Shown piece after piece: positions 1 through 64,000 of a stretch of 64,000 nucleotides of DNA (position 1 is its first letter; each line of letters starts with the position of its first letter). The translations under genes were made by a program, and so were the position numbers. Under the pieces are notes generated by a model, which worked only from the letters and a program-made list of their open reading frames with translations, made no database searches and was not told where the DNA came from. The stretch comes from Marasmitruncus massiliensis. Lineage in GTDB: Bacteria; Bacillota; Clostridia; Oscillospirales; Ruminococcaceae. Where the stretch lies: positions 1-64,000 of the forward strand of contig NZ_FYDE01000005.1 of assembly GCF_900186535.1 (NCBI RefSeq), given 5' to 3'.

Positions 1-2
1 TA

Positions 3-119
3 GACCAGTGGCTCGTCCACTATAACACCCAACGACCTCACAGGGGTTACAGAAACCGTGGGAAACGCCCTTTTGATACCGTGTTGGAATTCGCTTCATC
101 TGTTAGACATGACTCTTAG
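3..119 (+). pseudogene. 3' end of an IS3/IS481-type transposase (DDE integrase core), cut by the window edge
   Basis: Reading from base 3, the frame is open up to a TAG at 117-119. It encodes a C-terminal piece with the motif HYNTQRPHRGYRNRGKRPFD, followed by about 14 further residues. An N-T-x-R-P-H run close to the C-terminus is characteristic of the rve/DDE integrase core of IS3 and IS481 family transposases. The rest of the gene lies to the left of the window, so I cannot tell whether the element is intact. It points the opposite way to the sugar-acid operon beside it. Confidence 0.75.
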
Positions 120-295
120 TTATACACACAGATGTCACACCCATATGGGAATTATGTCCCGGAGGGTGTTACTACCCCACCGGCAAATCTGAAAGACTGG
201 ATTTTACATGCCAAAATGAAAATCTGTGATACAGTTTTTTGGTTTGCAGATGAAATAGCAGAGCCGGTGGTTGATTAACGCTAAAGCTACAATAC

Positions 296-330
296 AACGC
301 CGAGCCGACCTGTACGGTCCGCCCGGCGTT
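296..330 (+). terminator. Imperfect hairpin, possible terminator
   Basis: Arms AACGCCGAGCCGACC and GGTCCGCCCGGCGTT pair over 15 positions with two mismatches around the loop TGTAC. Only a short T/A-rich tract follows, so termination is plausible but not certain. It sits between the transposase remnant and the converging sugar-acid operon. Confidence 0.5.
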
Positions 331-399
331 GTTAATTATCGGCTATTCTATATCCAGCAATCCTTACGCGAATGGTTTAAAAAAGGCATTCATTGATCG

Positions 400-436
400 A
401 TGCGGGGAACGGTTTTATTTAAGCCGTTTCCCGCAT
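400..436 (-). terminator. Hairpin downstream of the YhcH gene
   Basis: Arms ATGCGGGGAACGGTTT (400-415) and AAGCCGTTTCCCGCAT (421-436) pair almost fully. The hairpin lies 85 bases past the last gene of the reverse-strand operon. It lacks a good U-tract, so it may stabilise the 3' end rather than terminate transcription. Confidence 0.4.
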
Positions 437-520
437 AACTGTTGTAAAAATATCCTGCCGGGATATCCCACAACTAAGCGTTGTACCTCGGGGATTTCCC
501 ATATATATCCGCCTGATGCT

Positions 521-973
521 TTAACCCAATCGTACTTTAACCACTGCTTTCACAATGGGTTCCCTGACCTCGTCAATAGCACGTTCCGGCATATGCCCGT
601 CGTCTGGAAGGACAAGGGCAAACAGATCGCCGGTCAGCGTGATCGGCTCACATCCACCTTCAAAGTAATATACATCGTTTTCAGGGTGGGGATCGATCAT
701 TTTGAGATTATCGAGGGGGGCATAACAGAAATATTCTTTTCCACTTACCACCATTTGAATATCGGCATAGAGGTGATGGTTCTCCAGTTTACACTCCGCC
801 AGAGGGAAAGAATCATAACGCTTCACAAGAATATATACATCATCCCCGTCAATCGGGTATTTGCCGGTTTCCATTTTGGAGATGTCGTTTTCCTGCAGAT
901 ATTTCAGCCCGATTTCAAATCTTGCTCCCAGCCCATAATACAAATGGGCATTCTTTAAATGGTCAATAATCAT
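521..973 (-). CDS. YhcH/YjgK/YiaL family protein (DUF386)
   Basis: This 150-residue protein matches the YhcH/YjgK/YiaL (DUF386) cupin-like family in length and pattern, including the stretch HHLYADIQMVVSG and the C-terminal PDDGHMPE motif, whose His and Glu residues are typical metal-ligand candidates. Members are usually encoded in sugar-acid or sialic-acid catabolic operons and are thought to act on a sugar derivative, perhaps as anomerases; the exact reaction is uncertain. It is the last gene of the operon running from KdgT, with its start 14 bases after the upstream dehydrogenase stop. The substrate is not predictable from sequence alone. Confidence 0.85.
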   Translation of the reverse strand: MIIDHLKNAHLYYGLGARFEIGLKYLQENDISKMETGKYPIDGDDVYILVKRYDSFPLAECKLENHHLYADIQMVVSGKEYFCYAPLDNLKMIDPHPENDVYYFEGGCEPITLTGDLFALVLPDDGHMPERAIDEVREPIVKAVVKVRLG

Positions 974-987
974 CGTATTTGCTCCTT

Positions 988-1872
988 TTATCCAATTTGT
1001 GTACCGGTTAGCTTCTCATAGAATTTTGCAAGCGCACTGTGATCATCCTGCCCGCATCCATCCGCATGCAATGTTTGCAGCATTTCCATTACCGCCGCGG
1101 TCAGCGGTACCGGTGCTCCAACTTTATGGGCAGTTTCCAGAGCATTGGTCAGGTCCTTGATATGTAAATCCACCTTAAATCCAGGGATATAATTGTGTGC
1201 CAGCATCATGGGGCCTTTGGCGTTCATCACGGTAGAGCCGGCCAGCCCACCCTGAATGGCCTGCAGGACCAATGCCGGATCCACCTTGGCCTTCGCAGCC
1301 AACATCAACGCTTCCGCCAGGGCTGCGATGTTTAGCGCAACAATAACCTGATTGGAAAGTTTGGTCGTATTGCCGGCGCCGAGCCCTCCGCAATAAACGG
1401 CAGAGGCCCCCATTTTCAGCAAGATATCCTCCTTAACGCGATCAAACACGGCTTCATCACCGCCCACCATAATCGACAAGGTCCCGTCGATCGCTTTCGG
1501 CTCGCCCCCGGACACCGGCGCATCAATCATTTTAACACCCAATTTTTCGCACTCCGCTCCGATTTCCTGCGAAACCAGCGGCGCGATGGAAGACATATCA
1601 ATCAAAATATCGCCTTCCTCAGCACCTTCCGATATCCCGTTTTCGCCGCAGACGACAGCCTTCACATGAGGCGAGTTTGGCAGCATTGTAATGATTGTCC
1701 GGCACTGTGCGGCAACATCTTTTGCCGAAGTTCCCGCTTTTGCTCCATCCGCAACCACGGCCGCCACATTTTCCTGCATAATATCAAACACAACAACCTC
1801 GTGGCCCGCTTTCAGCAGATTTCTTACCATTGGCTTGCCCATAATGCCCAGCCCAATAAAACCCAGCTTCAT
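988..1872 (-). CDS. garR: 2-hydroxy-3-oxopropionate reductase-like (beta-hydroxyacid dehydrogenase family)
   Basis: The 294-residue protein begins with the dinucleotide-binding motif GFIGLGIMGKPMVRNLL. It has the substrate-binding signature DAPVSGGEPKAIDG near residue 117 and the catalytic lysine in the context GAGNTTKLSNQ near residue 170. These are hallmarks of the 3-hydroxyisobutyrate/6-phosphogluconate dehydrogenase family, and the best guess within it is tartronate-semialdehyde reductase, which makes D-glycerate. Length is normal for the family. Its place beside a KdgT permease and a D-2-hydroxyacid dehydrogenase supports a role in converting sugar-acid breakdown products. Related beta-hydroxyacid dehydrogenases with other substrates cannot be excluded. 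Confidence 0.82.
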   Translation of the reverse strand: MKLGFIGLGIMGKPMVRNLLKAGHEVVVFDIMQENVAAVVADGAKAGTSAKDVAAQCRTIITMLPNSPHVKAVVCGENGISEGAEEGDILIDMSSIAPLVSQEIGAECEKLGVKMIDAPVSGGEPKAIDGTLSIMVGGDEAVFDRVKEDILLKMGASAVYCGGLGAGNTTKLSNQVIVALNIAALAEALMLAAKAKVDPALVLQAIQGGLAGSTVMNAKGPMMLAHNYIPGFKVDLHIKDLTNALETAHKVGAPVPLTAAVMEMLQTLHADGCGQDDHSALAKFYEKLTGTQIG

Positions 1873-1901
1873 ATTTTGTGCTCTCCTTTACGCAATTGAC
1901 T

Positions 1902-2876
1902 TCAGGGATTAACAACGTTAATCACACTGCCGTTTATAAACGCCTTGAGGTTATCCACAGCCGTCCCCATCAGCCGGGCACGGGAGGCGTGAGGCGCCCA
2001 GGAAAGGTGGGGTGTTATGATGCAGTTTTCAATTCCTAACAGCGGGCTGTCCGCAGGCATGGGCTCAGTCATGATCACATCCAGACCGGCGCCGGCGACC
2101 TTGCCGTTTTTAAGCGCCTCCGCCAAATCCTCTTCAACCACCAGAGGGCCGCGGGAATTGTTGATGAGCATCACGCCGTCCTTCATCTTCGCAATTGACT
2201 CTTTATTGATCATTCCCTTATTGGCGGGTGTCTGCGGGCAATGGAGCACCACAACGTCGGATTGCGCCAGCAACTCATCCAAAGAGCAGTAACGCAATGT
2301 GGCGGATTCCACCGAAGGATCCTGACATTCGTCATAAGCCAGTACTTTCATGCCCAGAGCCTGGGCCAGCCTGGCGGTAGCCTTTCCGATACGCCCAAGG
2401 CCGATGATGCCCATGGTCATACCGTCCAGTTCAATCAGCGGATAATTCCAGAAGCAATAATCCCGGCACTTTATCCAATCTCCCTGCTGTACTGCCCGGT
2501 TATGTTCGCCCACATGGTGGCACAGCTCCAACAGCAGCGCAATCGCTGTCTGCGCAACGGCAGCGGTCCCGTAGATCGGAACATTGCATACAGGTATCCC
2601 CAGTTCTTTGGCGGCAGCCGTGTCCACCACATTGAAGCCGGTGGCCATCACGCCGATAAACCGGATATTGGGGGCCCTGGTTAATATTTCTTTTGTCAGC
2701 GGTGTTTTGTTTGTGTACACCGCCTCAGCATCTCCAATGCGTTCCAAAATCAGATCCGCCTGCGCCGGGTCGCTGGTGGTTCTGTCATATACCGTGACGT
2801 CGCCCAGCTCCTTCAGCGCATCCCAGCTCAAATCCCCGGGATTCAGCGTATATCCATCCAGTACAACAATCTTCAT
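1902..2876 (-). CDS. D-2-hydroxyacid dehydrogenase (glycerate/hydroxypyruvate reductase-like)
   Basis: The protein has 324 residues. The NAD-binding motif GIIGLGRIGKATARLAQ lies near residue 155, the signature NNSRGPLVVEEDL near 240, and the catalytic His in ITPHLSWA near 295, as expected for the D-isomer-specific 2-hydroxyacid dehydrogenase family. Residues around the active site resemble glycerate dehydrogenases that interconvert hydroxypyruvate and D-glycerate. The gene is third from the operon's 3' end, 29 bases upstream of garR, so the two reductases probably work on consecutive or alternative C3 intermediates. The precise substrate is inferred from context only. Confidence 0.85.
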   Translation of the reverse strand: MKIVVLDGYTLNPGDLSWDALKELGDVTVYDRTTSDPAQADLILERIGDAEAVYTNKTPLTKEILTRAPNIRFIGVMATGFNVVDTAAAKELGIPVCNVPIYGTAAVAQTAIALLLELCHHVGEHNRAVQQGDWIKCRDYCFWNYPLIELDGMTMGIIGLGRIGKATARLAQALGMKVLAYDECQDPSVESATLRYCSLDELLAQSDVVVLHCPQTPANKGMINKESIAKMKDGVMLINNSRGPLVVEEDLAEALKNGKVAGAGLDVIMTEPMPADSPLLGIENCIITPHLSWAPHASRARLMGTAVDNLKAFINGSVINVVNP

Positions 2877-2909
2877 ACTTTTCTCCTTTTCATTTCATAC
2901 TTATATGTA

Positions 2910-3926
2910 CTACGCCTGCGCCGTCTGCGGGCTATCCGAATGCAGCGCCGCCTGCGTCTCCTGTAACATCCGATCCTTTTCACTCAGCCAGTCCGGATGC
3001 TTTATGAGATTGCGCTTGTAAACGTATGTTGTTAAAATCGGGATACAGATGGCGGAGGTAATCATCGAGGCGGCAACGTAAGGGGTGGCCCTGGTGGCAA
3101 CTTCCATGAGACTCGGGTCCACGGCAGCAATGGCCAGCGGTACGCCAACCGCATTTCCGGCTGTGCTGGAGCAGGCCGCACCCGCAACACCGGTACCGCC
3201 CGTAAGCCGGTCCGAAAAGATGTTCAGCGCGCCGCCGATTCCTACCGTAATAAGCCCCAGTACGATGCCCATCGGGCCTGCGGTCAGGATCATACCGAAG
3301 TTGAGCCGCGTACCCATGGCCAATGCCATAAATGGAATCATAATGCTTCCGCCGCTGGTAAGGAAATCACGCATATCGGGATCCAGATTTCCAAGGATCA
3401 TTCCGACGATAATCGGAACGATAACGCCAACCAGTTCCATAAACGGGATGTTGGCAATTCCTGCGGTTCCCAGCGCGATCATGGTGAGGAATGGGCCGTC
3501 GTTGATTGATAAAACAGATATGGCGCCGATTTCCTCTTTGGAGCCGAATTCGGCTGTAAGCGCAGCAAATAAACCGCCATTGGTATTGGACACAGCCGAG
3601 ACAATCGCCAGAGCAGACAGCCCCAATAAGCCGCTGGGGCCCATAAACCGGTCTACGAGAATGCCAAGCGCAACAGCAAAGGCGTATTTTGTCAGAGTGG
3701 TTACGGCACCAATTTTAAGCGCTTTCGGTGCAGATTTATAAGTCATACCGGCGCCCATACAAACAAGGAATGCACCAATGAAAACGTTGTGGTTATTCAT
3801 AATTTCGGTTACAAATCCACCAATCTGAAATACCTGGGGGAAAAAAGTATTGATTGTTGCGGATATAAGCATTGGGACTACCATCATGCCGCCTGGAACT
3901 TTTTCAATTGTTTTCTTGATTCGCAT
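2910..3926 (-). CDS. kdgT: 2-keto-3-deoxygluconate permease family transporter
   Basis: The protein has 338 residues and about ten hydrophobic segments. It starts MRIKKTIEKVPGGMMVVPML and carries the glycine-rich stretches typical of the KdgT family of proton-coupled 2-keto-3-deoxygluconate permeases, with length close to E. coli KdgT. It is the first gene of the operon and follows a sigma-54 promoter (4001-4018), so import is the step directly under PrpR-like control. No KDG kinase or aldolase is encoded nearby; the true substrate may be a related keto-acid rather than KDG itself. A TTAAACCCTCCTG context (reverse strand GGAGGG) gives a good ribosome site. Confidence 0.85.
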   Translation of the reverse strand: MRIKKTIEKVPGGMMVVPMLISATINTFFPQVFQIGGFVTEIMNNHNVFIGAFLVCMGAGMTYKSAPKALKIGAVTTLTKYAFAVALGILVDRFMGPSGLLGLSALAIVSAVSNTNGGLFAALTAEFGSKEEIGAISVLSINDGPFLTMIALGTAGIANIPFMELVGVIVPIIVGMILGNLDPDMRDFLTSGGSIMIPFMALAMGTRLNFGMILTAGPMGIVLGLITVGIGGALNIFSDRLTGGTGVAGAACSSTAGNAVGVPLAIAAVDPSLMEVATRATPYVAASMITSAICIPILTTYVYKRNLIKHPDWLSEKDRMLQETQAALHSDSPQTAQA

Positions 3927-4000
3927 GTTAAACCCTCCTGCTCAGTAATGATGTTGATAATTGTAAGGCCCCGGTGCACTCAAGGCCTCTCTAAAATATA

Positions 4001-4018
4001 AAGCAATTATGATGCCAA
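4001..4018 (-). promoter_or_regulatory. Sigma-54 (-24/-12) promoter of the kdgT operon
   Basis: On the reverse strand the sequence reads TTGGCAT-CATAA-TTGCTT. The GG and GC dinucleotides are separated by 10 bases, the exact spacing of the sigma-54 consensus TGGCAC-N5-TTGC. It lies about 75 bases upstream of the kdgT start and directly downstream of a gene for a sigma-54-dependent activator. Both facts support it strongly. Confidence 0.85.
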
Positions 4019-4037
4019 AGCATTTTTCTTAAAAATA

Positions 4038-4082
4038 ACAGCCAGATAAGCAAAATTTAAACAAAAATGCTTATCTAGCTGT
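4038..4082. promoter_or_regulatory. Inverted-repeat enhancer (UAS) for the PrpR-like activator; may double as a terminator
   Basis: The arms ACAGCCAGATAAGCA (4038-4052) and TGCTTATCTAGCTGT (4068-4082) are inverted repeats with one mismatch. They begin 20 bases upstream of the -24 element. Activators of the PrpR/NtrC class bind such dyads as upstream activating sequences. Read from the activator gene that ends at 4107, the same dyad followed by TTATTTTT could also form a terminator hairpin, so the site may serve two purposes. Confidence 0.75.
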
Positions 4083-4106
4083 TCAGAAAATATACGCATG
4101 TGTAAA

Positions 4107-5999
4107 TTATTTATCCATCTCCATATCGCAAACAGATAAATGTTTATTCAGGGTGACTCGTGTGATACCCAGCCGATGCGCTGTTTTTGTTTTGTTATAG
4201 CCCTCTTCCTTCAGTACGGCAAGGATGACGGAGCGGGATATTTCCTCCAGGGTGCCTTCCAACGGGAGAGAGTCATCCGCAGTTTCCTTATCGCGCATCT
4301 CCAGCTGAAGATGCGCAATGTCTTTCTCCCGGAAAATGCCATTTTCCGATGAGAGAACCATCTTCTGTACCGCATTTTCCAGCTGGCGCACATTGCCGGG
4401 CCAGTCATAGCCACATAAATGCCGCATGACATTATCCTCCATCTGCAGCGGGGGAAGGCAATATTTGCGGCAGCATTTTTTGGCGAAATGCCGTATCAGC
4501 AATGAGATGTCATCCCTCCGCTCCCTGAGGGGCGGGATGTTAATGTTGAGCACACTGATCCGGTAATACAAATCCTCGCGGAACAGGTTGGCATCAACTG
4601 CATGGAACAGCTTTTTGTTGGATGCCGCGATTATGCGGACATTTACCGGCACAATGCTGTCCCCACCCAGCCGCATCACCTCCCGCTCCTGCAAAACACG
4701 TAGAATTTTAGACTGTATGCTCATATCCATTTCGGTGATTTCATCCAAAAAGAGAGTGCCATTATGCGCAAGCTCAAACATCCCTTTCCGGCCCCCTTTT
4801 TTGGCGCCGGTAAACGCTCCCTCATCATAACCGAACAGCGTGCTCTCCAGCAGGCTGGGCGGAAGCGTAGCACAATTGATGGCGATAAACGGGCCGTTTT
4901 TTCTTTCGCTATGATTATGTATGGATTGGGCAAACAGCTCTTTGCCGGTACCGCTCTCCCCATAAATCAGTACTGTGATATCCACCCGTGCATATTTTTT
5001 AGAAAGGTTAATTGCATCCCGTATGGTCTCGCTGTTCCCTAAAATATCGTCAAACCGGTGTTTCGCCACCAGCCCGCGCTTGGAAAGCGTTTGGCGGATC
5101 TTCTGCTCCAGTTCCTGGATTTTAGTTACATCCTCACAGGTTATCGCTACGCCCTTGCATTTTTCCTCTACTATAATTGGGACAGTATTGGCCACAATCA
5201 TAGTTCCTTGTACCCGCACAATCTGTTTTGATATGCTGCGGCCGCCACTAAGCACCGATTGAATATCAATATCCGGCAGGATGGTGTTCAGGTGTGCCCT
5301 CATTACATCCTGTGTGGATCTTTGCAACAGGCTTTCTGCAATGCGGTTAAACATCACAATCCGTGAATGCTCATCGGTGACGATAATCCCTTCATTCAGA
5401 TGTTCCAAAATTGCATTGATGCGGGAGTTTTTTTCCCGCTCGTGCAAAATTGCGGAGCAAATCTTTTCCGCCTTATCGATACCCTCTTCAACCGATTCTA
5501 TGCCGGACTTGATAAGTTCCACCGCCAGCCCCTTGCGCTTTGCAACCCGCACGGCCACCGTATCCCCCACAACGACATCAATATCCATTCCCCGGATATT
5601 GTCTATCTTTTCCTCAATTTCATGTTCAAAAGTAAAGGGAAAATAGCAAATATCCAGCCCCATGATCTCTTCAATGATCTTAACGCCGGAAATGACATTT
5701 TCCGCACCGATCACAGCAATCCGATTATTTTTGTATTTGTATACGGCCCTCAGGATATCGTAGGCGCATACCTCTACCTCGACGACCGGCAGCTTGAAGG
5801 ATTTCCTGAGCAAGCGTGCTGTGCCGCCCCGGCATATGATTACCTCTTTGTTGGAAAGATCGCATTGTTCAATACGCCGTACCGCTTCATACAGCTCGCC
5901 CGATACAATTTCCATGTTTTCGCCCCGCTGCTCTGCCACCAGATGAGCAATCTCAGACATCTCTGTATAGGTAGCCACAAATAAAATTTTATTAAGCAT
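4107..5999 (-). CDS. Sigma-54-dependent transcriptional activator with PrpR N-terminal sensor domain
   Basis: I place the start at the ATG of MLNKILFVATYTEM (reverse complement of 5997-5999), preceded by GGAGGAAGGGAG; this gives 630 residues. The order is a PrpR_N ligand-sensing domain (about 1-180), a PAS-like segment (about 205-300), an AAA+ domain with Walker A GESGTGKE near residue 345 and the sigma-54 contact loop GAFTGA near 395, and a Fis-type helix-turn-helix at the C-terminus (NKTKTAHRLGITRVTL). It is on the same strand upstream of the kdgT operon, with a matching enhancer and promoter between. PrpR_N domains bind small carboxylates, so the inducer is probably the imported acid or a derivative. 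Confidence 0.92.
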   Translation of the reverse strand: MLNKILFVATYTEMSEIAHLVAEQRGENMEIVSGELYEAVRRIEQCDLSNKEVIICRGGTARLLRKSFKLPVVEVEVCAYDILRAVYKYKNNRIAVIGAENVISGVKIIEEIMGLDICYFPFTFEHEIEEKIDNIRGMDIDVVVGDTVAVRVAKRKGLAVELIKSGIESVEEGIDKAEKICSAILHEREKNSRINAILEHLNEGIIVTDEHSRIVMFNRIAESLLQRSTQDVMRAHLNTILPDIDIQSVLSGGRSISKQIVRVQGTMIVANTVPIIVEEKCKGVAITCEDVTKIQELEQKIRQTLSKRGLVAKHRFDDILGNSETIRDAINLSKKYARVDITVLIYGESGTGKELFAQSIHNHSERKNGPFIAINCATLPPSLLESTLFGYDEGAFTGAKKGGRKGMFELAHNGTLFLDEITEMDMSIQSKILRVLQEREVMRLGGDSIVPVNVRIIAASNKKLFHAVDANLFREDLYYRISVLNINIPPLRERRDDISLLIRHFAKKCCRKYCLPPLQMEDNVMRHLCGYDWPGNVRQLENAVQKMVLSSENGIFREKDIAHLQLEMRDKETADDSLPLEGTLEEISRSVILAVLKEEGYNKTKTAHRLGITRVTLNKHLSVCDMEMDK

Positions 6000-6405
6000 G
6001 CTGCTCTCCCTTCCTCCGATGATAGGACATCCTTTCAATCTGCCGGATGGCAAATCTCTGCTGCCTGTTATCTTCTATCTGTATATCTGGAAAGAACTTA
6101 ATATGATTAAGCATTTTCCCCATTAAATTCAAACATTTAATTGTATTTACGTGATATTATGTTAACATTACAAATTATATATTTCAATATAAATCCTCTA
6201 AAGCTATACTTTTTCTAAAAAAGAGCAGGTTTCTTTCCATATAGAAGTTGGTCGGCTTTCAAAGTTGAATTTTGATATTTATACTCTAAAAATTTATAGC
6301 AAAAGGGCATAAAAATCGCGGGCTTTCCGATAATGATTACCCGCCTTATTTTCGTAAGTAATCAAGTCTTGAATAAATACGATGTTAAATACTTGTCAAA
6401 ATGAC
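6000..6405. other. AT-rich intergenic region between two divergent transcription units
   Basis: This stretch must hold the promoter of the reverse-strand activator gene, but I see no convincing -35/-10 pair. A weak hairpin with arms GCGGG and CCCGC lies near 6318-6344. No coding frame has a supported ribosome site. Confidence 0.4.
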
Positions 6406-6434
6406 TTGACAGAAAGAAGAAATCGCGTTAAAAT
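6406..6434 (+). promoter_or_regulatory. Sigma-A promoter of the hydrogenase-like/ABC operon
   Basis: TTGACA at 6406-6411 and TAAAAT at 6429-6434 are separated by exactly 17 bases. The predicted start point, near 6441, falls inside the 16-base palindrome listed next. Confidence 0.85.
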
Positions 6435-6438
6435 TCAA

Positions 6439-6454
6439 GTTAGCAATTGCTAAC
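6439..6454. promoter_or_regulatory. Perfect 16-bp palindromic operator at the transcription start
   Basis: GTTAGCAATTGCTAAC is its own reverse complement and covers the predicted +1. It lies 8 bases upstream of the AGGAGG ribosome site. Such placement fits a repressor site. The TTAGC half-site loosely recalls DtxR/IdeR-type metalloregulator sites, but I cannot assign the regulator, and none is encoded beside it. Confidence 0.7.
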
Positions 6455-6472
6455 GCTAAATCAGGAGGCATT

Positions 6473-7084
6473 GTGCGTAAATTTTTATGGATAAACCCGG
6501 TCGCATCTGAAATGTATGGCACCCCAGAGTTAAAAGAAGAATTGGCGAAAAAAGGGTTTGAGATCGTCACCTGTCGGCAGGATCATATTGCTGCCGTAAA
6601 AAAGAAATATCGGCTCGCTATTGAAACGGCTCACACATGTGTCGCAGATATGAGATGTCCCATGGCTGTAAGCTACATAAAAAAAACCTATGCCCCTGAC
6701 TTTTTGGAGTATCCCGATATCGAACCGATTCTAATGCATTGTGCGAGGGAGCTGCATGAAAGACTGTCTGGAAAGGGTTTTTTATACATTACCACACCCT
6801 GCACAGCACTGCGAGAACTTGGGAACAGTATCGGGCTGCCAAAGGTCAGGTTTTACACTTGGGCAGAGTTTGCACAGCTGGAAGGGATTCCACTGCGCAG
6901 AAAAATATTGGATATCAGTCCTATTCCGCCAGGTTTCTTTGCAGAATACGGAAAACAGGCAGGCGTGTTGGACAGCCGGGAAAAGATTGACCTTCACTTT
7001 TCCTCCCTGCCAAAGCCTACAGAAAAAAAGGTGCTGGAACTGCTGTACTGCCCCCGCGGCTGCCACAACGGCGACGGAGTATAG
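6473..7084 (+). CDS. Small [FeFe]-hydrogenase-like (H-cluster domain) Cys protein of unknown role
   Basis: This 203-residue protein starts at GTG after AGGAGG. It appears to be a compact relative of the [FeFe]-hydrogenase catalytic domain. Cys62 in ADMRCPMAVSYIKK resembles motif L1, Cys110 in YITTPCTALRE resembles L2, and Cys193/Cys197 in LLYCPRGCHNGDG resemble L3. These are the four positions that hold the [4Fe-4S] part of the H-cluster in true hydrogenases. The extra proton-relay Cys before the L1 ligand is an Arg here, the Lys of L2 is missing, and N-terminal ferredoxin domains are absent, so hydrogenase activity is unlikely. It is the first gene of an ABC-transporter operon, 12 bases before the permease. 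Confidence 0.6.
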   Translation: MRKFLWINPVASEMYGTPELKEELAKKGFEIVTCRQDHIAAVKKKYRLAIETAHTCVADMRCPMAVSYIKKTYAPDFLEYPDIEPILMHCARELHERLSGKGFLYITTPCTALRELGNSIGLPKVRFYTWAEFAQLEGIPLRRKILDISPIPPGFFAEYGKQAGVLDSREKIDLHFSSLPKPTEKKVLELLYCPRGCHNGDGV

Positions 7085-7096
7085 GGGGAAGAAATT

Positions 7097-7855
7097 ATGA
7101 AGACTTTTTGGAAAGCGGTTTTACCTGTGGCGGTGTTGCTTTTACTATGGCAGGCGGCGTGCAACATGGAAATATGGAGCCAATATGTTTTACCCAGCCC
7201 GCAGCGGGTATTCCAATCGTTCGAAGCCATGCTGCGGGACGGAACGCTGTTCCGGCATATTCTTGTCAGCTTGTGGCGCGTGCTTTCCGGTTTTTCCATA
7301 GCGTTTGTGCTGGCGTTCCTGCTGGGAATTCTGGCCGGTGTACATCCCGCCTCTGCCCCGTTCTATAAGCACATCGTGGAATTTATGCGCAATGTGCCGC
7401 CCCTGAGCCTGATTGCGCTTTTGATCCTGTGGTTTGGCATTGGGGAAACCTCCAAACTGATTATCATTGTGCTGGCCTCGTTCTTTCCGATGTTTTTAAA
7501 CATCAAAAAAGGGCTGGCTGCCTGCGACGTCAAGCTTCTGGAGGTGGGGCGTTCCCTTAATTTCTCTGAAACGCAGCTTTTTCTGAAAATCAGGCTGCCG
7601 AACGCCCTGCCGGACATTCTGGTTGGGATGCGCGTGGGACTTGGCTACAGTTGGCGCGCCATTATTGGCGCGGAGATGATCGCGGCCTCCAGCGGGCTCG
7701 GATACCTGATTCTGGATGCGCAGCAGATGTCCCGCTCCGATAAGGTGATCGTTGGGATTTTCGTCATCGGCCTTGTGGGGTTTCTATGTGACCGCCTGTT
7801 TTCCTATGCGATACAAAAGGTGCTGCATGGAGGTGTTGACGATAGCTGGAGTTAA
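7097..7855 (+). CDS. NitT/TauT-type ABC transporter permease (SsuC/TauC-like)
   Basis: The protein has 252 residues with about six transmembrane segments. It shows the BPD_transp_1 signature, including the EAA-like loop around GRSLNFSETQLFLKIRLPNA and the tail GLGYLILDAQQMSRSDKV typical of SsuC/TauC/NrtB permeases. Family substrates include sulfonates, taurine, nitrate and thiamine precursors, so the substrate cannot be named. The gene sits between the hydrogenase-like gene and the ATPase gene, whose start it overlaps by 29 bases, showing an operon. Confidence 0.88.
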   Translation: MKTFWKAVLPVAVLLLLWQAACNMEIWSQYVLPSPQRVFQSFEAMLRDGTLFRHILVSLWRVLSGFSIAFVLAFLLGILAGVHPASAPFYKHIVEFMRNVPPLSLIALLILWFGIGETSKLIIIVLASFFPMFLNIKKGLAACDVKLLEVGRSLNFSETQLFLKIRLPNALPDILVGMRVGLGYSWRAIIGAEMIAASSGLGYLILDAQQMSRSDKVIVGIFVIGLVGFLCDRLFSYAIQKVLHGGVDDSWS

Positions 7856-8564
7856 GATCGAAACGCTGTGCAAAAATTATCAGGTGGCTGATAAACAGCT
7901 GCCGGTGCTCAACGGCCTGACAGCGGAATTTCCGGAGGAAAGCATTACCGTGATTCTCGGCAGGAGCGGCTGCGGCAAGACCACGCTGCTGCGGATTTTG
8001 GGCGGGTTGGAAGGATATGACAGCGGTTCTCTCACGGTGCCGCACCACAGCAAAATTGGCATGGTCTTTCAGGAGCCCCGGTTGATGCCATGGCTGACCG
8101 TCTGGAAAAACATTGTGTTCGGTCTGCCAAAAGGCCGCGTCTCCGAACAGGCGGTACGTGCACTGATCGAGACGGTAGGTTTATCGGGTTTTGAAAAAGC
8201 CTATCCCGCACAGTTGTCCGGCGGAATGCAGCAGCGGGCCGCTTTAGCGCGCGCACTGGCCTATGATCCCGAGCTTATCTTAATGGACGAGCCTTTCGCC
8301 GCGCTGGATTACTTTACGAGGGAAACCATGCAGAACGAATTGATCCGCATTTACTCCCTGCAAAAAAAGAGCGTTGTTTTTGTAACGCACAGCATCGACG
8401 AGGCGCTTCTGATCGGGCAAAAAATCTTCATTCTGGATCATGGCCGTGCAGAGCGGGAATTTTCCCTGTCCGGTTTTCCTTATCCAAGAGAGCTTCTTTC
8501 CCCCGAGTTAATCGGGATAAAGAAGGAGATTATAACCATTATGAAACAAAGGAGCAGTCTATGA
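7827..8564 (+). CDS. NitT/TauT-type ABC transporter ATP-binding protein (SsuB/TauB-like)
   Basis: Walker A GRSGCGKTTLLRIL, the Q-loop GMVFQEPRLMPWLTV, the signature LSGGMQQRAALARAL, Walker B LILMDEPFAALD and the H-loop VTHSIDEAL are all intact. The PRLMPW pattern is typical of nitrate/sulfonate ATPases. The best start is the ATG at 7827 (245 residues), though GTG 7833 or TTG 7836 are possible; an ATG further upstream would add an unrelated extension read through the permease gene. The stop overlaps the start of the next gene in an ATGA junction, so translation is coupled. Confidence 0.9.
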   Translation: MEVLTIAGVKIETLCKNYQVADKQLPVLNGLTAEFPEESITVILGRSGCGKTTLLRILGGLEGYDSGSLTVPHHSKIGMVFQEPRLMPWLTVWKNIVFGLPKGRVSEQAVRALIETVGLSGFEKAYPAQLSGGMQQRAALARALAYDPELILMDEPFAALDYFTRETMQNELIRIYSLQKKSVVFVTHSIDEALLIGQKIFILDHGRAEREFSLSGFPYPRELLSPELIGIKKEIITIMKQRSSL

Positions 8565-9619
8565 AACGCATTTTATCCGTACTGATGTCCACCCTGATCG
8601 CCGCTTCCGTATTAACCGCTTGCACCGGTTCCGGCCAGCCGCAGACAGGAGGGGAATCTTCCTCCGCCGTGTCCGAAACTTCCGTACCGGAGACTTCCTC
8701 TTCTGAAGTCTCCCCGTCCGGGGATTCACAGGAGACTCCGCAGTTCACTGTGGATAAAATCGGCATCACCTATGTAAAATCCCCGCTCAATGTTCCCTCG
8801 ATCGTGGAAAAGGAGAAAGGCATCTTCAGTGAAGCATTCTCCGAATACGGACTCCCGGTGGAATATTCCAATCTGACAACCGGCCCGGAACAGACACAGG
8901 CACTGGCCTCCGGAGATATTCAGTTTCTCTATGCGGTAGGAGCCACTTCCGTGATCCTGTCCGCAGCAAACGGCGCCGATATCAAGATTCTCAGCATGTA
9001 CAGCCGTTCCCCGGAAGCCTTCCGTCTGTTTACCGGAAAAGATAGCGCCATCCAGTCTGCAGCGGACCTGAAAGGTAAAAAGATTGCCGGTCCAAAAGGC
9101 ACTATCCTGCATGAACTTCTGGTCGCCTATCTGGCGACAGCCGGTTTGGCAGAAAGCGATGTAGAATTTGTTTCCATGGGAATTCCGGATGCACAGGCGG
9201 CACTGGTCGGCGGCGCAGTGGACTGCGCGCTTCTGGCAGGCCCGACAGCCTACAACATGGCAAAAGACGGTTATCAGATTGTCACGACCGGGGAAGGTCT
9301 TGTAGACGCAACTATTGTAGTTGCCGCCAGCGGTGAATTTTACGAAAAAAATCCGCTTCTGGTCAATCGCTTCATCGAAGCGCAGGCGCAAATCCAGCAA
9401 TACATGAAGCAAAACCCGGAAGAAATTCTTGAAATGACCGCAAAGGAGACCGAACTGAGCATTGACGCGGTCAAAGAGATGTTCCCAATGTACGACTTCA
9501 GCACAGAAATTACAGATCAGGACATCGCATCTATGAAAAAGACCGAGCAATTTATGAGGGATAACGCAATGATCGAAAATGCGGTGGATATCGATAGCTT
9601 AATCCTGAAAGTAGAATAA
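8561..9619 (+). CDS. NitT/TauT-type ABC substrate-binding lipoprotein
   Basis: The 352-residue protein has a lipoprotein signal peptide ending ASVLTAC, a Ser/Thr/Glu-rich linker to about residue 60, then an SBP_bac/NMT1-type domain beginning near KIGITYVKSPLNVPSIVEK. It resembles SsuA/TauA/ThiY-like binding proteins. The cargo-contact loop cannot be read with certainty. It overlaps the ATPase gene by four bases and is followed by a strong terminator. Together with the preceding genes it forms an importer whose link to a hydrogenase-like Fe-S protein is unusual. Confidence 0.88.
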   Translation: MKRILSVLMSTLIAASVLTACTGSGQPQTGGESSSAVSETSVPETSSSEVSPSGDSQETPQFTVDKIGITYVKSPLNVPSIVEKEKGIFSEAFSEYGLPVEYSNLTTGPEQTQALASGDIQFLYAVGATSVILSAANGADIKILSMYSRSPEAFRLFTGKDSAIQSAADLKGKKIAGPKGTILHELLVAYLATAGLAESDVEFVSMGIPDAQAALVGGAVDCALLAGPTAYNMAKDGYQIVTTGEGLVDATIVVAASGEFYEKNPLLVNRFIEAQAQIQQYMKQNPEEILEMTAKETELSIDAVKEMFPMYDFSTEITDQDIASMKKTEQFMRDNAMIENAVDIDSLILKVE

Positions 9620-9644
9620 GCAGGAGCGTGCAGGAAGAATAACC

Positions 9645-9812
9645 CTAAGGCATAGGTTCAATCCTGCCCACGCAATCACGAAGAAGTGGCTTAAACACTA
9701 GATTTAAGCCACTTCTTTGTTTTTTCTTGAGAATTTTAATCAGAATAAACATCAATACATTCCACAGCGGCTTTATGGGCGGGTCTGTTTTTTTATGCAT
9801 GTGTTTGTTCAT
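9645..9812 (-). pseudogene. Truncated copy (unit 4) of the small membrane protein array
   Basis: The 55-codon frame opens MNKHMHKKTDPPIKPLW, the same head as the intact copies at 10321 and 10009. It then diverges into a non-homologous Lys-rich tail that reads through the terminator at 9681-9717. The membrane segments are lost, so it looks like a dead remnant at the array's distal end. Confidence 0.6.
9681..9717 (+). terminator. Rho-independent terminator of the ABC operon
   Basis: Perfect 15-bp stem (AAGAAGTGGCTTAAA with TTTAAGCCACTTCTT), 7-base loop, followed by TGTTTTTTC. It lies 62 bases past the binding-protein stop and can also limit the converging array. Confidence 0.9.
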
Positions 9813-10027
9813 GGCGCAAAACTCCTGCCGTAAAGATAGATGAATAAACACGCACAAAAGATTGGATAGAGGGAAAGTGTGGAAAATAACAAAGGAATAA
9901 ACCCTCTTAAAAACCGCCCTTTTCGTACGCTGACAATCATAAATACATAAGACCATATAATTGATATAAACGGATAAAGAATAATAACTGTAAAAATGCC
10001 CAATGAATTTATAATAGTAGCAAAATC
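9809..10027 (-). pseudogene. Headless copy (unit 3) of the small membrane protein array
   Basis: The region encodes FATIINSLGIFTVIILY and continues to a C-terminus IFCACLFIYLYGRSFAP that matches the intact copy at 10321. The usual MxKHMHEK head is absent and the open frame upstream comes from out-of-frame reading of unit 2. This is best explained by a deletion joining unit 2 to unit 3. Confidence 0.6.
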
Positions 10028-10308
10028 CATATCAAATAGAACCATGGGAAAAACGAAACCACGGGAAACAGCAGCGGAATAAACCCTCTCAGGAACTGCT
10101 CTTTTCGTACGCTGACAATCATAAATACGTAAGACCATATGACCGAAATAAACAGATAAAGAACGATCATTTTAAAATTGCCTAGCGATTCTGATACAGT
10201 AATAAAAGCCATGCCGCAGAAAACCGAAAAAATGCTCTGCCATAAAACCGCTGTTTTCCACAGCGGTTTTATGGGCGGGGTTGTTTTTTCATGCATGTGT
10301 TTTTTCAT
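10009..10308 (-). CDS. Small membrane protein, unit 2 of a tandem array (putative immunity protein)
   Basis: The protein has 99 residues, with a conserved hydrophilic head MKKHMHEKTTPPIKPLWKTA and three probable transmembrane segments. It aligns with unit 1 until about residue 85, where its tail (PWFYLIWILLLL) departs from the normal FIYLYGRSFAP end, consistent with a deletion between units 2 and 3. Its start is 12 bases past the unit 1 stop. I do not recognise the family. The position directly after a polymorphic-toxin gene suggests an immunity role, which is inference. Confidence 0.55.
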   Translation of the reverse strand: MKKHMHEKTTPPIKPLWKTAVLWQSIFSVFCGMAFITVSESLGNFKMIVLYLFISVIWSYVFMIVSVRKEQFLRGFIPLLFPVVSFFPWFYLIWILLLL

Positions 10309-10320
10309 GCATGTGTTTTT

Positions 10321-10623
10321 TCATGGCGCGAAACTCCTGCCGTAAAGATAGATGAATAAAAATCCAAAGAAAAGTGGATAGAGGGAAAGTGTAGAAAATA
10401 ACAACGGGATGAGGCCTCTAAAATATTGTTTTTTACGTATGCTGATGATCATAAAGATAAAAGACCAGACAAAAGAGATTAACGTAAAAATTCCAGCTTC
10501 CGGCAATACTTGTGTAGAAAGCAAATGTGCACATGGTAAGGCAAGAATGCTCTGCCATAAAACCGCTGTTTTCCACAGCGGTTTTATGGGTGGGTCTGTT
10601 TTTTCATACATGTGTTTGTACAT
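10321..10623 (-). CDS. Small membrane protein, unit 1 of a tandem array (putative immunity protein)
   Basis: The protein has 100 residues, headed MYKHMYEKTDPPIKPLWKTA and ending LFIYLYGRSFAP, with about three hydrophobic segments and a basic loop RKKQYFRG between the second and third. It is the only complete copy in the array. Its start overlaps the end of the type 44 toxin gene by 20 bases, so the two are translationally linked, as is common for toxin-immunity pairs. No known family was recognised. Possible alternatives are a transport accessory protein or an orphan membrane protein. Confidence 0.65.
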   Translation of the reverse strand: MYKHMYEKTDPPIKPLWKTAVLWQSILALPCAHLLSTQVLPEAGIFTLISFVWSFIFMIISIRKKQYFRGLIPLLFSTLSLYPLFFGFLFIYLYGRSFAP

Positions 10624-11083
10624 ACAGCATTACCCCCTGCAGAATTCTATATTGATCTCTCGGATCGTCGTCAAAAGTACCGCTGAATTCCGGCTTTGAG
10701 GTCCCCGCTGTCCGCTGTGCGTAGCCGGCGCCCGCAAATAAGAAACTATCCGGAATTCCCAGATATTTTCCAAAATACCCGTACGTGATGTTTCCGAGCG
10801 CATCCTGATCCACAATTTCCCCGTCGAAAATAAAGCCGGAGTTATTTTTGTAGGGTTCACGGTTTTTTAAGTCCAGTTCGCCGCCGTTACTTACAATATC
10901 CTTGAAAAAGAAGATGTTTTTAGCCCAGTGCCTTTGGCTTTCCTCCCGGTATTTTTCTTCATACTCTTTCATGAGCTGCAGGATTTCCCCGGTTGTATCC
11001 CTGCCAATTTCATAATAGCTGTACGGCTTGAAAAAATCAACAGTAAATTGGGGCACCCCGTTAATCGGAGGATGCTCCATCAT
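10604..11083 (-). CDS. Polymorphic toxin type 44 domain protein, 5'-truncated orphan
   Basis: The 159-residue product resembles the C-terminal toxin module of type 44 polymorphic toxins (Ntox44). It has a NGGELDLKN stretch, then DQDALGNITYGYFGKYLG, then AGAGYAQRTAGTS and FDDDPRDQYRI, in the family's order. No secretion, LXG or repeat domain precedes it. The same frame stays open upstream to 11228 without an ATG and still reads like protein (for example RFFPASERKIRDS), so the gene has probably lost its 5' end. It is followed by an array of small membrane proteins. The target of this toxin family is not clear to me. Confidence 0.65.
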   Translation of the reverse strand: MMEHPPINGVPQFTVDFFKPYSYYEIGRDTTGEILQLMKEYEEKYREESQRHWAKNIFFFKDIVSNGGELDLKNREPYKNNSGFIFDGEIVDQDALGNITYGYFGKYLGIPDSFLFAGAGYAQRTAGTSKPEFSGTFDDDPRDQYRILQGVMLYVQTHV

Positions 11084-11267
11084 GATCTGGTACGCCTGCA
11101 GGATAATCGCATTGTACTGGCTGGAAAAATCCGCGCTGTCGCGTATTTTCCTTTCACTTGCAGGGAAAAAGCGGGCTAAATTTGCATTAAAACGGAAAAT
11201 CCGATTATTTTTAGAACATAATTTATGTTAATATATGCTTTCAAAAAAGCATTCTGTGTATTTGACG
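11084..11267. other. Open but startless toxin frame and AT-rich spacer
   Basis: Bases 11084-11227 continue the toxin frame on the reverse strand with no stop and no standard start codon; a TAA lies at 11228-11230. This supports 5' truncation of the toxin gene. The rest is AT-rich and separates it from the AraC-type gene. Confidence 0.5.
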
Positions 11268-12164
11268 TTACTTTCCTGTCTCCCGGGCTCTTTTGTATTC
11301 GCGGGGCGTAATCCCCATATACCGCTTAAACACTTCCGTATAGTAACTGGCACTTGTGAACCCTACGGAAAGTGCCGTTTCGGTTATGGTGCCGTCAGGT
11401 TTTTCCAGCAAGGCGATGCTTTGTTCAACCCGGTACCGCAGCAGATATTCAAAGGGTGTTTCACGCATGTAATCTTTAAACGAATGGCTGCATTCGCTTT
11501 TGGATACGTTCGCCGCCCGCGCCATGTCGTACAAGGTAATTTTTGACCGGTAGTTCCCATGGATATAGGACAGGATACTTTTCATCCTGTCATACTTTTC
11601 GGCATGGATGTCCGGACTCAGATGACAGTCTTTTTCATTGATATAAAAGAGTTTCCAAACGGAGAGAAGCAGTGCGGTAATCTCCAGTTCAAAGCCGAGC
11701 GGCCGCTCGCGATAAAGCAGCTCCATTCCCCGAATCTTCTCCAAAACCGTGCTCTGCCAATCGCCGTCATCGTGAAATAAAAAAGACGGTAACGACGGGT
11801 TCTCCAATATCGGATCAATATACCGCTTCCTGATGATGCCTTCCTCTCGCCCGAACATCGACGGGTCCAGCGTGATGGCAAAATACGAGCAGCTTTGATC
11901 GTCAATTGCCCATCCCATGTGCAAAGCGTTCGCATTTGAAAACAAGCACTCGCCGGCTGATACGATATAGTCTTTATGGTTCACCTGAATCTTGATCTTT
12001 CCGGAATACACATAGGCTAATTCGATCTCTTTGTGCCAATGGCAGGCAAACCGTTTCCCGTCGTAATAGAGGATATCTTCATAACCGATACTGAAAGGAA
12101 ACTCCGCCGTTCCGTGCATTTTGACTTCCCGCTGGCTTTCATCCGTAACAATCTCCCGCTCCAT
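11268..12164 (-). CDS. AraC family transcriptional regulator with cupin sensor domain
   Basis: I choose the ATG of MEREIVTDESQREVKMHG (298 residues), preceded by GGGGGCGCGGGA. A cupin-type ligand domain with CHWHKEIELAYVYSG and HKDYIVSAGECLF fills the N-terminal half, and two helix-turn-helix motifs fill the last 100 residues (TLYDMARAANVSKSECSHSF and a second ending SASYYTEVFKRYMGITPREY). Such proteins sense sugars. A strong promoter and a pair of direct repeats lie upstream (12237-12290), suggesting autoregulation and possible control of the divergent phosphatase gene. Confidence 0.88.
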   Translation of the reverse strand: MEREIVTDESQREVKMHGTAEFPFSIGYEDILYYDGKRFACHWHKEIELAYVYSGKIKIQVNHKDYIVSAGECLFSNANALHMGWAIDDQSCSYFAITLDPSMFGREEGIIRKRYIDPILENPSLPSFLFHDDGDWQSTVLEKIRGMELLYRERPLGFELEITALLLSVWKLFYINEKDCHLSPDIHAEKYDRMKSILSYIHGNYRSKITLYDMARAANVSKSECSHSFKDYMRETPFEYLLRYRVEQSIALLEKPDGTITETALSVGFTSASYYTEVFKRYMGITPREYKRARETGK

Positions 12165-12236
12165 TCCCGCGCCCCCAATTTTGCAAGATACTGATATAAT
12201 AAAGCAAAAAATCGATATCACATAGCAGTTACCTGC

Positions 12237-12264
12237 ATTATACTAGCATTAGGGCAGATGTCAA
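12237..12264 (-). promoter_or_regulatory. Sigma-A promoter of the araC-type gene
   Basis: On the reverse strand TTGACA (12259-12264) and TATAAT (12237-12242) are both perfect and separated by 16 bases. The start codon lies about 70 bases downstream. Confidence 0.85.
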
Positions 12265-12290
12265 CTGCCTGAACGGAAGCATTAGCGCAG
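12246..12290. promoter_or_regulatory. Direct repeats GCATTAGnGCAG, probable AraC-type binding sites
   Basis: GCATTAGGGCAG at 12246-12257 is repeated as GCATTAGCGCAG at 12279-12290. The offset is 33 bases, about three helical turns, and the copies flank the -35 box. AraC-family proteins commonly bind direct repeats. Confidence 0.55.
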
Positions 12291-12318
12291 AAGCGGCGGT
12301 AAAGGATGGTGTGACAAC

Positions 12319-12966
12319 ATGCTGCAATGTATTATTTTTGATATGGACGGTACAATTGCCGATACGCTGCCGTTATGCATCACCTGTTTTCGTAAGTCGA
12401 TTGAAACCATCTCCAAAAAACGGCTGACAGACAAGGAAATTATCGATACATTCGGGCCTTCTGAAGAAGGAACCATTTCCGCATTGCTGCCTGATCACTT
12501 TGAGGAAGGCTTAAACCTCTATTTAAAGTATTATGGGGAACTCCACCCGGTGATGTGCCCCAGACCGTTTTATGGAATCGCCGCTTTGTTCTTTCTGATG
12601 AAGCGCGCTGGTGTCAGGATTGCGCTTGTAACCGGGAAAGGCGGAAAGTCCCTGAAGATTACTTTGCGGGTTTTAGGATTAGAGAACTGGTTTGACCTGA
12701 TGGAAACCGGGAAACCGGAAGGCCCAAGCAAACCGGAAGGCATACAAAGGGTACTGGATGCGCTCAAAATCCTTCCAAGTGAGGCGGTATATATCGGAGA
12801 CGCGCCCAGCGATATCCTTGCCGCACGAAAAGTTGACGTACCGGTCATTTCCGCCGCATGGGCAGGGACAGCCGACATTGAGGATTTGCGAAAGCAAAAA
12901 CCCGATCAGATTTGCTTCACGGTAAGAGATTTGATCGTATATTTGCGTTCAGCTTACGGTCTTTGA
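12319..12966 (+). CDS. HAD family hydrolase (phosphoglycolate phosphatase/beta-phosphoglucomutase-like)
   Basis: The 215-residue protein opens with the HAD nucleophile motif FDMDGTIADT (Asp nucleophile and general acid), has the motif II Thr in ALVTGKGGKS, and ends with motif IV in YIGDAPSDILAA. A helical cap follows motif I, as in the class I HAD phosphatases PGP and beta-PGM. The substrate is probably a small phosphorylated sugar or glycolate but is not specified by the sequence. It is transcribed away from the AraC-type gene and ends at a good terminator. Confidence 0.85.
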   Translation: MLQCIIFDMDGTIADTLPLCITCFRKSIETISKKRLTDKEIIDTFGPSEEGTISALLPDHFEEGLNLYLKYYGELHPVMCPRPFYGIAALFFLMKRAGVRIALVTGKGGKSLKITLRVLGLENWFDLMETGKPEGPSKPEGIQRVLDALKILPSEAVYIGDAPSDILAARKVDVPVISAAWAGTADIEDLRKQKPDQICFTVRDLIVYLRSAYGL

Positions 12967-12991
12967 CAGGATGAAATCGCCTCTATTTGAG

Positions 12992-13015
12992 CCACCCGCC
13001 AGTCGGGTGGTTTTT
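12992..13015 (+). terminator. Rho-independent terminator of the HAD gene
   Basis: Arms CCACCCG and CGGGTGG with loop CCAGT, followed by TTTTT, 25 bases after the stop codon. Confidence 0.85.
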
Positions 13016-13274
13016 CATATCTCCCGACCTATCCTGCGGGCTCCGTTCGCCTCTTTTTGTTTATTTCAGGCTTCTGTCGTCAGCAACAGGCCCTGCATTT
13101 CAGTATTTTAAATCGATAAGGAATTTTTTGTGTGAATTGCTTGTGTATGAAATGAAATTATGATAAAATATATTAAATTTTTTGTTCTCTTTGTGTGTTG
13201 TGTTTTACATGCAAATAGCGCAAAAATCAGCGAAAGTGCGTTTGAGGTAAGTCGAATTTTGAGGAGGAGTTGTA
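13016..13274 (+). promoter_or_regulatory. Leader of the symporter gene with a likely promoter at 13141-13169
   Basis: TTGTGT (13141-13146) and TAAAAT (13164-13169) are separated by 17 bases. The untranslated leader to the TTG start would be about 100 bases. I see no recognisable riboswitch in it. Confidence 0.5.
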
Positions 13275-14681
13275 TTGTTAAAGCAGATTAACAGCTGGAT
13301 TAATTATGTCGATGGAATTGTTTGGGGCCTTCCGCTGATTTTATTGGTAATGGCAGTGGGCATCCTGTTAACCTTACGCACGGGTGTGCTTCAGGTGCGG
13401 CATCTTCCGAAAGCGCTGAAGTTCATGGTGAAAAACGAAGAGGGCGGAACCGGTGAAGTTACAAGCTTTGGAGCTTTGTGCACCGCCCTTTCTGCGACAA
13501 TTGGAACAGGCAATATCGTCGGAGTCGCTACGGCACTTGTATCCGGCGGCCCCGGGGCATTGTTCTGGATGTGGATGGCCGCATTTTTTGGGATGGCTAC
13601 AAAATATGCTGAAGGGCTTCTGGCGATCAAGTTTCGTAAAATCGAGCCGGACGGCCATGTTTTGGGCGGGCCATTCTATTACATTGAAAACGGCATGGGG
13701 AAAAACTGGAAATGGCTTGCGAAGCTGTTTGCCTTTTTGGGCGCTGCCGCCGGTCTGTTCGGTATTGGTACCTTCGTTCAGGTAAACGGCATTACCTCGT
13801 CTATTCAAAACTTTTTTGACGCCGGCAATGTAAATACAGTAAATTTGTTTGGACGTCCCTATTCCTGGGCTGTTATCATCGGAGGCTTAATCGTCACCCT
13901 GTGTGCCGGGCTGGTGATCATCGGCGGCATCAAAAGGATTGCAAGCGTCTCTCAGATCGTCGTGCCGTTTATGGCAATTATCTATGTCCTGATTTGCCTG
14001 ATCATTTTAATCGGCAATCTCTCAAAAATCCCTGCTGCTATTGTTGAGATCTTTCAATCCGCATTTGGTCTCAGAGCGGTTGCCGGAGGAGCGCTTGGCA
14101 CAATGCTTATAGCGATGCAAAAAGGTGTGGCAAGAGGTATTTTCTCAAACGAATCAGGGCTTGGAAGCGCTCCGATTGCCGCTGCGGCCGCGCAGACAAA
14201 GGAGCCCGTCAGACAGGGGCTTGTTTCAATGACCGGTACCTTTATTGATACCATCATCATCTGCACGATGACCGGTTTAAGCATTGTTCTGACCGGTACC
14301 TGGAATATTGGTTTGGAAGGTGTTTCCGTCACTACGGCGGCTTTTCAGCAGGGGCTTCCGTTTAACTCCAATATTTCTTCGTTTATTCTTATGATGTGCC
14401 TTGTCTTTTTCGCTTTCACCACAATTATCGGCTGGAACTACTATGGCGAACGCTGTCTTGAATACTTTGTGAACGGAAAACAGACTGCCATCCTTATTTA
14501 CCGCTGGTTATACATTTTCGCTGTGTTTATCGGCCCTTACATGACAGTTGAGGCGGTTTGGAATATTTCCGATATTTTTAACGGAATGATGGCTTTCCCG
14601 AATCTGATTGCATTAATTGCTTTGAGCGGTGTTGTTGTCCGGGAAACCAAAGCATATTTCGAGCAGAATACAAAAATCTGA
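13275..14681 (+). CDS. Sodium:alanine/glycine symporter (AGCS family)
   Basis: The 468-residue protein starts at TTG (13275), directly behind GAGGAGG. It has about ten transmembrane segments and the AGCS signature GPGALFWMWMAAFFGMATKY near residues 90-110, followed by the conserved ESGLGSAPIAAAAAQTKEP region near 290. The family imports alanine or glycine with sodium. It is a single-gene unit between two terminators, so its regulation is independent of its neighbours. The specific amino acid cannot be settled from sequence. Confidence 0.92.
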   Translation: MLKQINSWINYVDGIVWGLPLILLVMAVGILLTLRTGVLQVRHLPKALKFMVKNEEGGTGEVTSFGALCTALSATIGTGNIVGVATALVSGGPGALFWMWMAAFFGMATKYAEGLLAIKFRKIEPDGHVLGGPFYYIENGMGKNWKWLAKLFAFLGAAAGLFGIGTFVQVNGITSSIQNFFDAGNVNTVNLFGRPYSWAVIIGGLIVTLCAGLVIIGGIKRIASVSQIVVPFMAIIYVLICLIILIGNLSKIPAAIVEIFQSAFGLRAVAGGALGTMLIAMQKGVARGIFSNESGLGSAPIAAAAAQTKEPVRQGLVSMTGTFIDTIIICTMTGLSIVLTGTWNIGLEGVSVTTAAFQQGLPFNSNISSFILMMCLVFFAFTTIIGWNYYGERCLEYFVNGKQTAILIYRWLYIFAVFIGPYMTVEAVWNISDIFNGMMAFPNLIALIALSGVVVRETKAYFEQNTKI

Positions 14682-14728
14682 CAGCCAAATCTTTTATCAA
14701 GTGCCCAGCCGTGACAGGGCAAAATAAA

Positions 14729-14763
14729 AGCCACAAGGTTTTAGCCTTGTGGCTGATTTTTTT
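14729..14763. terminator. Bidirectional rho-independent terminator
   Basis: Arms AGCCACAAGG and CCTTGTGGCT, loop TTTTAG, then GATTTTTTT on the forward side and an A-rich flank that gives U residues on the reverse side. It separates the converging symporter and nitroreductase genes. Confidence 0.9.
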
Positions 14764-14840
14764 GGCAGGGATCAGTGGGATCGGCCTGCCTGCCCGTTTT
14801 AAAGCTGCGATTCGTGTGGGGGTATTGCTCTATCATATAG

Positions 14841-15422
14841 TTAGCGAATAATGCGGATAACATTTTTGCGTGGTTCGGCGGGGCTCGTGTCTCCTGCTGC
14901 ATACCCCATAACAACTGAACCATACACGATGTGATCTTCCGGGACATCCAAGTCTGTCAGAAGCTCACGGATTAACGGCATATGCGTAAGCCCCGGCAGT
15001 TGGTTCAGCCAACAGGAACCAATGCCAAGGGAGTGTGCCGCCAGCATCATATTGCCGATGGCCAAGGCTGAATCCGGCATTGCATTCCCGCTGTCCTTTA
15101 AATTGGTGACAATAATATAGGTAGGTGCATGATACAGGAAGTCTGCGTGCTCATCCTTTGCCTTTTCGATCAGGCTCGCTACATATGGGTGAGTTTCAGG
15201 TACCACAGGAATCGTTAAGAGGGTCCTGCGGATAGCCTCATTGACTTTTTTTATCACAGCTGCATTTTGTACCGCAGTAAATTTCCAGCTTTGCATTCCC
15301 ATACCGTTAGGCGCATAGCTCCCTGCCGTAAGGATGGCGTTCAAGTCTTCACCAGGTATTTGTTCTTCTTTGAAGGCGCGTACGCTTCTCCTCGTTAAGA
15401 TATTGTCAAGTACTGCATTCAT
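14841..15422 (-). CDS. Nitroreductase family flavoprotein
   Basis: The protein has 193 residues. It opens with the family motif TRRSVRAFKEEQIP, has the FMN-binding pattern APNGMGMQSWKFTAV near residue 38 and the internal SALAIGNMMLAAHSLGIGSC segment near 120 typical of the NfnB/FRase I fold. It would reduce quinones, nitro compounds or flavins with NAD(P)H. The neighbours are an HxlR regulator and a pyridoxamine-oxidase-fold gene, a common redox-stress grouping. Specificity is unknown. Confidence 0.88.
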   Translation of the reverse strand: MNAVLDNILTRRSVRAFKEEQIPGEDLNAILTAGSYAPNGMGMQSWKFTAVQNAAVIKKVNEAIRRTLLTIPVVPETHPYVASLIEKAKDEHADFLYHAPTYIIVTNLKDSGNAMPDSALAIGNMMLAAHSLGIGSCWLNQLPGLTHMPLIRELLTDLDVPEDHIVYGSVVMGYAAGDTSPAEPRKNVIRIIR

Positions 15423-15531
15423 AATTGTTCTCCTTTGCTTATTTTATCTTATTATTCAGCATGATTTCCCGCTATATTACTGATCCAATTCCAAAACTGC
15501 AGAAAGAGCAGAACAGTAGGATTTAAATGCA

Positions 15532-15564
15532 AAGGGCGTTATTACTTAAAACGACGACGCCCTT
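15532..15564 (-). terminator. Possible terminator of the hxlR-type gene
   Basis: Arms AAGGGCGT (15532-15539) and ACGCCCTT (15557-15564) with a 17-base loop. A TTTGCATTT tract follows on the reverse strand. Confidence 0.4.
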
Positions 15565-15581
15565 CCTGTTCACCGGCAGTT

Positions 15582-15920
15582 TCAATCCTTGTTTTTCATA
15601 TAGTCAATGTACTCGTTTCCCCAAGCACCCAATACATCCAGTACAGATTGGAACTTTTCCCCTATTTCACTCAAAGAGTATTCGACTTTCGGTGGTATCT
15701 GCGCATATTCTTTTCGAATGATCAATCCTTCGTCTTCTAAAGTTTTCAACTGCCTGGACAGCGTGGTATGCGTCATTTCTTCCGGCATTTTTCGTTGCAG
15801 TTCATTAAACCTGACAGATCCCTGAGACAACAAATACAAAATATACAGCGACCATTTGCCGGTCAAAACCTTCTGCGATGTCACATAAGGACATAAACCA
15901 AATAATTCTTTCTTTGCCAT
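15582..15920 (-). CDS. HxlR family winged-helix transcriptional regulator
   Basis: I set the start at MAKKELFGLCPYVTSQ, preceded by AGAAAGGATACCGGT, giving 112 residues, the usual family length. Longer upstream starts would add an unrelated extension overlapping the divergent gene. The HxlR pattern is clear: LCPYVTSQKVLTGKWSLYIL at the N-terminus with a single reactive-type Cys, then MPEEMTHTTLSRQLKTLEDE and VEYSLSEIGEKF. It is divergent from a flavin-reductase-fold gene with a shared dyad operator (15955-15982), so it most likely controls that gene and itself in response to electrophiles or redox signals. Confidence 0.88.
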   Translation of the reverse strand: MAKKELFGLCPYVTSQKVLTGKWSLYILYLLSQGSVRFNELQRKMPEEMTHTTLSRQLKTLEDEGLIIRKEYAQIPPKVEYSLSEIGEKFQSVLDVLGAWGNEYIDYMKNKD

Positions 15921-15954
15921 ACCGGTATCCTTTCTGATAGTGGTATTATAAATT

Positions 15955-15982
15955 ATCGTACTTGAATATATTCTCTTACGAT
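15955..15982. promoter_or_regulatory. 28-bp dyad operator between hxlR-type and PPOX genes
   Basis: ATCGTA (15955-15960) and TACGAT (15977-15982) are symmetric around the central palindrome GAATATATTC (15964-15973). All arms share one centre. The site covers the -35 box and spacer of the forward promoter, as expected for a repressor. Confidence 0.7.
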
Positions 15983-15989
15983 CTATAAT
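15962..15989 (+). promoter_or_regulatory. Sigma-A promoter of the PPOX gene
   Basis: TTGAAT (15962-15967) and a perfect TATAAT (15984-15989) are 16 bases apart and sit within the dyad operator region. Confidence 0.7.
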
Positions 15990-16035
15990 AATACTGAAAA
16001 TATTGTAACACATCATTCCGAAAGGAGCAACCGTC

Positions 16036-16431
16036 ATGGAAGAAGTATTAAATTATCTGAAAGCCTGCGGAACTTTTTATCTGGCAACAAATCATGGTGA
16101 TCAGCCTCATGTCCGCCCGTTTGGAGCCGTATGCGAACATAATGGCAGGCTGTATATTGTAACCAATAACCGGAAGAAAGTGTACAGGCAGATGCTGGAC
16201 AATCCGAAAGTTGAAATCTGTGGAATGAATCAGGACACCTGGATCCGTGTTGAGGGCGAAGCGGTGCACGATGAATCGCGGGAAGCCCGTGCCAAAATGC
16301 TGGAAGATAACAAAGCCGCATTAAGCAGCATGTATTCAGCTGATGATGGATTGATGGAAGTGCTGTACTTGAAGAATGCAACAGCAACCATTTACTCATT
16401 TACGGCAGAGCCTAAAGTCGTTCGGTTCTAA
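16036..16431 (+). CDS. Pyridoxamine 5'-phosphate oxidase family protein
   Basis: The 131-residue protein has the split-barrel flavin fold of the PPOX family, including TNHGDQPHVRPFGAV near residue 19, NNRKKVYRQMLDNPKVEICG near residue 44 and WIRVEGEAV near residue 70. Such short members bind FMN or F420-like cofactors and reduce small molecules; true PNPO activity is unlikely given the length. It is divergent from an HxlR-type regulator with a shared operator and ends at a strong terminator. Its ribosome site is GAAAGGAG. Confidence 0.85.
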   Translation: MEEVLNYLKACGTFYLATNHGDQPHVRPFGAVCEHNGRLYIVTNNRKKVYRQMLDNPKVEICGMNQDTWIRVEGEAVHDESREARAKMLEDNKAALSSMYSADDGLMEVLYLKNATATIYSFTAEPKVVRF

Positions 16432-16493
16432 CACTGAAAACAGCTACAAAGTACTACCAAGAAGAAGGAATCCTTACGGAATGCCTCTGAAAA

Positions 16494-16534
16494 GAAATGG
16501 CGGCGTTGTATATACAATGCCGCCATTTCTTTTT
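16494..16534 (+). terminator. Rho-independent terminator of the PPOX gene
   Basis: A near-perfect hairpin with arms opening GAAATGGCGGC and closing GCCGCCATTTC, 18 or more paired bases, followed by TTTTT. Confidence 0.85.
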
Positions 16535-16601
16535 GGTATACGCGGCAATCGCTGCCGCACATTCACTATGCATACTGCTGGCGGCAGTCCAGGACACCAA
16601 A

Positions 16602-16967
16602 CTACGCCACTGCATGAATCACCATCAGTAATAGAAACAGCCAAATTGCGATCACAGGAACTGCATAATACCATTTCTTAGGCCTTTTGTCTTTCCATAA
16701 GCTTTCAGATTTCTGGCGGCAGCCCTCCATAACATCTTGAGGTATAAGAGAAACTGTCCATGCAATTAACGCCGGCAAGATCAAAACGTCGTCCAAATAG
16801 CCCAAAACCGGAATAAAATCAGGTATTAAATCGATCGGTGATAATGCGTAAGCTACTGTAACAAAGGCAACTATTTTTGCGGCGGCAGGCGTATCTTTTC
16901 TGCTTAAAGCTATAAAAATAGCCGGAATATCGGTCTTGAGTTTCCTGGCTCTTTCTTTTAAATTCAC
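16602..16967 (-). CDS. YkvA family membrane protein (DUF1232)
   Basis: The 121-residue protein carries the DUF1232 core AYALSPIDLIPDFIPVLGYL near residue 56, then DDVLILPALI. A second hydrophobic segment lies at the C-terminus (VPVIAIWLFLLLMVIHAV). The family is widespread and of unknown function. The gene stands alone on the reverse strand, downstream of the PPOX terminator and facing it. Nothing in the neighbourhood points to a role. Confidence 0.85.
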   Translation of the reverse strand: MNLKERARKLKTDIPAIFIALSRKDTPAAAKIVAFVTVAYALSPIDLIPDFIPVLGYLDDVLILPALIAWTVSLIPQDVMEGCRQKSESLWKDKRPKKWYYAVPVIAIWLFLLLMVIHAVA

Positions 16968-17156
16968 AAATATGTCCCCCGCTTTATATGAAATGATTTG
17001 ACAAAGGCTCGTATGAAAATCCCGTCTATAAGTTTATCATGAATGAACTTCTTAATCCAGCTGTAAATTGCCTTTCAATTGGACCTGATTCAGCCGTAAA
17101 AAAAAGATGGATGAATCATGGGCTTATATTATATAACGCAGCCGTCATGCTGTAAA

Positions 17157-17193
17157 AGACAAAGCGCCGTCGGAAACCGACGGCGCTTTGTCT
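17157..17193 (-). terminator. Very strong 17-bp perfect terminator hairpin
   Basis: AGACAAAGCGCCGTCGG pairs perfectly with CCGACGGCGCTTTGTCT around an AAA loop. On the reverse strand TTTTAC follows; on the forward strand ATTTTTTTT follows after a short gap. No protein gene ends at it. Confidence 0.8.
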
Positions 17194-17312
17194 AAAACTG
17201 ATTTTTTTTAACGGAAATCAGGGTTGCTGGAGAGTTACCTGATATCCGCCTTGCGGAGGAAATCCCAAAAGGGATCTTGCAAGCACATTTATCATCCACA
17301 GGTCAACACTTA
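17157..17312 (-). ncRNA. Candidate structured small RNA, rod-like (6S-like shape)
   Basis: On the reverse strand, TTTTCA and TATAAT, 17 bases apart, lie just upstream (about 17320-17348). The predicted transcript of about 155 bases ends at the perfect hairpin above. Inside, ATCAGG near the 5' end can pair with CCTGAT, CTTGC with GCAAG, and GATCCC with GGGATT around TTTT. Together these make a long rod with an internal bubble, a layout like 6S RNA. No open frame explains the strong terminator. This is a structural reading by eye only. Confidence 0.35.
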
Positions 17313-17469
17313 TCCTGATGGTAATTATATTTTAAAATATCGCTGTTGAAAACGAATTGATTCTTGATTGTTTTTAGATGTTTCTTTTGTGGAAATTATA
17401 TGAAGATCGCCTTGTTACCGTGCTTTACCTGAAAAAAATCGGAGCTGTACTCTTTGCTGCTTTGTTTCG

Positions 17470-17498
17470 TTGACTTCCGGTATTGCTCCATTTATAAT
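17470..17498 (+). promoter_or_regulatory. Sigma-A promoter of the first OmpR-type gene
   Basis: TTGACT (17470-17475), a 17-base spacer and a perfect TATAAT (17493-17498). The start codon is about 95 bases downstream, behind AGGAGG. Confidence 0.85.
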
Positions 17499-17593
17499 AG
17501 ACATAGCTGGAAAATAACCATCCATTTTTTAACTGGATATATGATTGAATTTTTAGAATTTCCCAGTAGATAAAATGAACAGGAGGTTTCACT

Positions 17594-18328
17594 ATGACCC
17601 CAACGATTCTTCTGGCAGCGAACGAAACAGATCCTTTCTCTGCCGAAACCGTACGCCAAAACCGCATCCGATTAACGAGGCGAATGTTCGATGAAGGCTG
17701 GCATGTTTTATCTGCCACGTCAAAAGAACAGCTTCTGGCAAAGATCACTGCCGATCAAGGCATTGCCGCCATTGTACTGGATGGAACCGGGCAGATAAAT
17801 ACCCAGCATTACAGCAATTCCAGGTTGATATCTTTGCGGAGCCTCACCGACGTGCCGATTCTGATCATCACTGATTCGTCCGATGAAAGAAGTGACCTGG
17901 ATATCTTAAACAGCGGCATCGACGGATTTCTGCATCAGCCTGTCAGCGACTCCATGATCATTGCTTACATGAAGAACCTGCTGAAGCGGACAGGCGCCTT
18001 TGTACGTAAAAAGATTGAATATGGAGGCCTGTATATCAACCAATCCGAGCATACTGTCGAGGTGGACGGCACTCCTGTCATCCTGACCCCAAAAGAATTT
18101 GAACTGCTCTATTATTTCGCGCAAAATCCCAACCTTGCGCTGACGCGATATCAAATTTTGAAAAACGCATGGGGATCCAGCTATGACGGCAGTGAGCGTA
18201 CCGTTGATAGTCATGTCAAATCACTGCGTGGAAAATTGGGGAAAGTAGGGAATCACATTCTTACCATTCGTTCTGTCGGATATAAATTTACTTATAACAA
18301 ACCTGTAGAGGCCGAAAAATCAGTATGA
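17594..18328 (+). CDS. OmpR-type winged-helix regulator with degenerate receiver domain
   Basis: The protein has 244 residues. The C-terminal 100 form a clear OmpR/PhoB winged helix (VILTPKEFELLYYFAQNP, SERTVDSHVKSLRGKLG, IRSVGYKF). The N-terminal half has the receiver layout, with an Asp in AAIVLDGTGQ, but lacks the paired acidic residues after strand 1 and has HQPVS in place of the conserved Lys-Pro motif. Phosphorylation control is therefore doubtful. A close paralogue with similar losses follows at 20690, and a normal two-component pair lies between them. A terminator closes this single-gene unit. Confidence 0.85.
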   Translation: MTPTILLAANETDPFSAETVRQNRIRLTRRMFDEGWHVLSATSKEQLLAKITADQGIAAIVLDGTGQINTQHYSNSRLISLRSLTDVPILIITDSSDERSDLDILNSGIDGFLHQPVSDSMIIAYMKNLLKRTGAFVRKKIEYGGLYINQSEHTVEVDGTPVILTPKEFELLYYFAQNPNLALTRYQILKNAWGSSYDGSERTVDSHVKSLRGKLGKVGNHILTIRSVGYKFTYNKPVEAEKSV

Positions 18329-18428
18329 TTTCGGTTTCTTTTTTATATTCACAAATTTACAATAAAACCGGAACATAAACTCCACTAACAATTCATTGAA
18401 AACTCACTTATTTTTTATAAAATAAAGA

Positions 18429-18465
18429 AAATCCCACCTGTCAAACTGACAGATGGGATTTTTAC
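18429..18465 (+). terminator. Rho-independent terminator
   Basis: Arms AAATCCCACCTGTCA and TGACAGATGGGATTT with loop AAC and a T-tract. It separates the first OmpR-type gene from the two-component pair. Confidence 0.85.
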
Positions 18466-18529
18466 GTAATGGGCCTGGAGCGAATCCATAAGGCCAGACA
18501 ATCATTTATGATACAGGAGAGATTTTGAC

Positions 18530-19216
18530 ATGTCTACAATATTAGTTGTCGATGATAGCCCCAAAATACGCCGCTTGCTGGAAATATTCTTAAAAGCGGA
18601 AGGTTTTGAGGTTCTTTTGGCCGAGGACGGTTCCCAGGTTGCGTCTATTTTAGAAAACCACATTGTCAATCTGATGATTGCAGATATCATGATGCCAAAC
18701 CTTGACGGATATCAGCTGATAAAAATGATACGGGAAAACCATAACGAAATTCCTGTATTGATCCTGACGGCTAAATGTACCTTCGCCGATAAGAAGCAGG
18801 GATTCGATTTCGGAGCCGATGATTATATGACCAAACCTGTTGATATTGAAGAGATGCTGCTGCGCATCAAAGCATTGCTCCGACGCAGCAGAATCTATGC
18901 GGAAAACAAAATTGTCATTGGGGACATTGTGGTAGACCAGAGCAAACTGGAAGTGCAGATGCCGGACATCTCTCTGGTCTTACCGCAGAAAGAATTTTAT
19001 CTGTTATATAAGCTGCTTTCCTATCCGGGGAAAATATTCACACGTCAGGAATTGATGGATGAAATTTGGGGTATGGACAGCGAGTCAACACCCAGAACCG
19101 TTGATGTCCATATTAAACGCCTTCGGAAGCACTTTGAAAACGTAAAAAAATTCGAGATTGTCACTGTGCGCGGGATCGGCTATAAATGTATCATCCACAC
19201 GGAGGAAATGAAATGA
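18530..19216 (+). CDS. OmpR family response regulator
   Basis: The 228-residue protein has an intact receiver, with the acidic pair in ILVVDDSPK, the phospho-acceptor Asp in MIADIMMPNLDG near residue 53 and the Lys in YMTKPVD. It is followed by a winged helix with RTVDVHIKRLRKHF. It overlaps the histidine kinase start by four bases (ATGA), so the pair is coupled. The target genes are not shown by sequence; the surface-protein operon downstream has PhoB-like repeats and is a candidate. Confidence 0.92.
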   Translation: MSTILVVDDSPKIRRLLEIFLKAEGFEVLLAEDGSQVASILENHIVNLMIADIMMPNLDGYQLIKMIRENHNEIPVLILTAKCTFADKKQGFDFGADDYMTKPVDIEEMLLRIKALLRRSRIYAENKIVIGDIVVDQSKLEVQMPDISLVLPQKEFYLLYKLLSYPGKIFTRQELMDEIWGMDSESTPRTVDVHIKRLRKHFENVKKFEIVTVRGIGYKCIIHTEEMK

Positions 19217-20502
19217 AGCGAAGCATCTATCTGGAGCTCGTACTGATGATGACTGTCATCATATTTTTTACGATAGCGATCCCTTCTATCGTGTTACAAA
19301 ACAGGACGGACTTCGTTATAGAAAATTATCTCCAAGCTGAGGTAATCGATCATGCCAAGAACAGCATTTCCATTATGGAGGATTACGACCTGCCGCCGAC
19401 CGCTTTTCTAAAAATGGTCGATTTTAATTTTATTCATTCAGAAATCAGGGAGGATATTACATCATTAAATCTCAGTAAGGAGAATTGGCAACAGCTAAGG
19501 GATGAACAAATTACGCTTTTGCGGGATCGAAATCCAAATTGCTTCACCGCCGTCGCCAATTATGAAACTTGTTATATGGTCATGCATTGGGATGCTTCCC
19601 CCCTTTCCAAGACGGTAAAGCGCCTGGGCTTTTTCTTTATCGGCTGCTCGCTGCTGCTCGGCTTTACCACTATCCTGATTGCAGGGCGCTACGCCACAAA
19701 GATATACCGGGATTTAAGGTCCGCTACCCAGAAGATTGCCGGGGGAGATTTTACCCAGATGCTGCCCGTGCGCCGGCATCCCGAAGAACTGGCCTCCCTG
19801 ATTGACAGCTTCAACAAGATGACGGTTCAGCTGCAAAGTATAGAAATGCTGCGCAGCAGTTTCATATCCGACGTTTCCCACCAGTTCAAAACTCCTCTGA
19901 CCGTCATTGAAGGGTTCGCCGGGCTGCTAAAGCATACCGGCGATGAATCGGTTCGGATTGAGTGTGCCGAAGCGATCTCCGGTGAAGTCCATCGCCTTTC
20001 CCAGCTGACCGACAGCATTCTCCTGCTTAATCGCCTGGACAACGGAACCTTTTCCCTGCAAATGGCTCCCGTATCGATCGACGAGCAAATACGCCTGGCA
20101 CTGGCCCTGAATGAAGCAAAATGGAGTGCTAAAAATTTGGACATCCATGTTCGGTTAGAGAAATTTACCGCCAATGGAAACGATGCGCTGCTGTCACAGG
20201 TCTGGATGAATTTAATTGACAATGCGATCAAATTTTCACCCCCGAATGGCTCCATTTCAGTTACCCTGAAAAAAGTCGTCCCAAACCACTGCTCTGTCAG
20301 CGTTAACAACGGCGGCATCCCGATTCCGCGGAAAAAATTATTGCATATTTTTGAAAAATTTTTCAGGGCAGACAGTTCGGGGATAACGGAAGGCAGCGGG
20401 CTTGGCCTTTCGATCGTGCAGCGAGTAGTCCAACTGCATCACGGGTCGGTTGAGGTTACCAGCGACGCTGAAACAGGCACGACCTTCACCGTCTTCCTGT
20501 AA
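19213..20502 (+). CDS. Membrane sensor histidine kinase (HAMP, HisKA, HATPase)
   Basis: The start is the ATG of MKRSIYLELVLMM inside the ATGA overlap, giving 429 residues. A first membrane segment covers about 10-30, an extracytoplasmic loop of about 110 residues follows, and a second segment lies near 145-165. Then come a HAMP linker, the phospho-acceptor His in SDVSHQFKTPLTVIEG, the N box NLIDNAIKFSPP and the G2 box GSGLGLSIV. The partner is the regulator at 18530. The H-box has Phe where Leu is usual, a conservative change. Confidence 0.92.
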   Translation: MKRSIYLELVLMMTVIIFFTIAIPSIVLQNRTDFVIENYLQAEVIDHAKNSISIMEDYDLPPTAFLKMVDFNFIHSEIREDITSLNLSKENWQQLRDEQITLLRDRNPNCFTAVANYETCYMVMHWDASPLSKTVKRLGFFFIGCSLLLGFTTILIAGRYATKIYRDLRSATQKIAGGDFTQMLPVRRHPEELASLIDSFNKMTVQLQSIEMLRSSFISDVSHQFKTPLTVIEGFAGLLKHTGDESVRIECAEAISGEVHRLSQLTDSILLLNRLDNGTFSLQMAPVSIDEQIRLALALNEAKWSAKNLDIHVRLEKFTANGNDALLSQVWMNLIDNAIKFSPPNGSISVTLKKVVPNHCSVSVNNGGIPIPRKKLLHIFEKFFRADSSGITEGSGLGLSIVQRVVQLHHGSVEVTSDAETGTTFTVFL

Positions 20503-20573
20503 ACGCCGCAAAATGCGTGAATATGGTTATTCTTGTTAGTTACACGAGAAATATATATTTTATACAAAAAAGG

Positions 20574-20591
20574 TTCACATTATTTTCACAT
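20574..20591 (+). promoter_or_regulatory. 11-bp-spaced direct repeat TTCACAT
   Basis: TTCACAT occurs at 20574-20580 and 20585-20591, exactly 11 bases apart. Head-to-tail repeats with this spacing are the classic binding pattern of OmpR/PhoB-type regulators. It lies about 100 bases before the third OmpR-type gene. Confidence 0.6.
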
Positions 20592-20689
20592 TTGGGTCCC
20601 CAAAGTTAACCTTAGTGAAATATTCTTCCTCTATAATAAAAATATTGAAAATTATGGATAAATATTTGACTGTCAGGAGGAACTACCAA

Positions 20690-21376
20690 GTGGTTGTGAC
20701 CGCTCTATTGGTAATTAAAGAAAACGAAGACCGAAGAAAGATTGCATCACAGCTGATCGACCGGGGGTTTCGGATTGCGGAGGCTCAGGATGCGGAAACG
20801 GCTGCAATCATATTAAGTGAGAACAGCAGCGTTATTTTGACGCTTGCCGAATTTTCCCTGGAAAAAGAGTGCGACTTTCCAATCTGCAAGACAGCCTGCG
20901 GCAGCAGTCATAAAACATTCGTCCTTTTATTCGGGTGCGAAACCGGTGAGGACGAGCTGCTTTGTTTCCGGCACGGAGCTGACGACTGCGTGCGGGAACC
21001 TTTTGACCAATCCCTGCTGCTCATGCGCATCGACAAGCTGACGCGTCCGGAAGGGGCCAACGAACAGGGCGACATCGTTTTGGGCGGGATACGGATCAGC
21101 CCCCGGGAGCATCTGGTGGAAATCGACAACCAGCCTGTGATGCTTACACAAAAGGAATTTGACCTCCTTTACTATTTCCTTGTGAACCGGAACCTTGCGC
21201 TTTCCCGTGAACAAATCCTGTTTTTTGTCTGGGATGCCGACTACGATGGCGGCGAGCGCATTGTTGACAGCTTTGTGAAATCCCTGCGCGATAAACTGGG
21301 ACCCTACCGGAAAAACCTGTGTACTGTCCGTAATGTTGGGTATAAGTTCGAATGGCGCATCGCACAATCTGCATAA
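20690..21376 (+). CDS. OmpR-type winged-helix regulator with degenerate receiver domain (second copy)
   Basis: I choose the GTG at 20690, nine bases after AGGAGG, giving 228 residues; an upstream ATG at 20615 lacks a ribosome site. The winged helix is complete (VMLTQKEFDLLYYF, GERIVDSFVKSLRDKLG, VRNVGYKF) and close to that of the regulator at 17594. The receiver-like half has no acidic pair, its phospho-acceptor strand reads VILTLAEFSLEK without Asp, and REPFD replaces the Lys-Pro motif. It should therefore act without phosphotransfer, as a constitutive or ligand-gated binder. A direct repeat upstream hints at autoregulation or cross-control. Confidence 0.83.
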   Translation: MVVTALLVIKENEDRRKIASQLIDRGFRIAEAQDAETAAIILSENSSVILTLAEFSLEKECDFPICKTACGSSHKTFVLLFGCETGEDELLCFRHGADDCVREPFDQSLLLMRIDKLTRPEGANEQGDIVLGGIRISPREHLVEIDNQPVMLTQKEFDLLYYFLVNRNLALSREQILFFVWDADYDGGERIVDSFVKSLRDKLGPYRKNLCTVRNVGYKFEWRIAQSA

Positions 21377-21393
21377 TACCAAAAAGACTCATC

Positions 21394-21427
21394 AGAAGCG
21401 CCGCGGAAAGTTTTCCGCGGCGCTTCT
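21394..21427 (+). terminator. Rho-independent terminator of the third OmpR-type gene
   Basis: Perfect 16-bp stem AGAAGCGCCGCGGAAA with TTTCCGCGGCGCTTCT. The loop is only two bases, so the top pairs probably open. A weak T-rich tail follows. Confidence 0.75.
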
Positions 21428-21451
21428 AATTTTGTCAAATAAAGCAAATAG

Positions 21452-21489
21452 AAAAACCGCTCAGCTGTGGAGGCAGCTGAGCGGTTTTT
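21452..21489 (-). terminator. Rho-independent terminator of the surface-protein genes
   Basis: Arms AAAAACCGCTCAGCTG and CAGCTGAGCGGTTTTT, 6-base loop, U-rich tail on either strand. It lies 22 bases past the end of the reverse-strand surface-protein gene. Confidence 0.9.
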
Positions 21490-21510
21490 ATTATTTGGTT
21501 TTGCTAAAGG

Positions 21511-23265
21511 TTATTTAGTTACTTTTTTGAATGCAACAGCGCCGGCAGCAGCCAGAGAAACAGCCGCGGCTACAACAGCAACATTCACCATGTCAGAAGA
21601 ACCGGTATTCGGGATTTCCTTGCCGGTGTCAACGGTAGAATCGGTATCGTCAACGTCTTCTTCGTCAACGTCGTCAGAAACAACATCGAGGTCCAGTTCG
21701 GTATCGGAAATCACATAAGTGCCCAGGGTACGGGTCTTGATGCTCCAGCCTTCGATTTCGGTGGTGCCATCATTGTCCTCGTCATAGGTGAACTTGTCAG
21801 TCACATCTACCAAGGTGCCGTCTTCCTGTTTCTCATAGATGAAGCAGTCTTCCGGATTGGGGGTGTAATCGTCGTCTTCATCCCACGGAATACCAAGGGT
21901 CAGGGTTGCGCGGGAAGTTGCCGGGATCGTGGAAGAACCAACGAAGTCAAAGAACCAGAGGTCAGCGTTTACGGGATCACCGTATTCAGAATAAACTTCG
22001 GAATCGGACTTGGTGGACAGACGCGCATAGAACTTGTTGGCATCATCATTCGCCTCAAAGAACAGTCCTGCACGGTCGTCGCCCCAGATCAGGGTATTAT
22101 CCTCGTTGTCATCCGGGTCAAAGTAGACACGGTCGCCGCTGTCCGGGTTGTCATCATTGGATGCTTTGTCGTTATTGATCCAGAAGGTGTAGTCGATCTT
22201 GATTTCTTCCTTTTCACCCCATACCTGAGTCGTATCATTCAGCTTTTTCGAGCCGGATGCTTTTTGGAAATCAGCGGCTGAATCCTTTGCCTTAAAGGTC
22301 AGGGTACCGTTGGATTTGATATCGTTCACAGTGGTGGAATCGTTCAGGTCAATTTTCAGATAAGCTGTACGATCCATGTCGCCCAGCTTTTTGTCTTCAA
22401 CAACTTCGACCTTCTTGACCATACTGCCGTTATCATCCTTGTCAACGTCGAACTTAAAGTAGTCTTCGTTGGTCAAGGATTCGAGAGAGATTTTATAGCT
22501 ATCATTTGTGCCGCCAGTGGGTTCTGCATCAGTTTTAGCTTTCTCGACGTCCTCTAGAGATGCAGGATAGTAACCTTCAGAGTCTTTATAAGCGCCCTCT
22601 AATTTTACTTTAGTCAATTCTGTGACTGCCTTAGATGCGGCATCAGAAGCATTTACAACATAATAATTGGTTCCATCTTGAAGTGCATCGCTAGTAGGTG
22701 TTGCAACAGCACCAGAACCATCATCGGCGATTACTTCTGTATCATATGCGCTACCTGTTTTTATTAAAACCCATTTACCGATATCGCCTACTTCTAATGC
22801 CTTTTTCGTTGCATTAGCAGCGTCAGCAACGTCTTCCTTTGTCAAATCTGACTCGACTTTTTGAGTAGCTTTGACAACGCCAGTTCCAGCATCATTAAGG
22901 TAAGTCGCGTCCTTAATGGGTGTGTCTGTCGGAACTGAACCATTCGCTTTCAGATATTTTGCAATTTCCGCTTTGCCAATTGTACCGGCAGTACCATCAG
23001 CAATGATATCTCCGACGCCTGCGCCCAGCGGGATATACATGGTGATGCCCGGAACCACACCATCAATATTGATGCTGTCTCCGCCGTCTTTTAAAAAGCT
23101 AAATTTGACATCACCATAAACGTCGTCATCATCGTTTGAGCTGATGTCCTCACCGTCAGAGTCGTATACGTGTCCTGCCTGGGCTGGTGTTGCAACTGCA
23201 AGCGCAGGAACCGCCATTGTCGCCATCATCGCTCCGGCAAGAACCGCCGAAAGAATTTTTTTCAT
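21511..23265 (-). CDS. Acidic secreted surface protein with IPNTG cell-wall sorting signal
   Basis: The 584-residue protein has a signal peptide (MKKILSAVLAGAMMATMAVP, cleavage near AQA) and a very Asp-rich body. It ends in IPNTGSSDMVNVAV, a hydrophobic run and KKVTK, a sortase-type anchor with Ile for the usual Leu. The C-terminal domain (LSTKSDSEVYSEY, FDFVGSSTIPATSRATLTL, LVDVTDKFTYDEDNDG, IKTRTLGTYVISD) is shared with the upstream paralogue, so this pair arose by duplication. I do not recognise a named family. The acidic, Ca-like DxDxDG patches suggest cation binding. A sortase gene is not in the window. Confidence 0.75.
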   Translation of the reverse strand: MKKILSAVLAGAMMATMAVPALAVATPAQAGHVYDSDGEDISSNDDDDVYGDVKFSFLKDGGDSINIDGVVPGITMYIPLGAGVGDIIADGTAGTIGKAEIAKYLKANGSVPTDTPIKDATYLNDAGTGVVKATQKVESDLTKEDVADAANATKKALEVGDIGKWVLIKTGSAYDTEVIADDGSGAVATPTSDALQDGTNYYVVNASDAASKAVTELTKVKLEGAYKDSEGYYPASLEDVEKAKTDAEPTGGTNDSYKISLESLTNEDYFKFDVDKDDNGSMVKKVEVVEDKKLGDMDRTAYLKIDLNDSTTVNDIKSNGTLTFKAKDSAADFQKASGSKKLNDTTQVWGEKEEIKIDYTFWINNDKASNDDNPDSGDRVYFDPDDNEDNTLIWGDDRAGLFFEANDDANKFYARLSTKSDSEVYSEYGDPVNADLWFFDFVGSSTIPATSRATLTLGIPWDEDDDYTPNPEDCFIYEKQEDGTLVDVTDKFTYDEDNDGTTEIEGWSIKTRTLGTYVISDTELDLDVVSDDVDEEDVDDTDSTVDTGKEIPNTGSSDMVNVAVVAAAVSLAAAGAVAFKKVTK

Positions 23266-23363
23266 GGTTTCATAAACCTCCTTAAAAATTGGTTGATCAT
23301 TTTTATGTCAGGGAGCATCCTCCAATGCCCCGGACTTTTGAGAAAAGAGCTGAAAACAGAAAG

Positions 23364-23387
23364 GGCGAGTGTGGAGAGTCACCCGCC
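23364..23387 (-). terminator. Weak hairpin between the two surface-protein genes
   Basis: Arms GGCGAGTG and CACCCGCC with an 8-base loop. The U-tract on the reverse strand is poor, so it may only reduce read-through from the first to the second surface gene. Confidence 0.4.
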
Positions 23388-23410
23388 GACTTTGTCAGAA
23401 AGAGATACGA

Positions 23411-24550
23411 TTAGAAACGGCCGGTTCCGGGATTGGGTTTTTCCTCATCTTCCGGAGCGGGCTCCGCAATCTCTTCGTCCGGGCTGGAAGCGGGGGCTTC
23501 CGCAAAGATGTAGGTGCCGAGGGTGCGGGTCTTGATAGTGAACACTTCATCGCCGTCGTCGTTCTGTCCGGCAGTGAATTTATCGGTCACATCTACAAGG
23601 GAACCGTCAACGACTTCATAGACGACAACGTCTTCCGCTGGTACGGTCAGTTGATCCTCGTCCTCATCATAGAACGGGTTGTAGATGGTGAGCAGCGGAC
23701 GGCTGGTCGCAGAAATGGTCGGATGGCCGACAAAATCAAAGATGTAAGCGTCCTGTCCGGCAAAGTTTTCTGCATAGTCGCTGTCACTCCACTTGGTGGA
23801 CAGTTTCGGAAAATACTTGTTGACGTCAGAATCGCCCTCGAATTCGAGCTTTGCAATGTCGTCATTTTCATCCTGCCAGGTAATGGTGTTGTCTTCGTCT
23901 TTTTCCGGTTTCACAACAATGCCGTCTGTACCGGCGTCAAAGGATTCATCATCCGTGTGACGGGTTTCATTGCTGACATGAGCGGTAAAATCAATGGTGA
24001 ATTTACTGCCCTTTGCAATCGTAACGGTTTCTCCTTCTTTAGCTTCCTTGCCGTCCTTGGTAAGGTCTTCTTTGGCGGTAAAAGTGATTTCCGGGCTGAT
24101 CTTGAAGTCGTCATCGGTGTAGTCGTTGTTCAGCTCGACATGGATGGCGTTTTCGCGTTCATTAGGGAATATAGTAGTATCTTTCACAACATTTTTCTGC
24201 TGGAAAGAAATTTTGCTGATGATCTTGGTGTCGTCGTCACCTTTATCAAATTTTTTCTTGAACAGATCATCATCGCTCAACGCAGATGCATCCTTAAGGT
24301 TATCAGTTCCAAATACCTTATCCAAAAGTTTGTCCATTGGAATCCAGATATCTCCGGTCGGAGCAAACTCACCATCTGTAACTTGTTTCCCATCTGTGGT
24401 TGCCGCATCGACACCATCATCGTTGTAAACATAATCGCTCTCAAAGTCGATGGTATACTTTACATCAACTTCCTCAGCGGCAAACACGCCGAGGCCGCCC
24501 ATGGTAGCCACACAGGTTCCTGCAAGAAGAGCTGCAATAACTTTCTTCAT
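23411..24550 (-). CDS. Acidic secreted protein, paralogue of the downstream surface protein, with a truncated sorting signal
   Basis: The 379-residue protein has a signal peptide (MKKVIAALLAGTCVATMGGL, cleavage near FAA) and an Asp/Glu-rich body. Its C-terminal domain matches the 21511 protein (LSTKWSDSDYAEN, FDFVGHPTISATSRPLLTI, LVDVTDKFTAGQNDDGD, IKTRTLGTYIFAE). It ends KPNPGTGRF and stops, so the sortase-like NPGTG motif is present but the hydrophobic segment and basic tail are missing. It would be secreted rather than anchored unless another mechanism holds it. It is first in the operon, behind a perfect promoter with PhoB-like repeats. Function unknown. Confidence 0.75.
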   Translation of the reverse strand: MKKVIAALLAGTCVATMGGLGVFAAEEVDVKYTIDFESDYVYNDDGVDAATTDGKQVTDGEFAPTGDIWIPMDKLLDKVFGTDNLKDASALSDDDLFKKKFDKGDDDTKIISKISFQQKNVVKDTTIFPNERENAIHVELNNDYTDDDFKISPEITFTAKEDLTKDGKEAKEGETVTIAKGSKFTIDFTAHVSNETRHTDDESFDAGTDGIVVKPEKDEDNTITWQDENDDIAKLEFEGDSDVNKYFPKLSTKWSDSDYAENFAGQDAYIFDFVGHPTISATSRPLLTIYNPFYDEDEDQLTVPAEDVVVYEVVDGSLVDVTDKFTAGQNDDGDEVFTIKTRTLGTYIFAEAPASSPDEEIAEPAPEDEEKPNPGTGRF

Positions 24551-24624
24551 AGTCTTTTTCCACTCCTAAAAAATCATTTTTTCTCATAAAGAGCTTCTCT
24601 CCATCGGCTCCTTTTGATGTCCTA

Positions 24625-24653
24625 ATTATAGATGCCCCAACTGGAAAAGTCAA
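24625..24653 (-). promoter_or_regulatory. Sigma-A promoter of the surface-protein operon
   Basis: On the reverse strand TTGACT (24648-24653), a 17-base spacer and a perfect TATAAT (24625-24630). The start codon is about 75 bases downstream. Confidence 0.88.
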
Positions 24654-24657
24654 GCAC

Positions 24658-24677
24658 TTTTGTTACCGTTTTGTAAC
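24658..24677 (-). promoter_or_regulatory. PhoB/OmpR-type direct repeats upstream of the surface-protein promoter
   Basis: TTTTGTTAC (24658-24666) and TTTTGTAAC (24669-24677) on the forward strand are 11 bases apart and end five bases from the -35 box. The spacing and place fit a response-regulator site. The nearby OmpR-type proteins are candidates to bind it. Confidence 0.6.
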
Positions 24678-25016
24678 TATTTTTGTGTAATAGTTCAGAT
24701 ATATGCTTCTAATCAACGCTATATCGCCTTTATTTTTGTCAATATGCATAAACAATGTAAATTAGGTGATCAATTTGTGCTGTTCATATGAATACTTTAT
24801 GAGTGGTTATTTCTGTATTTTCATTTATATTTTTTATTCATGATATATACATAAATCCATCGCATAAAATGAATAATAATTTTATAAATCCTGCATAATT
24901 GTATTGAAAACAGAAAAATAAAAAGGCGGAATTTCCCGCCTTTTTCAGACTAATTTCAGAACATTCGGTTATAGTAGTAGCAAGGCAAAAATCTTTTTCA
25001 TCTTCTCTCCTCAACA
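24678..25016. other. AT-rich gap with one hairpin (24920-24945)
   Basis: No gene is supported. AAAAAGGCGG (24920-24929) pairs with CCGCCTTTTT (24936-24945) and looks like a terminator usable in either direction. The rest is AT-rich with no ribosome site. Confidence 0.5.
24920..24945. terminator. Bidirectional terminator-like hairpin
   Basis: Ten paired bases, AAAAAGGCGG with CCGCCTTTTT, loop AATTTC, and a T-rich flank on each strand. No adjacent gene clearly owns it. Confidence 0.7.
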
Positions 25017-25051
25017 AAAGCGCCGCCGGACATTCCGTCCGACGGCGCTTT
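25017..25051 (-). terminator. Rho-independent terminator of the ROK/ManA operon
   Basis: AAAGCGCCGCCGGAC (25017-25031) pairs with GTCCGACGGCGCTTT (25037-25051), one mismatch, just past the glucokinase stop. A TTTTGTTGAGG tail follows on the reverse strand. Confidence 0.85.
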
Positions 25052-25067
25052 CCTGATTACTAACAGC

Positions 25068-26039
25068 TTATCTGCCCGCCAATTCACTTGTCTGATGGAA
25101 GAGCATTGCGGCTCCGATAATCCCCGCCTGATTTCCCAACGTGCACGCTTCAATACGGGTAACACCTGCGTCACACCCGCCAAATGCCTGGGCATACGCT
25201 TTTTTGCGCAGAGGTTCGAGCAGCGCATCCCCCTCCTTGCTAATGCCGCCTCCCAAGCTAATCATTTCAGGCTGCAAGATATTGATGATATTGGCGACCC
25301 CACAAGCAAGATAATTAATATAGGTCTCCGCCACCTCGCCGGCCGCTGCGTCGCCGCGTCTCATGGCCTCAAAGGCCGTGCGCCCGTCAATTTTGCCGTT
25401 TTCAGCGGCAATCTTGCCCATCAGGCTCTCCGGGCAGCGGCCGATTGCCTCCTTTGTAAAAGCGATCAGCGCAGTGGCTGAGGCATATGCTTCCAGACAA
25501 CCCCGCCGTCCACAGGTACATAAGCGTCCTCCCTGTTCGATCACCATATGCCCGAATTCGGCGGCCCCGTAGCGATGGCCGCTCCAGATCTGCGAATTCA
25601 GCACGACACCCGAACCGACGCCTGTTCCCAAGGTAAGAATGACCGCACTTTGCGCGCCCTTGGCGCTGCCCGCGCAGACCTCGCCCAGCGCCGCTACGTT
25701 TGCATCATTTCCCACCCGTACAGGCCGTTCTGTACGGCTTTGCAGGTAATCCCGCATAGGAAATTGGTGCCAAGCCAGGTTGTTGGAATATTCCACAATT
25801 CCGGACTGGGAGTTGACCGTTCCGGGACAGCCGATACCGATACCGGTTATATCATCCCAGCCTATTTTCGCCTGTTCAAGAGTTGCCGTGCACGCTTTCA
25901 GCATATCGTCGCAGACCTCTTCAGCCGGACGCGGCAACGCGGTCGGGCAATCGGACTGTGCCAGAATTCGGCAAACCTCATCAACGATGCCCGCTTTTAT
26001 ATTGGTTCCTCCGAGATCAATTCCGATATAATACTTCAT
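25068..26039 (-). CDS. glcK: ROK family glucokinase
   Basis: The 323-residue protein opens with the phosphate-binding motif GIDLGGTNIKAGIVDE and has the catalytic Asp in VGNDANVAALGE. The ROK zinc motif CTCGRRGCLE is complete near residue 178, with the zinc His in AAEFGHMVIEQ. These features point to a Gram-positive glucokinase, phosphorylating glucose (or mannose/N-acetyl sugars) with ATP. It is the last gene of a block with ManA, a GmhA-type isomerase, a second ROK protein and a sugar ABC transporter. Gene order suggests the imported sugar is phosphorylated here or by the other kinase. Confidence 0.88.
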   Translation of the reverse strand: MKYYIGIDLGGTNIKAGIVDEVCRILAQSDCPTALPRPAEEVCDDMLKACTATLEQAKIGWDDITGIGIGCPGTVNSQSGIVEYSNNLAWHQFPMRDYLQSRTERPVRVGNDANVAALGEVCAGSAKGAQSAVILTLGTGVGSGVVLNSQIWSGHRYGAAEFGHMVIEQGGRLCTCGRRGCLEAYASATALIAFTKEAIGRCPESLMGKIAAENGKIDGRTAFEAMRRGDAAAGEVAETYINYLACGVANIINILQPEMISLGGGISKEGDALLEPLRKKAYAQAFGGCDAGVTRIEACTLGNQAGIIGAAMLFHQTSELAGR

Positions 26040-26048
26040 AGCTGCCTC

Positions 26049-27008
26049 CTAAAGCGTTGTAAACAGAAATGAGCCCTGCCCTGATAGGGTAACTTCTGAA
26101 AGGCAGCTGGGGATGAACAGATTGCCGCCCTTGAATATCGTTCTTTCAGCCCCGTTATAACAAATCTTTGCGTCTCCATCGGTGCAAAGAATAAAAACAA
26201 AGCTGCCGCCATTCATTTTGCGGGTGTAACTGCCGTCAAGCTCCACTTTCTCCACATTAAAATAATCACACCGGGCCAGCCGCCGGACGTTGTAACCGGC
26301 GGTTCTCTCCAAAACCGCCGCATTTGGCGCGTCCGCGCTCGCAGGTCGCAGATCTGCCGCCTCCAGCGCTTTTTCCAGATGCAGCGCCCGCGGTTTTCCG
26401 TTTACATCCAGACGTCCATAATCATAGACCCGGTAGGTTGTATTGGAGTTCTGCTGGATTTCGGCAAGCAGAATGCCTGCTCCGATTGCGTGAATGGTTC
26501 CCGCGGGAATAAAAAAGACATCCCCCTTTTTCACAGGCATTTTCTGGAGGATTTCGGTGACCGTACCGTCCGAAAGCCTGCACCGCATCTCTTCCTTGGA
26601 AACAATATGCCTGCATCCGAAGTATAAAAATGCGCCGGGCTCCGCGCCGAGGATGTACCACATTTCGGTTTTGCCCAGCCCGTTTTCGTTGCGCCGCGCA
26701 TAAGCGTCATCCGGATGCACCTGAATGGAAAGCGGTTGTTTGGCGTCAATCAATTTAACAAGCACCGGGAATTTTGTATGTATCGAACAGCGGCTGCCAA
26801 GTAATTCTGGAAACTGTTTTACAAACTCTGAAAATTTGGCGCCAGAGTATTCCCCATCCGCGATTATGCTGTCCCCGTCTGGATGCGCAGACAATTCCCA
26901 GCTTTCCGCAATCCGTCCCAGAGCAGTCTGCTTGTGAAACTCCTCTTTTAATTTCGTTCCACCCCAAAGATAGTCCTTAAACGCAGGGGTCAACCGAAAA
27001 GGCAGCAT
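26049..27008 (-). CDS. manA: Type I mannose-6-phosphate isomerase
   Basis: The 319-residue protein carries the zinc ligands of the family: Gln and His in QPLSIQVHPDDAY near residue 100, Glu in LGKTEMWYIL and His in IPAGTIHAIGAG near residue 172. The opening PAFKDYLWGGTKLKEEF is also typical, and the length matches the short bacterial type. It interconverts mannose-6-P and fructose-6-P, feeding glycolysis. It starts 44 bases past the GmhA-type gene stop and ends 9 bases before the glucokinase gene start. This supports catabolism of mannose or a mannose-like epimer. Confidence 0.92.
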   Translation of the reverse strand: MLPFRLTPAFKDYLWGGTKLKEEFHKQTALGRIAESWELSAHPDGDSIIADGEYSGAKFSEFVKQFPELLGSRCSIHTKFPVLVKLIDAKQPLSIQVHPDDAYARRNENGLGKTEMWYILGAEPGAFLYFGCRHIVSKEEMRCRLSDGTVTEILQKMPVKKGDVFFIPAGTIHAIGAGILLAEIQQNSNTTYRVYDYGRLDVNGKPRALHLEKALEAADLRPASADAPNAAVLERTAGYNVRRLARCDYFNVEKVELDGSYTRKMNGGSFVFILCTDGDAKICYNGAERTIFKGGNLFIPSCLSEVTLSGQGSFLFTTL

Positions 27009-27052
27009 GACGTACCCTCCTTGCAGTTACGTTTTATATCTATAAAGCAAAG

Positions 27053-27700
27053 TCAGAATTCAAACAGTTCCGACTCCACATACTCACAGATAAAATGATA
27101 GATCATCAGGTGGTATTCCTGAATCCGGTAGGTTTCTTCCGCCGGAGCAATTACGTAGCAATCCGCAATCTGCACCAGCTTTCCGCCGCTCTTTCCCGAA
27201 AGCGCGGCACATTTTGCCCCTTTTGCCTTTGCCGCCATCAGGGCATACCATACATTTTTTGCATTGCCTGATGTGCTGATTCCCAATACGAAGTCCTCCG
27301 GTTTTGCGTATGCCGCCACCTGCTGGGCATAAATCAAATCCGCGTCCACATCATTTCCGAAAGCGGAGTTCAAGGCCGTGTGCGCGTTCAGGGAAATCGC
27401 GGGCAACCCCCGTTGCAATTTTACTGCAACTTCATGCCCTTCATTCCCAAACAAAGCCCGGAACCGGTCTTTCAAAGAATCTTCCAGCGGCCTTTTTAGC
27501 AAAAACCCCTTCATAAGTTCGCCTACGATATGATCGGAATCCGCGCAGCTGCCCCCATTCCCACAGACGAGAAGCTTGCCGCCGGCAGCATAAGTGTCAA
27601 GCAGTATCCCGCAAAGCATGAAAATGGATTGTTTGATTGGCTGAAGATCCGGATGCTGTTCAAAAAAGCGGCGAACCGCCTGTTCTGTTCTGTTTTTCAT
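27053..27700 (-). CDS. SIS-domain phosphoheptose isomerase-like protein (GmhA family)
   Basis: The start at MKNRTEQAVRRFFEQ follows GGAGAGGAAAAG and gives 215 residues. The GmhA pattern is plain: CGNGGSCADSDHIVGEL near residue 45, GISTSGNAKNVWYAL near 125, and the active-site Gln and His in RIQEYHLMIYHFICEYVE at the C-terminus. Family members make D-glycero-D-manno-heptose-7-P for LPS or S-layer glycans, but close relatives in sugar operons may act on other ketose phosphates. The setting between two ROK kinases and ManA makes a catabolic role more likely here. The substrate is open. Confidence 0.85.
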   Translation of the reverse strand: MKNRTEQAVRRFFEQHPDLQPIKQSIFMLCGILLDTYAAGGKLLVCGNGGSCADSDHIVGELMKGFLLKRPLEDSLKDRFRALFGNEGHEVAVKLQRGLPAISLNAHTALNSAFGNDVDADLIYAQQVAAYAKPEDFVLGISTSGNAKNVWYALMAAKAKGAKCAALSGKSGGKLVQIADCYVIAPAEETYRIQEYHLMIYHFICEYVESELFEF

Positions 27701-27728
27701 TCTTTTCCTCTCCAGATGCAATTTGTCC

Positions 27729-28730
27729 TCATAAAACGCGCTGGAAAAGCGAGCCGGAAATTTCCCGGTCATACCATGCCACCGTCAGCGCGGCAACATC
27801 CCCCACCGATTCCGACAATTGGCTGGGAACCACCTCACAGACGGCTCTGGCCGGTTTGAGCGTCTCACGGAGGATGATTTCCTCCGCCGCCGGCCACAGT
27901 TCCTCATAGCAGCGCGCAAAAATACTGCCGATCACGATTCTTTGGGGATTGAGCAGATCGATCAGAATCGACAGCCCTTTTCCCAACTGGGCGCCTGTCT
28001 GCTTCAAAATTTCTTTCGCCAGTGCATCCCCTGTTTTTGCAGCGAGCCCGATCTTTTCCGCAGTGAGGCTCTCCAGATCAGCAAGGCTTGGGCAGAGCTC
28101 CGGCGTTCTTCCCGCCTGCAATTCCTGCATCACAACCGCCTTCGCGAACTGCGCAATGCCTCCCCCGCTGCAAAACCCCTCGAAAGAGCCCATCTTTCCG
28201 TATCCAACGGGGCCGTAATCGGACAGCCGGATATGCCCGAGTTCCCCCGCCATATCGCTTGCGCCCGTATAAAGCCGGTTGTTCAGAATCAGTCCGGCGC
28301 CCAACCCAGTGCCAAACGTCAGAAAGAGCATGTCCGAACAGCCTTTTCCTGCCCCGAACCGCCATTCCGCAAGCGCGCAGGCATTTGCGTCGTTGCAAAG
28401 CGTCGTTTTCCATCCGGTCTGTTTCTCGAAATAATCCGTAACCGCGACATAGTTCCAGCCCGGCAGGTTTGGCGGAGAAAGAATGACCCCCGCCCTGCTG
28501 TCCAGCGGCCCTCCGCAGCTGATCCCTATTCGCTCCACCATTTTACCCGCATCCGGAAGCTGTTTCAGGGAAAGCAGGTCCCCGCACAGCGCGTCCAGCA
28601 TTTCCGCGGGGGCATAGTCTTTGGTTTTTCTGGGAGGGCATCGGTGCAAGATCCGATACTCTTCGCCTGACACCTCACCAATACATACGGCACATTTTGT
28701 TCCGCCAATATCAATTCCGGCTGCCAGCAT
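27729..28730 (-). CDS. ROK family sugar kinase lacking the zinc-binding motif
   Basis: The 333-residue protein has the ROK ATP motif AAGIDIGGTKCAVCIGEV, the catalytic Asp in LCNDANACALAEWRFG, the GTGLGAGLILN phosphate loop and a His in AGELGHIRLSD. The usual CxCGxxGCxE zinc motif is absent; the aligned stretch reads YGKMGSFEGFCSGGGIA. No helix-turn-helix is present, so it is a kinase rather than a NagC-type repressor. It follows the ABC transporter genes after a hairpin, and probably phosphorylates the imported sugar. It differs clearly from the glucokinase encoded at 25068. Confidence 0.82.
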   Translation of the reverse strand: MLAAGIDIGGTKCAVCIGEVSGEEYRILHRCPPRKTKDYAPAEMLDALCGDLLSLKQLPDAGKMVERIGISCGGPLDSRAGVILSPPNLPGWNYVAVTDYFEKQTGWKTTLCNDANACALAEWRFGAGKGCSDMLFLTFGTGLGAGLILNNRLYTGASDMAGELGHIRLSDYGPVGYGKMGSFEGFCSGGGIAQFAKAVVMQELQAGRTPELCPSLADLESLTAEKIGLAAKTGDALAKEILKQTGAQLGKGLSILIDLLNPQRIVIGSIFARCYEELWPAAEEIILRETLKPARAVCEVVPSQLSESVGDVAALTVAWYDREISGSLFQRVL

Positions 28731-28770
28731 ACAGTTTTCTCCTTATCACTGATGGTGTTCAGATTTGATA

Positions 28771-28805
28771 AAAGGTGGTTCCTACTCCACGTAGAAACCA
28801 CCTTT
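28771..28805 (-). terminator. Hairpin terminator/attenuator after the sugar-binding protein gene
   Basis: Arms AAAGGTGGTT and AACCACCTTT with a 15-base loop, 20 bases past the binding-protein stop and 40 before the kinase start. It probably sets lower expression for the kinase/isomerase genes than for the transporter. Confidence 0.7.
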
Positions 28806-28825
28806 GCGTGTTGAAAGCAAAAAGA

Positions 28826-29839
28826 TCAGAGGGCATCCTTATTGATGACAGATACGCCTGTATCAATATTCTTCTCGCCTGTGTCTTCGCCCGAAAGCGC
28901 CTTCACAGCTGTTTTCATGCCTTCATAACCCATGACATCCGGGTTTTGCGCCATCGTGCAGAGCAGGTAGCCGTTTTTGATCAGATTGAGGATTGTATCG
29001 GATTTATCAAAACCAACGCCGACCACCGTTCCGCCGGCTTCCTGAATCGCATTGCCCGCACCGACAGTGGAACCTTCGTTGGCGCCAAAAACGCCGACAC
29101 AGCCCTGTGTAATATAGTTCGCCGCGATATCCTTGGACTTTGCCGCGTCGCCTTCGCCGTACTGTGTTTCCAGAATTTCAAATTTACTGCCTTCAAAAGC
29201 GGCGCGGAAGCCTTCCTCACGCGCAACGGTGGAAGCAGTCGCCGCGTTGACGTTCACGATACCGATTTTCCCCTCGGTGATGCCGGCGGCTTCCAGCGCT
29301 TTGATCATTTCCTTACCCGCGGTTGTGCCTGCCGCTTTGTTATCGGTTGCCAGTGTCTGGATTGCCGGGAAATCGGCGGCGGAGTCAACATAAATAATCT
29401 TCACGCCCGCGTCCTCGGCCTCTTTCAGCGCGGCCGTCACAGCGTCCGGACCGTTCGCCGCTAAAAGAATAGCGTTTGCGCCGCCCGCTATCGCATTGTT
29501 GATGCATTCAATCTGCTTCACATCGTCTTTCACATCAGGAGCCAGCCAGGTATAATTCACATTGTAGTTCACATTGGCAAGCTCAGAGACTGCCTTTTTG
29601 CATCCGGCATCCACATTGACCCAATGCTGGTCCATCTGATCCATGGTGATCAGATAAACATTATAGGATTCAGCGGCAAACGTGGAAGATGCGGATTCCT
29701 CGGGGCTTTGCGCCGCTGAGGATGCTTCGGACGGCTGTGCGGCGGAAGAAGCCGCGGGCGCGGGGGTGCTGCCGCAGCCCGCCATTAAACCAAGCGTTAA
29801 AACGAGACCCAGTAAAGCCGAGACCAGTTTGCGTTTCAT
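28826..29839 (-). CDS. Sugar ABC transporter substrate-binding lipoprotein (RbsB-type)
   Basis: The 337-residue protein has a lipoprotein signal ending LMAGC, a Ser/Ala/Glu-rich linker, and a Peripla_BP_4 type periplasmic-binding domain with AIAGGANAILLAANGPDAV and NEGSTVGAGNAIQEAGG. It resembles ribose/allose/galactose-binding proteins. The ligand cannot be named. It is the third gene of the importer operon (ATPase, permease, binding protein), and its product may also serve the sensor system encoded at 34130-36790. Confidence 0.9.
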   Translation of the reverse strand: MKRKLVSALLGLVLTLGLMAGCGSTPAPAASSAAQPSEASSAAQSPEESASSTFAAESYNVYLITMDQMDQHWVNVDAGCKKAVSELANVNYNVNYTWLAPDVKDDVKQIECINNAIAGGANAILLAANGPDAVTAALKEAEDAGVKIIYVDSAADFPAIQTLATDNKAAGTTAGKEMIKALEAAGITEGKIGIVNVNAATASTVAREEGFRAAFEGSKFEILETQYGEGDAAKSKDIAANYITQGCVGVFGANEGSTVGAGNAIQEAGGTVVGVGFDKSDTILNLIKNGYLLCTMAQNPDVMGYEGMKTAVKALSGEDTGEKNIDTGVSVINKDAL

Positions 29840-29871
29840 TTCAATTCCTCCTAATTAATTATCATCAAAGC

Positions 29872-30903
29872 TTACGCTTTAACTTCCATGTTTAAAAGGG
29901 CTTTCTTTTTCTTTTTTCTGGGTTTTCCGGTCCTGACGATGACGTCCAGCAGCACGGAGATGACAACGATTACGCCGATTACGATATTCCGGATGGCAAC
30001 CGGCGCGCCCGCAAACTGCAGGCCATTTTGCAATACGCCCCAGATGGATGCGCCTACAACGGTGCCGATCAGAATGCCCTGCCCGCCGAGCGTGCTGACG
30101 CCGCCGATTACAGATGCGGCAACCGCATACATTTCATAGGTGTTGCCCGCGTCCATGGTCCCCATCCCGCTGGTCGCACAGATGATCAGCCCCACCACAC
30201 AGGAGCAGATCGCACTGACGATATACGCGTTCGTTGTAGTGGATACGATGTTGATGCCGGACAGCCTTGACGCCTCCACATTGCTTCCGATTGCATAGAT
30301 ATGGCGGCCGGTTCTGGTTTTGCTCAGAAGGAAATCGAAGATCAGCCACAGGATTGCCGCAATCCAGATCGTATTAAAGACACCCAGCACCTTTCCGTAA
30401 TAGAAAAAGTCCCGGAATCCCTGTGCCGCGTCCCCGATCGAGTCGGTATTATAGTTGTTGTTGACAATCTGGGCGATTCCCCGGGCAATGGTCATCGTGC
30501 CCAGCGTCGCAATAAAAGGGGGAAGCTTACAGTTTGCCACCAGCTGCCCATTGATGATCCCCACCAAGACGCAGCAGACCAGTGTAATAAGCACCGCGAC
30601 CCACGGGTTCACGCCTTTTGTCATCAGCGTTGCGGAAATCATACAGCTCATGCCCACAACGGAACCGATGGAAAGGTCGATGTTCCCGGTTATCAGCACA
30701 TAGGACTGCCCGATGCCGATCAGCAAAATCGGCGCGATCTGGCGCAGCAGGTTTGCCACGTTTTTATCCGAAAAAAATGTGGGGTTCAAAATACCAAAGA
30801 CGATGCACAGAATGATAAGGCCGACCGTAACCGTAATAACCTGCCCCATGCCTCTGGCGGCAATCAGTCTTTTCAAAGGGTTCTGACGATAGTTCTGTTT
30901 CAT
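29872..30903 (-). CDS. Sugar ABC transporter permease (RbsC-type)
   Basis: I choose the ATG of MKQNYRQNPLKRLIAARG (343 residues) behind GGGAG; an in-frame TTG fifteen bases upstream is less likely. The protein has about eight to ten transmembrane segments and the BPD_transp_2 pattern, including IGIGQSYVLITGNIDLSIGS near residue 62 and RTGRHIYAIGSNVEASRLSG near residue 207, typical of RbsC/XylH permeases. It lies between the ATPase and binding-protein genes. Confidence 0.9.
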   Translation of the reverse strand: MKQNYRQNPLKRLIAARGMGQVITVTVGLIILCIVFGILNPTFFSDKNVANLLRQIAPILLIGIGQSYVLITGNIDLSIGSVVGMSCMISATLMTKGVNPWVAVLITLVCCVLVGIINGQLVANCKLPPFIATLGTMTIARGIAQIVNNNYNTDSIGDAAQGFRDFFYYGKVLGVFNTIWIAAILWLIFDFLLSKTRTGRHIYAIGSNVEASRLSGINIVSTTTNAYIVSAICSCVVGLIICATSGMGTMDAGNTYEMYAVAASVIGGVSTLGGQGILIGTVVGASIWGVLQNGLQFAGAPVAIRNIVIGVIVVISVLLDVIVRTGKPRKKKKKALLNMEVKA

Positions 30904-30933
30904 ATTCAACTCTCCCAAGGCAATTTTTATTCT

Positions 30934-32460
30934 TCAGAGACTGGCCGCCGGGTTCAGTTTCTGATCGAATTTGGTGGCACACTCCAGAATGCGGTTTTGG
31001 GTTGCCTCTTCAGCCATAAATTCGCCGGTAATCCTGCCGTCACACATAACAAGTATCCGGTCACTGATTCCCATGATCTCCGGCATTTCGGAAGAAACAA
31101 AAAACACGCCGATTCCGCTCTGCTTCAAACGGTTCATCAGATTGTAGATTTCCACCTTGGCGGCAACATCGATCCCGCGCGTCGGCTCGTCGAACATCAC
31201 GACACGGGAATTGCGCGCCAGCCACTTGCCCACAACCACCTTCTGCTGGTTGCCGCCGGACAGGCTCCCCGCGTCTACTTCCGCGTTGGGCAGCCGGATG
31301 GTAAGCTCTTCTACCGTCTGATCCACCATTGCCGTTTCCTTTGCGCGGTTCACAACGCCCGCGCGTCCGCACAGAATGTCCAGATTGGGCAGCGCAATAT
31401 TTTCGCGGATGCTCAGCTTCGTGCACAGGCCGTCTTTTTTCCGGTCCTCCGGTACAAGAACCAGCCCGTTTTTAATTGCATCCATGGGCTTCTGGATGGA
31501 AATGCTTTTTCCGTCCAGAATGATCTCCCCGCTTTCTTTTGGGTCGACGCCAAAAACCGCCCTTGTCATTTCGGTTCTTCCCGCGCCCATCAATCCTGCT
31601 ATGCCGACAATTTCACCCTCATGCAATTCAAAGTTGATATTTCTGACCAGTTTCCCGGCATTGAGATTTTTTACCTCCAGTATTTTTCTCCCGCGCCTGC
31701 TCTCCACTTTCGGGAATTTTTCTTTAATTTCCCGGCCAACCATGTTGGAGATGATCTCCTGCATCGAGGTATCCGCAAAGTCCATGCTGGTCACATACCT
31801 GCCGTCGCGCATGATTGTAACGCGGTCGACAATATGCTGCAGTTCTTCCAGCCGGTGAGAAATATAAACAATTCCGCAGCCTTCCTCCCTCAGTTTGCGT
31901 ATGATCGCAAACAGATCGTCAATTTCTTTCGAAGTCAGCGCTGAGGTGGGTTCATCCATGATCAGGATTCTGGCATTTGTGGAGAGGGCCTTGGCAATCT
32001 CCACCATCTGCTGTTTTGAAACAGCAAGGTCGCCGACGATGATCTCCGGCGAAATTGCGATATTCAGCCGGTCAAGAATCTTTTGTGCCTGGCTGTTCAT
32101 TTCCTTGTTAGAGAGCACACCCGAACGTGTCATTTCACGCCCTAAAAAGATATTTTCCGCGACGGAAAGGTGCGCGCACATATTCAGTTCCTGATGAATG
32201 ATCGCAACCCCCAACTCCTGCGCCTTTTTGGGGGTCAGATCGGTTACAGTTTCCCCAAAAATCGAAATGTCGCCGCTATCCCGTGTATAGACCCCGCTGA
32301 GCACCTTCATCAGCGTCGATTTTCCCGCCCCGTTTTCCCCAAGCAGTGCCATGACTTCGCCGGCTTTTAAGTTGAACGAAACATCGTCCAAAGCTTTGAC
32401 GCCGGGAAATGATTTCTGAATATGTTCCATCTCAACGATATATTCGAGCATTCCGTTCAC
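30934..32460 (-). CDS. Sugar ABC transporter ATP-binding protein, two domains (RbsA/MglA-type)
   Basis: The 508-residue protein has two ABC cassettes. The first has an intact Walker A GENGAGKSTLMKVL, Walker B ILIMDEPTSAL and H-loop VYISHRLEEL. The second has the usual relaxed Walker A GLMGAGRTEMTRAVFG, the signature LSGGNQQKVVVGKWLA and FDEPTRGIDV. This is the standard RbsA pattern with one strong and one modified site. The start is GTG 32460 or ATG 32451; neither ribosome site is clearly better. It is the first gene of the importer operon. Compare it with the degenerate relative encoded at 32681. Confidence 0.92.
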   Translation of the reverse strand: MNGMLEYIVEMEHIQKSFPGVKALDDVSFNLKAGEVMALLGENGAGKSTLMKVLSGVYTRDSGDISIFGETVTDLTPKKAQELGVAIIHQELNMCAHLSVAENIFLGREMTRSGVLSNKEMNSQAQKILDRLNIAISPEIIVGDLAVSKQQMVEIAKALSTNARILIMDEPTSALTSKEIDDLFAIIRKLREEGCGIVYISHRLEELQHIVDRVTIMRDGRYVTSMDFADTSMQEIISNMVGREIKEKFPKVESRRGRKILEVKNLNAGKLVRNINFELHEGEIVGIAGLMGAGRTEMTRAVFGVDPKESGEIILDGKSISIQKPMDAIKNGLVLVPEDRKKDGLCTKLSIRENIALPNLDILCGRAGVVNRAKETAMVDQTVEELTIRLPNAEVDAGSLSGGNQQKVVVGKWLARNSRVVMFDEPTRGIDVAAKVEIYNLMNRLKQSGIGVFFVSSEMPEIMGISDRILVMCDGRITGEFMAEEATQNRILECATKFDQKLNPAASL

Positions 32461-32505
32461 CCATCTTCATCATTTGCTACGCATCGATTACAGTTTTCAG
32501 TATAG

Positions 32506-32522
32506 CATTGGCGTCCCCAATG
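32506..32522. promoter_or_regulatory. Inverted repeat in the promoter region of the sugar importer operon
   Basis: CATTGG (32506-32511) and CCAATG (32517-32522) flank CGTCC. On the reverse strand the repeat sits between a weak TTACCC and a TATACT that are 17 bases apart. It could be an operator but is short. Confidence 0.4.
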
Positions 32523-32633
32523 GGTAAGGGGGCAGGATTTGTACTTACAGGGGGTTTTTTTAGAACTTTTTATATCGTTCGTATATTATGCAATGAAAAT
32601 GTTTATTGATTTTATTGCTTATGCCTAATTACA

Positions 32634-32666
32634 TAAAAAAAGGCCGCCCTGTCTGAGGACAGCCTT
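32634..32666 (-). terminator. Terminator of the two-component/dead-ABC operon
   Basis: On the reverse strand GGCTGTC and GACAG pair around CTCA, with outer GGCC/GGCC pairing and a TTTTTTT tail. It lies just past the stop of the gene ending at 32681. Confidence 0.75.
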
Positions 32667-32680
32667 TTGGCCTATACATT

Positions 32681-34129
32681 TTACTGATTCGTCCTAAAAA
32701 AGTGAAATTCTTCACTGTGATATTCCCTGCAAAGCCGGCCGTTTTCAATGACCATCAGCCGGTCGGCCACCACAAGGGAATCCGAAATACTGACCGCCAG
32801 AATCACCACGGCAATCTTTCTTTCCCGAAGCCGGTTGATCAGCCCGATCAGATGGTGCCGCAGGTACATGTCCGCTCCGGAAAAAGGCTGGACACACAAA
32901 ACCACCTTGGGATGATAAAGATGCACTTTATAATAGACCAGGTTATATAGGGAAAACGGGGTCAGCTTCGTAATATCGTCCGCGTAAATATCTGTTCCGA
33001 TCAGCGGTTCATATTCCTGTGCGACACTTTTGCGGATGCTCGGATTTGTCCATAAAAAGGGGCGCTTTTGATCCAGCAGGAAGCAAAGGTTGTCCAGGTA
33101 ACTCATTTCCTGAAATAGCATGGCCCGAATGGGGTTTTCCTCGATAAAGCAGAGTTCCTTTTTCAGGCGGGAACCATTTTCCTTCCAGTCAGACCCATCC
33201 AGCAGGATTTTGCCGGAAAGCGGCAGCATTTCGTTGTTCATCAGGCGCAGGATATCTCCCAGCGCCGTGTTGTTCATATCGAGAAAGACGACACACTCGC
33301 CTTTTTCGACGGTAAAACTTATGTCTTTTATCGTTTCGGTAAAAACATGCTCGAATTTCAAAATCCCGTTTTTTCCGGATTTATGGATTGCAGGAGAATC
33401 GATCCGACTGAAGTCCAGGGTGTAATGGCTGATAATCTCGTCGTGAAAATTCGTTTGGTCCAGGACTTTCCGGACCTTCCCGTTCTCCATCAAAGAGACG
33501 TGGTCACAGATTTTAAACGCTTCCTCGTGATGGTTGCAGATATACAAAAAGGACAGACCCTGCGCGGCATAGTGCCGCAGAAGGTCATGAATGATTTTTA
33601 AATCCGAAGCGCTGATAAAGTTGCTGATATCGCGGATCACAATCAGCTTTGCGCCGGTCACGACCGCTTTGAGCAGTTCCACCACACACTTTTCAAAAAA
33701 CGACAGATTGGCTACCAGCTCATTCGCGTCGATATGGACATTCAGCTCTTCCGTGAACCGGGCAAGCTGCTCCTCGAGAATTCCCGGATGGATCAGATAT
33801 TGTTTGAACCCCCTGCGCAGGACAAAAATGTTGTCCGCGACCGTCAAGTCCTCAACGAGGCGGCTGCGCTGTTCGATGACGGAAACCCTGTTCACGCTCA
33901 TGGAGCTGTGCTCATAATTGTTGACAAGATTCCCCTGAAAATAAACGTAGCCATAATGGATGGGGACATTCTGGCAAAGCAGGCGAATCAGGGCCTCCTG
34001 CCCCTGCGCGTTGATACATACGAGCCCCATGATTTCGCCCTGAAAAATGTGAAGGTTCAGCTGGTCAAGAAGAGTCACCCCGTCGGCGATCTGGGTAACG
34101 CGCTCCAATCGAATGATCTCGTTTTTCAT
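32681..34129 (-). CDS. Degenerate RbsA-like double ABC protein, predicted catalytically dead, in a two-component operon
   Basis: This 482-residue protein aligns over its full length with two-cassette sugar ATPases such as the 30934 protein, but the active-site motifs are lost. Walker A of domain 1 reads CINAQGQEALIRLL, without the Lys-Ser pair. Walker B reads LIVIRDISNF, without the catalytic Glu. The signature reads LSFFEKCVVELLKAV and the H-loop has Asn for His. Domain 2 is equally degenerate (FLDMNNTALGDILRLM). The start codon abuts the stop of the YesM-type kinase, so it is coupled to the two-component system. It probably couples the transporter to the sensor instead of driving transport. 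Confidence 0.75.
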   Translation of the reverse strand: MKNEIIRLERVTQIADGVTLLDQLNLHIFQGEIMGLVCINAQGQEALIRLLCQNVPIHYGYVYFQGNLVNNYEHSSMSVNRVSVIEQRSRLVEDLTVADNIFVLRRGFKQYLIHPGILEEQLARFTEELNVHIDANELVANLSFFEKCVVELLKAVVTGAKLIVIRDISNFISASDLKIIHDLLRHYAAQGLSFLYICNHHEEAFKICDHVSLMENGKVRKVLDQTNFHDEIISHYTLDFSRIDSPAIHKSGKNGILKFEHVFTETIKDISFTVEKGECVVFLDMNNTALGDILRLMNNEMLPLSGKILLDGSDWKENGSRLKKELCFIEENPIRAMLFQEMSYLDNLCFLLDQKRPFLWTNPSIRKSVAQEYEPLIGTDIYADDITKLTPFSLYNLVYYKVHLYHPKVVLCVQPFSGADMYLRHHLIGLINRLRERKIAVVILAVSISDSLVVADRLMVIENGRLCREYHSEEFHFFRTNQ

Positions 34130-35158
34130 TCAGACCCTCTTTTCCTCCCCCGCAATCAGGGGCAGCGTGATTTCAACATCCGTCCCCACATTGACGGTAC
34201 TGTACAAAACGATGCCGTATTGTTCCCCGAACAGCAGCTTAATCCGGTTATTGACGTTGATGATCGCAATGCCGCCCTTCTTTTCGCCGTCCGGATTTAC
34301 ATATTCAAGGGACTGGATATTGAGCTTTTCATTCAGCTCCCGCAGCCTGCTTTCCTCCATGCCCATCCCGTCATCCGAAACCGTAATAATCAGGCGTTTA
34401 GGCGTGGTCTCAATCTTAATGCGGATATTACCCCGCCCGATTTTTCGCTCAATCCCATGAAAAATCGAATTCTCTACAATCGGCTGCAGCGTGAGCTTGG
34501 GCATCCGGTATTTTAATATCTCTTCGCGATCCTCACAGTCGTATACAATGCTCAGGTTCAGTCGTTCCCCGAAACGGTACTGCTGAATAATGTAATAGTT
34601 TTCGATATTGGTCAGCTCGTCCTCCAGCGTAACCAGGTTTTCGACGTTGGAAATCGTATAGCGGAAAAACGTCGCCAGAGCCTCCGTCATTTCCGCGACA
34701 TTGTCCAGCCCTGCCGCGATCGCCTCGCCGCGGATTCCCTCCAGCGTATTGTATAAAAAATGCGGATTGATCTGGTTTTGCAGCGCAAGGTACTGCGCCT
34801 GCTTTCTGGTTGCGCTGATCAGCTCGTTGGTATTCAGGTGGGCTTTCAGCTTTTTCAATGTATTTTCCATTTTAGGGCTGAAAGGATAGCGCAGCTCATA
34901 GATTCCCTGCAGCGTATATCCGCTCGCAAAAAGCTGGAGCACCTTCTCCGTCTCCTGATAAGGCAGCCAGACCCAACGGTATCCGAAATACAGAAGCCCG
35001 GCCAGACACAAAAAGCCAAACAGCAGCAACACGATGTAGTCCTTAGATGAAACAGCTATCAAGAGTAATGCCAAAAGTAAAAGACAGATATAAGTAAACA
35101 GCAGCAACAAAAAGAGGGACACTCGCCGGGAAAGAAATCGGCTTTGGTATCTTTTCAT
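34130..35158 (-). CDS. YesM/LytS-type sensor histidine kinase without an extracellular sensor domain
   Basis: The 342-residue protein has two adjacent membrane segments (about 13-35 and 41-60) with almost nothing outside, then a cytoplasmic region with the His_kinase motif LQNQINPHFLYNTLEGI near residue 127, LTLQPIVENSIFHGIE near residue 221 and VSDDGMGM, GGIAIINVNNRI as the HATPase boxes. YesM relatives usually carry a large extracellular domain, so the input must come from the membrane or from partners. It is translated after the AraC-type regulator gene and directly before the degenerate ABC gene, whose product is a candidate partner. Confidence 0.88.
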   Translation of the reverse strand: MKRYQSRFLSRRVSLFLLLLFTYICLLLLALLLIAVSSKDYIVLLLFGFLCLAGLLYFGYRWVWLPYQETEKVLQLFASGYTLQGIYELRYPFSPKMENTLKKLKAHLNTNELISATRKQAQYLALQNQINPHFLYNTLEGIRGEAIAAGLDNVAEMTEALATFFRYTISNVENLVTLEDELTNIENYYIIQQYRFGERLNLSIVYDCEDREEILKYRMPKLTLQPIVENSIFHGIERKIGRGNIRIKIETTPKRLIITVSDDGMGMEESRLRELNEKLNIQSLEYVNPDGEKKGGIAIINVNNRIKLLFGEQYGIVLYSTVNVGTDVEITLPLIAGEEKRV

Positions 35159-35173
35159 AACATTCGTTCCGTT

Positions 35174-36790
35174 CTACGAATATAGCTTCCGAAACTCATT
35201 CGGTTTCAGGCCTGTAAATTTCTTAAAGCCCTGCGTGAAATGCTTGATATCGCTGTAACCGACCTGTTCACAGATGCTGGCAACGCTCAGGTTGGTTTCT
35301 TTAAACAACTCTTTCGCCTTGTTCATGCGCACCTCAGACAGATATTCCATAAAGTTCTGCCCGCTCTCCTTTTTAAAAAGCACGCTGAAATAGGAGGCGT
35401 TGAAGCCGGCGACGCCGCTCACTTCCTCAAGGCTGATCTGCTTGCTGTAATTTTGCTGGATGTACTGTTTTGCCAACCGAATCGGTTTCTTTTCCGCCTG
35501 CTTTTTGTCCTGAATAACGGTTCCCATGGATTCCTGAATAAAATTCAGCAGGCAGCCAAACAACTGCGGCACAGAGGAACAAAGGTCGGCGCGGCTGATA
35601 AATTTTTCGTGGAGGGTTTCTTCCCTCTCGTCCGAAAACTGATGGTTTTTCAGCAGTATCAGGTAGTTGAGGCAGGCGCTTGTGACAAGTTGGAAAACCT
35701 CCTGCCCTGAAATCTGAGGAATCTGCTGAATCTGCTTTTTCAGCGAATCCACCGCGGACGCCGCAGCATTAATGTCCAGAATTTCAAGCGCCGCTTCGAT
35801 CTCCTTATTAAACTCCGCGAGCGGGGCACCGCCGACAGGCGGGCAAGCAGGTATTCCAGCCGTTTCGATCATCTTGCCGGTCCCTTCCACCAAACGCTGC
35901 GACACTGCCCATTCGGCAGCTTTCAGGGAATCTTCAAGCTGATTCAGATTCTCCACAGCTAACCCCAGGCCGATTGTAAGTTCCACCTTTCCAAAAACAC
36001 TGTTTTGGACCAGCAATTCATCCATCACTGCTCTTAGCTGCCGCCTGAGCGTTTCTTTTGCGTCTTTACCATAATTTAAGATACAATAGGCCCTGCTTTC
36101 CTGAAAGCTGATTTCCAGATCAAAGCATTTTGCTTTCAGCAGTCCCTGCAAGATCTGCTTCATCTTATCTTCCAGAATCTTCATGCCGCTTTCATAGAGA
36201 ATTCCATATTCGCAGTCGATTTTCACAAGAAAGACCTGAAAATAGCCGGGCTCAAAATGAAAGTGGTATTCATGGTTGAGCTTTTCCATTTGAAGACCAT
36301 TTGAATTTCCGCCTCGCTGCAAAAGCAGGTTGGTCATCAGATTTGACCGCAGTCTGCTGATATCGCTTTGCAAGCGGATTTTGAGGCGTTCCTCCGCGGA
36401 AAGCTGCTGGGTCCGCTGTCTGTATTTTTCGCGCATCCTATGGAGTGTGTCCAGCAGCGCATCCTTCTTGATCGGTTTGAGCAAATAATCGCATACCCCA
36501 TATTTGATCGCACTTTGGGCATATTCGAAGTGACGATAGCCGCTTACAATAATAAAGTCAATATCCTCTTTGATCTTCTTTCCGCGTCCGATCATCTCCA
36601 GGCCGTCATATCCCGGCATGCGTATATCGGTGATCATCAGGTCAGGACGCAGAGTTTCAATCATTTCCAGTGCTTCAATCCCGTTATGCGCAACGCCGAC
36701 AATTTCCATCTCCAAAGATGCCCAATCAACAAGCCCGGAAATTAATTGGCATACCTTGGCCTCATCATCTGCTATCACAACTTTCATCAT
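35174..36790 (-). CDS. YesN-type response regulator with AraC DNA-binding domain
   Basis: The start ATG of MMKVVIADDEAKV follows GGAG nine bases away and gives 538 residues. The receiver is intact, with DD in VIADDEAKV, the phospho-acceptor Asp in LMITDIRMPGYDG near residue 55 and the Lys in YLLKPIKKDALL near residue 105. A long central region of about 280 residues follows, then two AraC helix-turn-helix motifs at the C-terminus (ISLEEVSGVAGFNASYFSVL and SVASICEQVGYSDIKHFTQG). It is the first gene of the operon and presumably controls the sugar importer downstream. Confidence 0.9.
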   Translation of the reverse strand: MMKVVIADDEAKVCQLISGLVDWASLEMEIVGVAHNGIEALEMIETLRPDLMITDIRMPGYDGLEMIGRGKKIKEDIDFIIVSGYRHFEYAQSAIKYGVCDYLLKPIKKDALLDTLHRMREKYRQRTQQLSAEERLKIRLQSDISRLRSNLMTNLLLQRGGNSNGLQMEKLNHEYHFHFEPGYFQVFLVKIDCEYGILYESGMKILEDKMKQILQGLLKAKCFDLEISFQESRAYCILNYGKDAKETLRRQLRAVMDELLVQNSVFGKVELTIGLGLAVENLNQLEDSLKAAEWAVSQRLVEGTGKMIETAGIPACPPVGGAPLAEFNKEIEAALEILDINAAASAVDSLKKQIQQIPQISGQEVFQLVTSACLNYLILLKNHQFSDEREETLHEKFISRADLCSSVPQLFGCLLNFIQESMGTVIQDKKQAEKKPIRLAKQYIQQNYSKQISLEEVSGVAGFNASYFSVLFKKESGQNFMEYLSEVRMNKAKELFKETNLSVASICEQVGYSDIKHFTQGFKKFTGLKPNEFRKLYS

Positions 36791-37026
36791 TGCAACATTC
36801 TCCATCTTCTCGAACTTCGGCAGGATAACGCCGCAGCCGCATACTGCCGAAACAAAGTAAAATTTGATTGTCTATTTATATAAGACTCTGAAATTATATT
36901 ATATTGTTGATTTGGGAATGTCAACCAAAACATACTATAATATGTCAATTGTTTTTATTCTTTTTGATAATTTAATGGAAGCTGCACGGGAGAAACACAA
37001 GCAGAAGAAGTGATGAAAGCTACCAG
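36791..37026 (-). other. AT-rich upstream region of the two-component operon
   Basis: This stretch presumably holds the promoter of the two-component operon. No convincing -35/-10 pair or repeat was found by eye. Confidence 0.3.
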
Positions 37027-37060
37027 AAAGGGCCCTGTCCGAAATCGAACAGGGCCCTTT
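37027..37060 (-). terminator. Rho-independent terminator of the pentapeptide gene
   Basis: AAAGGGCCCTGT (37027-37038) pairs perfectly with ACAGGGCCCTTT (37049-37060), eight bases past the gene's stop. Confidence 0.85.
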
Positions 37061-37068
37061 TACATTTT

Positions 37069-37713
37069 TTATTTTATAATCAAACCTAATAATTTTGCTA
37101 ATTCGGAAGCCTGAACGCTATTGACAATTGCTCCTTTTAATTCCTCGCCGGACACAAGGATTCCCTCTATTCGGCTTTTTGTAAAGTCAATATCCTTCAA
37201 TAGCGTTTTAAAAAAATTGGTGCTGATCAGTTTGACACCGTCCAGTTCCAAATTAGATAGCTTGCATTCCGTCACACTTGCATGGCTGATATCACTGTTC
37301 ACGACGCTTACATTTTTTATTTTGGCGGAATCCGTATTTGCATATTGAAAATTGCAATCCGAGACTGTAAGATTTTGTAAACTCGCGTACTGCAAGTTGA
37401 CGCCCACCCCTTTGCAGGATACAAGCTCGCACCTGTTAAAATACCCTTCATCCATATCACTATTGGAAAAATCACAGGATCTCATCGTGACGTCAATAAA
37501 ATCAGTCTTTGAAAAGGAACAGGTTATGAACCTGCAATTTTCAAAAGCAACTTCCTTAAAACACAATTTTGACAGGTCGGCATTTTCAAATGATACATCT
37601 TTTATTAATTTCGCGGCAATATCGGTTTCATCCATTTGGGATGCGCGGATAAATTGCAGCGGATCCTCTACAGGTTCTAATTCTTTTACGATGTTCGGTT
37701 TCAAGATTTTCAT
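37069..37713 (-). CDS. Pentapeptide repeat protein
   Basis: The start at MKILKPNIVKELEPVED has a textbook AGGAGAACAAA leader and gives 214 residues; longer versions lack a good ribosome site. From about residue 40 to 190 the protein shows repeated five-residue units of the A/C-[DN]-[LF]-x-x type, such as FENADLSKLCFKEVAFENCR and FSKTDFIDVTMRSCDFSNSD, which fold as a right-handed beta helix. Members include quinolone-resistance Qnr-like and many unknown proteins; nothing marks this one as gyrase-protecting. It stands alone, closed by its own terminator. Confidence 0.85.
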   Translation of the reverse strand: MKILKPNIVKELEPVEDPLQFIRASQMDETDIAAKLIKDVSFENADLSKLCFKEVAFENCRFITCSFSKTDFIDVTMRSCDFSNSDMDEGYFNRCELVSCKGVGVNLQYASLQNLTVSDCNFQYANTDSAKIKNVSVVNSDISHASVTECKLSNLELDGVKLISTNFFKTLLKDIDFTKSRIEGILVSGEELKGAIVNSVQASELAKLLGLIIK

Positions 37714-37903
37714 TTTGTTCTCCTGTGATGCCATGCTTTTTACGGCGGTTTTCTTCATCTGCAGCCGTCCCTCCATGCCGGTGACTGTAATCACGCGGCA
37801 CGAGAACATACTTTCTCTTCAGCATTATATACCTCTCTGAACGTGTAAACAAGTCCTTTCATAAATTTTAAAAGATCAAGTGCACTCACTTGGATATTTT
37901 ATG

Positions 37904-37949
37904 ATAAAGAATTACCGGGCAGCATAAATGCTGCCCGGTAATTCTTTAT
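37904..37949 (-). terminator. Perfect 21-bp hairpin terminating the first TRAP operon
   Basis: The arms are perfect over 21 bases around the loop TAAA; the core is ACCGGGCAGCA with TGCTGCCCGGT. It lies 31 bases past the DctM stop, with T-rich flanks. Confidence 0.9.
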
Positions 37950-37979
37950 AATGATTCCGTAAGAGATACATACTTTTTC

Positions 37980-39287
37980 TTATGCCCCGTAAATCAGATT
38001 GGGCACAACCAGACTGAGCGCCGGAAAAACGGTAATGAGAATCAAAACGACAAACAGCGCAAGCATAAATGCCCAGCACTCGCGCAGGAAGTCACTGATT
38101 TTACAATTCGTGATGCCGCAGGTAGTAAACATCATCGAACCAAACGGCGGGGTCAGACCGCCAAGCATGATATTAACGATACAGATCATGCCGAAGTGAA
38201 CCGGATCGACACCCATTGAAGTGACGACGGGAACCAGCAGAGGCGCAATGATCATCAGAGCAGCTCCGCCCTCGAGGAACATGCCCATAATGAGCAGGAT
38301 CACGTTGCAGAGCAGCAGCATGACGTAAACATTTGTTGTGAGTGAGGTTAGTGCGCGGGTAACCATCTGCGGAATGCCCTGCCAGGTAAGGTAATAGCCA
38401 AACACGCTGGCGGATACCATAATCATCACAACCGAAGCACTGCCGGAGATTGTCTCTTTCATAATGGGGATAAAATGTTCGCGGAAACTCAGCTTTTTAT
38501 ATATAAACTTACCGATTACAATTGTATACAGCACAGCTACAGCGCCGCCTTCTGACGGTGTGAACAAACCGATACGCATGCCAAGGATGATTGCGAACGG
38601 GAATGCCAGCCCCCAGAAAGAGATCAGCGCCTGCCTGCCAATTTCACCGATACTTGCACGTTTCGTGCGGGATGGCTGATAATTACGCTTTTTGGATATA
38701 ATGGCTACCGCAATCATCAAAGACAAACTCATCAGGATGCCGGGCACATAGCCTGCCGCAAACACGCGGCCCAAAGAACAGCTTGCCAACAGGGCATACA
38801 CAATCAAATTGACTCCCGGCGGGATAACCGGCGTCGCGGCGGACGATGCCGCGGTGATTGCAGCAGAAAACGCCCTCGAGTAACCGCGCTCCTCCATCTG
38901 CGGAACCAGCATCTTGCTCTGCATAGCGGCATCAGCGTTTGCGGAGCCGGAGCAGCCGCCCATCAGCATGCTCAGCAGAACATTGACCTGGGCCAGTCCG
39001 CCGCGCATGTGGCCGGTAAGCACTTCGGCGAACTCCATCATCTTTTCACTGATGCCGGAGTAATTCATGATGGAACCTGCCATAACAAAAAATGGAATTG
39101 CCAGCAGGGAGAACGATTGCGAACTTGTCAGCACCTTTTGCAGGATGAGATCCATCGGCGAAGTGGTGTCGATAAACATAAAATAGAAGAAGGTGGAACC
39201 CAGCAGCGAATAGACAATAGGGACGCCTGCAAAATACAGGACAAACACCAGCACAATGGGCAGATAAACAATAAAACCGGACATCAC
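37980..39287 (-). CDS. TRAP transporter large permease (DctM-type)
   Basis: The 435-residue protein has about twelve hydrophobic segments and the DctM signatures MLMGGCSGSANADAAMQSKM and AITAASSAATPVIPPGVNL. The family imports carboxylates or sugar acids with a sodium gradient. It overlaps the small permease gene by four bases. The substrate is unknown, since no catabolic genes are in this operon. Confidence 0.92.
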   Translation of the reverse strand: MMSGFIVYLPIVLVFVLYFAGVPIVYSLLGSTFFYFMFIDTTSPMDLILQKVLTSSQSFSLLAIPFFVMAGSIMNYSGISEKMMEFAEVLTGHMRGGLAQVNVLLSMLMGGCSGSANADAAMQSKMLVPQMEERGYSRAFSAAITAASSAATPVIPPGVNLIVYALLASCSLGRVFAAGYVPGILMSLSLMIAVAIISKKRNYQPSRTKRASIGEIGRQALISFWGLAFPFAIILGMRIGLFTPSEGGAVAVLYTIVIGKFIYKKLSFREHFIPIMKETISGSASVVMIMVSASVFGYYLTWQGIPQMVTRALTSLTTNVYVMLLLCNVILLIMGMFLEGGAALMIIAPLLVPVVTSMGVDPVHFGMICIVNIMLGGLTPPFGSMMFTTCGITNCKISDFLRECWAFMLALFVVLILITVFPALSLVVPNLIYGA

Positions 39288-39790
39288 TTCACCTCCTCTT
39301 TCTTTTTATTAAGTTTTAAGAAAATTTCCTTGATATTCTGCACCATAAAGAGCACGGCCCATATCAGGGACAGACCGAAGCCTGCCGCCACAGGGAAAGT
39401 AGACCACAAAATCGTTTGCTGCAAAACGTTCGAAAGCTTGCCTGCGGAATTGACAGCATACAGAATGCTGTTATAAGTCAGCGCACCAAGAATCAGGATT
39501 ACTGTGAGATCCATTAAAAACTGGACAACTGCACGCGACCTAGCCGGCAAGTGCTTAATGACGATATCCACACCTAAATGCGCCTTGTTCCGGAAAGTCA
39601 CGGCGCCGCCAATAAAGATGGTCCATACAAAACAGGTCGTCGCAACCTCTTCCGACCAGGTCAGCGGGCTGTTGAGGAAGTATCGCATAAAAACGTTGAT
39701 CAATACCAGCGATGTCGTGGCGATCAGCGCGGCACCTGTAATGATGGCGTCCAGATTCATTAAAATCAATTTAGGCCAATTTTTCTTCAT
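39284..39790 (-). CDS. TRAP transporter small permease (DctQ-type)
   Basis: The 168-residue protein has four transmembrane segments and the DctQ pattern SPLTWSEEVATTCFVWTIFI near residue 37, matching family length. It forms the membrane complex with DctM, sharing a four-base overlap with the next gene. The Trp-Ser-Glu-Glu motif is typical. Confidence 0.9.
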   Translation of the reverse strand: MKKNWPKLILMNLDAIITGAALIATTSLVLINVFMRYFLNSPLTWSEEVATTCFVWTIFIGGAVTFRNKAHLGVDIVIKHLPARSRAVVQFLMDLTVILILGALTYNSILYAVNSAGKLSNVLQQTILWSTFPVAAGFGLSLIWAVLFMVQNIKEIFLKLNKKKEEVK

Positions 39791-39830
39791 AGTGTCAGCT
39801 CATTTCCAATTGAGTATCAAAATTTTTCAC

Positions 39831-40907
39831 TTACGCGTTCTTGCGGATCTTAGCCAGTTCGGCCAGCAGCGCGTCATGAATCCCCTCGGTGCAGCCGGAA
39901 TCTTTCACGAGCCAATCGTAAACCGGTTCGCAGGCTTTGGCGAATGCATCCGCGTCGACTTCGTTGAATGTAACACCTTCGCTCTCCAGTTTGGAGACGG
40001 TGGCATCATAGCTGGCCTCGACGGCTTCACGGCACTCTTTTGCGCCGTACGCAAATTCCTCGTCGATTACTTTACGATACTCCTCGGGGATGCTGTTATA
40101 AACATTGGAGTTGATATAAACACCGCGGACAGCGATGAAATGGCGGGTCAGGGCAACTCTCTTGCAGACCTCCCATGCTCCGGTATCCTGCAGAGTGGAT
40201 TCCGAGCCCTCGAAGCCTTCCACCACGCCGGACTGGATCGCTGAGATACACTCGGTGAAGGACATCGGAGTTGCAACGCCGCCCATAGCGTTTACGGTAT
40301 TGATAAACAGCGGGCTCTCGGTACTGCGCAGCTTGGTTCCCTTGAGATCTGCCGGCGTCTTGATATCCTTGTTAGTGCACAGGCTGCGGAAGCCGAACTC
40401 ATAATTCATCGAAAGGATGTGGATACCCTTTTCCTCCGCTTTGGCTATCATATCCTTCACAAGATCGGTTTCGACCATCGCTTCCCACTCATCATAGCTC
40501 TGATAGAGGCATGGGCCGACCAGTGCGGCAAAATCCGGGACGTAGGCACCCAGATAGGAAGGTTCTTCGACCGAAATAAAATTAGCGCCGCGCTCAACCT
40601 GTTCGAGGGCATCCTCGTAAACAGAAAGCTGGCCCTGACCGTAAACTTCCACGGTCACATGTCCATTTGTCTTTTCAGTAATGCGCTTGCCGATTAGCTC
40701 CATGGATTTGTAAATCTGCTCGTCCGGCTGGAAAACATGGCTTAACTTCAGGGTGATCTTGTAATCATCACCGGCTGCCGCAGAAGCGGCGCTGCCGGAA
40801 GCTTTGGGAGCCGGACTGGTACCTGCCGCGGAACCGCAGCCTACCAGCAGGGCAGCGCCCAGAACAAATGCAACGGTACATTTGATAGCTTTTGCAAGTT
40901 TTTTCAT
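39831..40907 (-). CDS. TRAP transporter substrate-binding lipoprotein (DctP-type)
   Basis: The 358-residue protein has a lipoprotein signal ending LLVGCGSA and a Ser/Ala/Pro linker. The DctP domain follows, with KGTKLRSTESPLFINTVNAM carrying the ligand-binding Arg and GVVEGFEGSESTLQ at the substrate cleft. The conserved Arg implies a carboxylate ligand. It is the first gene of the operon, behind a good promoter (41113-41141). Confidence 0.9.
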   Translation of the reverse strand: MKKLAKAIKCTVAFVLGAALLVGCGSAAGTSPAPKASGSAASAAAGDDYKITLKLSHVFQPDEQIYKSMELIGKRITEKTNGHVTVEVYGQGQLSVYEDALEQVERGANFISVEEPSYLGAYVPDFAALVGPCLYQSYDEWEAMVETDLVKDMIAKAEEKGIHILSMNYEFGFRSLCTNKDIKTPADLKGTKLRSTESPLFINTVNAMGGVATPMSFTECISAIQSGVVEGFEGSESTLQDTGAWEVCKRVALTRHFIAVRGVYINSNVYNSIPEEYRKVIDEEFAYGAKECREAVEASYDATVSKLESEGVTFNEVDADAFAKACEPVYDWLVKDSGCTEGIHDALLAELAKIRKNA

Positions 40908-41339
40908 GTGATCGTCCCTTCCTTATTCTGTTTCGGCTTTTTGCATACGTCTTTCGGAGATACCTGCGCATCTCCCAGAATTCGACATGCGGAAAACGCA
41001 AAAAAAACAAAACGCATCAGCAGGGCATACAAGTGCCATGCCCCCTTTTGCATTTTGCTCGTCTCACGCTCTAAAGCAAACTCCGCATTGATCGTTTTCT
41101 GTTATTACGGTTATCATAACACAGTATTTTCCATTACGCAATATATTTTTGTCTGTTTTCCATATTTTGTTTTTGTTGCACAATTTTTTTTTATACATTT
41201 TCACTTTTCATTATAAACAGTTCATAATGCACTCATGATTTATTCACGATTTGAGCTGACACATAAAGCAACGAGCATGCAGAACTTCCGGGCTCCGCGC
41301 GTTCTTTTGGCAGAAAGGGAAAATGAAATAGGAGCGGAT
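40908..41339. other. Intergenic region with the first TRAP promoter
   Basis: Apart from the promoter at 41113-41141 and a short GTTATCATAAC palindrome overlapping its -10 box (41110-41120), no gene is supported. No clear terminator follows the HAD-IIA gene, so read-through into the TRAP genes is possible. Confidence 0.5.
41113..41141 (-). promoter_or_regulatory. Probable sigma-A promoter of the first TRAP operon
   Basis: On the reverse strand TTGCGT (41136-41141) and TATGAT (41113-41118) are 17 bases apart. A GTTAT-C-ATAAC dyad covers the -10 box and may be an operator. Confidence 0.65.
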
Positions 41340-42143
41340 TCATGACAGTTCCAGCAGCATCCGGCCCATCTCGCCAAGAGAGGCATAGACACCATCCGGC
41401 TGCACCCTGCTAAGGGGGATATCCTCCGGTTTTGTCTCGCCGGTCAGCACCAGCAGGCCTTTGGCGCCGTTGTTCACGCCGGTTGCCACGTCGGTATAGA
41501 TGCGGTCACCCACAAAAGCGACCCGCTCGCGCTTTTCGCCGGTTTTGTCCAGCACCATGTCCACCGTCTCGCCAAACGGCTTGCCGAGATATTTGGGCTG
41601 CTTGCCGGTGGAAAGCGAAATTGCCGCGCAGAATGCACCGCAGTCCGGGATAAACCCGCCCTCGACGGGGCAGTTGATGTCCAAATGGGTAGCAAGGAAG
41701 AGCGCGCCGTTGCGAATATAGGTGCAGGCACGCTCCAGCTTTTCGTAGGTAAGAGTCGTGTCAAACGCCACGACAACAAGATCGGGCATGTCCTTGGTAA
41801 GCTTAATCCCGCCTGCGCGAAAACTCTCCGCCAGCGGTTGGGTACCGACAAGGTAAACGGTCTTATCCGGGTGATTGGAATTGAGGTAGCGAATGGTGAC
41901 ATCACCCGACGTCATAATCTGGTCGCGGGTGATGCGGCAGTTCATTTTCGCCAGCTTTTGGATATAGATTTCAGGCGATTTTGAAGAGTTGTTTGTAAAG
42001 AAGAGATAATCCCGTCCGGTCTTTCTGACCGCGTCAAGAAATTCCAGCGAGCCGTCCAGAATCCTGTCGCCAAGATAAAAAGTGCCGTCCATGTCCAATA
42101 CAAAAAGCCGGGTCTCCTGCAAGAGCTCATGTTGTTTGTCCAA
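41340..42143 (-). CDS. HAD-IIA family hydrolase (NagD/4-nitrophenylphosphatase-like)
   Basis: The 267-residue protein has HAD motif I FVLDMDGTFYLGD, motif II FFTNNSSKSPE, the class IIA Lys in YLGKPFGETVDMVL and motif IV FVGDRIYTDVATGVNNGA. These define NagD-like phosphatases acting on small phosphates such as UMP or glycerol-2-P. The gene sits between MgtC and the TRAP genes on the same strand, spaced about 30 bases from MgtC, so these may be co-transcribed. The physiological substrate is unknown. Confidence 0.88.
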   Translation of the reverse strand: MDKQHELLQETRLFVLDMDGTFYLGDRILDGSLEFLDAVRKTGRDYLFFTNNSSKSPEIYIQKLAKMNCRITRDQIMTSGDVTIRYLNSNHPDKTVYLVGTQPLAESFRAGGIKLTKDMPDLVVVAFDTTLTYEKLERACTYIRNGALFLATHLDINCPVEGGFIPDCGAFCAAISLSTGKQPKYLGKPFGETVDMVLDKTGEKRERVAFVGDRIYTDVATGVNNGAKGLLVLTGETKPEDIPLSRVQPDGVYASLGEMGRMLLELS

Positions 42144-42173
42144 TCGTTGTTCCTCCCTGCGGGCATCGCCCTG

Positions 42174-42869
42174 TTAAAGTTCTTCCACAAAGCGCACGCA
42201 CTCCATGGCACGGATATTATCGAAAATCACAGGACGCTTATAGCGTTCCTCTACCTCAATGGTGGCAATGGCATTCGGGCCCTCGCCCTTGATCTTGCTT
42301 TTTCCCAGTTCAAAGCTGGCGATGCGGATATTCTGCTTTCGCATTTCGTCGATGAAAAGGGTCACATTCTTATTATTCTCAAATTCCAGATAAAGGTCAA
42401 ATACTTTTGAGCGCTTGTGGATCTGTTCGTCCACCTTGGAAAGTACCTTCAGGGTAATAATGACAAGCATAAGGGTGATAAATGCGCCCTCGATAAAGCC
42501 AATTCCAACGGCAAGGCCAAGGCAGGCGCAGGCCCACAGGCCTGCGGCGGTCGTCAAGCCGCGCACCTGGTTGCGGCCGGTGACGATGATGGTGCCGACG
42601 CCGAGAAAGCCGACACCGCTGATGACCTGTGCGCCAAGCCGGGCAATGTCCATATTGCCCGCAAAGTTCATATGGATGTACTGCCCGGTAAGCATGACAA
42701 GTGCGGAGCCCAGACAGACGAGCGTATGCGTTTTGATTCCCGCGCCTCTGCGCTTAATGCCACGATCGATGCCGATGACGAAGCCGATGGCCAACGCAGA
42801 GACCAGCCGCAGGGTAATCGCTCCGGTATTCCATTCGGCGGCAACCTCCATAAATTCTTTCCATGGCAT
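42174..42869 (-). CDS. MgtC/SapB family membrane protein
   Basis: The 231-residue protein has about four transmembrane segments and a soluble C-terminal domain. The family patterns IGFVIGIDRGIKRRGAGIKT, HTLVCLGSALVML, GVGFLGVGTIIVTGR and VRGLTTAAGLWACACLGLAV are all present. MgtC-type proteins affect ATP synthase or magnesium balance. The gene is preceded by a 150-base leader with a terminator-like hairpin (42917-42966), which suggests attenuation of expression. Confidence 0.88.
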   Translation of the reverse strand: MPWKEFMEVAAEWNTGAITLRLVSALAIGFVIGIDRGIKRRGAGIKTHTLVCLGSALVMLTGQYIHMNFAGNMDIARLGAQVISGVGFLGVGTIIVTGRNQVRGLTTAAGLWACACLGLAVGIGFIEGAFITLMLVIITLKVLSKVDEQIHKRSKVFDLYLEFENNKNVTLFIDEMRKQNIRIASFELGKSKIKGEGPNAIATIEVEERYKRPVIFDNIRAMECVRFVEEL

Positions 42870-42916
42870 GGCAATTCCTCCGCTTCTGCTTGGTTATTCC
42901 TTTCGGTTACTTGCAA

Positions 42917-42966
42917 AAGAGCAGGGCAAACACACGGAAACTCCCGTTCGTGTTTGCCCTGCTCTT
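42917..42966 (-). promoter_or_regulatory. Leader terminator (attenuator) of the mgtC gene
   Basis: AAGAGCAGGGCAAACAC (42917-42933) pairs perfectly with GTGTTTGCCCTGCTCTT (42950-42966); TTTTGC follows on the reverse strand. It lies 48 bases before the start codon and about 50 bases into the transcript. This suggests controlled premature termination, with an upstream GCAGA/TCTGC hairpin as part of the switch. Confidence 0.7.
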
Positions 42967-43023
42967 ACTCTAAGGCTGTCATTCAATTGGAAGCAGACCC
43001 ACAATCTGCCTTTCGCTGGCTTT

Positions 43024-43052
43024 ATGCTAACACACGAGTATGGGATTGTCAA
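43024..43052 (-). promoter_or_regulatory. Sigma-A promoter of the mgtC leader
   Basis: On the reverse strand a perfect TTGACA (43047-43052), a 17-base spacer and TAGCAT (43024-43029). The transcript would begin near 43017. Confidence 0.85.
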
Positions 43053-43367
43053 ATGCCAATTTGTAATATCAAAACAATATATGCAGTCCGGCGGCGAGAG
43101 GTCCGAAAACTGCGGTTTCTTTTCAGCCGTTCGTTCTTGTGGCACAAACACCGCATGAAATGCCCCGCGCGCTGTGTGTGCACAAACGAACAGGTCTTCG
43201 GCAATTTGTACAGAATCCCAAAATCCAAACACCGTTTGTGTGCCATTTGGAGATTTTTAAATGAAGTGTTGATTTTCACCCCCATGCATGGTAAGGTAAT
43301 AAATGTAAATCGTCTGCTGAAGTTCTCACGCAATAGTCGGTTTTTAAGTTTCAGTTTCAATATGGAA
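43053..43367. other. Intergenic region before the glp operon
   Basis: No gene is supported here. A weak forward TTGATT near 43269 could be a -35 box for the glp operon, but no good -10 follows at the right distance. Confidence 0.3.
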
Positions 43368-43433
43368 AACCCAGAGTAGAGAGAATGGGTTAAACGGAAT
43401 CACTGGTCCGTTTAATCGGGTTACTCTTTTTTA
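43368..43433 (+). promoter_or_regulatory. Leader 1: terminator with competing hairpin before glpP
   Basis: TTAAACGGA (43390-43398) pairs with TCCGTTTAA (43407-43415), and AGAGTA (43373-43378) with TACTCT (43422-43427), followed by TTTTTT: a terminator. A competing hairpin uses AACCCA (43368-43373) and TGGGTT (43386-43391), which overlaps both terminator arms. The motif CAGAGTA-N2-GAGAA recurs in leader 2 at 44121. This suggests GlpP also regulates its own synthesis. Confidence 0.6.
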
Positions 43434-43506
43434 TTTTGTCTTTTTACCAGGTCAGCGCTTTATCTTGAGAAAGCGGCGGCATGCGTCGTGCAGTAAAGGA
43501 GATCTT

Positions 43507-44079
43507 TTGGGTTTGGATCAGCATTTTTACGATACCGTTGCAGCAAATCCGGTCATCGCGGCCGTAAAGGATTTCGAGGGTCTGGAGCACTGTCTGGCCG
43601 AGGAGGATATCCAGGTGGTATTCGTTCTGTTCGGTGATATCTGTAATATCAGTGAAATCATCGAACGGATTAAAACCGCCGGCAAAATGGCCTTGGTGCA
43701 TGTGGATCTCATCACCGGCCTTTCCAACAAGGAAGTTGCCGTCGACTTTATCCAGCGCAATACTTTGGCCGATGGAATTATTTCCACGCGGCAAAGCTTT
43801 ATCCGCCGGGCAAGGGATCTCCATCTGTATACGATTCTGCGCGTTTTTGTCATTGATTCGATTGCGCTTTCGAGCCTTGAAAAGCTTGAATCTGTCCGGC
43901 CGGACTTCATCGAAATCCTGCCGGGCGTCATGCCCAAGACCATTCGCAAGGTCTGTGCCATAACTTCCATCCCGGTGCTGGCAGGAGGCCTGATCGCGGA
44001 CAAAGAGGATGTTATGAACGCCCTTGAAGCGGGCGCAACCGCTATTTCCACGACAAATCAGCAGGTCTGGCAGATGTAA
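43507..44079 (+). CDS. glpP: Glycerol-3-phosphate responsive antiterminator GlpP
   Basis: The likely start is TTG at 43507 (five bases after AAGGAG) or TTG at 43513, giving 188-190 residues. The GlpP family pattern is clear: MALVHVDLITGLSNKE, DGIISTRQSFIRRA, RPDFIEILPGVMPKTI and IPVLAGGLIADKEDVMNALE, which form a TIM-barrel that binds glycerol-3-P and mRNA leaders. In Bacillus it prevents termination upstream of glpD. Here a matching leader lies between this gene and the next, and another precedes this gene. Confidence 0.9.
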   Translation: MGLDQHFYDTVAANPVIAAVKDFEGLEHCLAEEDIQVVFVLFGDICNISEIIERIKTAGKMALVHVDLITGLSNKEVAVDFIQRNTLADGIISTRQSFIRRARDLHLYTILRVFVIDSIALSSLEKLESVRPDFIEILPGVMPKTIRKVCAITSIPVLAGGLIADKEDVMNALEAGATAISTTNQQVWQM

Positions 44080-44107
44080 CCATATTCTAAATCCGATATT
44101 TATGATT

Positions 44108-44203
44108 CCTGACTCTCATTCAGAGTATGAGAAAGCTGTGAGTCAGGCAGTCCCGTTTTTACGCTTTTTGGAGCGTTTAACGGGGGTGCCTGGCTCTTTT
44201 TTT
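44108..44203 (+). promoter_or_regulatory. Leader 2: GlpP-type terminator/antiterminator switch before the glpO-like gene
   Basis: CCTGACTC (44108-44115) pairs with GAGTCAGG (44140-44147), enclosing CTCAT/ATGAG around TCAGAGT. The same 44140-44147 segment begins a long terminator arm (44140-44157) that pairs with 44179-44196 and is followed by TTTTTTT. The two folds are therefore mutually exclusive. An extra hairpin, ACGCT/AGCGT, sits in the terminator loop. GlpP with bound glycerol-3-P should favour read-through. Confidence 0.8.
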
Positions 44204-44255
44204 ATAAAACAGCGATACATTCCATCCTGAAAACTACTGTAAGGAGTGACAGTCT

Positions 44256-45692
44256 GTGTACGACATTGTAATCATCGGCGCCGGCGTCACCGGCTGTTCC
44301 GTCGCGCGCGAGCTTTCCCGCTACAAGGCGAAGGTCTGCGTGGTGGAAAAGTGCGAGGACGTTTGCTGCGGTACCTCCAAGGCAAACAGCGCCATTGTGC
44401 ATGCAGGCTACGACGCTGCGGCCGGCAGCCTCATGGCAAAACTTAACGTTGAGGGCAACCGGCTGATGGGGTCCCTCAGTGAGGAACTGGATTTTTCCTT
44501 CCGGCGCAACGGCTCACTGGTTGTCTGCATGAGCGAGGCCGACATGCCCGGACTCAACAGGCTTTACCAAAACGGTCTGGAAAACGGTGTGGAGCGGCTG
44601 CGTATCCTCAGTCAGGAAGAACTGCGTGCCATGGAGCCGAACATCAGCCCGGATGCAGTGGCCGCCCTCTACGCGCCTACCGGCGGAATCGTCTGCCCGT
44701 TCGGCTTGACCATTGCGCTGGCCGAGAATGCATATACCAACGGTGTGGAATTCAAATTTGATACCGAGGTTTCCGGCCTGAGCCCTACCGCCGGGGGATG
44801 GAGCATCGAAACAAACCGCGGCAGGATCGAAACAAAGTATGCGGTCAATGCCGCCGGTGTTTACGCCGACGTGTTCCATAATATGGTCTCCGCAAAAAAG
44901 ATTCACATCACCCCGCGCCGCGGAGATTACTGCCTGCTCGACAAATCCACCGGTGGTTTCGTGGAAAAGACCATCTTCCAGCTGCCCGGCAGATACGGCA
45001 AGGGTGTGCTGGTCAGCCCCACGGTACACGGCAACCTCATTGTCGGCCCCACCGCCATCGACATTGAAGACCGCGAGGGTACCAACACCACCGCAGGGGG
45101 CATCAACGAACTGATCGGCAAAGCGGGCGCCACCGTCAGGAACCTGCCCATCCGGCAGGTCATCACGAGCTTCGCGGGCCTGCGTGCCCACGAAGACGGG
45201 CACGAATTTATTATAGGCGAAGCGGAGGATGCGCCTCGTTTCATCGATTGCGCCGGTATTGAGTCCCCCGGCCTCTCCTCCGCCCCCGCCATCGGTATCA
45301 TGGTCGGCAACCTGCTGCGCGACCGGCTGCGCCTCGGACCAAACCCGGACTTTAGCGGAAAACGCAAGGGCGTATTGAACCCCAAAACGCTCTCAAAAGA
45401 GGAACATACAAAGCTCATTCAGGAGCATCCAGCTTACGGCAATATCATCTGCCGCTGTGAGAACGTAACTGAGGGCGAAATTCTGGATGCGATCCACCGT
45501 CCGCTCGGCGCAAAGAGCCTTGACGGTGTGAAGCGCCGCATCCGCGCCGGAATGGGCCGCTGTCAGGCAGGCTTCTGCAGCCCGCGCACCCTGGAAATTC
45601 TGGCCCGCGAGCTTAACCTGCCGCAGGGTGAGATAACCAAATGCGGCGGCGCTTCGCGGCTCATTGTTGGTACCATCAAAGACCGGGTGTAA
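44256..45692 (+). CDS. GlpA/GlpO-type FAD-dependent glycerol-3-phosphate dehydrogenase with [2Fe-2S] domain
   Basis: The 478-residue protein starts at GTG behind AAGGAG. It opens with the FAD motif DIVIIGAGVTGCSVARELS, has the DAO-type core and ends in a BFD-like Fe-S domain with ICRCENVTEG and GRCQAGFC supplying four cysteines. It would oxidise glycerol-3-P to dihydroxyacetone-P and pass electrons to the next protein. Being directly behind the GlpP leader supports this assignment over other amino-acid oxidase relatives. Confidence 0.85.
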   Translation: MYDIVIIGAGVTGCSVARELSRYKAKVCVVEKCEDVCCGTSKANSAIVHAGYDAAAGSLMAKLNVEGNRLMGSLSEELDFSFRRNGSLVVCMSEADMPGLNRLYQNGLENGVERLRILSQEELRAMEPNISPDAVAALYAPTGGIVCPFGLTIALAENAYTNGVEFKFDTEVSGLSPTAGGWSIETNRGRIETKYAVNAAGVYADVFHNMVSAKKIHITPRRGDYCLLDKSTGGFVEKTIFQLPGRYGKGVLVSPTVHGNLIVGPTAIDIEDREGTNTTAGGINELIGKAGATVRNLPIRQVITSFAGLRAHEDGHEFIIGEAEDAPRFIDCAGIESPGLSSAPAIGIMVGNLLRDRLRLGPNPDFSGKRKGVLNPKTLSKEEHTKLIQEHPAYGNIICRCENVTEGEILDAIHRPLGAKSLDGVKRRIRAGMGRCQAGFCSPRTLEILARELNLPQGEITKCGGASRLIVGTIKDRV

Positions 45693-45708
45693 GAGGGGTA
45701 ATGTGATT

Positions 45709-46974
45709 ATGACAAACTACGACATCGTTATCATCGGCGGCGGCCCCGCGGGCCTCGCAGCCGCTGTTTCCGCCTATGACGCGGGTACGCGCAGCATTCT
45801 GATCCTCGAGCGTGACACACAACTCGGCGGCATCCTGAACCAGTGTATTCACAACGGCTTCGGTCTGCACACCTTTCACGAAGAACTGACCGGGCCTGAA
45901 TATGCGGACCGCTTTGTACGGCAGGTTCTTGACCGGGAAATTGTGTATAAACTATCCACGATGGTCATGGACATCAGCGGACAGAAGATCGTCACCGCCA
46001 TGAACCGTGAAGACGGTCTCTTTGAAATTCAGGCGAAGTCCATTATTCTGGCTATGGGCTGCCGTGAGCGCAGCCGCGGCGCGCTCAATATTCCGGGCTA
46101 CCGCCCCGCCGGAATCTATTCCGCCGGCACTGCCCAGCGTCTTGTAAACATGGAGGGCTTTATGCCCGGCCGCCGGGTCGTTATCCTCGGCTCCGGGGAC
46201 ATCGGCCTCATTATGGCACGCCGCATGACCCTTGAGGGCGCGAAGGTTCTCGTTGTAGCCGAGCTCATGCCCTATTCAGGCGGCCTTAAACGCAACATTG
46301 TGCAGTGTCTTAACGATTTTGACATTCCGCTTAAGCTCAGCCACACCGTGGTGGACATTGAAGGCAAGGAGCGTGTCTCCGGAATCACCCTTGCGGAGGT
46401 GGACAGCGGCTGCAAGCCTATTCCGGGCACCGAAGAGCACTACGACTGCGATACCCTTCTGCTCTCCTGTGGCCTTATCCCCGAGAACGAGCTTTCCCGC
46501 GAAATGGGGGTATCCCTGAACCCGGTAACGAACGGCCCGGTGGTCAACGAAAGTCTTGAAACGAACATCCCGGGCGTGTTTGCGGCCGGAAACGTACTGC
46601 ATGTCCATGATCTGGTTGACTTTGTTTCAGAGGAAGCGGCCGCCGCCGGACGCAACGCTTCGGCATATGTTTCGGAAGGCGGATTTGAGGCGGCACGCCA
46701 TGAAGTACCCATTGTCTGCGAGGGCGGGCCGCGCTATACAGTACCCGGCACCATTGACCCCGCTCATATGCCCGACCGGCTGACCGTCCGCTTCCGGGTA
46801 GGCAGTGTGATTAAGAATCATTTTGTCAGTGTTTATTTTGGCGATAAGCAGGTGCTTCACCGCAAGCGCCCCGTCATGGCGCCGGGTGAGATGGAAGAAC
46901 TATACCTGAGCAAAAAAATGTTCGACGAACGCCCCGGTCTTGACAAGATCACCATCCGGATAGAGGAGGCATAA
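45709..46974 (+). CDS. FAD/NAD-dependent oxidoreductase, partner of the GlpO-like dehydrogenase
   Basis: The start ATG of MTNYDIVIIGGGPAGLAA gives 421 residues; an upstream ATG would overlap the previous gene. Two dinucleotide-binding motifs are seen: IVIIGGGPAGLAAAVSA for FAD, and VVILGSGDIGLIMARRM near residue 160 for NAD(P). The stretch GGILNQCIHNGFGLHTF and LAMGCRERSRGALNIPG is typical of the oxidoreductases in GlpO-DUF1667 trios. It probably transfers electrons from the Fe-S centre to a carrier. It begins 16 bases past the glpO-like stop. Confidence 0.85.
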   Translation: MTNYDIVIIGGGPAGLAAAVSAYDAGTRSILILERDTQLGGILNQCIHNGFGLHTFHEELTGPEYADRFVRQVLDREIVYKLSTMVMDISGQKIVTAMNREDGLFEIQAKSIILAMGCRERSRGALNIPGYRPAGIYSAGTAQRLVNMEGFMPGRRVVILGSGDIGLIMARRMTLEGAKVLVVAELMPYSGGLKRNIVQCLNDFDIPLKLSHTVVDIEGKERVSGITLAEVDSGCKPIPGTEEHYDCDTLLLSCGLIPENELSREMGVSLNPVTNGPVVNESLETNIPGVFAAGNVLHVHDLVDFVSEEAAAAGRNASAYVSEGGFEAARHEVPIVCEGGPRYTVPGTIDPAHMPDRLTVRFRVGSVIKNHFVSVYFGDKQVLHRKRPVMAPGEMEELYLSKKMFDERPGLDKITIRIEEA

Positions 46975-46977
46975 AGT

Positions 46978-47346
46978 ATGAAAATACGGAATTTCATCTG
47001 TATCGGCTGCCCTCTCGGCTGCCCTTTGCAGGTCACGATAGATGATGCCGGCACCGTTGCCAGGGTTTCGGGACACACCTGCCCGCGCGGCGAGGCGTAT
47101 GCCCGCAAAGAGGCTACAAATCCCACCCGCATCGTCACCAGTACCGTGTGGGTTAGGGGGAGTAAAAGCCATGCTGTCACCGTTTCGGTCAAAACTGCGT
47201 CGGATATCCCCAAGGGCAAAATTTTTGACTGTATCAAAGACATCAAAGATGTCACCATTTCCGCCCCCGTTCGGATCGGCGATATTGTAAAAACCAATGT
47301 AGACGGTACCGGCGTGGATATGATCGCCACTAAAAATGTTTTTTAG
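46978..47346 (+). CDS. DUF1667 family small Cys-rich protein
   Basis: The 122-residue protein has an N-terminal cysteine cluster, CIGCPLGCPL and HTCPRGEAYA, giving four cysteines spaced like an Fe-S or zinc site, then a beta-rich domain with VVTISAPVR-like strands. DUF1667 proteins are always found as the third member of GlpO-type operons and are thought to help electron transfer. It begins four bases past the previous stop. The last gene of the operon; a bidirectional terminator follows after 118 bases. Confidence 0.88.
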   Translation: MKIRNFICIGCPLGCPLQVTIDDAGTVARVSGHTCPRGEAYARKEATNPTRIVTSTVWVRGSKSHAVTVSVKTASDIPKGKIFDCIKDIKDVTISAPVRIGDIVKTNVDGTGVDMIATKNVF

Positions 47347-47464
47347 AATTCTCTTCCCGGCCGCTCTGAATCAACCGGCATTTCATCCGACCAAACGGGG
47401 AATTCCAGAATAAACGGCCGGCAAGTTTCCCAGAACTCTGCGTTTCACATAAGATTCTCCAACA

Positions 47465-47496
47465 AAAAAGATGCCGAATGATTTCGGCATCTTTTT
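47465..47496. terminator. Bidirectional rho-independent terminator
   Basis: AAAAAGATGCCGAA and TTCGGCATCTTTTT pair over 14 bases with loop TGAT and T-runs in both directions. It separates the converging glp and sugar-acid operons. Confidence 0.92.
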
Positions 47497-47518
47497 GATA
47501 GGATCATATAAAGTTCTG

Positions 47519-48430
47519 TCAGATTTTATTGATTCGGTTACGCAGATTTTGCAGTGTATGCTTCAGCCGCTCATACCGTTCCAGCGAAATGTTTCCGTAG
47601 AAGGGCGGCAGAGCCTTTCCAACGCTGATACCGCGCAGTGAAAGTCCCAGTTTCAGCAGCGGCAGGTTTCCATATTCGGTAGCCTCAGCCAATTCATTCA
47701 CCATCTGCTGGAGCTGCTCAGCAGTATCCCATTGCTGATTTCGCGATGCTTGAGCCAGCCTGACAAACAGTTCCGGCAACACATTGGCATTCCCTGAAAT
47801 ACTTCCCCCTGCCCCCAGCGCAAAAGCCTGTTTGATCAGGTCATCGCTTCCAACCAGAACCCGTCTGTTATTTCCGATCACTTCCAGATAGCGCTGCGTC
47901 AATGTGATGTCTCCCTGGCTGTCTTTAATCCCTGCGAAATTGGGATATTTACATAATGTCTGCACGACCCCAAGTGAAATGGAATTGCGGGCAAAGGCAG
48001 GGATGTTATAAAGGAACAGCCGTGAATCGGGTTTCAGCTCCTGGAGGATCGTCCGGTAATAGCAGAGCAGATCCGCATCACTGAATGGAAAATAATAAGG
48101 AGGGATCGCGCTTAAAAACGTGGCGCCCTGTTCCTGGACTTCCCGGACGAGCGAGCAGCATTCCTCCACCGGCAGCATCCCGACATGCACCATAACGGGG
48201 ATGCGATTGTCTGCGGCTTTCAGAACCGCTTTTAACATTCCTATCTTCTGCTGCTTATTCAGCAGCATACTCTCTCCTGTCGTGCCAAGCGTATACAGAC
48301 CATTGACACCCGCATTGACAAAGTAATCTACTAATTCATAAACAGTTTTTTCGTTAATATCGCCATATTCGTCAACCGGCGTCACCATTGCCGGAAAAAT
48401 TCCTTCTATTTGCTTGACAGTGTCATCCAA
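47519..48430 (-). CDS. DapA-family aldolase/dehydratase (sugar-acid lyase)
   Basis: The start is probably the TTG of LDDTVKQIEGIFPAMVTPV behind TGAGGGAAATGAG, giving 303 residues, the usual family length; a GTG 60 bases upstream is less likely. The signature is complete: GLYTLGTTGESMLL (Thr-Thr), FLYNIPAFARNSI (Tyr) and the Schiff-base Lys in FAGIKDSQGDITL near residue 163. In a sugar-acid operon this is expected to cleave a 2-keto-3-deoxy acid to pyruvate and an aldehyde, or dehydrate 5-keto-4-deoxyglucarate. It follows the dehydratase gene by 67 bases. Confidence 0.88.
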   Translation of the reverse strand: MDDTVKQIEGIFPAMVTPVDEYGDINEKTVYELVDYFVNAGVNGLYTLGTTGESMLLNKQQKIGMLKAVLKAADNRIPVMVHVGMLPVEECCSLVREVQEQGATFLSAIPPYYFPFSDADLLCYYRTILQELKPDSRLFLYNIPAFARNSISLGVVQTLCKYPNFAGIKDSQGDITLTQRYLEVIGNNRRVLVGSDDLIKQAFALGAGGSISGNANVLPELFVRLAQASRNQQWDTAEQLQQMVNELAEATEYGNLPLLKLGLSLRGISVGKALPPFYGNISLERYERLKHTLQNLRNRINKI

Positions 48431-48497
48431 CTCATTTCCCTCATTTGATGACGCAGGCGCCCCTATTGTAGGCCAATAACGGGCGCCCACATCTAGT

Positions 48498-49613
48498 TTA
48501 AAATTTTACGCAGACCTCTTTGATATTGTCGTAATCCAGTTCCATTCCAAGCCCCGGCTTGTTGGGAAGCTCCAAATAACCGTTTTTCGGCTGAGGAGCA
48601 TCCTTGAATACCATTGCCGACACGTCCTCAAACATAAACAGACGTTCCAAGAACGGCGCGTTCGGGGCGGCAGACATCAGATGCATATGCATATATTCCA
48701 TACCGTGCGGCGCAAAGGCCAGGTTCCAGGCCTGCGTCATGCCGATAATTTTCAAAATTTCCGTAAAACCGCCGCAACGTGTCACATCACACTGGACATA
48801 ATCCACCGCATTCGCAAGGATCAGGTCACGGATTCCGAATTTTGTATATTCATGCTCACCGGTGGCAAGCGGGATATCAGTGCTCTGTTTAAAGTGGGCG
48901 AGCCCTGGGATATCGTCCGCAAAGACCGGTTCCTCAAACAGCAGAATATCCAAATCACGCAAGCGGTTTGCCACCTGCACGGCGGTTGCGGAACGCCAGA
49001 CATTGTTGGCATCCAGCATCAGGCCAATATCCGGGCCGATCGCGTCACGCACGGCGCGAATACGGCGTACATCCTCATTCGGATTATTGCCGCCCTCGAC
49101 GCCGACTTTGAGTTTGATCTTCGTATAGCCGCGGCGGACCATCTCCCTGGCTTCCTCCACCAGTTCTTCAAGCGAGTAAGAGGTCCAGCCGCCCGACGCA
49201 TAAATCGGGATCTGCGTTTTGACACCGCCAAGCAGCTTATAAAGAGGCATATTCAAAAGCTTGCCTTTCAGATCCCACATGGCAATATCCACTGTGCTGT
49301 ATCCGCAGAAAGCCAGCCCCTTGCGGCCTACTCCGCGGATATAATGGAAGCATTCTTCCCAGATTGCTTCCGTTTCAAACGGACTGCGTCCAATCAGTTT
49401 GGGTTTGAGCGCTTTCAGGATGAACTCCCGGATAGCTTCGCCGCCAACCTCGTGATAGGTGAGACCAAAACCGTGCAGGCCGTTATCGGTTGTTATATCC
49501 GTGATGCAGTATCCGATGGTTTCAACATTACGGGTGGAATCCGCAAAATTGCCTTTTATCGCCTTTTCCACCAAATAAACTTGTACGTCTACTATTTTTG
49601 CGTCGTAACTCAT
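48498..49613 (-). CDS. Enolase-superfamily (mandelate racemase/muconate lactonizing) sugar-acid dehydratase
   Basis: The start ATG of MSYDAKIVDVQVYLVEK lies in the ATGA overlap with the upstream TRAP gene, behind AGGAGG, giving 371 residues. The KxK motif is in YTKIKLKVGVEGG near residue 164. The three metal ligands are in LMLDANNVW, LLFEEPVFADD and LATGEHEYT, and a His in FAPHGMEYMH lies near 320. Such proteins dehydrate aldonic or aldaric acids. The substrate may be inferred only from the operon: TRAP import, dehydration here, then aldol cleavage by the DapA-type enzyme. Confidence 0.88.
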   Translation of the reverse strand: MSYDAKIVDVQVYLVEKAIKGNFADSTRNVETIGYCITDITTDNGLHGFGLTYHEVGGEAIREFILKALKPKLIGRSPFETEAIWEECFHYIRGVGRKGLAFCGYSTVDIAMWDLKGKLLNMPLYKLLGGVKTQIPIYASGGWTSYSLEELVEEAREMVRRGYTKIKLKVGVEGGNNPNEDVRRIRAVRDAIGPDIGLMLDANNVWRSATAVQVANRLRDLDILLFEEPVFADDIPGLAHFKQSTDIPLATGEHEYTKFGIRDLILANAVDYVQCDVTRCGGFTEILKIIGMTQAWNLAFAPHGMEYMHMHLMSAAPNAPFLERLFMFEDVSAMVFKDAPQPKNGYLELPNKPGLGMELDYDNIKEVCVKF

Positions 49614-50899
49614 ACGCTGCCTCCTAATAAAAGATTGGGGATCATAAGCGTTAATGCCGGGACAAAAGTTACCAAGGCCAGAACAAGCAGGCACACGCCT
49701 ACAAACGGCCATATCTGTTTGAATAATGCCGTCAGTTTGATTTCTCCCACATTGGCGGTAACAAAGAGTGTCATTCCAACCGGCGGGGTGATCAGCCCGA
49801 CTGTCAGGTTAATGCAGACCAGCAACCCGAAATGCAGCGGATCAATGCCATAGGCAAGAGCGACAGGAAGCAGAATCGGCACCATAATCAGCAGCGCCGG
49901 TGACTGGTCAAGGATCATGCCGATCAGCAGCAGCAGAATATTCACAAAGATCAAGAATACGGTTGGGCTGTGAATATAATTCATACAGAACGCAATAATC
50001 TGCTGTGGAATCTGCAATGTTGTAATGGCCCAGCCCATTGCAGAGGCAACCGCGATGATGAACAAAACGTTTGCGGTCGTTTTTGCGGTACGGATACAGC
50101 AGTTAAAGAGTTCTTTCCAGCTCAATGTCTTCATCATCAGCCCGGCAACCAACATCGCGTACAAAACGGCAACCGCACCGGACTCCGTCGCTGTAAAAAC
50201 ACCGGATGCGATACCGCCCAGAATAATGACCGGCAGCAGCAGGGAAGGCAGCGTTTCAACTGTTGATTTGAGGATTTCTTTCATAGGGGTGCGCTGCATC
50301 CTTTTCGGATGGTTGTAGCGTTTCGCCATAAAATAGCAGATCACCATTTCTGACAAGCCAAGCAACACGCCCGGCAAGAACCCGCCAAGAAACATTTTGG
50401 ATACCGAAACATTGCCTGCCACTACCGCATAGATGATCATAATGCTCGAGGGAGGAATAATCGGCCCGATAATAGCGGAGGCTGCTGTGACTGCCGCGGC
50501 ATAATCACGAGGATAGCCCGCTTTGTCCATCATATCAATTTCAATACGGCCAAGACCGCTGGCGTCAGCGGTCGCTGAGCCGGAAATCCCCGCAAAAAAC
50601 ATACTTCCCAGAATATTCACATGCGCAAGCCCGCCGGTGACATGCCCGACAAGACAATCACAAAAATGGACGATCTTCTCGGTCAGGCCGCCGCTGGCCA
50701 TAATTTCGCTCGCCAGAATATACAGCGGAATACAGAGATAGGTGAAATTATCCATGCCTGAAAACAATTTTTGCGGGATAATCAGCATGCTCCCGCCCAG
50801 AGCCGCAAAAGACGATATTGTGATAAAGCCCATCGCAAACCCGATCGGCACACCTATCAAAACCACAAGCAGGAAGCCGATTAAAAGTAATAACGCCAT
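49610..50899 (-). CDS. TRAP transporter large permease (DctM-type), second system
   Basis: The start at MALLLLIGFLLVVLIG follows AGGAGG and gives 429 residues with about twelve membrane segments. The DctM pattern MFFAGISGSATADASGLGRI and AAVTAASAIIGPIIPPSSIM is intact. Its stop overlaps the dehydratase start by four bases, so transport and catabolism are coupled. It differs clearly in sequence from the 37980 protein. Confidence 0.92.
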   Translation of the reverse strand: MALLLLIGFLLVVLIGVPIGFAMGFITISSFAALGGSMLIIPQKLFSGMDNFTYLCIPLYILASEIMASGGLTEKIVHFCDCLVGHVTGGLAHVNILGSMFFAGISGSATADASGLGRIEIDMMDKAGYPRDYAAAVTAASAIIGPIIPPSSIMIIYAVVAGNVSVSKMFLGGFLPGVLLGLSEMVICYFMAKRYNHPKRMQRTPMKEILKSTVETLPSLLLPVIILGGIASGVFTATESGAVAVLYAMLVAGLMMKTLSWKELFNCCIRTAKTTANVLFIIAVASAMGWAITTLQIPQQIIAFCMNYIHSPTVFLIFVNILLLLIGMILDQSPALLIMVPILLPVALAYGIDPLHFGLLVCINLTVGLITPPVGMTLFVTANVGEIKLTALFKQIWPFVGVCLLVLALVTFVPALTLMIPNLLLGGSV

Positions 50900-50950
50900 T
50901 TGGTTCCCTCCTAATTGATTGTACAATTTGTTTTCAGTCTGAATCAGAAA

Positions 50951-51517
50951 TCAATTTGCCTGATTCAGACCATTGTCTTCCGGCCGCTTTACACCCGCTT
51001 CAAACGGTTTGAGCTTGCCGCACAGCACTCCCAGCCATTCGGTAATCATTTCATAGGTCATTAGCAGGCATCCTGTGACCGGCGCGCTGTATAGATACAA
51101 TCCGGGAACCCTGAGAGTAGCCGATTTAAAGATCATATTGTTTTTGGTAACAATCACGCCATAGACCAGCGCGACAATTAAAAAAACGCTCATCAGCAGG
51201 CGGGTCAGGCTATAGAGCCACAGTTTTGATTTGGGGCCCAGCCGGTCATAAATAAAATTGACCGAGGCCTGCGAACCTTCTTTCAGGCAGATTCCCAGGC
51301 ATAAATAGGCAGACCAGATCAATGCGTAACGCGCAAACTCCTCAGTAAATGGAAAAGAGAAAGAAACAAATTTAACAATTACAAAACGATATAACACCTG
51401 AAACAGCAACGCTGCCGTGCAAAGCGCGATTAATAATCCCGCGATCGCCTGCAACAGCTTTGCGACTGCGTTCGAAAGCTTATCCATCGCTGCGTACAAT
51501 CTGCCGATAGCCGCCAT
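50951..51517 (-). CDS. TRAP transporter small permease (DctQ-type), second system
   Basis: The 188-residue protein has four hydrophobic segments and the typical SFPFTEEFARYALIWSAYL motif near residue 54. It starts behind GGAGGACTC. It is encoded between the binding protein and large permease genes and makes up the membrane unit with DctM. Confidence 0.9.
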   Translation of the reverse strand: MAAIGRLYAAMDKLSNAVAKLLQAIAGLLIALCTAALLFQVLYRFVIVKFVSFSFPFTEEFARYALIWSAYLCLGICLKEGSQASVNFIYDRLGPKSKLWLYSLTRLLMSVFLIVALVYGVIVTKNNMIFKSATLRVPGLYLYSAPVTGCLLMTYEMITEWLGVLCGKLKPFEAGVKRPEDNGLNQAN

Positions 51518-51539
51518 AATGAGTCCTCCTATTGGGATT

Positions 51540-51567
51540 TCCCTCCGGGCAGACCTGCCCGGAGGGA
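51540..51567 (-). other. GC-rich hairpin between the binding-protein and small-permease genes
   Basis: TCCCTCCGGGCAG pairs with CTGCCCGGAGGGA over 13 bases. No U-tract follows on the reverse strand. Such hairpins after binding-protein genes often protect the upstream mRNA and raise its expression relative to the permeases. Confidence 0.6.
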
Positions 51568-51604
51568 GTTAATTCTGCTATTCTTTTCTATAATGCTGGC
51601 TTTA

Positions 51605-52717
51605 TTATTTGCCTCTGTACGCTTCAATTGCGCTGACAAGGTCGTCCATAGCCTGGTCGCCGAGAGTGCTTCTGATGTAAGCCTGGCAAGGCTCCAAAAC
51701 TGTTTTATGCCAAGCGTCCAGTTCCTCAGCGGTCGGCTCATAAACGCTCATGCCTTTGTCTTTCAGAATCTGAATGCCTTCGGTATTCTTTGTTGCAACA
51801 ACCTTCTGCGCTTCCACCATCGCTGCGGCGGCCCCGGCATCAATCACACCCTGAAGGTCTTCGGAAAGAGAGGTATAGAACTTATCGTTCATGATATACG
51901 CCATGATGCCTGCCATATGTTCATCGAGCACCAGATACTTCTGGACCTCATAAGTCTTGTCCTGGATGATATTCAGAATCGGGTTTTCCTGACCGTCAAC
52001 AACGTGGTTCTGCATTGCGACATACATTTCGGAGCCAGGCATAGGAACCGCCTTTGCGCCGAGAGCTTCCACCATTTTAATGGAAACCGGGTTTTCCATG
52101 ACGCGGAACGTAACGCCTTTCGCATCTTCCACGGTTTTCAGTTCCTTATTGCTTGTGGTAAAGTTACGGAATCCCTTTGAATGCATGTTCAGAACATTGA
52201 CACCTGTTTCTTCGCGAACCAGTGTTCTGAAGGAGGTTCCCCAGTCGCCGTTAATCACCTCGTCGCATTCTTCAACAGAGTTGAAAATACCGGGCGTGGA
52301 AAGGACCTGTGCTTCCTCGTAAATATTGTTAATCAGGGAAGCATCGATAATGGACATCTCGATGCTGCCGCCCACAACGCCCTGCAGAGTTTCCGCCGCG
52401 CTGCCAAGCTGGCCGGAAGGATAAAGGTCTACCTTGATTGCGCCTTTGGAATTTTCCTCGACATACTGTTTGAAAACTTCCGCATACATAATGTCCGGGC
52501 TGTCAGTCGCCGGAAGGCTTCCGGGCGTATACGCCAGTTTAATGGTATACACCTTGTCGGGGGCGGCAGATGCGGCTTCCGAGGAAGCTGCCGCGGAGGA
52601 AGCAGCAGAGGATGCGCCGGAAGCCGCAGGCGCGCTGCTTGAAGCCGACGAACCGCATCCGGAGAATGCTGCCAGCCCCATCGCTGCACACATTGCAAAT
52701 GCTAAAACTTTTTTCAT
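51605..52717 (-). CDS. TRAP transporter substrate-binding lipoprotein (DctP-type), second system
   Basis: I place the start at MKKVLAFAMCAAMGLAA, behind GGGAGAGTAAAATT, giving 370 residues; the longer frame has no ribosome site. The lipobox AAFSGC precedes a long Ser/Ala linker. The DctP domain shows VTFRVMENPVSIKMVEAL with the ligand-binding Arg. Substrate is presumably a sugar acid, given the downstream dehydratase and aldolase. It is the first gene, with the promoter and IclR operator just upstream. Confidence 0.9.
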   Translation of the reverse strand: MKKVLAFAMCAAMGLAAFSGCGSSASSSAPAASGASSAASSAAASSEAASAAPDKVYTIKLAYTPGSLPATDSPDIMYAEVFKQYVEENSKGAIKVDLYPSGQLGSAAETLQGVVGGSIEMSIIDASLINNIYEEAQVLSTPGIFNSVEECDEVINGDWGTSFRTLVREETGVNVLNMHSKGFRNFTTSNKELKTVEDAKGVTFRVMENPVSIKMVEALGAKAVPMPGSEMYVAMQNHVVDGQENPILNIIQDKTYEVQKYLVLDEHMAGIMAYIMNDKFYTSLSEDLQGVIDAGAAAAMVEAQKVVATKNTEGIQILKDKGMSVYEPTAEELDAWHKTVLEPCQAYIRSTLGDQAMDDLVSAIEAYRGK

Positions 52718-52779
52718 AATTTTACTCTCCCTATTCTTAAAATATAAATGCTCCACAGTGAAGCATTGGGAACGTGTTC

Positions 52780-52809
52780 ATTATAGATGAACAATGTTCA
52801 TCTATGCAA
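52780..52809 (-). promoter_or_regulatory. Sigma-A promoter of the sugar-acid operon
   Basis: On the reverse strand TTGCAT (52804-52809) and a perfect TATAAT (52780-52785) are 18 bases apart. The spacer is filled by the palindrome at 52783-52805. Confidence 0.82.
52783..52805. promoter_or_regulatory. Perfect 23-bp palindrome, probable IclR operator
   Basis: Arms ATAGATGAACA and TGTTCATCTAT surround a central A without mismatch. A third half-site TGTTCAT lies at 52775-52781. It sits between -35 and -10, so a bound repressor would block transcription. The IclR-type gene is 49 bases away. Confidence 0.82.
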
Positions 52810-52818
52810 CGTTTTTTT

Positions 52819-52845
52819 AAATGCAAAGCACTGAGCTTTGCATTT
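52819..52845. terminator. Hairpin at the 3' end of the iclR-type gene
   Basis: AAATGCAAAGC pairs with GCTTTGCATTT around ACTGA. The U-tract is short. It lies nine bases past the regulator's stop and upstream of the operon promoter. Confidence 0.5.
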
Positions 52846-52853
52846 TCGTTTAT

Positions 52854-53612
52854 TCAGATTCTCAGGCTGATCTCATCCGCGCTGCGCTGCAGCATTTCCA
52901 AATAAGTCGGTATTTTTTCATCTTCCAACCGGGGCGACGGGGCGGAAATGCTCATTGCCAAATGAATCTGTCCCTTGCTGTTGCGCAGAGGCACCGACAT
53001 GCAGCGAATCCCGTACTCATGCTCCACATTATCCATCGCATAACCGTGTTCCCGTACCCAGCGGAGTTCTTCACGGAACTTTGCTTCGTCGGTAATCGTA
53101 TGGGTAGTATGGGCCTCCACTCCTTTACGGAAAGCTTTCTCAAAATAAGCTTCTATGTATTCCGGTGAAGAATGCGACAGCAATACTTTGCCAATTGCCG
53201 TGCTGTGAATATCCGTGCGGTAACCGGCTATTGAACGGGTGGAATAGGCACGCGGGGCCGCAGTTGCAATATAAATGACTTCATAATCGGAAAGGCGGGC
53301 CAGATGCACGGACTCTCCGATATTGTTGCTCACCTGTTCCATATATCCCCTGATGATTTCATAGCTGTTGTTGGAGCTCAAATAGATGTTTCCCATCTCC
53401 AGAGTCTTGATGCCTAAACTGTATTTTCCATTCGCAGGATTTTTTTGTAAGATATCACACATTTCAAGCGTCGACAAAATATTATAAACGGTGCTTTTTA
53501 ATGTATTGGATTTTTTGGAAAGCTCTGATATGCCCCACTCAGGATGCTTCGCATCAAAATAGGAGAGCAATTGCATTGCTTTATAAAGGGATTTCACTAA
53601 AACTTCAGCCAT
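52854..53612 (-). CDS. IclR family transcriptional regulator (KdgR-like)
   Basis: The 252-residue protein has an N-terminal winged helix (WGISELSKKSNTLKSTVYNI near residue 26) and a C-terminal IclR effector domain with EYGIRCMSVPLRN and LAMSISAPSPRLE. It is transcribed in the same direction as, and directly before, the TRAP/dehydratase operon, with a perfect palindrome between. KdgR-like members respond to 2-keto-3-deoxy sugar acids, which the operon would produce. Confidence 0.9.
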   Translation of the reverse strand: MAEVLVKSLYKAMQLLSYFDAKHPEWGISELSKKSNTLKSTVYNILSTLEMCDILQKNPANGKYSLGIKTLEMGNIYLSSNNSYEIIRGYMEQVSNNIGESVHLARLSDYEVIYIATAAPRAYSTRSIAGYRTDIHSTAIGKVLLSHSSPEYIEAYFEKAFRKGVEAHTTHTITDEAKFREELRWVREHGYAMDNVEHEYGIRCMSVPLRNSKGQIHLAMSISAPSPRLEDEKIPTYLEMLQRSADEISLRI

Positions 53613-53852
53613 GTTATCACCTGTTTATTGAACAGTTTTTATTATTAATGAATCTTATGCATTTATTATAAACGCATCATCGCACTTTGTATATGCATTT
53701 TCCGACTAAAGATTTCCGATGGATTTTGTAAAATGTATAAAAATAATTGACTTCGTTCATCGATAACATACAATTGATCAATAATGATAAACGAAATCGT
53801 TAAATTTTTCATTTTTAAAGTAGGGGCAGCCCCTCTGATTGCGGTTCATTTC
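53613..53852. other. AT-rich intergenic region upstream of the iclR-type gene
   Basis: A GTTCATCGATAAC stretch near 53756-53768 resembles an imperfect copy of the TGTTCATCTAT half-site, so the regulator may bind here too. No gene is supported. Confidence 0.35.
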
Positions 53853-54482
53853 TTACATTGACAGTCGATTCGTATGGAAAAGAGCGTTTTGCCGATATTC
53901 CTTAATTCTTTTGAACAAAGTACTTTGGCTGACACCGCACTGATAAGCGAATTCATTAATTTTGATCTCTTTCCTGCTCCATTGATCATACAGCAGAGTA
54001 AAATTTTCCGGCATGGGCTTATATTTGCCACCCCAGCGAACGCCTCTGGCCTTTGCAGCCGCAATGCCTTCTGCCTGACGTCTCCGAATATTTTCACGCT
54101 CATTTTCTGATACAAAAGAAAGCAGTTGCAATACGATGTCACTGATAAATGTCCCCAAAAGATCCTTGCTGTTGGTTGTATCGAGCAACGGCATATCAAT
54201 AATTTTGATATCCGCGCCTTTTTCTTTCGTAATGATTCTCCATTGCTCCATAATGTCCTTATAATTTCTGCCAAGCCGGTCGATGCTTTTTACGATCAGC
54301 AGATCTCCCTTTTTAAGCCTCTTAAGCAGCTTTTTATAAGCGGGGCGATTAAAGTCTTTGCCGGACTGTTTATCTATGTAGCAATTATTTCTGGGAATAT
54401 TCCTTTCCCGCATTGCGATTAACTGCCTGTCTTCGTTTTGATCTTTCGTAGAAACCCGTATATATCCGTATGTATTATGCAT
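53853..54482 (-). CDS. Serine recombinase (resolvase/invertase family)
   Basis: The 209-residue protein opens YGYIRVSTKDQNEDRQL with the catalytic Ser, has IDRLGRNYKDIMEQW and the conserved RRRQAEGIAAAKARG linker, and ends with a short helix-turn-helix (INEFAYQCGVSQSTLFKRIK). It matches the small Hin/Gin/Tn3-resolvase type. No transposase or paired inverted repeats are seen nearby, so its substrate DNA is unknown. It may be a remnant of a transposon, or an invertase with distant sites. Confidence 0.88.
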   Translation of the reverse strand: MHNTYGYIRVSTKDQNEDRQLIAMRERNIPRNNCYIDKQSGKDFNRPAYKKLLKRLKKGDLLIVKSIDRLGRNYKDIMEQWRIITKEKGADIKIIDMPLLDTTNSKDLLGTFISDIVLQLLSFVSENERENIRRRQAEGIAAAKARGVRWGGKYKPMPENFTLLYDQWSRKEIKINEFAYQCGVSQSTLFKRIKEYRQNALFHTNRLSM

Positions 54483-54589
54483 GTTTCCTCCTGAATTCTG
54501 ATATGGGATTTAATTTTCTTTTCGGCATTATGAAGATCTTTTGAAAGTATTCTCAAAATACTTTATCAGGAAATTGTTTCCATAGTTTA

Positions 54590-54622
54590 AAAAGCCTTTA
54601 CACAGTCTGTGTAAAGGCTTTT
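54590..54622. terminator. Rho-independent terminator of the MCP/cheW operon
   Basis: AAAAGCCTTTACACA and TGTGTAAAGGCTTTT pair perfectly over 15 bases around a 3-base loop. It lies about 100 bases past the MCP stop. Confidence 0.85.
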
Positions 54623-54725
54623 CCGTAAACAATCGTATAATCCTGCTCACATAATGATTTGGTGGATTAGATAACCCTAATTCACAGAGGCAACAATCAA
54701 TCTTTCATAAAATTTTAAAAACGAG

Positions 54726-56486
54726 CTATTTCATTACGCTTAATTCATATTTCTCACCCTCAGAAACATTGCCATAATTTGGGGTTGACGGAGCCGAAGT
54801 TTCGGCCGCATTTATGCTGTTCCGGAGTTTAAACCCACTTATCAATTGCTTCAGCACCTGCGCCTGACCGCTCAGTTCTTCACTTGCCGCGGCACTTTCC
54901 TCCGCTGTGGCGGAGTTCGTCTGAATAACTCCGGAAATCTGGTCTACTCCCGTGGTCGTTTGAACAACCGCTGTGGCCTGATCGTTTGAAGCTGTGGCAA
55001 TCTCATTCATGATATGTGCCAGACTGTCGGCCTTCTCGACAATCCCGTTTAACGACTTCGCGGTTTTATCTGCCATTTCCATGCCGTTTGAGACCGCCTT
55101 AATGGCGTTTTCGATAAGAGTCGTTGTGTCTTTTGCCGCTTCGGCACTTTTCCCCGCCAAATTCCTCACTTCATCTGCAACAACGGCAAACCCCTTTCCT
55201 GCCGCTCCGGCGCGGGCCGCTTCGACCGCTGCGTTCAGCGCAAGAATATTGGTTTGGAAAGCGATGTCATCAATTGTTTTAATAATTTTGCTGATCTGAT
55301 TGGATGTCTGGGAAATTTGATCCATGGCGGATACCAGGTTTTCCATCTGCTGATTGCCGAGCGTAATTTCATGTGTTGTTTCGCTTACCATCAGGTCGGC
55401 CTGCTGGGCATTTTGCGCGTTACGCTTCACCTGCTCCGATATTTCGGCAATGCCCGCAGACAGTTCTTCAATCGAACTGGCCTGCTCCGTTGCACCCTGG
55501 CTTAAAGCCTGTGCCCCGCTGGAAACCTGCTCTGATCCGCTTGCAACCTGCTCTGACGATGTATTGATTTGAATCAGTGTCTTATTAAGGGACTCCAGTA
55601 TATGAATCATGGATTCTTTTATTGCAGCGAAGTCCCCGATATAATCCAGATCTATCGAAACAGTCATATCTCCCTGCGCCATTTTTCCCAAAACATGATC
55701 AATGTTGTTTACATAGCTGCGCAGGTTATCCATCATCGTTCTCATGCTATCTGCAAGCGTACCCAATTCATCTTTGGAGACATAGGAAATCATGGCGCTC
55801 AAGTCGCCTTTAGACATCTTGTCCGCCGCTGCTTCAATTTCAAAGACGGGCTTTGTAATACTTTTGATAATATAAATACAGAATAATAAAATCATAATGG
55901 CAGACAGCAGCGTAAATACAGCCAACATTAAGAAAGCTCTTTTCTGTGCGGTTACACCTTGATTATAAAAGTCCTGGGCGTTGTTTTCGGCAGTATCGCC
56001 GACCTGTGTCAAAAGATCCCTTGCCTTTTGCGTGATTGCGGAATATTGCTCATTGTAAAGCTTGACAGCGCCCTCATTGTCCCCCTTAAGAGATAATTCA
56101 TATAATTTCTCTCTGACAGGTGCGCCCTGTGCTAAAGTACTTTCAAACTCTTCAATCAGTTTTTGATCACCGGTGTAGCTTGATTTCAGCGTACTTACAT
56201 TTTCATTCAGGGCATTAATTGTTGTCGTACACTGGTCGATATACTGCTGGCTTTCCTTGGTGTTTTCGGTTGTGCAGGACAAGACGATATACTTTTCCAT
56301 TTCCTGAAACCCGCGCCGCATATCCATAGCCTGTTTTGCCGCGACAAACGGGCCATTATAAAAGGTTGTAAAGTTTGAGGAAAGTGTGTTCATCCCGAGT
56401 ATCCCGGTAATCACTGTGGCAGCGAAAAAAAGAAAGATTACTCCAAAAGCAACGGTCAGCTTTTTACTTATTTTAAAATTCTTCAT
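54726..56486 (-). CDS. Methyl-accepting chemotaxis protein (four-helix-bundle sensor)
   Basis: The 586-residue protein has a membrane segment at about 10-32, a roughly 155-residue four-helix extracytoplasmic domain, a second segment near 190-210, a HAMP domain, and a long cytoplasmic signalling coiled coil with the hairpin tip [18 protein letters not shown] near residue 415. It overlaps the cheW gene by four bases. Ligand is unknown; four-helix sensors bind many small molecules. Confidence 0.92.
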
Positions 56487-56956
56487 TCATGGTTTCCTTT
56501 CTTGACGATCGCCATAAAATCATTTTCATGAAACAGCTGAGAAGTGTTTAGCAAAAGGATCAATTTATTCAGCAGCATGCCAACCCCCACTAAGTATTGA
56601 TTATCAGAAACAATTTTGGGCGGTACGGATACATTCTCCAACGGAATATCGGCCACTTCATCAACTTCTTCTACAATCAGGCCAAATAACATGTTCTCAA
56701 CACTTACCACAATAATGCAGGTTCGATCCCGATAAATGATTTCCGATCTGTTGAATTTTTGGCTTACGTCAATCACCGGAATCACATCACCGCGCAAATG
56801 AATAATGCCTTTCACATATGCGGGCAAATCCGGAATCGGCGTGATTTTCTGTATCCCAATTATTTGGACTACATCTTCAATCGGCAATCCAAATAACTGT
56901 TCGCCCAGTTTAAATGTCAGGTAGCGCTCATTTAAAGAATCCAAAGTATCACGCAA
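56483..56956 (-). CDS. cheW: CheW chemotaxis coupling protein
   Basis: The 157-residue protein has the CheW fold with [18 protein letters not shown] and [17 protein letters not shown], matching the family. It links MCPs to the CheA kinase. It is translated just before the MCP, overlapping by four bases. No cheA gene is in the window. Confidence 0.92.
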
Positions 56957-57146
56957 ATTTGTCTACTCTCCTTCACTCTTTTATTGAATGGAACCCCTCT
57001 TTATCACCCCGTTCTTTTTTGCACCGTTATCTATCGAAGTACACTAGACTAAAAAATTTTAATTTCAATTTATTCAAGAATTTTGCGGCTATTTTTTGTG
57101 CTTTATTGATCAAATGCGAACCAGTTTCTTGTGAATTATCACAACA

Positions 57147-57190
57147 AAAAAAGGACTCTACCAAAGTGTACTTTGATAGAGTCCTTTTTT
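57147..57190 (-). terminator. Strong hairpin upstream of cheW
   Basis: AAAAAAGGACTCTACCAAAG pairs with CTTTGATAGAGTCCTTTTTT over 20 bases with one G-U pair. Poly-T runs follow in both directions. It insulates the cheW operon from the second MCP gene. Confidence 0.85.
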
Positions 57191-57476
57191 AATATAACAA
57201 ACATTTCCATAAATTACAACATATTTCGACAAAATAAGACCAATCAACCGATTGTGACGACTTTTAAAAGTTGGCGGTTACGCAGCCTGTGAGCTGAATT
57301 GGCGGGAGGCCGGGGGATCATTCAGTTTCGCCCTTCCCGTATCTAACGCAGGATTTTCCTATCGAAACCCCCTCACACGCCAAAAGAAGTATGAGGGGTT
57401 GAGGGCGCTACAGAAAAAGCACAAGCGGTAGTTCCACAAATAAAACATGCCCTGCATTCATTGCCTTGTTCATTTT
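57191..57476. other. Intergenic region without recognised genes
   Basis: A 12-base palindrome ACTTTTAAAAGT lies near 57260, and a hairpin with CCCCTCA/TGAGGGG near 57369-57398 may end the second MCP transcript. I see no known riboswitch pattern and no supported frame. Confidence 0.4.
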
Positions 57477-59402
57477 TTAATACTTAAATTTCTCAATCAG
57501 GTGCTTCAGCGTTTCTGACTGGTTTGTGAGTTCTTCGCTTGCGGCCGCGCTCTCCTCCGCTGTTGCGGAGTTGGTCTGGGTAACGCTGGATATCTGCGAC
57601 ATGCCGCTTTCGACAGCCGAGATCGATTGCGCCTGCTGTTTTGAAGCGGCGGTGATGTTGTCTATCAGGATATTAACGCGATTGGTCTTGTCCACGATTT
57701 CCTGTAGGGTCTGTGCGGTTTGCTCTGCAATACCCCTCCCATTCTTAACCGATTTCATTGATTTTTCAATCAGGGAGGCCGTCATCAGTGCGGCTTCCGT
57801 GCTTTTGGAAGCCAGATTTCCCACCTCCTCGGCAACCACGGCAAACCCTTTTCCGGCAGCGCCTGCCCGGGCAGCCTCCACAGCGGCATTCAGGGCAAGG
57901 ATATTCGTCTGTGAGGAAATATCGTTGATGGCTTTGATAATTCTGATGATTTCGTTGGAGGAGGCATCGATTTCCTGCATGGAACGGAGCAATTCTCCCA
58001 TCTGCGCATTTCCGCTTTCTACAAATTGAATGGTCTCACCCGACAGTTTTTCCATTTCAACTGCGTCAGCCGCATTTCTGCCCACATGTTCTGAAATGTT
58101 TTTCACCGTATTGGTAAGCTGTTCGATTGTTCCGGCCTGTTCGGCGGAGTTTTCCGCAAGGTTCTGCGCCCCCATTGCTACCTCCTCCGAGCCGGTATGT
58201 ACCTGAAGTGCGGCGCGTGTAACAGAGGCAAAGGTTTCGCGGAGAGATTTTAAAATCATATCCAGTGCCTGCCGGATTGGAATGAAGTCCCCCTCATAGG
58301 TAATCGAACTGCTGACCGTCAGATCACTTTGGGACACCCGTTCCAGAACCGTTGATATATCGGCAATCAAATCCCGCAGCCAGACAATCGTATTGCTGAG
58401 CGCCAAAGTGAGGCGCGCAACTTCGTCTTTCCCTTTGACCGTGCTCACTTCGGCGGTAAGATTGCCAGCCGCGAGAAGCTCTAAACGCTGTGTGACAGAT
58501 AAAATGGGCTCGGTCATTTTTTTGGCAAAAAGCATGCTGACGACAGACGCTGCGATCAGGATCAGAATACCTGTCCCCAGACAGATTTCAAGCGTTTGGT
58601 AGAGATTTTGCATCACCTGGCTGACCGGCGTGGTTACAGCCAAAGACCATTCTTCCGCGCCGTCAATGGGAGCATAGGCCACTAGGCGTCTCACACCTTT
58701 GTAGACACTGTAGCCCGTACCGGTCTCACCCGCGACCATATGCGTAAAGATATTTGCGATAGGCTCGTAACTTTTATCTTTTTTGACAAGCTCAAAATAG
58801 TCAACAGGGTTGATAATTGAATTTTTGTCAGGATGGATGACCGTTTTGGCATTTTTGTTCACCGCAAAAGCATAGCCGTTTTCACCCACCTTAATGCTGT
58901 TGAAAACTTTGCTGAATTCATCGTAAGAGATATTCCCCAACAGAACTTTCCCCCCAGACCCCAGAGGCGTACCGACCGTTAGCGTAAGGCTCTCATCTTC
59001 CTCATCGTAGACGGGACTTCCGATATAGGTGTCGCCGGCCTGCGCCCGCGAAAACACGTCCTCCCCCGATACGTCTTCGTGAAGCTGGGTAATCCCCTGT
59101 TCATTCGCAATGTCCAAAGATTCAAACCCGTATTTTTGCGCTGCCGTATCCAGCAGACGGCGTTCATCGGTTGAACCTGCGGCGCTTAAGTCTTTTGCCG
59201 CAAGCATTAAATTGCCGCGGATGGCGTTCAGGCTGCTGTCGACGGCAAGTTTATAAGCGCTTGACATGTTGCGTGCATTTTCTTCTGACTGTGCCGTGGA
59301 ACTGCGGTAATAGAGAAACGATGAGAGACCGGTCAGCAGCACAATGGTCAGCAGAATTAAGGCGGCAATAAATACCTGTAATTTTGTCTTTAGAGATTTC
59401 AC
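57477..59402 (-). CDS. Methyl-accepting chemotaxis protein with dCache-type sensor domain
   Basis: The 641-residue protein has a membrane segment at about 8-30, a roughly 240-residue extracellular dCache_1-like domain ([20 protein letters not shown] near its end), a second segment near 275-300, HAMP and a cytoplasmic hairpin with [18 protein letters not shown] near residue 500. dCache domains bind amino acids, carboxylates and the like. It is a single-gene unit on the reverse strand. Confidence 0.92.
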
Positions 59403-59578
59403 AATGATAACCCTTTCCTGATTTTGTTGGAGTATTCTTCCATTTTTTATTATACTATTTTAGTATACATATTTTTCGTAAAAAGTAAATATCAATATTT
59501 TAAAATTTGTGTCAGTTTTATTTTTTGCAGTCGGACCCGGCTCATCTTGCATTCAGGTTAACACACAATAGCAGAAAT
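59403..59578. other. AT-rich divergent promoter region
   Basis: The stretch lies between the reverse-strand MCP and the forward two-component genes. No further repeat or gene is supported beyond the promoter listed next. Confidence 0.35.
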
Positions 59579-59623
59579 CTTCATCCCAGCTTCATAGACA
59601 CCGAAAGATATATAGGGTATGAT
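59579..59623 (+). promoter_or_regulatory. Promoter of the two-component genes with an 11-bp-spaced CTTCAT direct repeat
   Basis: CTTCAT lies at 59579-59584 and 59590-59595, 11 bases apart. TAGACA (59595-59600) and TATGAT (59618-59623) with a 17-base spacer form the promoter. The repeats end at the -35 box. The same repeat occurs before the sugar-binding protein gene at 61893-61909, suggesting autoregulation and target control by the same regulator. Confidence 0.75.
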
Positions 59624-59661
59624 AGCAACATGAAATCAAGTTTCGGAAGGTGTGCAGCGGT

Positions 59662-60336
59662 ATGTCATATACAATTCTCGTCGTTGAAGATGATAAAAAT
59701 ATCAACGAAGTCGTTACAGAGTATATGAAAGATGCAGGCTATGTGGTCATTTCTTCAGAAGATGGGGAAGCGGCGCAAAAAGCGATTCAAGCTAACCCAA
59801 ACATCGATTTATTTGTCCTGGACATCATGCTCCCTGGAATCAGTGGATTAGAACTGCTCCACTGCATCAGAGAAACGGAAGAGCACAGAAACAAACCGGT
59901 TATTATTCTGACTGCGATCGGCGATGAGGCAACGCAGCTGTTCAGTTTCGACGAAATGGCTGACGACTATGTCACAAAGCCCTTTTCCCCCAGGATACTG
60001 GTGAAGCGGGTACAGTCGCTCATCCGCCGCAGTGTTCATGAGAGCCCCACGCTGCAATATGGGGACCTGCTCATGAATTTTGATAGTTATGAAGTATTTG
60101 ATTTTGGTAAAAGGGTGAAATTGACACTCCGTGAATTCGAGCTTTTGAGTGTCCTGATGACGAACGCCGGAAAGGTGCTGAGCCGCCAACAGCTTCTGAA
60201 TCATGCATGGGGGTACAACTATTTTGGCGACGAGCGGATCGTCGATGTACATGTCAAGAATCTGAGAAAAAAACTCAAAAGCAATGTGATAACCACCGTC
60301 AAAGGCGTTGGGTATAAATTGGAAGGGGGAATATAA
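59662..60336 (+). CDS. OmpR family response regulator
   Basis: I choose the ATG of MSYTILVVEDDKNINEVV (224 residues). Acidic pair, phospho-acceptor in LFVLDIMLPGISG near residue 53 and Lys in YVTKPFSPRIL are present, followed by an OmpR-type winged helix with RIVDVHVKNLRKKLK and VKGVGYKLEGG. The kinase gene starts one base after its stop. It probably binds the CTTCAT repeats before its own gene and before the sugar ABC genes. Confidence 0.92.
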   Translation: MSYTILVVEDDKNINEVVTEYMKDAGYVVISSEDGEAAQKAIQANPNIDLFVLDIMLPGISGLELLHCIRETEEHRNKPVIILTAIGDEATQLFSFDEMADDYVTKPFSPRILVKRVQSLIRRSVHESPTLQYGDLLMNFDSYEVFDFGKRVKLTLREFELLSVLMTNAGKVLSRQQLLNHAWGYNYFGDERIVDVHVKNLRKKLKSNVITTVKGVGYKLEGGI

Positions 60337-60337
60337 G

Positions 60338-61807
60338 ATGTTTCTCAAGAGGGGGATTGTGAGAAAAACATTCCTGTTTTCCGTTCTGTTAACGGTACTT
60401 GTGACGCTTGTGGCTTTCGCGATCCTTTATTGCACCATGCCGGGATATTACTATAAAGCAAAAAAGGAGAACCTGCGGGAAAGCCTGAACGCGCTTACGG
60501 CGCAGCTTTCATCCGCTCAGACACAAGAATCCTGCGCGGCCCTGATCTCAAAATTTTCTGATGAAAATAATGTCAATGTGCTCTCTTTTGATAAAGACGA
60601 CGCATTGCTGCCCGCGCTCTCCACTCCGTTTACTTTCCTGCCGAAACTGAAACAAACGTCCGTGATATCTTCGTCAGAGGAAGCGGATGGCGGGATGAGT
60701 TATTCCATACTGATCCAGGACGATGAGCCGCTTAAAGCACCCGGCCGCGTTATGTATAAAACGTTCTTCACCAACACAAGCAATGCAATGGTTTTGCAGA
60801 GGAATGTCGGTACGGATTCGATTGATCATGTAGTGGTGAGCGGTACCTTGCAACCGATTGATGAAGCAAAGGAAGTTATTCTTTCTTTAATTCCTTATGT
60901 TCTGATCGTCGCCATATTGATTGGAATTATTTTATCAGGTATTTACGCGCAGCAGATTTCCAAGCCAATCCTGAGAATATCGGACGCGGCCTTAAAAATG
61001 CAGAAGATGGAGCCGGAGGCTGTTTCAAATATCCGCACAAAGGATGAATTGGGGCAGCTTTCAACCAATTTGGACGCGTTATATGCGAGTTTGCGCAAAA
61101 ATATCGCGCATCTACAGGATGAAATGGAGAAAGTGAACCATCTGGAACGTTCCAAAACTGAAATGATGCAAGGCGCAAGCCATGAATTAAAAACCCCCAT
61201 CGCGGCGCTGAACGGGATGATTGAGGGGATGATCGACAATGTAGGCTCCTATAAAAACAAGGAAAAATATTTGGGGGAATGTAAAAAGCAGGTTGATAAA
61301 TTGTCCCTGCTGGTCAGTGAAATCTTAGGGGCGTCCAGGGCCGATGTTGCCGACGACAATCTGGTATATGAGGAGCTGTCCGTAAATGCACTGCTGGAAC
61401 ATCTGCTGGAGGAAAACGGCCACCAAATCAATCAGAAACACTTAAATCTGCTGAAAAAATTACCTCCCACGTCCATTAAAACCGACCCGGATATCTTCCG
61501 CCGCGCTCTTGGCAATCTGATCTCAAATGCCGTCCGGTATACCCCGGCCAACGGCAAAATCTCAATATCGGTTCATACGGATGGATGCGGCCGGTATCTT
61601 TCCATTGAAAATGAATGTGACCTCATACCGCAGGAAGAACTGGAAAAACTGTTCGAACCCTTTTATACCTGCAGTTACAGCCGCAGCAAAACGGAAAGCG
61701 GGACGGGGCTGGGGCTTTATATCGTGCGCCGCAGCCTGGAGCGGCTGAATATTCCCTATGAAGCCGGGACTACGGAAACCGGCTTAAAGATCACATTGCA
61801 GCTGTAG
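60338..61807 (+). CDS. Membrane sensor histidine kinase
   Basis: The ATG of MFLKRGIVRKTFLFS lies one base past the regulator stop, behind GGAAGGGGG, giving 489 residues. It has a membrane segment near 13-35, an extracytoplasmic domain of about 150 residues, a second segment near 185-205, a HAMP region, the H-box MQGASHELKTPIAALNG near residue 283, and N and G boxes (NLISNAVRYTPANGK, GTGLGLYIVRRSLE). A strong terminator follows. Confidence 0.92.
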   Translation: MFLKRGIVRKTFLFSVLLTVLVTLVAFAILYCTMPGYYYKAKKENLRESLNALTAQLSSAQTQESCAALISKFSDENNVNVLSFDKDDALLPALSTPFTFLPKLKQTSVISSSEEADGGMSYSILIQDDEPLKAPGRVMYKTFFTNTSNAMVLQRNVGTDSIDHVVVSGTLQPIDEAKEVILSLIPYVLIVAILIGIILSGIYAQQISKPILRISDAALKMQKMEPEAVSNIRTKDELGQLSTNLDALYASLRKNIAHLQDEMEKVNHLERSKTEMMQGASHELKTPIAALNGMIEGMIDNVGSYKNKEKYLGECKKQVDKLSLLVSEILGASRADVADDNLVYEELSVNALLEHLLEENGHQINQKHLNLLKKLPPTSIKTDPDIFRRALGNLISNAVRYTPANGKISISVHTDGCGRYLSIENECDLIPQEELEKLFEPFYTCSYSRSKTESGTGLGLYIVRRSLERLNIPYEAGTTETGLKITLQL

Positions 61808-61817
61808 GTTTCTCATC

Positions 61818-61860
61818 AAAAGATGCTGAACGCCCCCCAGGGCGTTCAGCATCTTTTTTT
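61818..61860 (+). terminator. Rho-independent terminator of the two-component genes
   Basis: AAAAGATGCTGAACGCCC and GGGCGTTCAGCATCTTTT pair perfectly over 18 bases, followed by a T-run. It separates the two-component genes from the sugar ABC genes. Confidence 0.92.
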
Positions 61861-61892
61861 GTGCGCTATTCTACATGCACATTACATATGGA

Positions 61893-61909
61893 CTTCATAA
61901 CAGCTTCAT
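61893..61909 (+). promoter_or_regulatory. CTTCAT direct repeat upstream of the sugar-binding protein gene
   Basis: CTTCAT occurs at 61893-61898 and 61904-61909, 11 bases apart, embedded like the copy at 59579 (CTTCAT-N3-AGCTTCATA). The -10 region that follows is weak, as expected when an activator is needed. Confidence 0.75.
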
Positions 61910-61957
61910 ACTGGAACGGTAAACTGGCCTCAAAACAACGAAGACGGAGGCACGAAA

Positions 61958-63475
61958 ATGAAACGATTATCTGCGATGATATTATCCCTCATTCTTACCA
62001 TCTCCCTGACGGCGTGCGGCGGCACAGGCGAAGCGGGAATCCCATCAGGCGCCGAAGACAACAGCACGGATGAAACATCCGGCCAGTTATCCCTCAGTGG
62101 AGAAATCGGAGGCGAAATCACCATATCTGCTTATGACACCATGCAATACAAAGCATTTTTGGAGGATGCGGCAAAGCTTTTTGAGGAGAACTATCCCGGA
62201 ACCAGGGTGAACGTGGAGACCTTCTCCGCCATGCCGGAAATCAAGACCTCCGGCCAGGGCGATAAAAAGATGGTCGTCGCTCAAATGCAGGACGATCCCC
62301 AGGGCCGTCAGGATTATATCAACAAGGTCAACACCGCCCTGATGAGCGGCGAAGGCGCGGACATCCTTGCCATGGACGTTCTGCCCATTCATAAGTATGC
62401 GGACAGCGGGCAGCTTGAAAATCTGGTGGCCTATATGGAAGCAGATCCGCAGTTCAGCCGCGCCGATTACCGGGAGAATATCCTGGACGCAATTGAATAC
62501 AAAAACGGAACCTGGTTTTTGCCCATGGACTATACCTTCGATTACTACGCCTACGACAGCACCCTGCTCACCGGGGAGGCGGCTTCCGGCTTCGGAACGG
62601 GCAGCGCCTTCACCTCCGGAGAGCTTGTCGCCCTGGCGGAGCCCGCCTTCGACGGAAGCTCCAGGCTGTTTAATACCCCCCACTACCAAAAAGGGAGCGG
62701 CGGGGGAATGTGGGGCAATTTGCTTGCGGAAAATTACACATCCTTTGTTGATATCCAGAACAGGACTGCCAATTTTGACGACGGCAGCTTCGCTGCCCTG
62801 CTGGAAACCGTGAAGCAGTACAGCGAACAGGGCTATATTTCAAAAGGCTCGACAGGACAGAAGGATGCCGGGGAAATGATACGTCAGCCTAAAGAAGCCT
62901 CCGCCGACCGGTTTTTCTTCAAACCCAAAAACGCCTTCAACCTGATTTCACTCTTTACCCGTAATTTGGGCATGAGAATGAACGTCATGGCGGAGGGCGA
63001 CACCATGGCGATCGGGGATGACGATGAGATTGCGGGGATCGCCGCCGCCGCGGACGGTTCCGTCCCCTTCACCTATGAGCAGGCATATGGCGTCAACGCC
63101 AATTCGCAGAACAAGGAGACCGCGTGGGCCTTCCTGAAATTCCTGCTCAGCGAGGAAATGCAGCTGAGCACCAGCCTGAGGCCTGCGGCTCTGCCGATTT
63201 TAAACTCCGCCAGGGATAAAATGATGGAAACCAGGCTGACCAGCATGATGGAGCAGCAGGGGCAATCCCTCAACGAAGCCCAGCTCGAGGCGATTGCGGG
63301 GTACAACGAGGCCGTGGAACAGCTTTCTGATCTGATTAACGCCTATATTCTCGAGGATACAGTAATCAACGACATGATCTCCGCTGAAGTGCAGTTCTTC
63401 TTTGACGGTTCCAAGACAGCCGAAGAGGTGGCCAACGCTCTTCAGAACAAGGTGAGTCTGTATCTCAACGAATAG
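61958..63475 (+). CDS. Extracellular sugar-binding lipoprotein of an ABC transporter (family 1)
   Basis: The 505-residue protein has a lipoprotein signal ending ISLTAC, then an SBP_bac_1/8 domain (for example ITISAYDTMQYKAFLEDAAK and a C-terminal ETAWAFLKFLLSEEMQLS). It is longer than usual for the family, with an internal insertion. It is first in an operon with a MalF-like permease. The ligand is not readable from sequence. It is probably induced by the two-component system just upstream. Confidence 0.88.
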   Translation: MKRLSAMILSLILTISLTACGGTGEAGIPSGAEDNSTDETSGQLSLSGEIGGEITISAYDTMQYKAFLEDAAKLFEENYPGTRVNVETFSAMPEIKTSGQGDKKMVVAQMQDDPQGRQDYINKVNTALMSGEGADILAMDVLPIHKYADSGQLENLVAYMEADPQFSRADYRENILDAIEYKNGTWFLPMDYTFDYYAYDSTLLTGEAASGFGTGSAFTSGELVALAEPAFDGSSRLFNTPHYQKGSGGGMWGNLLAENYTSFVDIQNRTANFDDGSFAALLETVKQYSEQGYISKGSTGQKDAGEMIRQPKEASADRFFFKPKNAFNLISLFTRNLGMRMNVMAEGDTMAIGDDDEIAGIAAAADGSVPFTYEQAYGVNANSQNKETAWAFLKFLLSEEMQLSTSLRPAALPILNSARDKMMETRLTSMMEQQGQSLNEAQLEAIAGYNEAVEQLSDLINAYILEDTVINDMISAEVQFFFDGSKTAEEVANALQNKVSLYLNE

Positions 63476-63485
63476 GATGAGCAAC

Positions 63486-64000
63486 ATGGAGAAGCTACCG
63501 CCCCGAAAAAAGAATCCCCGTCCCCGCTTGAGAACCCACATGCGCGGCGCGAAAAGGCCGCCGCGCATCCCCCCCGGGGTACTGTTTCTTGCTCCCGGGC
63601 TGATTGGATTCCTCGTTTTTTACATCTGGCCGTTCTTCATTTCGCTCGGGTACGCATTTCTCAATAAGCCGGTGAACGGCTCCTTTGTCGGGCTGAAAAA
63701 CTTTTTCGACCTCTTTCATAACGCGGCCTATCGGAAAGGTCTCGGAAACACACTGCGGTTTATCGGCATCTCGGTTCCTGTCAATATGGCGCTGTCCCTG
63801 GGCACCGCCATGCTGATCCATAAAACAAAGCGGCATAAAGAGCTGTTTTCCCTGATGCTGCTTGTCCCTCTGGTGATTCCGTCCGGCTCCATGGTTTCCT
63901 TCTGGAAAGCCCTGTTCGCCTATGACGGGGCACTGAACGGCTTTTTGAACACTCTGGGGATTGCCAAAATCAACTGGCTGAACTCTCAGCTTGCGTTTTT
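63486..64000 (+). CDS. MalF/LacF-type carbohydrate ABC transporter permease, cut by the window edge
   Basis: The ATG at 63486 follows GGATGAG and opens a frame still open at the window end (171 codons seen). A basic, proline-rich start is followed by the segment GVLFLAPGLIGFLVFYIWPF, then SFVGLKNFFDLF and GLGNTLRFIGISVPVNMALS, which is the normal start of a MalF/UgpA-type permease. The gene starts 10 bases after the binding-protein stop. The EAA loop would lie beyond the window. Confidence 0.88.
   Translation, partial: MEKLPPRKKNPRPRLRTHMRGAKRPPRIPPGVLFLAPGLIGFLVFYIWPFFISLGYAFLNKPVNGSFVGLKNFFDLFHNAAYRKGLGNTLRFIGISVPVNMALSLGTAMLIHKTKRHKELFSLMLLVPLVIPSGSMVSFWKALFAYDGALNGFLNTLGIAKINWLNSQLAF

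Follow-up and report, generated by a model that had tools for sequence, protein, structure and literature searches.

The window analysed here, a 64,000-nucleotide stretch of Marasmitruncus massiliensis DNA, carries a two-component system, an ATPase-like protein that we call pABC and a sugar ABC transporter, all encoded on the minus strand. The features are as follows.

28826..29839, minus strand: RbsB sugar-binding protein, Peripla_BP_4 (profile search; lipoprotein signal judged by sight)
29872..30918, minus strand: RbsC permease, BPD_transp_2 (profile search)
30934..32460, minus strand: RbsA, intact sugar ABC ATPase of the cognate clade (profile search, alignment, tree)
32497..32555, minus strand: operator-like direct repeat upstream of rbsA, two C-rich boxes 22 nt apart, then a -10 box, TATACT
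32638..32668, minus strand: intrinsic-terminator-like hairpin 3' of pABC (consensus match only)
32681..34129, minus strand: pABC, two-cassette RbsA-like protein with a dead ATP site, 482 aa (ORF, profile search, alignment)
33065..33127, minus strand: pABC residues 335-355, the segment of cassette 2 that corresponds to residues 90-109 (conservation scoring)
33803..33862, minus strand: pABC residues 90-109 (RLVEDLTVADNIFVLRRGFK), the segment after the first Q-loop (conservation scoring)
34130..35158, minus strand: YesM-type histidine kinase, 342 aa (PF06580 plus HATPase_c; two predicted membrane helices, loop of about 6 residues)
35174..36805, minus strand: YesN-type response regulator, 543 aa (receiver plus AraC-type DNA-binding domain)

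The open reading frames of pABC, kinase and regulator lie where an earlier note on this DNA had placed them, and the pABC ATG does abut the kinase stop, as the very next codon. The RbsA-RbsC-RbsB operon that the note saw downstream on the same strand as pABC is intact. The hairpin could perhaps end the transcription unit of the sensor genes; between window positions 24000 and 38000 there is no Rfam match at gathering scores. The PDB entries nearest to RbsB were deposited as ribose-type binding proteins, and the window RbsA has no PDB match at E <= 1e-40. ROK-family genes occur near 17 of 55 loci and SIS-domain genes near 12 of 55, as counted by a greedy choice of open reading frames with known faults.

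Judged by its sequence, pABC resembles RbsA over its full length, with two ABC cassettes but no recognisable ATP site. Its alignment to the RbsA model covers residues 4-474 (E 1e-41), as the earlier note had claimed for the whole length, and all 43 alignment rows (P0001 and 42 relatives) match that model. The score is 143 bits against a curated cut-off of 745; the neighbouring RbsA reaches 608 bits. The general ABC_tran model is the only one in Pfam matched by members of the family (42 of 43). In NCBIfam the window protein comes closest to models of transporter ATPases, with scores far below their cut-offs, and neither Pfam nor NCBIfam was found to contain a dedicated pABC family. The AlphaFold model (mean pLDDT 88.1) has a tandem ABC fold, and all 50 Foldseek matches listed are general ABC folds.

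The reported loss of ATP motifs holds in outline and needs correction in detail. Among 42 complete copies, the window copy included, GK[ST] occurs in none, yet a Lys is kept at the aligned Walker A position in 14, so that residual nucleotide binding is possible. The window copy reads CINAQGQEA at Walker A, with QEA at the GK[ST] position and RD where the DE of Walker B would stand. The Walker B Asp of cassette 1 survives in one of the 42 copies; the Glu, absent from the window copy as the note said, is found at the catalytic position in five. The H-loop His is gone from all 42, but an invariant His sits one position further on. Cassette 2 had been called equally degenerate. There the LSGGNQQ signature and the DE pair are indeed lost, and only these losses are special to pABC, because cassette 2 of ordinary RbsA is itself off consensus, with Arg in Walker A and Ser at the H-loop in 38 of 38 genuine rows of the cognate RbsA.

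YesM kinases usually carry a large outside sensor domain. The window kinase fits the YesM pattern, and its partner the YesN pattern, but hydropathy predicts two helices with 6 residues between them, in agreement with the earlier description of a kinase that has almost no extracellular domain. The loop is 2-15 residues long in all 39 relatives that could be scored, while five of the six other PF06580 kinases of the same genome have loops of 145-264 residues; for the sixth, five helices are predicted.

A scan of 84,980 species yields 45 pABC relatives among its best 80 matches, at 33-70% identity, in Clostridia and Spirochaetes, and in a tree the pABC sequences form one clade with support 100. 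The set of regulator, kinase and pABC recurs with conserved neighbours across the 45 loci, beyond what chance would give. A rule-based count puts the kinase gene next to pABC in 42 loci, and inspection adds L059. In 38 of the 45 loci rbsA lies beside the sensor genes, in the order regulator-kinase-pABC-RbsA-RbsC-RbsB or with the halves swapped; L203, where the contig ends inside RbsB, does not count as unlinked. Around 35 ordinary RbsA loci, the DNA examined holds no such kinase or regulator above 60 bits. One genome, G892, has a solitary pABC apart from the other module genes. The pABC gene is free of internal breaks at 43 of 45 loci (41 are complete, and contig ends cut the other 2) and broken at L059 and L081; since many of the genomes are MAGs or drafts, an isolated absence or break may come from the assembly.

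The distribution of pABC follows that of one kind of transporter. In the order, pABC and close relatives of the window RbsC occur in the same 4 of 394 genomes (10 genomes match at E <= 1e-45; the four with at least 347 bits are counted, and the others, at 172 bits or less, are not). Among 391 genomes of the class, 14 have pABC and 14 have close RbsC relatives, with 13 in common (Fisher p 3e-22); six further matches at 222-235 bits are not counted as pABC, and three of these (G637, G789, G707) fit RbsA best. Kinase orthologs of at least 309 bits are present in 9 of 206 class genomes, every one a pABC genome. The sole RbsC genome of the class without pABC, G833, is also missing the kinase, and a ROK-family gene abuts its rbsA. 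In two genomes with pABC and without this RbsC, the kinase or the pABC gene is broken. By these comparisons the regulator, kinase and pABC are co-inherited with one clade of RbsA and with the RbsC and RbsB that belong to it; the support for the module and its target is good.

Sequence comparison also indicates that pABC is under purifying selection, with dN/dS of 0.06-0.23 in eight of nine pairs tested (the ninth is saturated). Kinase and regulator give similar values, and RbsA, RbsC and RbsB lower ones in most pairs.

The operator, direct repeat plus -10 box, is found by a position matrix in 34 of 47 rbsA-upstream regions tested, and the window genome has one perfect site. It is present at L202, with the sensor trio on another contig, and at L179, with pABC on another contig. 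The matrix does not find it upstream of rbsA in six spirochaete loci or at L170, L173 and L175, the last (G662) being one of three testable genomes with an unlinked sensor gene. This promoter element offers a means to trace the regulon.

The conservation pattern of pABC is reversed relative to that of RbsA, in which the ATP motifs score top. (The scoring leaves out row A_L051, which is spurious because that locus has no RbsA; the row is present in the RbsA motif alignment and tree.) The segments after the two Q-loops score 0.66 and 0.61 in pABC, against 0.48-0.54 for both Walker A motifs, both Q-loops and the second signature. Among the 15-residue stretches of the family, one within residues 90-109 ranks second in conservation and one within residues 335-355 third. 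We take these segments to be the ones that face the permease in live importers, as in maltose-type importers; their conservation could also reflect structure alone. The most conserved stretch of all, residues 194-208, includes a His that never varies; Asp284, Arg424 and Asp450 do not vary either and are peculiar to pABC. Other segments are as conserved or more so with changed residues (former H-loops, 0.74 and 0.63; second Walker B/D-loop, 0.65; first signature, 0.61), so a new site at these former motifs is possible as well.

The earlier note had suggested that pABC, by binding the RbsC permease or the kinase, could inform the regulator about the state of transporter or ligand. This reading is partly supported, by the linkage of kinase, regulator and transporter, purifying selection, the conserved permease-facing segments, the kinase without an outside domain and the operator-like element before rbsA; pABC, which many anaerobic bacteria retain, probably signals to the cell whether its particular pump has found sugar. 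We lean, with modest confidence, towards the view that the six genes are one dedicated sensing and uptake module in which RbsB, RbsC and pABC form a transporter-like sugar receptor controlling the kinase. In step one, pABC would dock on the RbsC dimer like RbsA, as its retained RbsA shape and permease-facing segments suggest, without power to drive transport. In step two, sugar-loaded RbsB would alter the conformation of RbsC, and the complex would be a receptor rather than a pump because pABC would not hydrolyse ATP. In step three, pABC would relay this change to the kinase at its cytoplasmic portion, the kinase having no outside domain with which to sense sugar. In step four, the kinase would phosphorylate the YesN-type regulator, which would bind the direct repeat by the -10 box and switch on rbsACB, so that live RbsA is made and sugar imported. 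We infer docking and signalling, and indeed all four steps, of which the fourth is the best supported and the first three less so. Points that count against this view are the solitary pABC of G892, the operator-less loci (L175 among them), the Lys kept at Walker A in 14 of 42 copies and the strong conservation of pABC segments other than the two docking ones.

The decay of a duplicated RbsA carried along by linkage would account for the lost ATP motifs and for evolution faster than that of RbsA. The survey and the conserved linkage refute it for the family as a whole, excluding a rare decayed copy uncoupled from kinases; with the low dN/dS, unbroken genes at 43 of 45 loci, lineage-specific invariant residues and a range spanning Clostridia and Spirochaetes, it is scarcely credible. 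A rather improbable alternative is that pABC competes with RbsA on RbsC and throttles uptake, its tie to the kinase being co-expression only. The retained shape and permease-facing segments fit this, as does tight coupling to the kinase gene, but the genome without the sensor pair, G833, also lacks pABC, and the kinase would be left with no input. The more serious rival, though still an unlikely one, has pABC act on the kinase only, as a cytoplasmic PhoU-like clamp or scaffold, with the transporter signal reaching the kinase through its own contact with RbsC or RbsA, or with pABC binding a phosphosugar, a nucleotide or another cytoplasmic ligand. The kinase is the nearest and most constant neighbour of pABC, the dN/dS values group pABC with kinase and regulator, and the conserved 194-208 stretch and the pABC-specific Asp and Arg residues suggest a new site. 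What this rival leaves unexplained is why the permease-facing segments of both cassettes are conserved and why pABC occurs so regularly together with one kind of RbsC.

We regard as quite possible, if short of probable, a broader proposal: that a dead importer ATPase became a fixed signalling subunit, through which the permease and the binding protein of the importer act as a sugar receptor, and that a wider class of RbsA-like proteins goes with YesM/YesN systems, its members standing at various points between live enzyme and pseudo-enzyme and losing their ATP motifs in parallel with the outside domain of the kinase. Six presumed members and pABC separate from 26 transport RbsA rows with support 99/98, where long branches meet; the same separation has support 62/73 without the deadest members, too little to show a single origin of all these proteins. 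Kinases of such loci group near the pABC kinases at 89/76, with one control inside, which likewise falls short of showing one origin. L229 was rejected as a triplet, since its ABC gene sits between binding-protein-like and permease-like genes and is probably a transporter ATPase. Genes annotated "sugar-transport ATPase" beside two-component systems may be regulators, and caution is due.

Searches of open-access papers turned up no description of such a pseudo-ATPase. The double-cassette RbsA/CUT2 ATPases are like pABC in full-length relationship and fold; pABC differs in having no ATP motifs and in sharing its gene block with a live RbsA. Bce kinases have almost no outside domain and are termed intramembrane-sensing. 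In Bce modules (BceAB-BceRS) the ABC transporter is the real sensor and the regulator switches on the transporter genes (PMC10314905, PMC6978683). The pABC locus likewise encodes a minimal-loop kinase together with an ABC transporter. However, the Bce kinase is in contact with the live transporter itself, which deals with peptide antibiotics, whereas the pABC module has a CUT2-type sugar importer plus a separate dead ATPase, and its permease is an RbsC-like BPD_transp_2 protein, not of the BceB type.

PhoU, to our knowledge, is not an ABC protein. The PstSCAB-PhoU-PhoR system combines a kinase without an outside sensor domain, an ABC importer as sensor and a separate go-between (PMC5775613, PMC6978683), the same three elements that we propose for the pABC module. 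Here, in contrast, the go-between would be an inactive protein related to the ATPase of the importer itself, with only ABC_tran in Pfam, a tandem ABC fold and no PhoU fold. XylFII-LytS controls xylose import. In XylFII-LytS and CuaD-CuaSR, three-component sugar sensors of Clostridia, the two-component system receives input from a third component of ABC-importer origin (PMC6321045, PMC10384115), as it would from pABC. That extra part is an outside sugar-binding protein on the outside domain of the kinase; pABC is a cytoplasmic pseudo-ATPase, and its kinase has no predicted outside domain. ABC transporters are known as the signal source for some kinases without outside domains, and in the pABC module evolution seems to have produced a separate signalling part, a pseudo-ATPase freed from transport, whose signalling role could for that reason be studied without disturbing uptake.

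pABC, the 482-residue RbsA-like double ABC protein, lies with its two partners where the earlier note had put them, all on the minus strand:

32681-34129, minus strand: pABC gene
34130-35158, minus strand: YesM-type kinase gene
35174-36805, minus strand: YesN-type regulator gene

The kinase stop codon is followed directly by the pABC start codon, and the RbsA, RbsC and RbsB genes (sugar ABC ATPase, permease and binding protein) are indeed present downstream, as had also been reported. The RbsA model aligns to residues 4-474 of pABC with 143 bits (cut-off 745) and gives the adjoining RbsA 608 bits; the AlphaFold model of pABC is confident (mean pLDDT 88.1, pTM 0.79), Foldseek returns a tandem ABC fold, and no dedicated family was found in Pfam or NCBIfam. 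Past RbsB, at 25068-28730, come a pair of ROK-family genes, one SIS-domain gene and, named by sight, a phosphomannose-isomerase-like gene; other loci repeatedly carry ROK and SIS genes as well, which may give a clue to the sugar. A pentapeptide-repeat gene (37069-37809) precedes the regulator gene on the minus strand, with a GC-rich hairpin seen by eye between the two (within 37020-37809).

A family-level search of 197 genomes gave two clear orthologs beyond the window (53% and 43% identity), in both of which the pABC and kinase genes overlap by four bases. The three-row alignment was then the query for a scan of 84,980 species, which undercounts because two short peptide patterns were used. 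Among the best 80 of 181 relatives, 45 are pABC (loci L038-L082, 33-70% identity) and 35 are ordinary RbsA (20-26%). Among the record titles are Anaerotruncus, Caproiciproducens, Tepidanaerobacter, Diplocloster, Pygmaiobacter, Proteiniclasticum, Sphaerochaeta and Treponema. A kinase gene lies immediately upstream of pABC by rule at 42 of 45 loci and by eye at L059, the loci without one being L051 (pABC alone) and L079 (cut by the contig); a regulator gene is present at 41. Where the kinase-pABC junction is intact (41 loci), the two genes are spaced by -50 to +15 nt, most commonly -4 (15/41). No such kinase or regulator above 60 bits is seen in the DNA available around any of the 35 ordinary RbsA loci. 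RbsA is downstream of pABC at 30 loci, upstream at 8 and missing from 7. RbsC is on another contig for L051, L069, L070 and L079, all without RbsA at the pABC locus; the L079 contig starts at pABC and its RbsC contig ends inside RbsB, and linkage there cannot be judged. L078, also without RbsA, is a short contig. A search at E 1e-60 gave no RbsC match in the genomes of either L080 or L081; the L080 kinase is broken (a fragment with a stop), as are both kinase and pABC at L081, where the kinase ORF continues into pABC before a frame break (9002-11412), either a decaying copy or an assembly fault.

In the tree a branch with support 100 sets pABC apart, as does one at 100/100 in a second, smaller tree, and cognate RbsA, from the pABC loci, is likewise one clade (support 99). 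pABC dN/dS is 0.06-0.23 in the eight computable of nine close pairs, resembling that of kinase and regulator.

Presence of pABC tracks that of RbsC. Among 394 genomes of the order, pABC (at least 347 bits) and close RbsC relatives (E <= 1e-75) both occur in the same four. Among 391 genomes of the class, pABC occurs in 13 (at least 379 bits), plus a contig-end fragment in G589 adjoined by kinase and regulator, and RbsC in 14, with 13 in common (Fisher p 3e-22). G833, the sole class genome with RbsC and without pABC, encodes RbsACB, lacks a kinase of the pABC-linked type (two matches, frames of 583 and 587 residues, 37-38% identity) and gives no match to pABC; a ROK-family gene abutting its rbsA (L168 1551-2753) is possibly a swapped regulator. 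Kinase orthologs of at least 309 bits number 9 among 206 class genomes, every one with pABC. In G892, regulator, kinase and RbsACB are together and pABC is intact at a separate place; it is retained despite being unlinked.

Nine weaker kinase matches fall in five further class genomes, none with pABC. All nine, picked by kinase similarity, were inspected as a sample of a wider class, and five have an RbsA-like neighbour of the YesM/YesN pair, ranging from nearly intact to fully dead:

L224, 8667-10154: RbsA-like gene, fully degenerate
L226, 4663-6153: RbsA-like gene, fully degenerate; order regulator-kinase-ABC, as for pABC
L227, 2800-4470: RbsA-like gene, half degenerate
L225, 2450-3943: RbsA-like gene, more motifs retained; kinase with ~104 residues outside
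L228, 10684-12210: RbsA-like gene, more motifs retained; kinase with ~133 residues outside

The kinases at L224, L226 and L227, from genomes G637, G710 and G721, have short loops (7-15 residues), and all five RbsA-like proteins fall outside the pABC clade. L229 was rejected as a further case, its ABC protein being probably a transporter ATPase, and no RbsA-like neighbour was seen at L230, L231 or L232. Trees did not establish a common origin of these proteins and pABC. By hydropathy, the pABC-linked kinase shows two membrane helices with a loop of 2-15 residues in 39 of 43 relatives; only one helix is called in L059 and L074, and the L058 and L080 kinases are truncated. Of six other PF06580 kinases in the window genome, five have loops of 145-264 residues and the sixth has five helices.

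Upstream of rbsA is a direct repeat of C-rich boxes spaced 19-22 nt (22 in the window); in most Clostridia with this element, in both gene orders, a -10 box lies 27 nt after the CCCCTT start. Its matrix has 20 training sites, from the same loci as tested and sharing descent; with each region's own site left out and a cut of 12 picked after the scores were known, 34 of 47 rbsA-upstream regions score >12 and higher than any of the 300 resampled controls. L061 and L071 likewise beat every control yet score <12, and at L049 the element is just outside the tested region. The matrix test finds none at six spirochaete loci, L170, L173, L175 and G833. Three genomes with an unlinked sensor gene are testable: the element is present in L202, where regulator, kinase and pABC lie at another place, and in L179, where pABC does, and is not found in L175. 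The window genome (3.76 Mb) has one perfect match, and a reversed control pattern has none there; two one-mismatch matches lie in coding frames of the window (26501-26528; 29895-29922, in RbsC). From this pattern of occurrence we infer that the element is likely the site of the YesN-type regulator. Spirochaete loci L072, L073, L075, L076, L077 and L082 have no CCCC operator, and carry at a similar place boxes like CCACCTTTTC or CTACCTTTTTC, perhaps a diverged operator form. In the window pABC is followed by a terminator-like hairpin, and by a home-made scan 9 of 31 pABC-rbsA intervals, counting that of the window, contain such a hairpin.

Motifs were counted in 42 complete pABC copies (the window and 41 others; L059, L078, L079 and L081 omitted). 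The loss of ATP motifs claimed earlier holds throughout for GK[ST] and the H-loop His (each 0/42, with an invariant His one place on) and less completely elsewhere, since Lys is kept at the aligned place in 14, the catalytic Glu in 5 and the Walker B Asp in 1. Cassette 1 has GK[ST], DE and His in each of the 38 genuine cognate RbsA rows; a 39th, A_L051, odd in the motif count, proved spurious. Domain 2 had been called equally degenerate, but its Walker A and H-loop departures are not special to pABC, because in those 38 RbsA rows, too, the second cassette carries an Arg in its Walker A and a Ser at the H-loop position.

By Jensen-Shannon conservation, the RbsA ATP motifs score 0.74-0.79, against a mean of 0.67, and in pABC the values for Walker A, the Q-loops and the second signature drop to 0.48-0.54, against a mean of 0.52. 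The pABC post-Q-loop segments, which face the permease in maltose-type importers, score 0.66 and 0.61. With residues changed, the first signature scores 0.61, the Walker B regions 0.59 and 0.65 and the former H-loops 0.74 and 0.63; the top-conserved stretch is residues 194-208. Conservation of the signature, Walker B and H-loop regions counts against a simple docking reading.

Our favoured model is that RbsB, RbsC and pABC would form a receptor acting on the kinase, which, so controlled, would switch on rbsACB. The open-access literature searched yielded no description of a pABC-like pseudo-ATPase. Such a system would work like Bce modules (PMC10314905, PMC6978683) and Pst-PhoU-PhoR (PMC5775613), but with an inactive homologue of the transporter's ATPase as relay, a feature seen in none of the descriptions consulted; XylFII-LytS (PMC6321045) and CuaD-CuaSR (PMC10384115) add an outside binding protein where the present system would use a dead ATPase instead.
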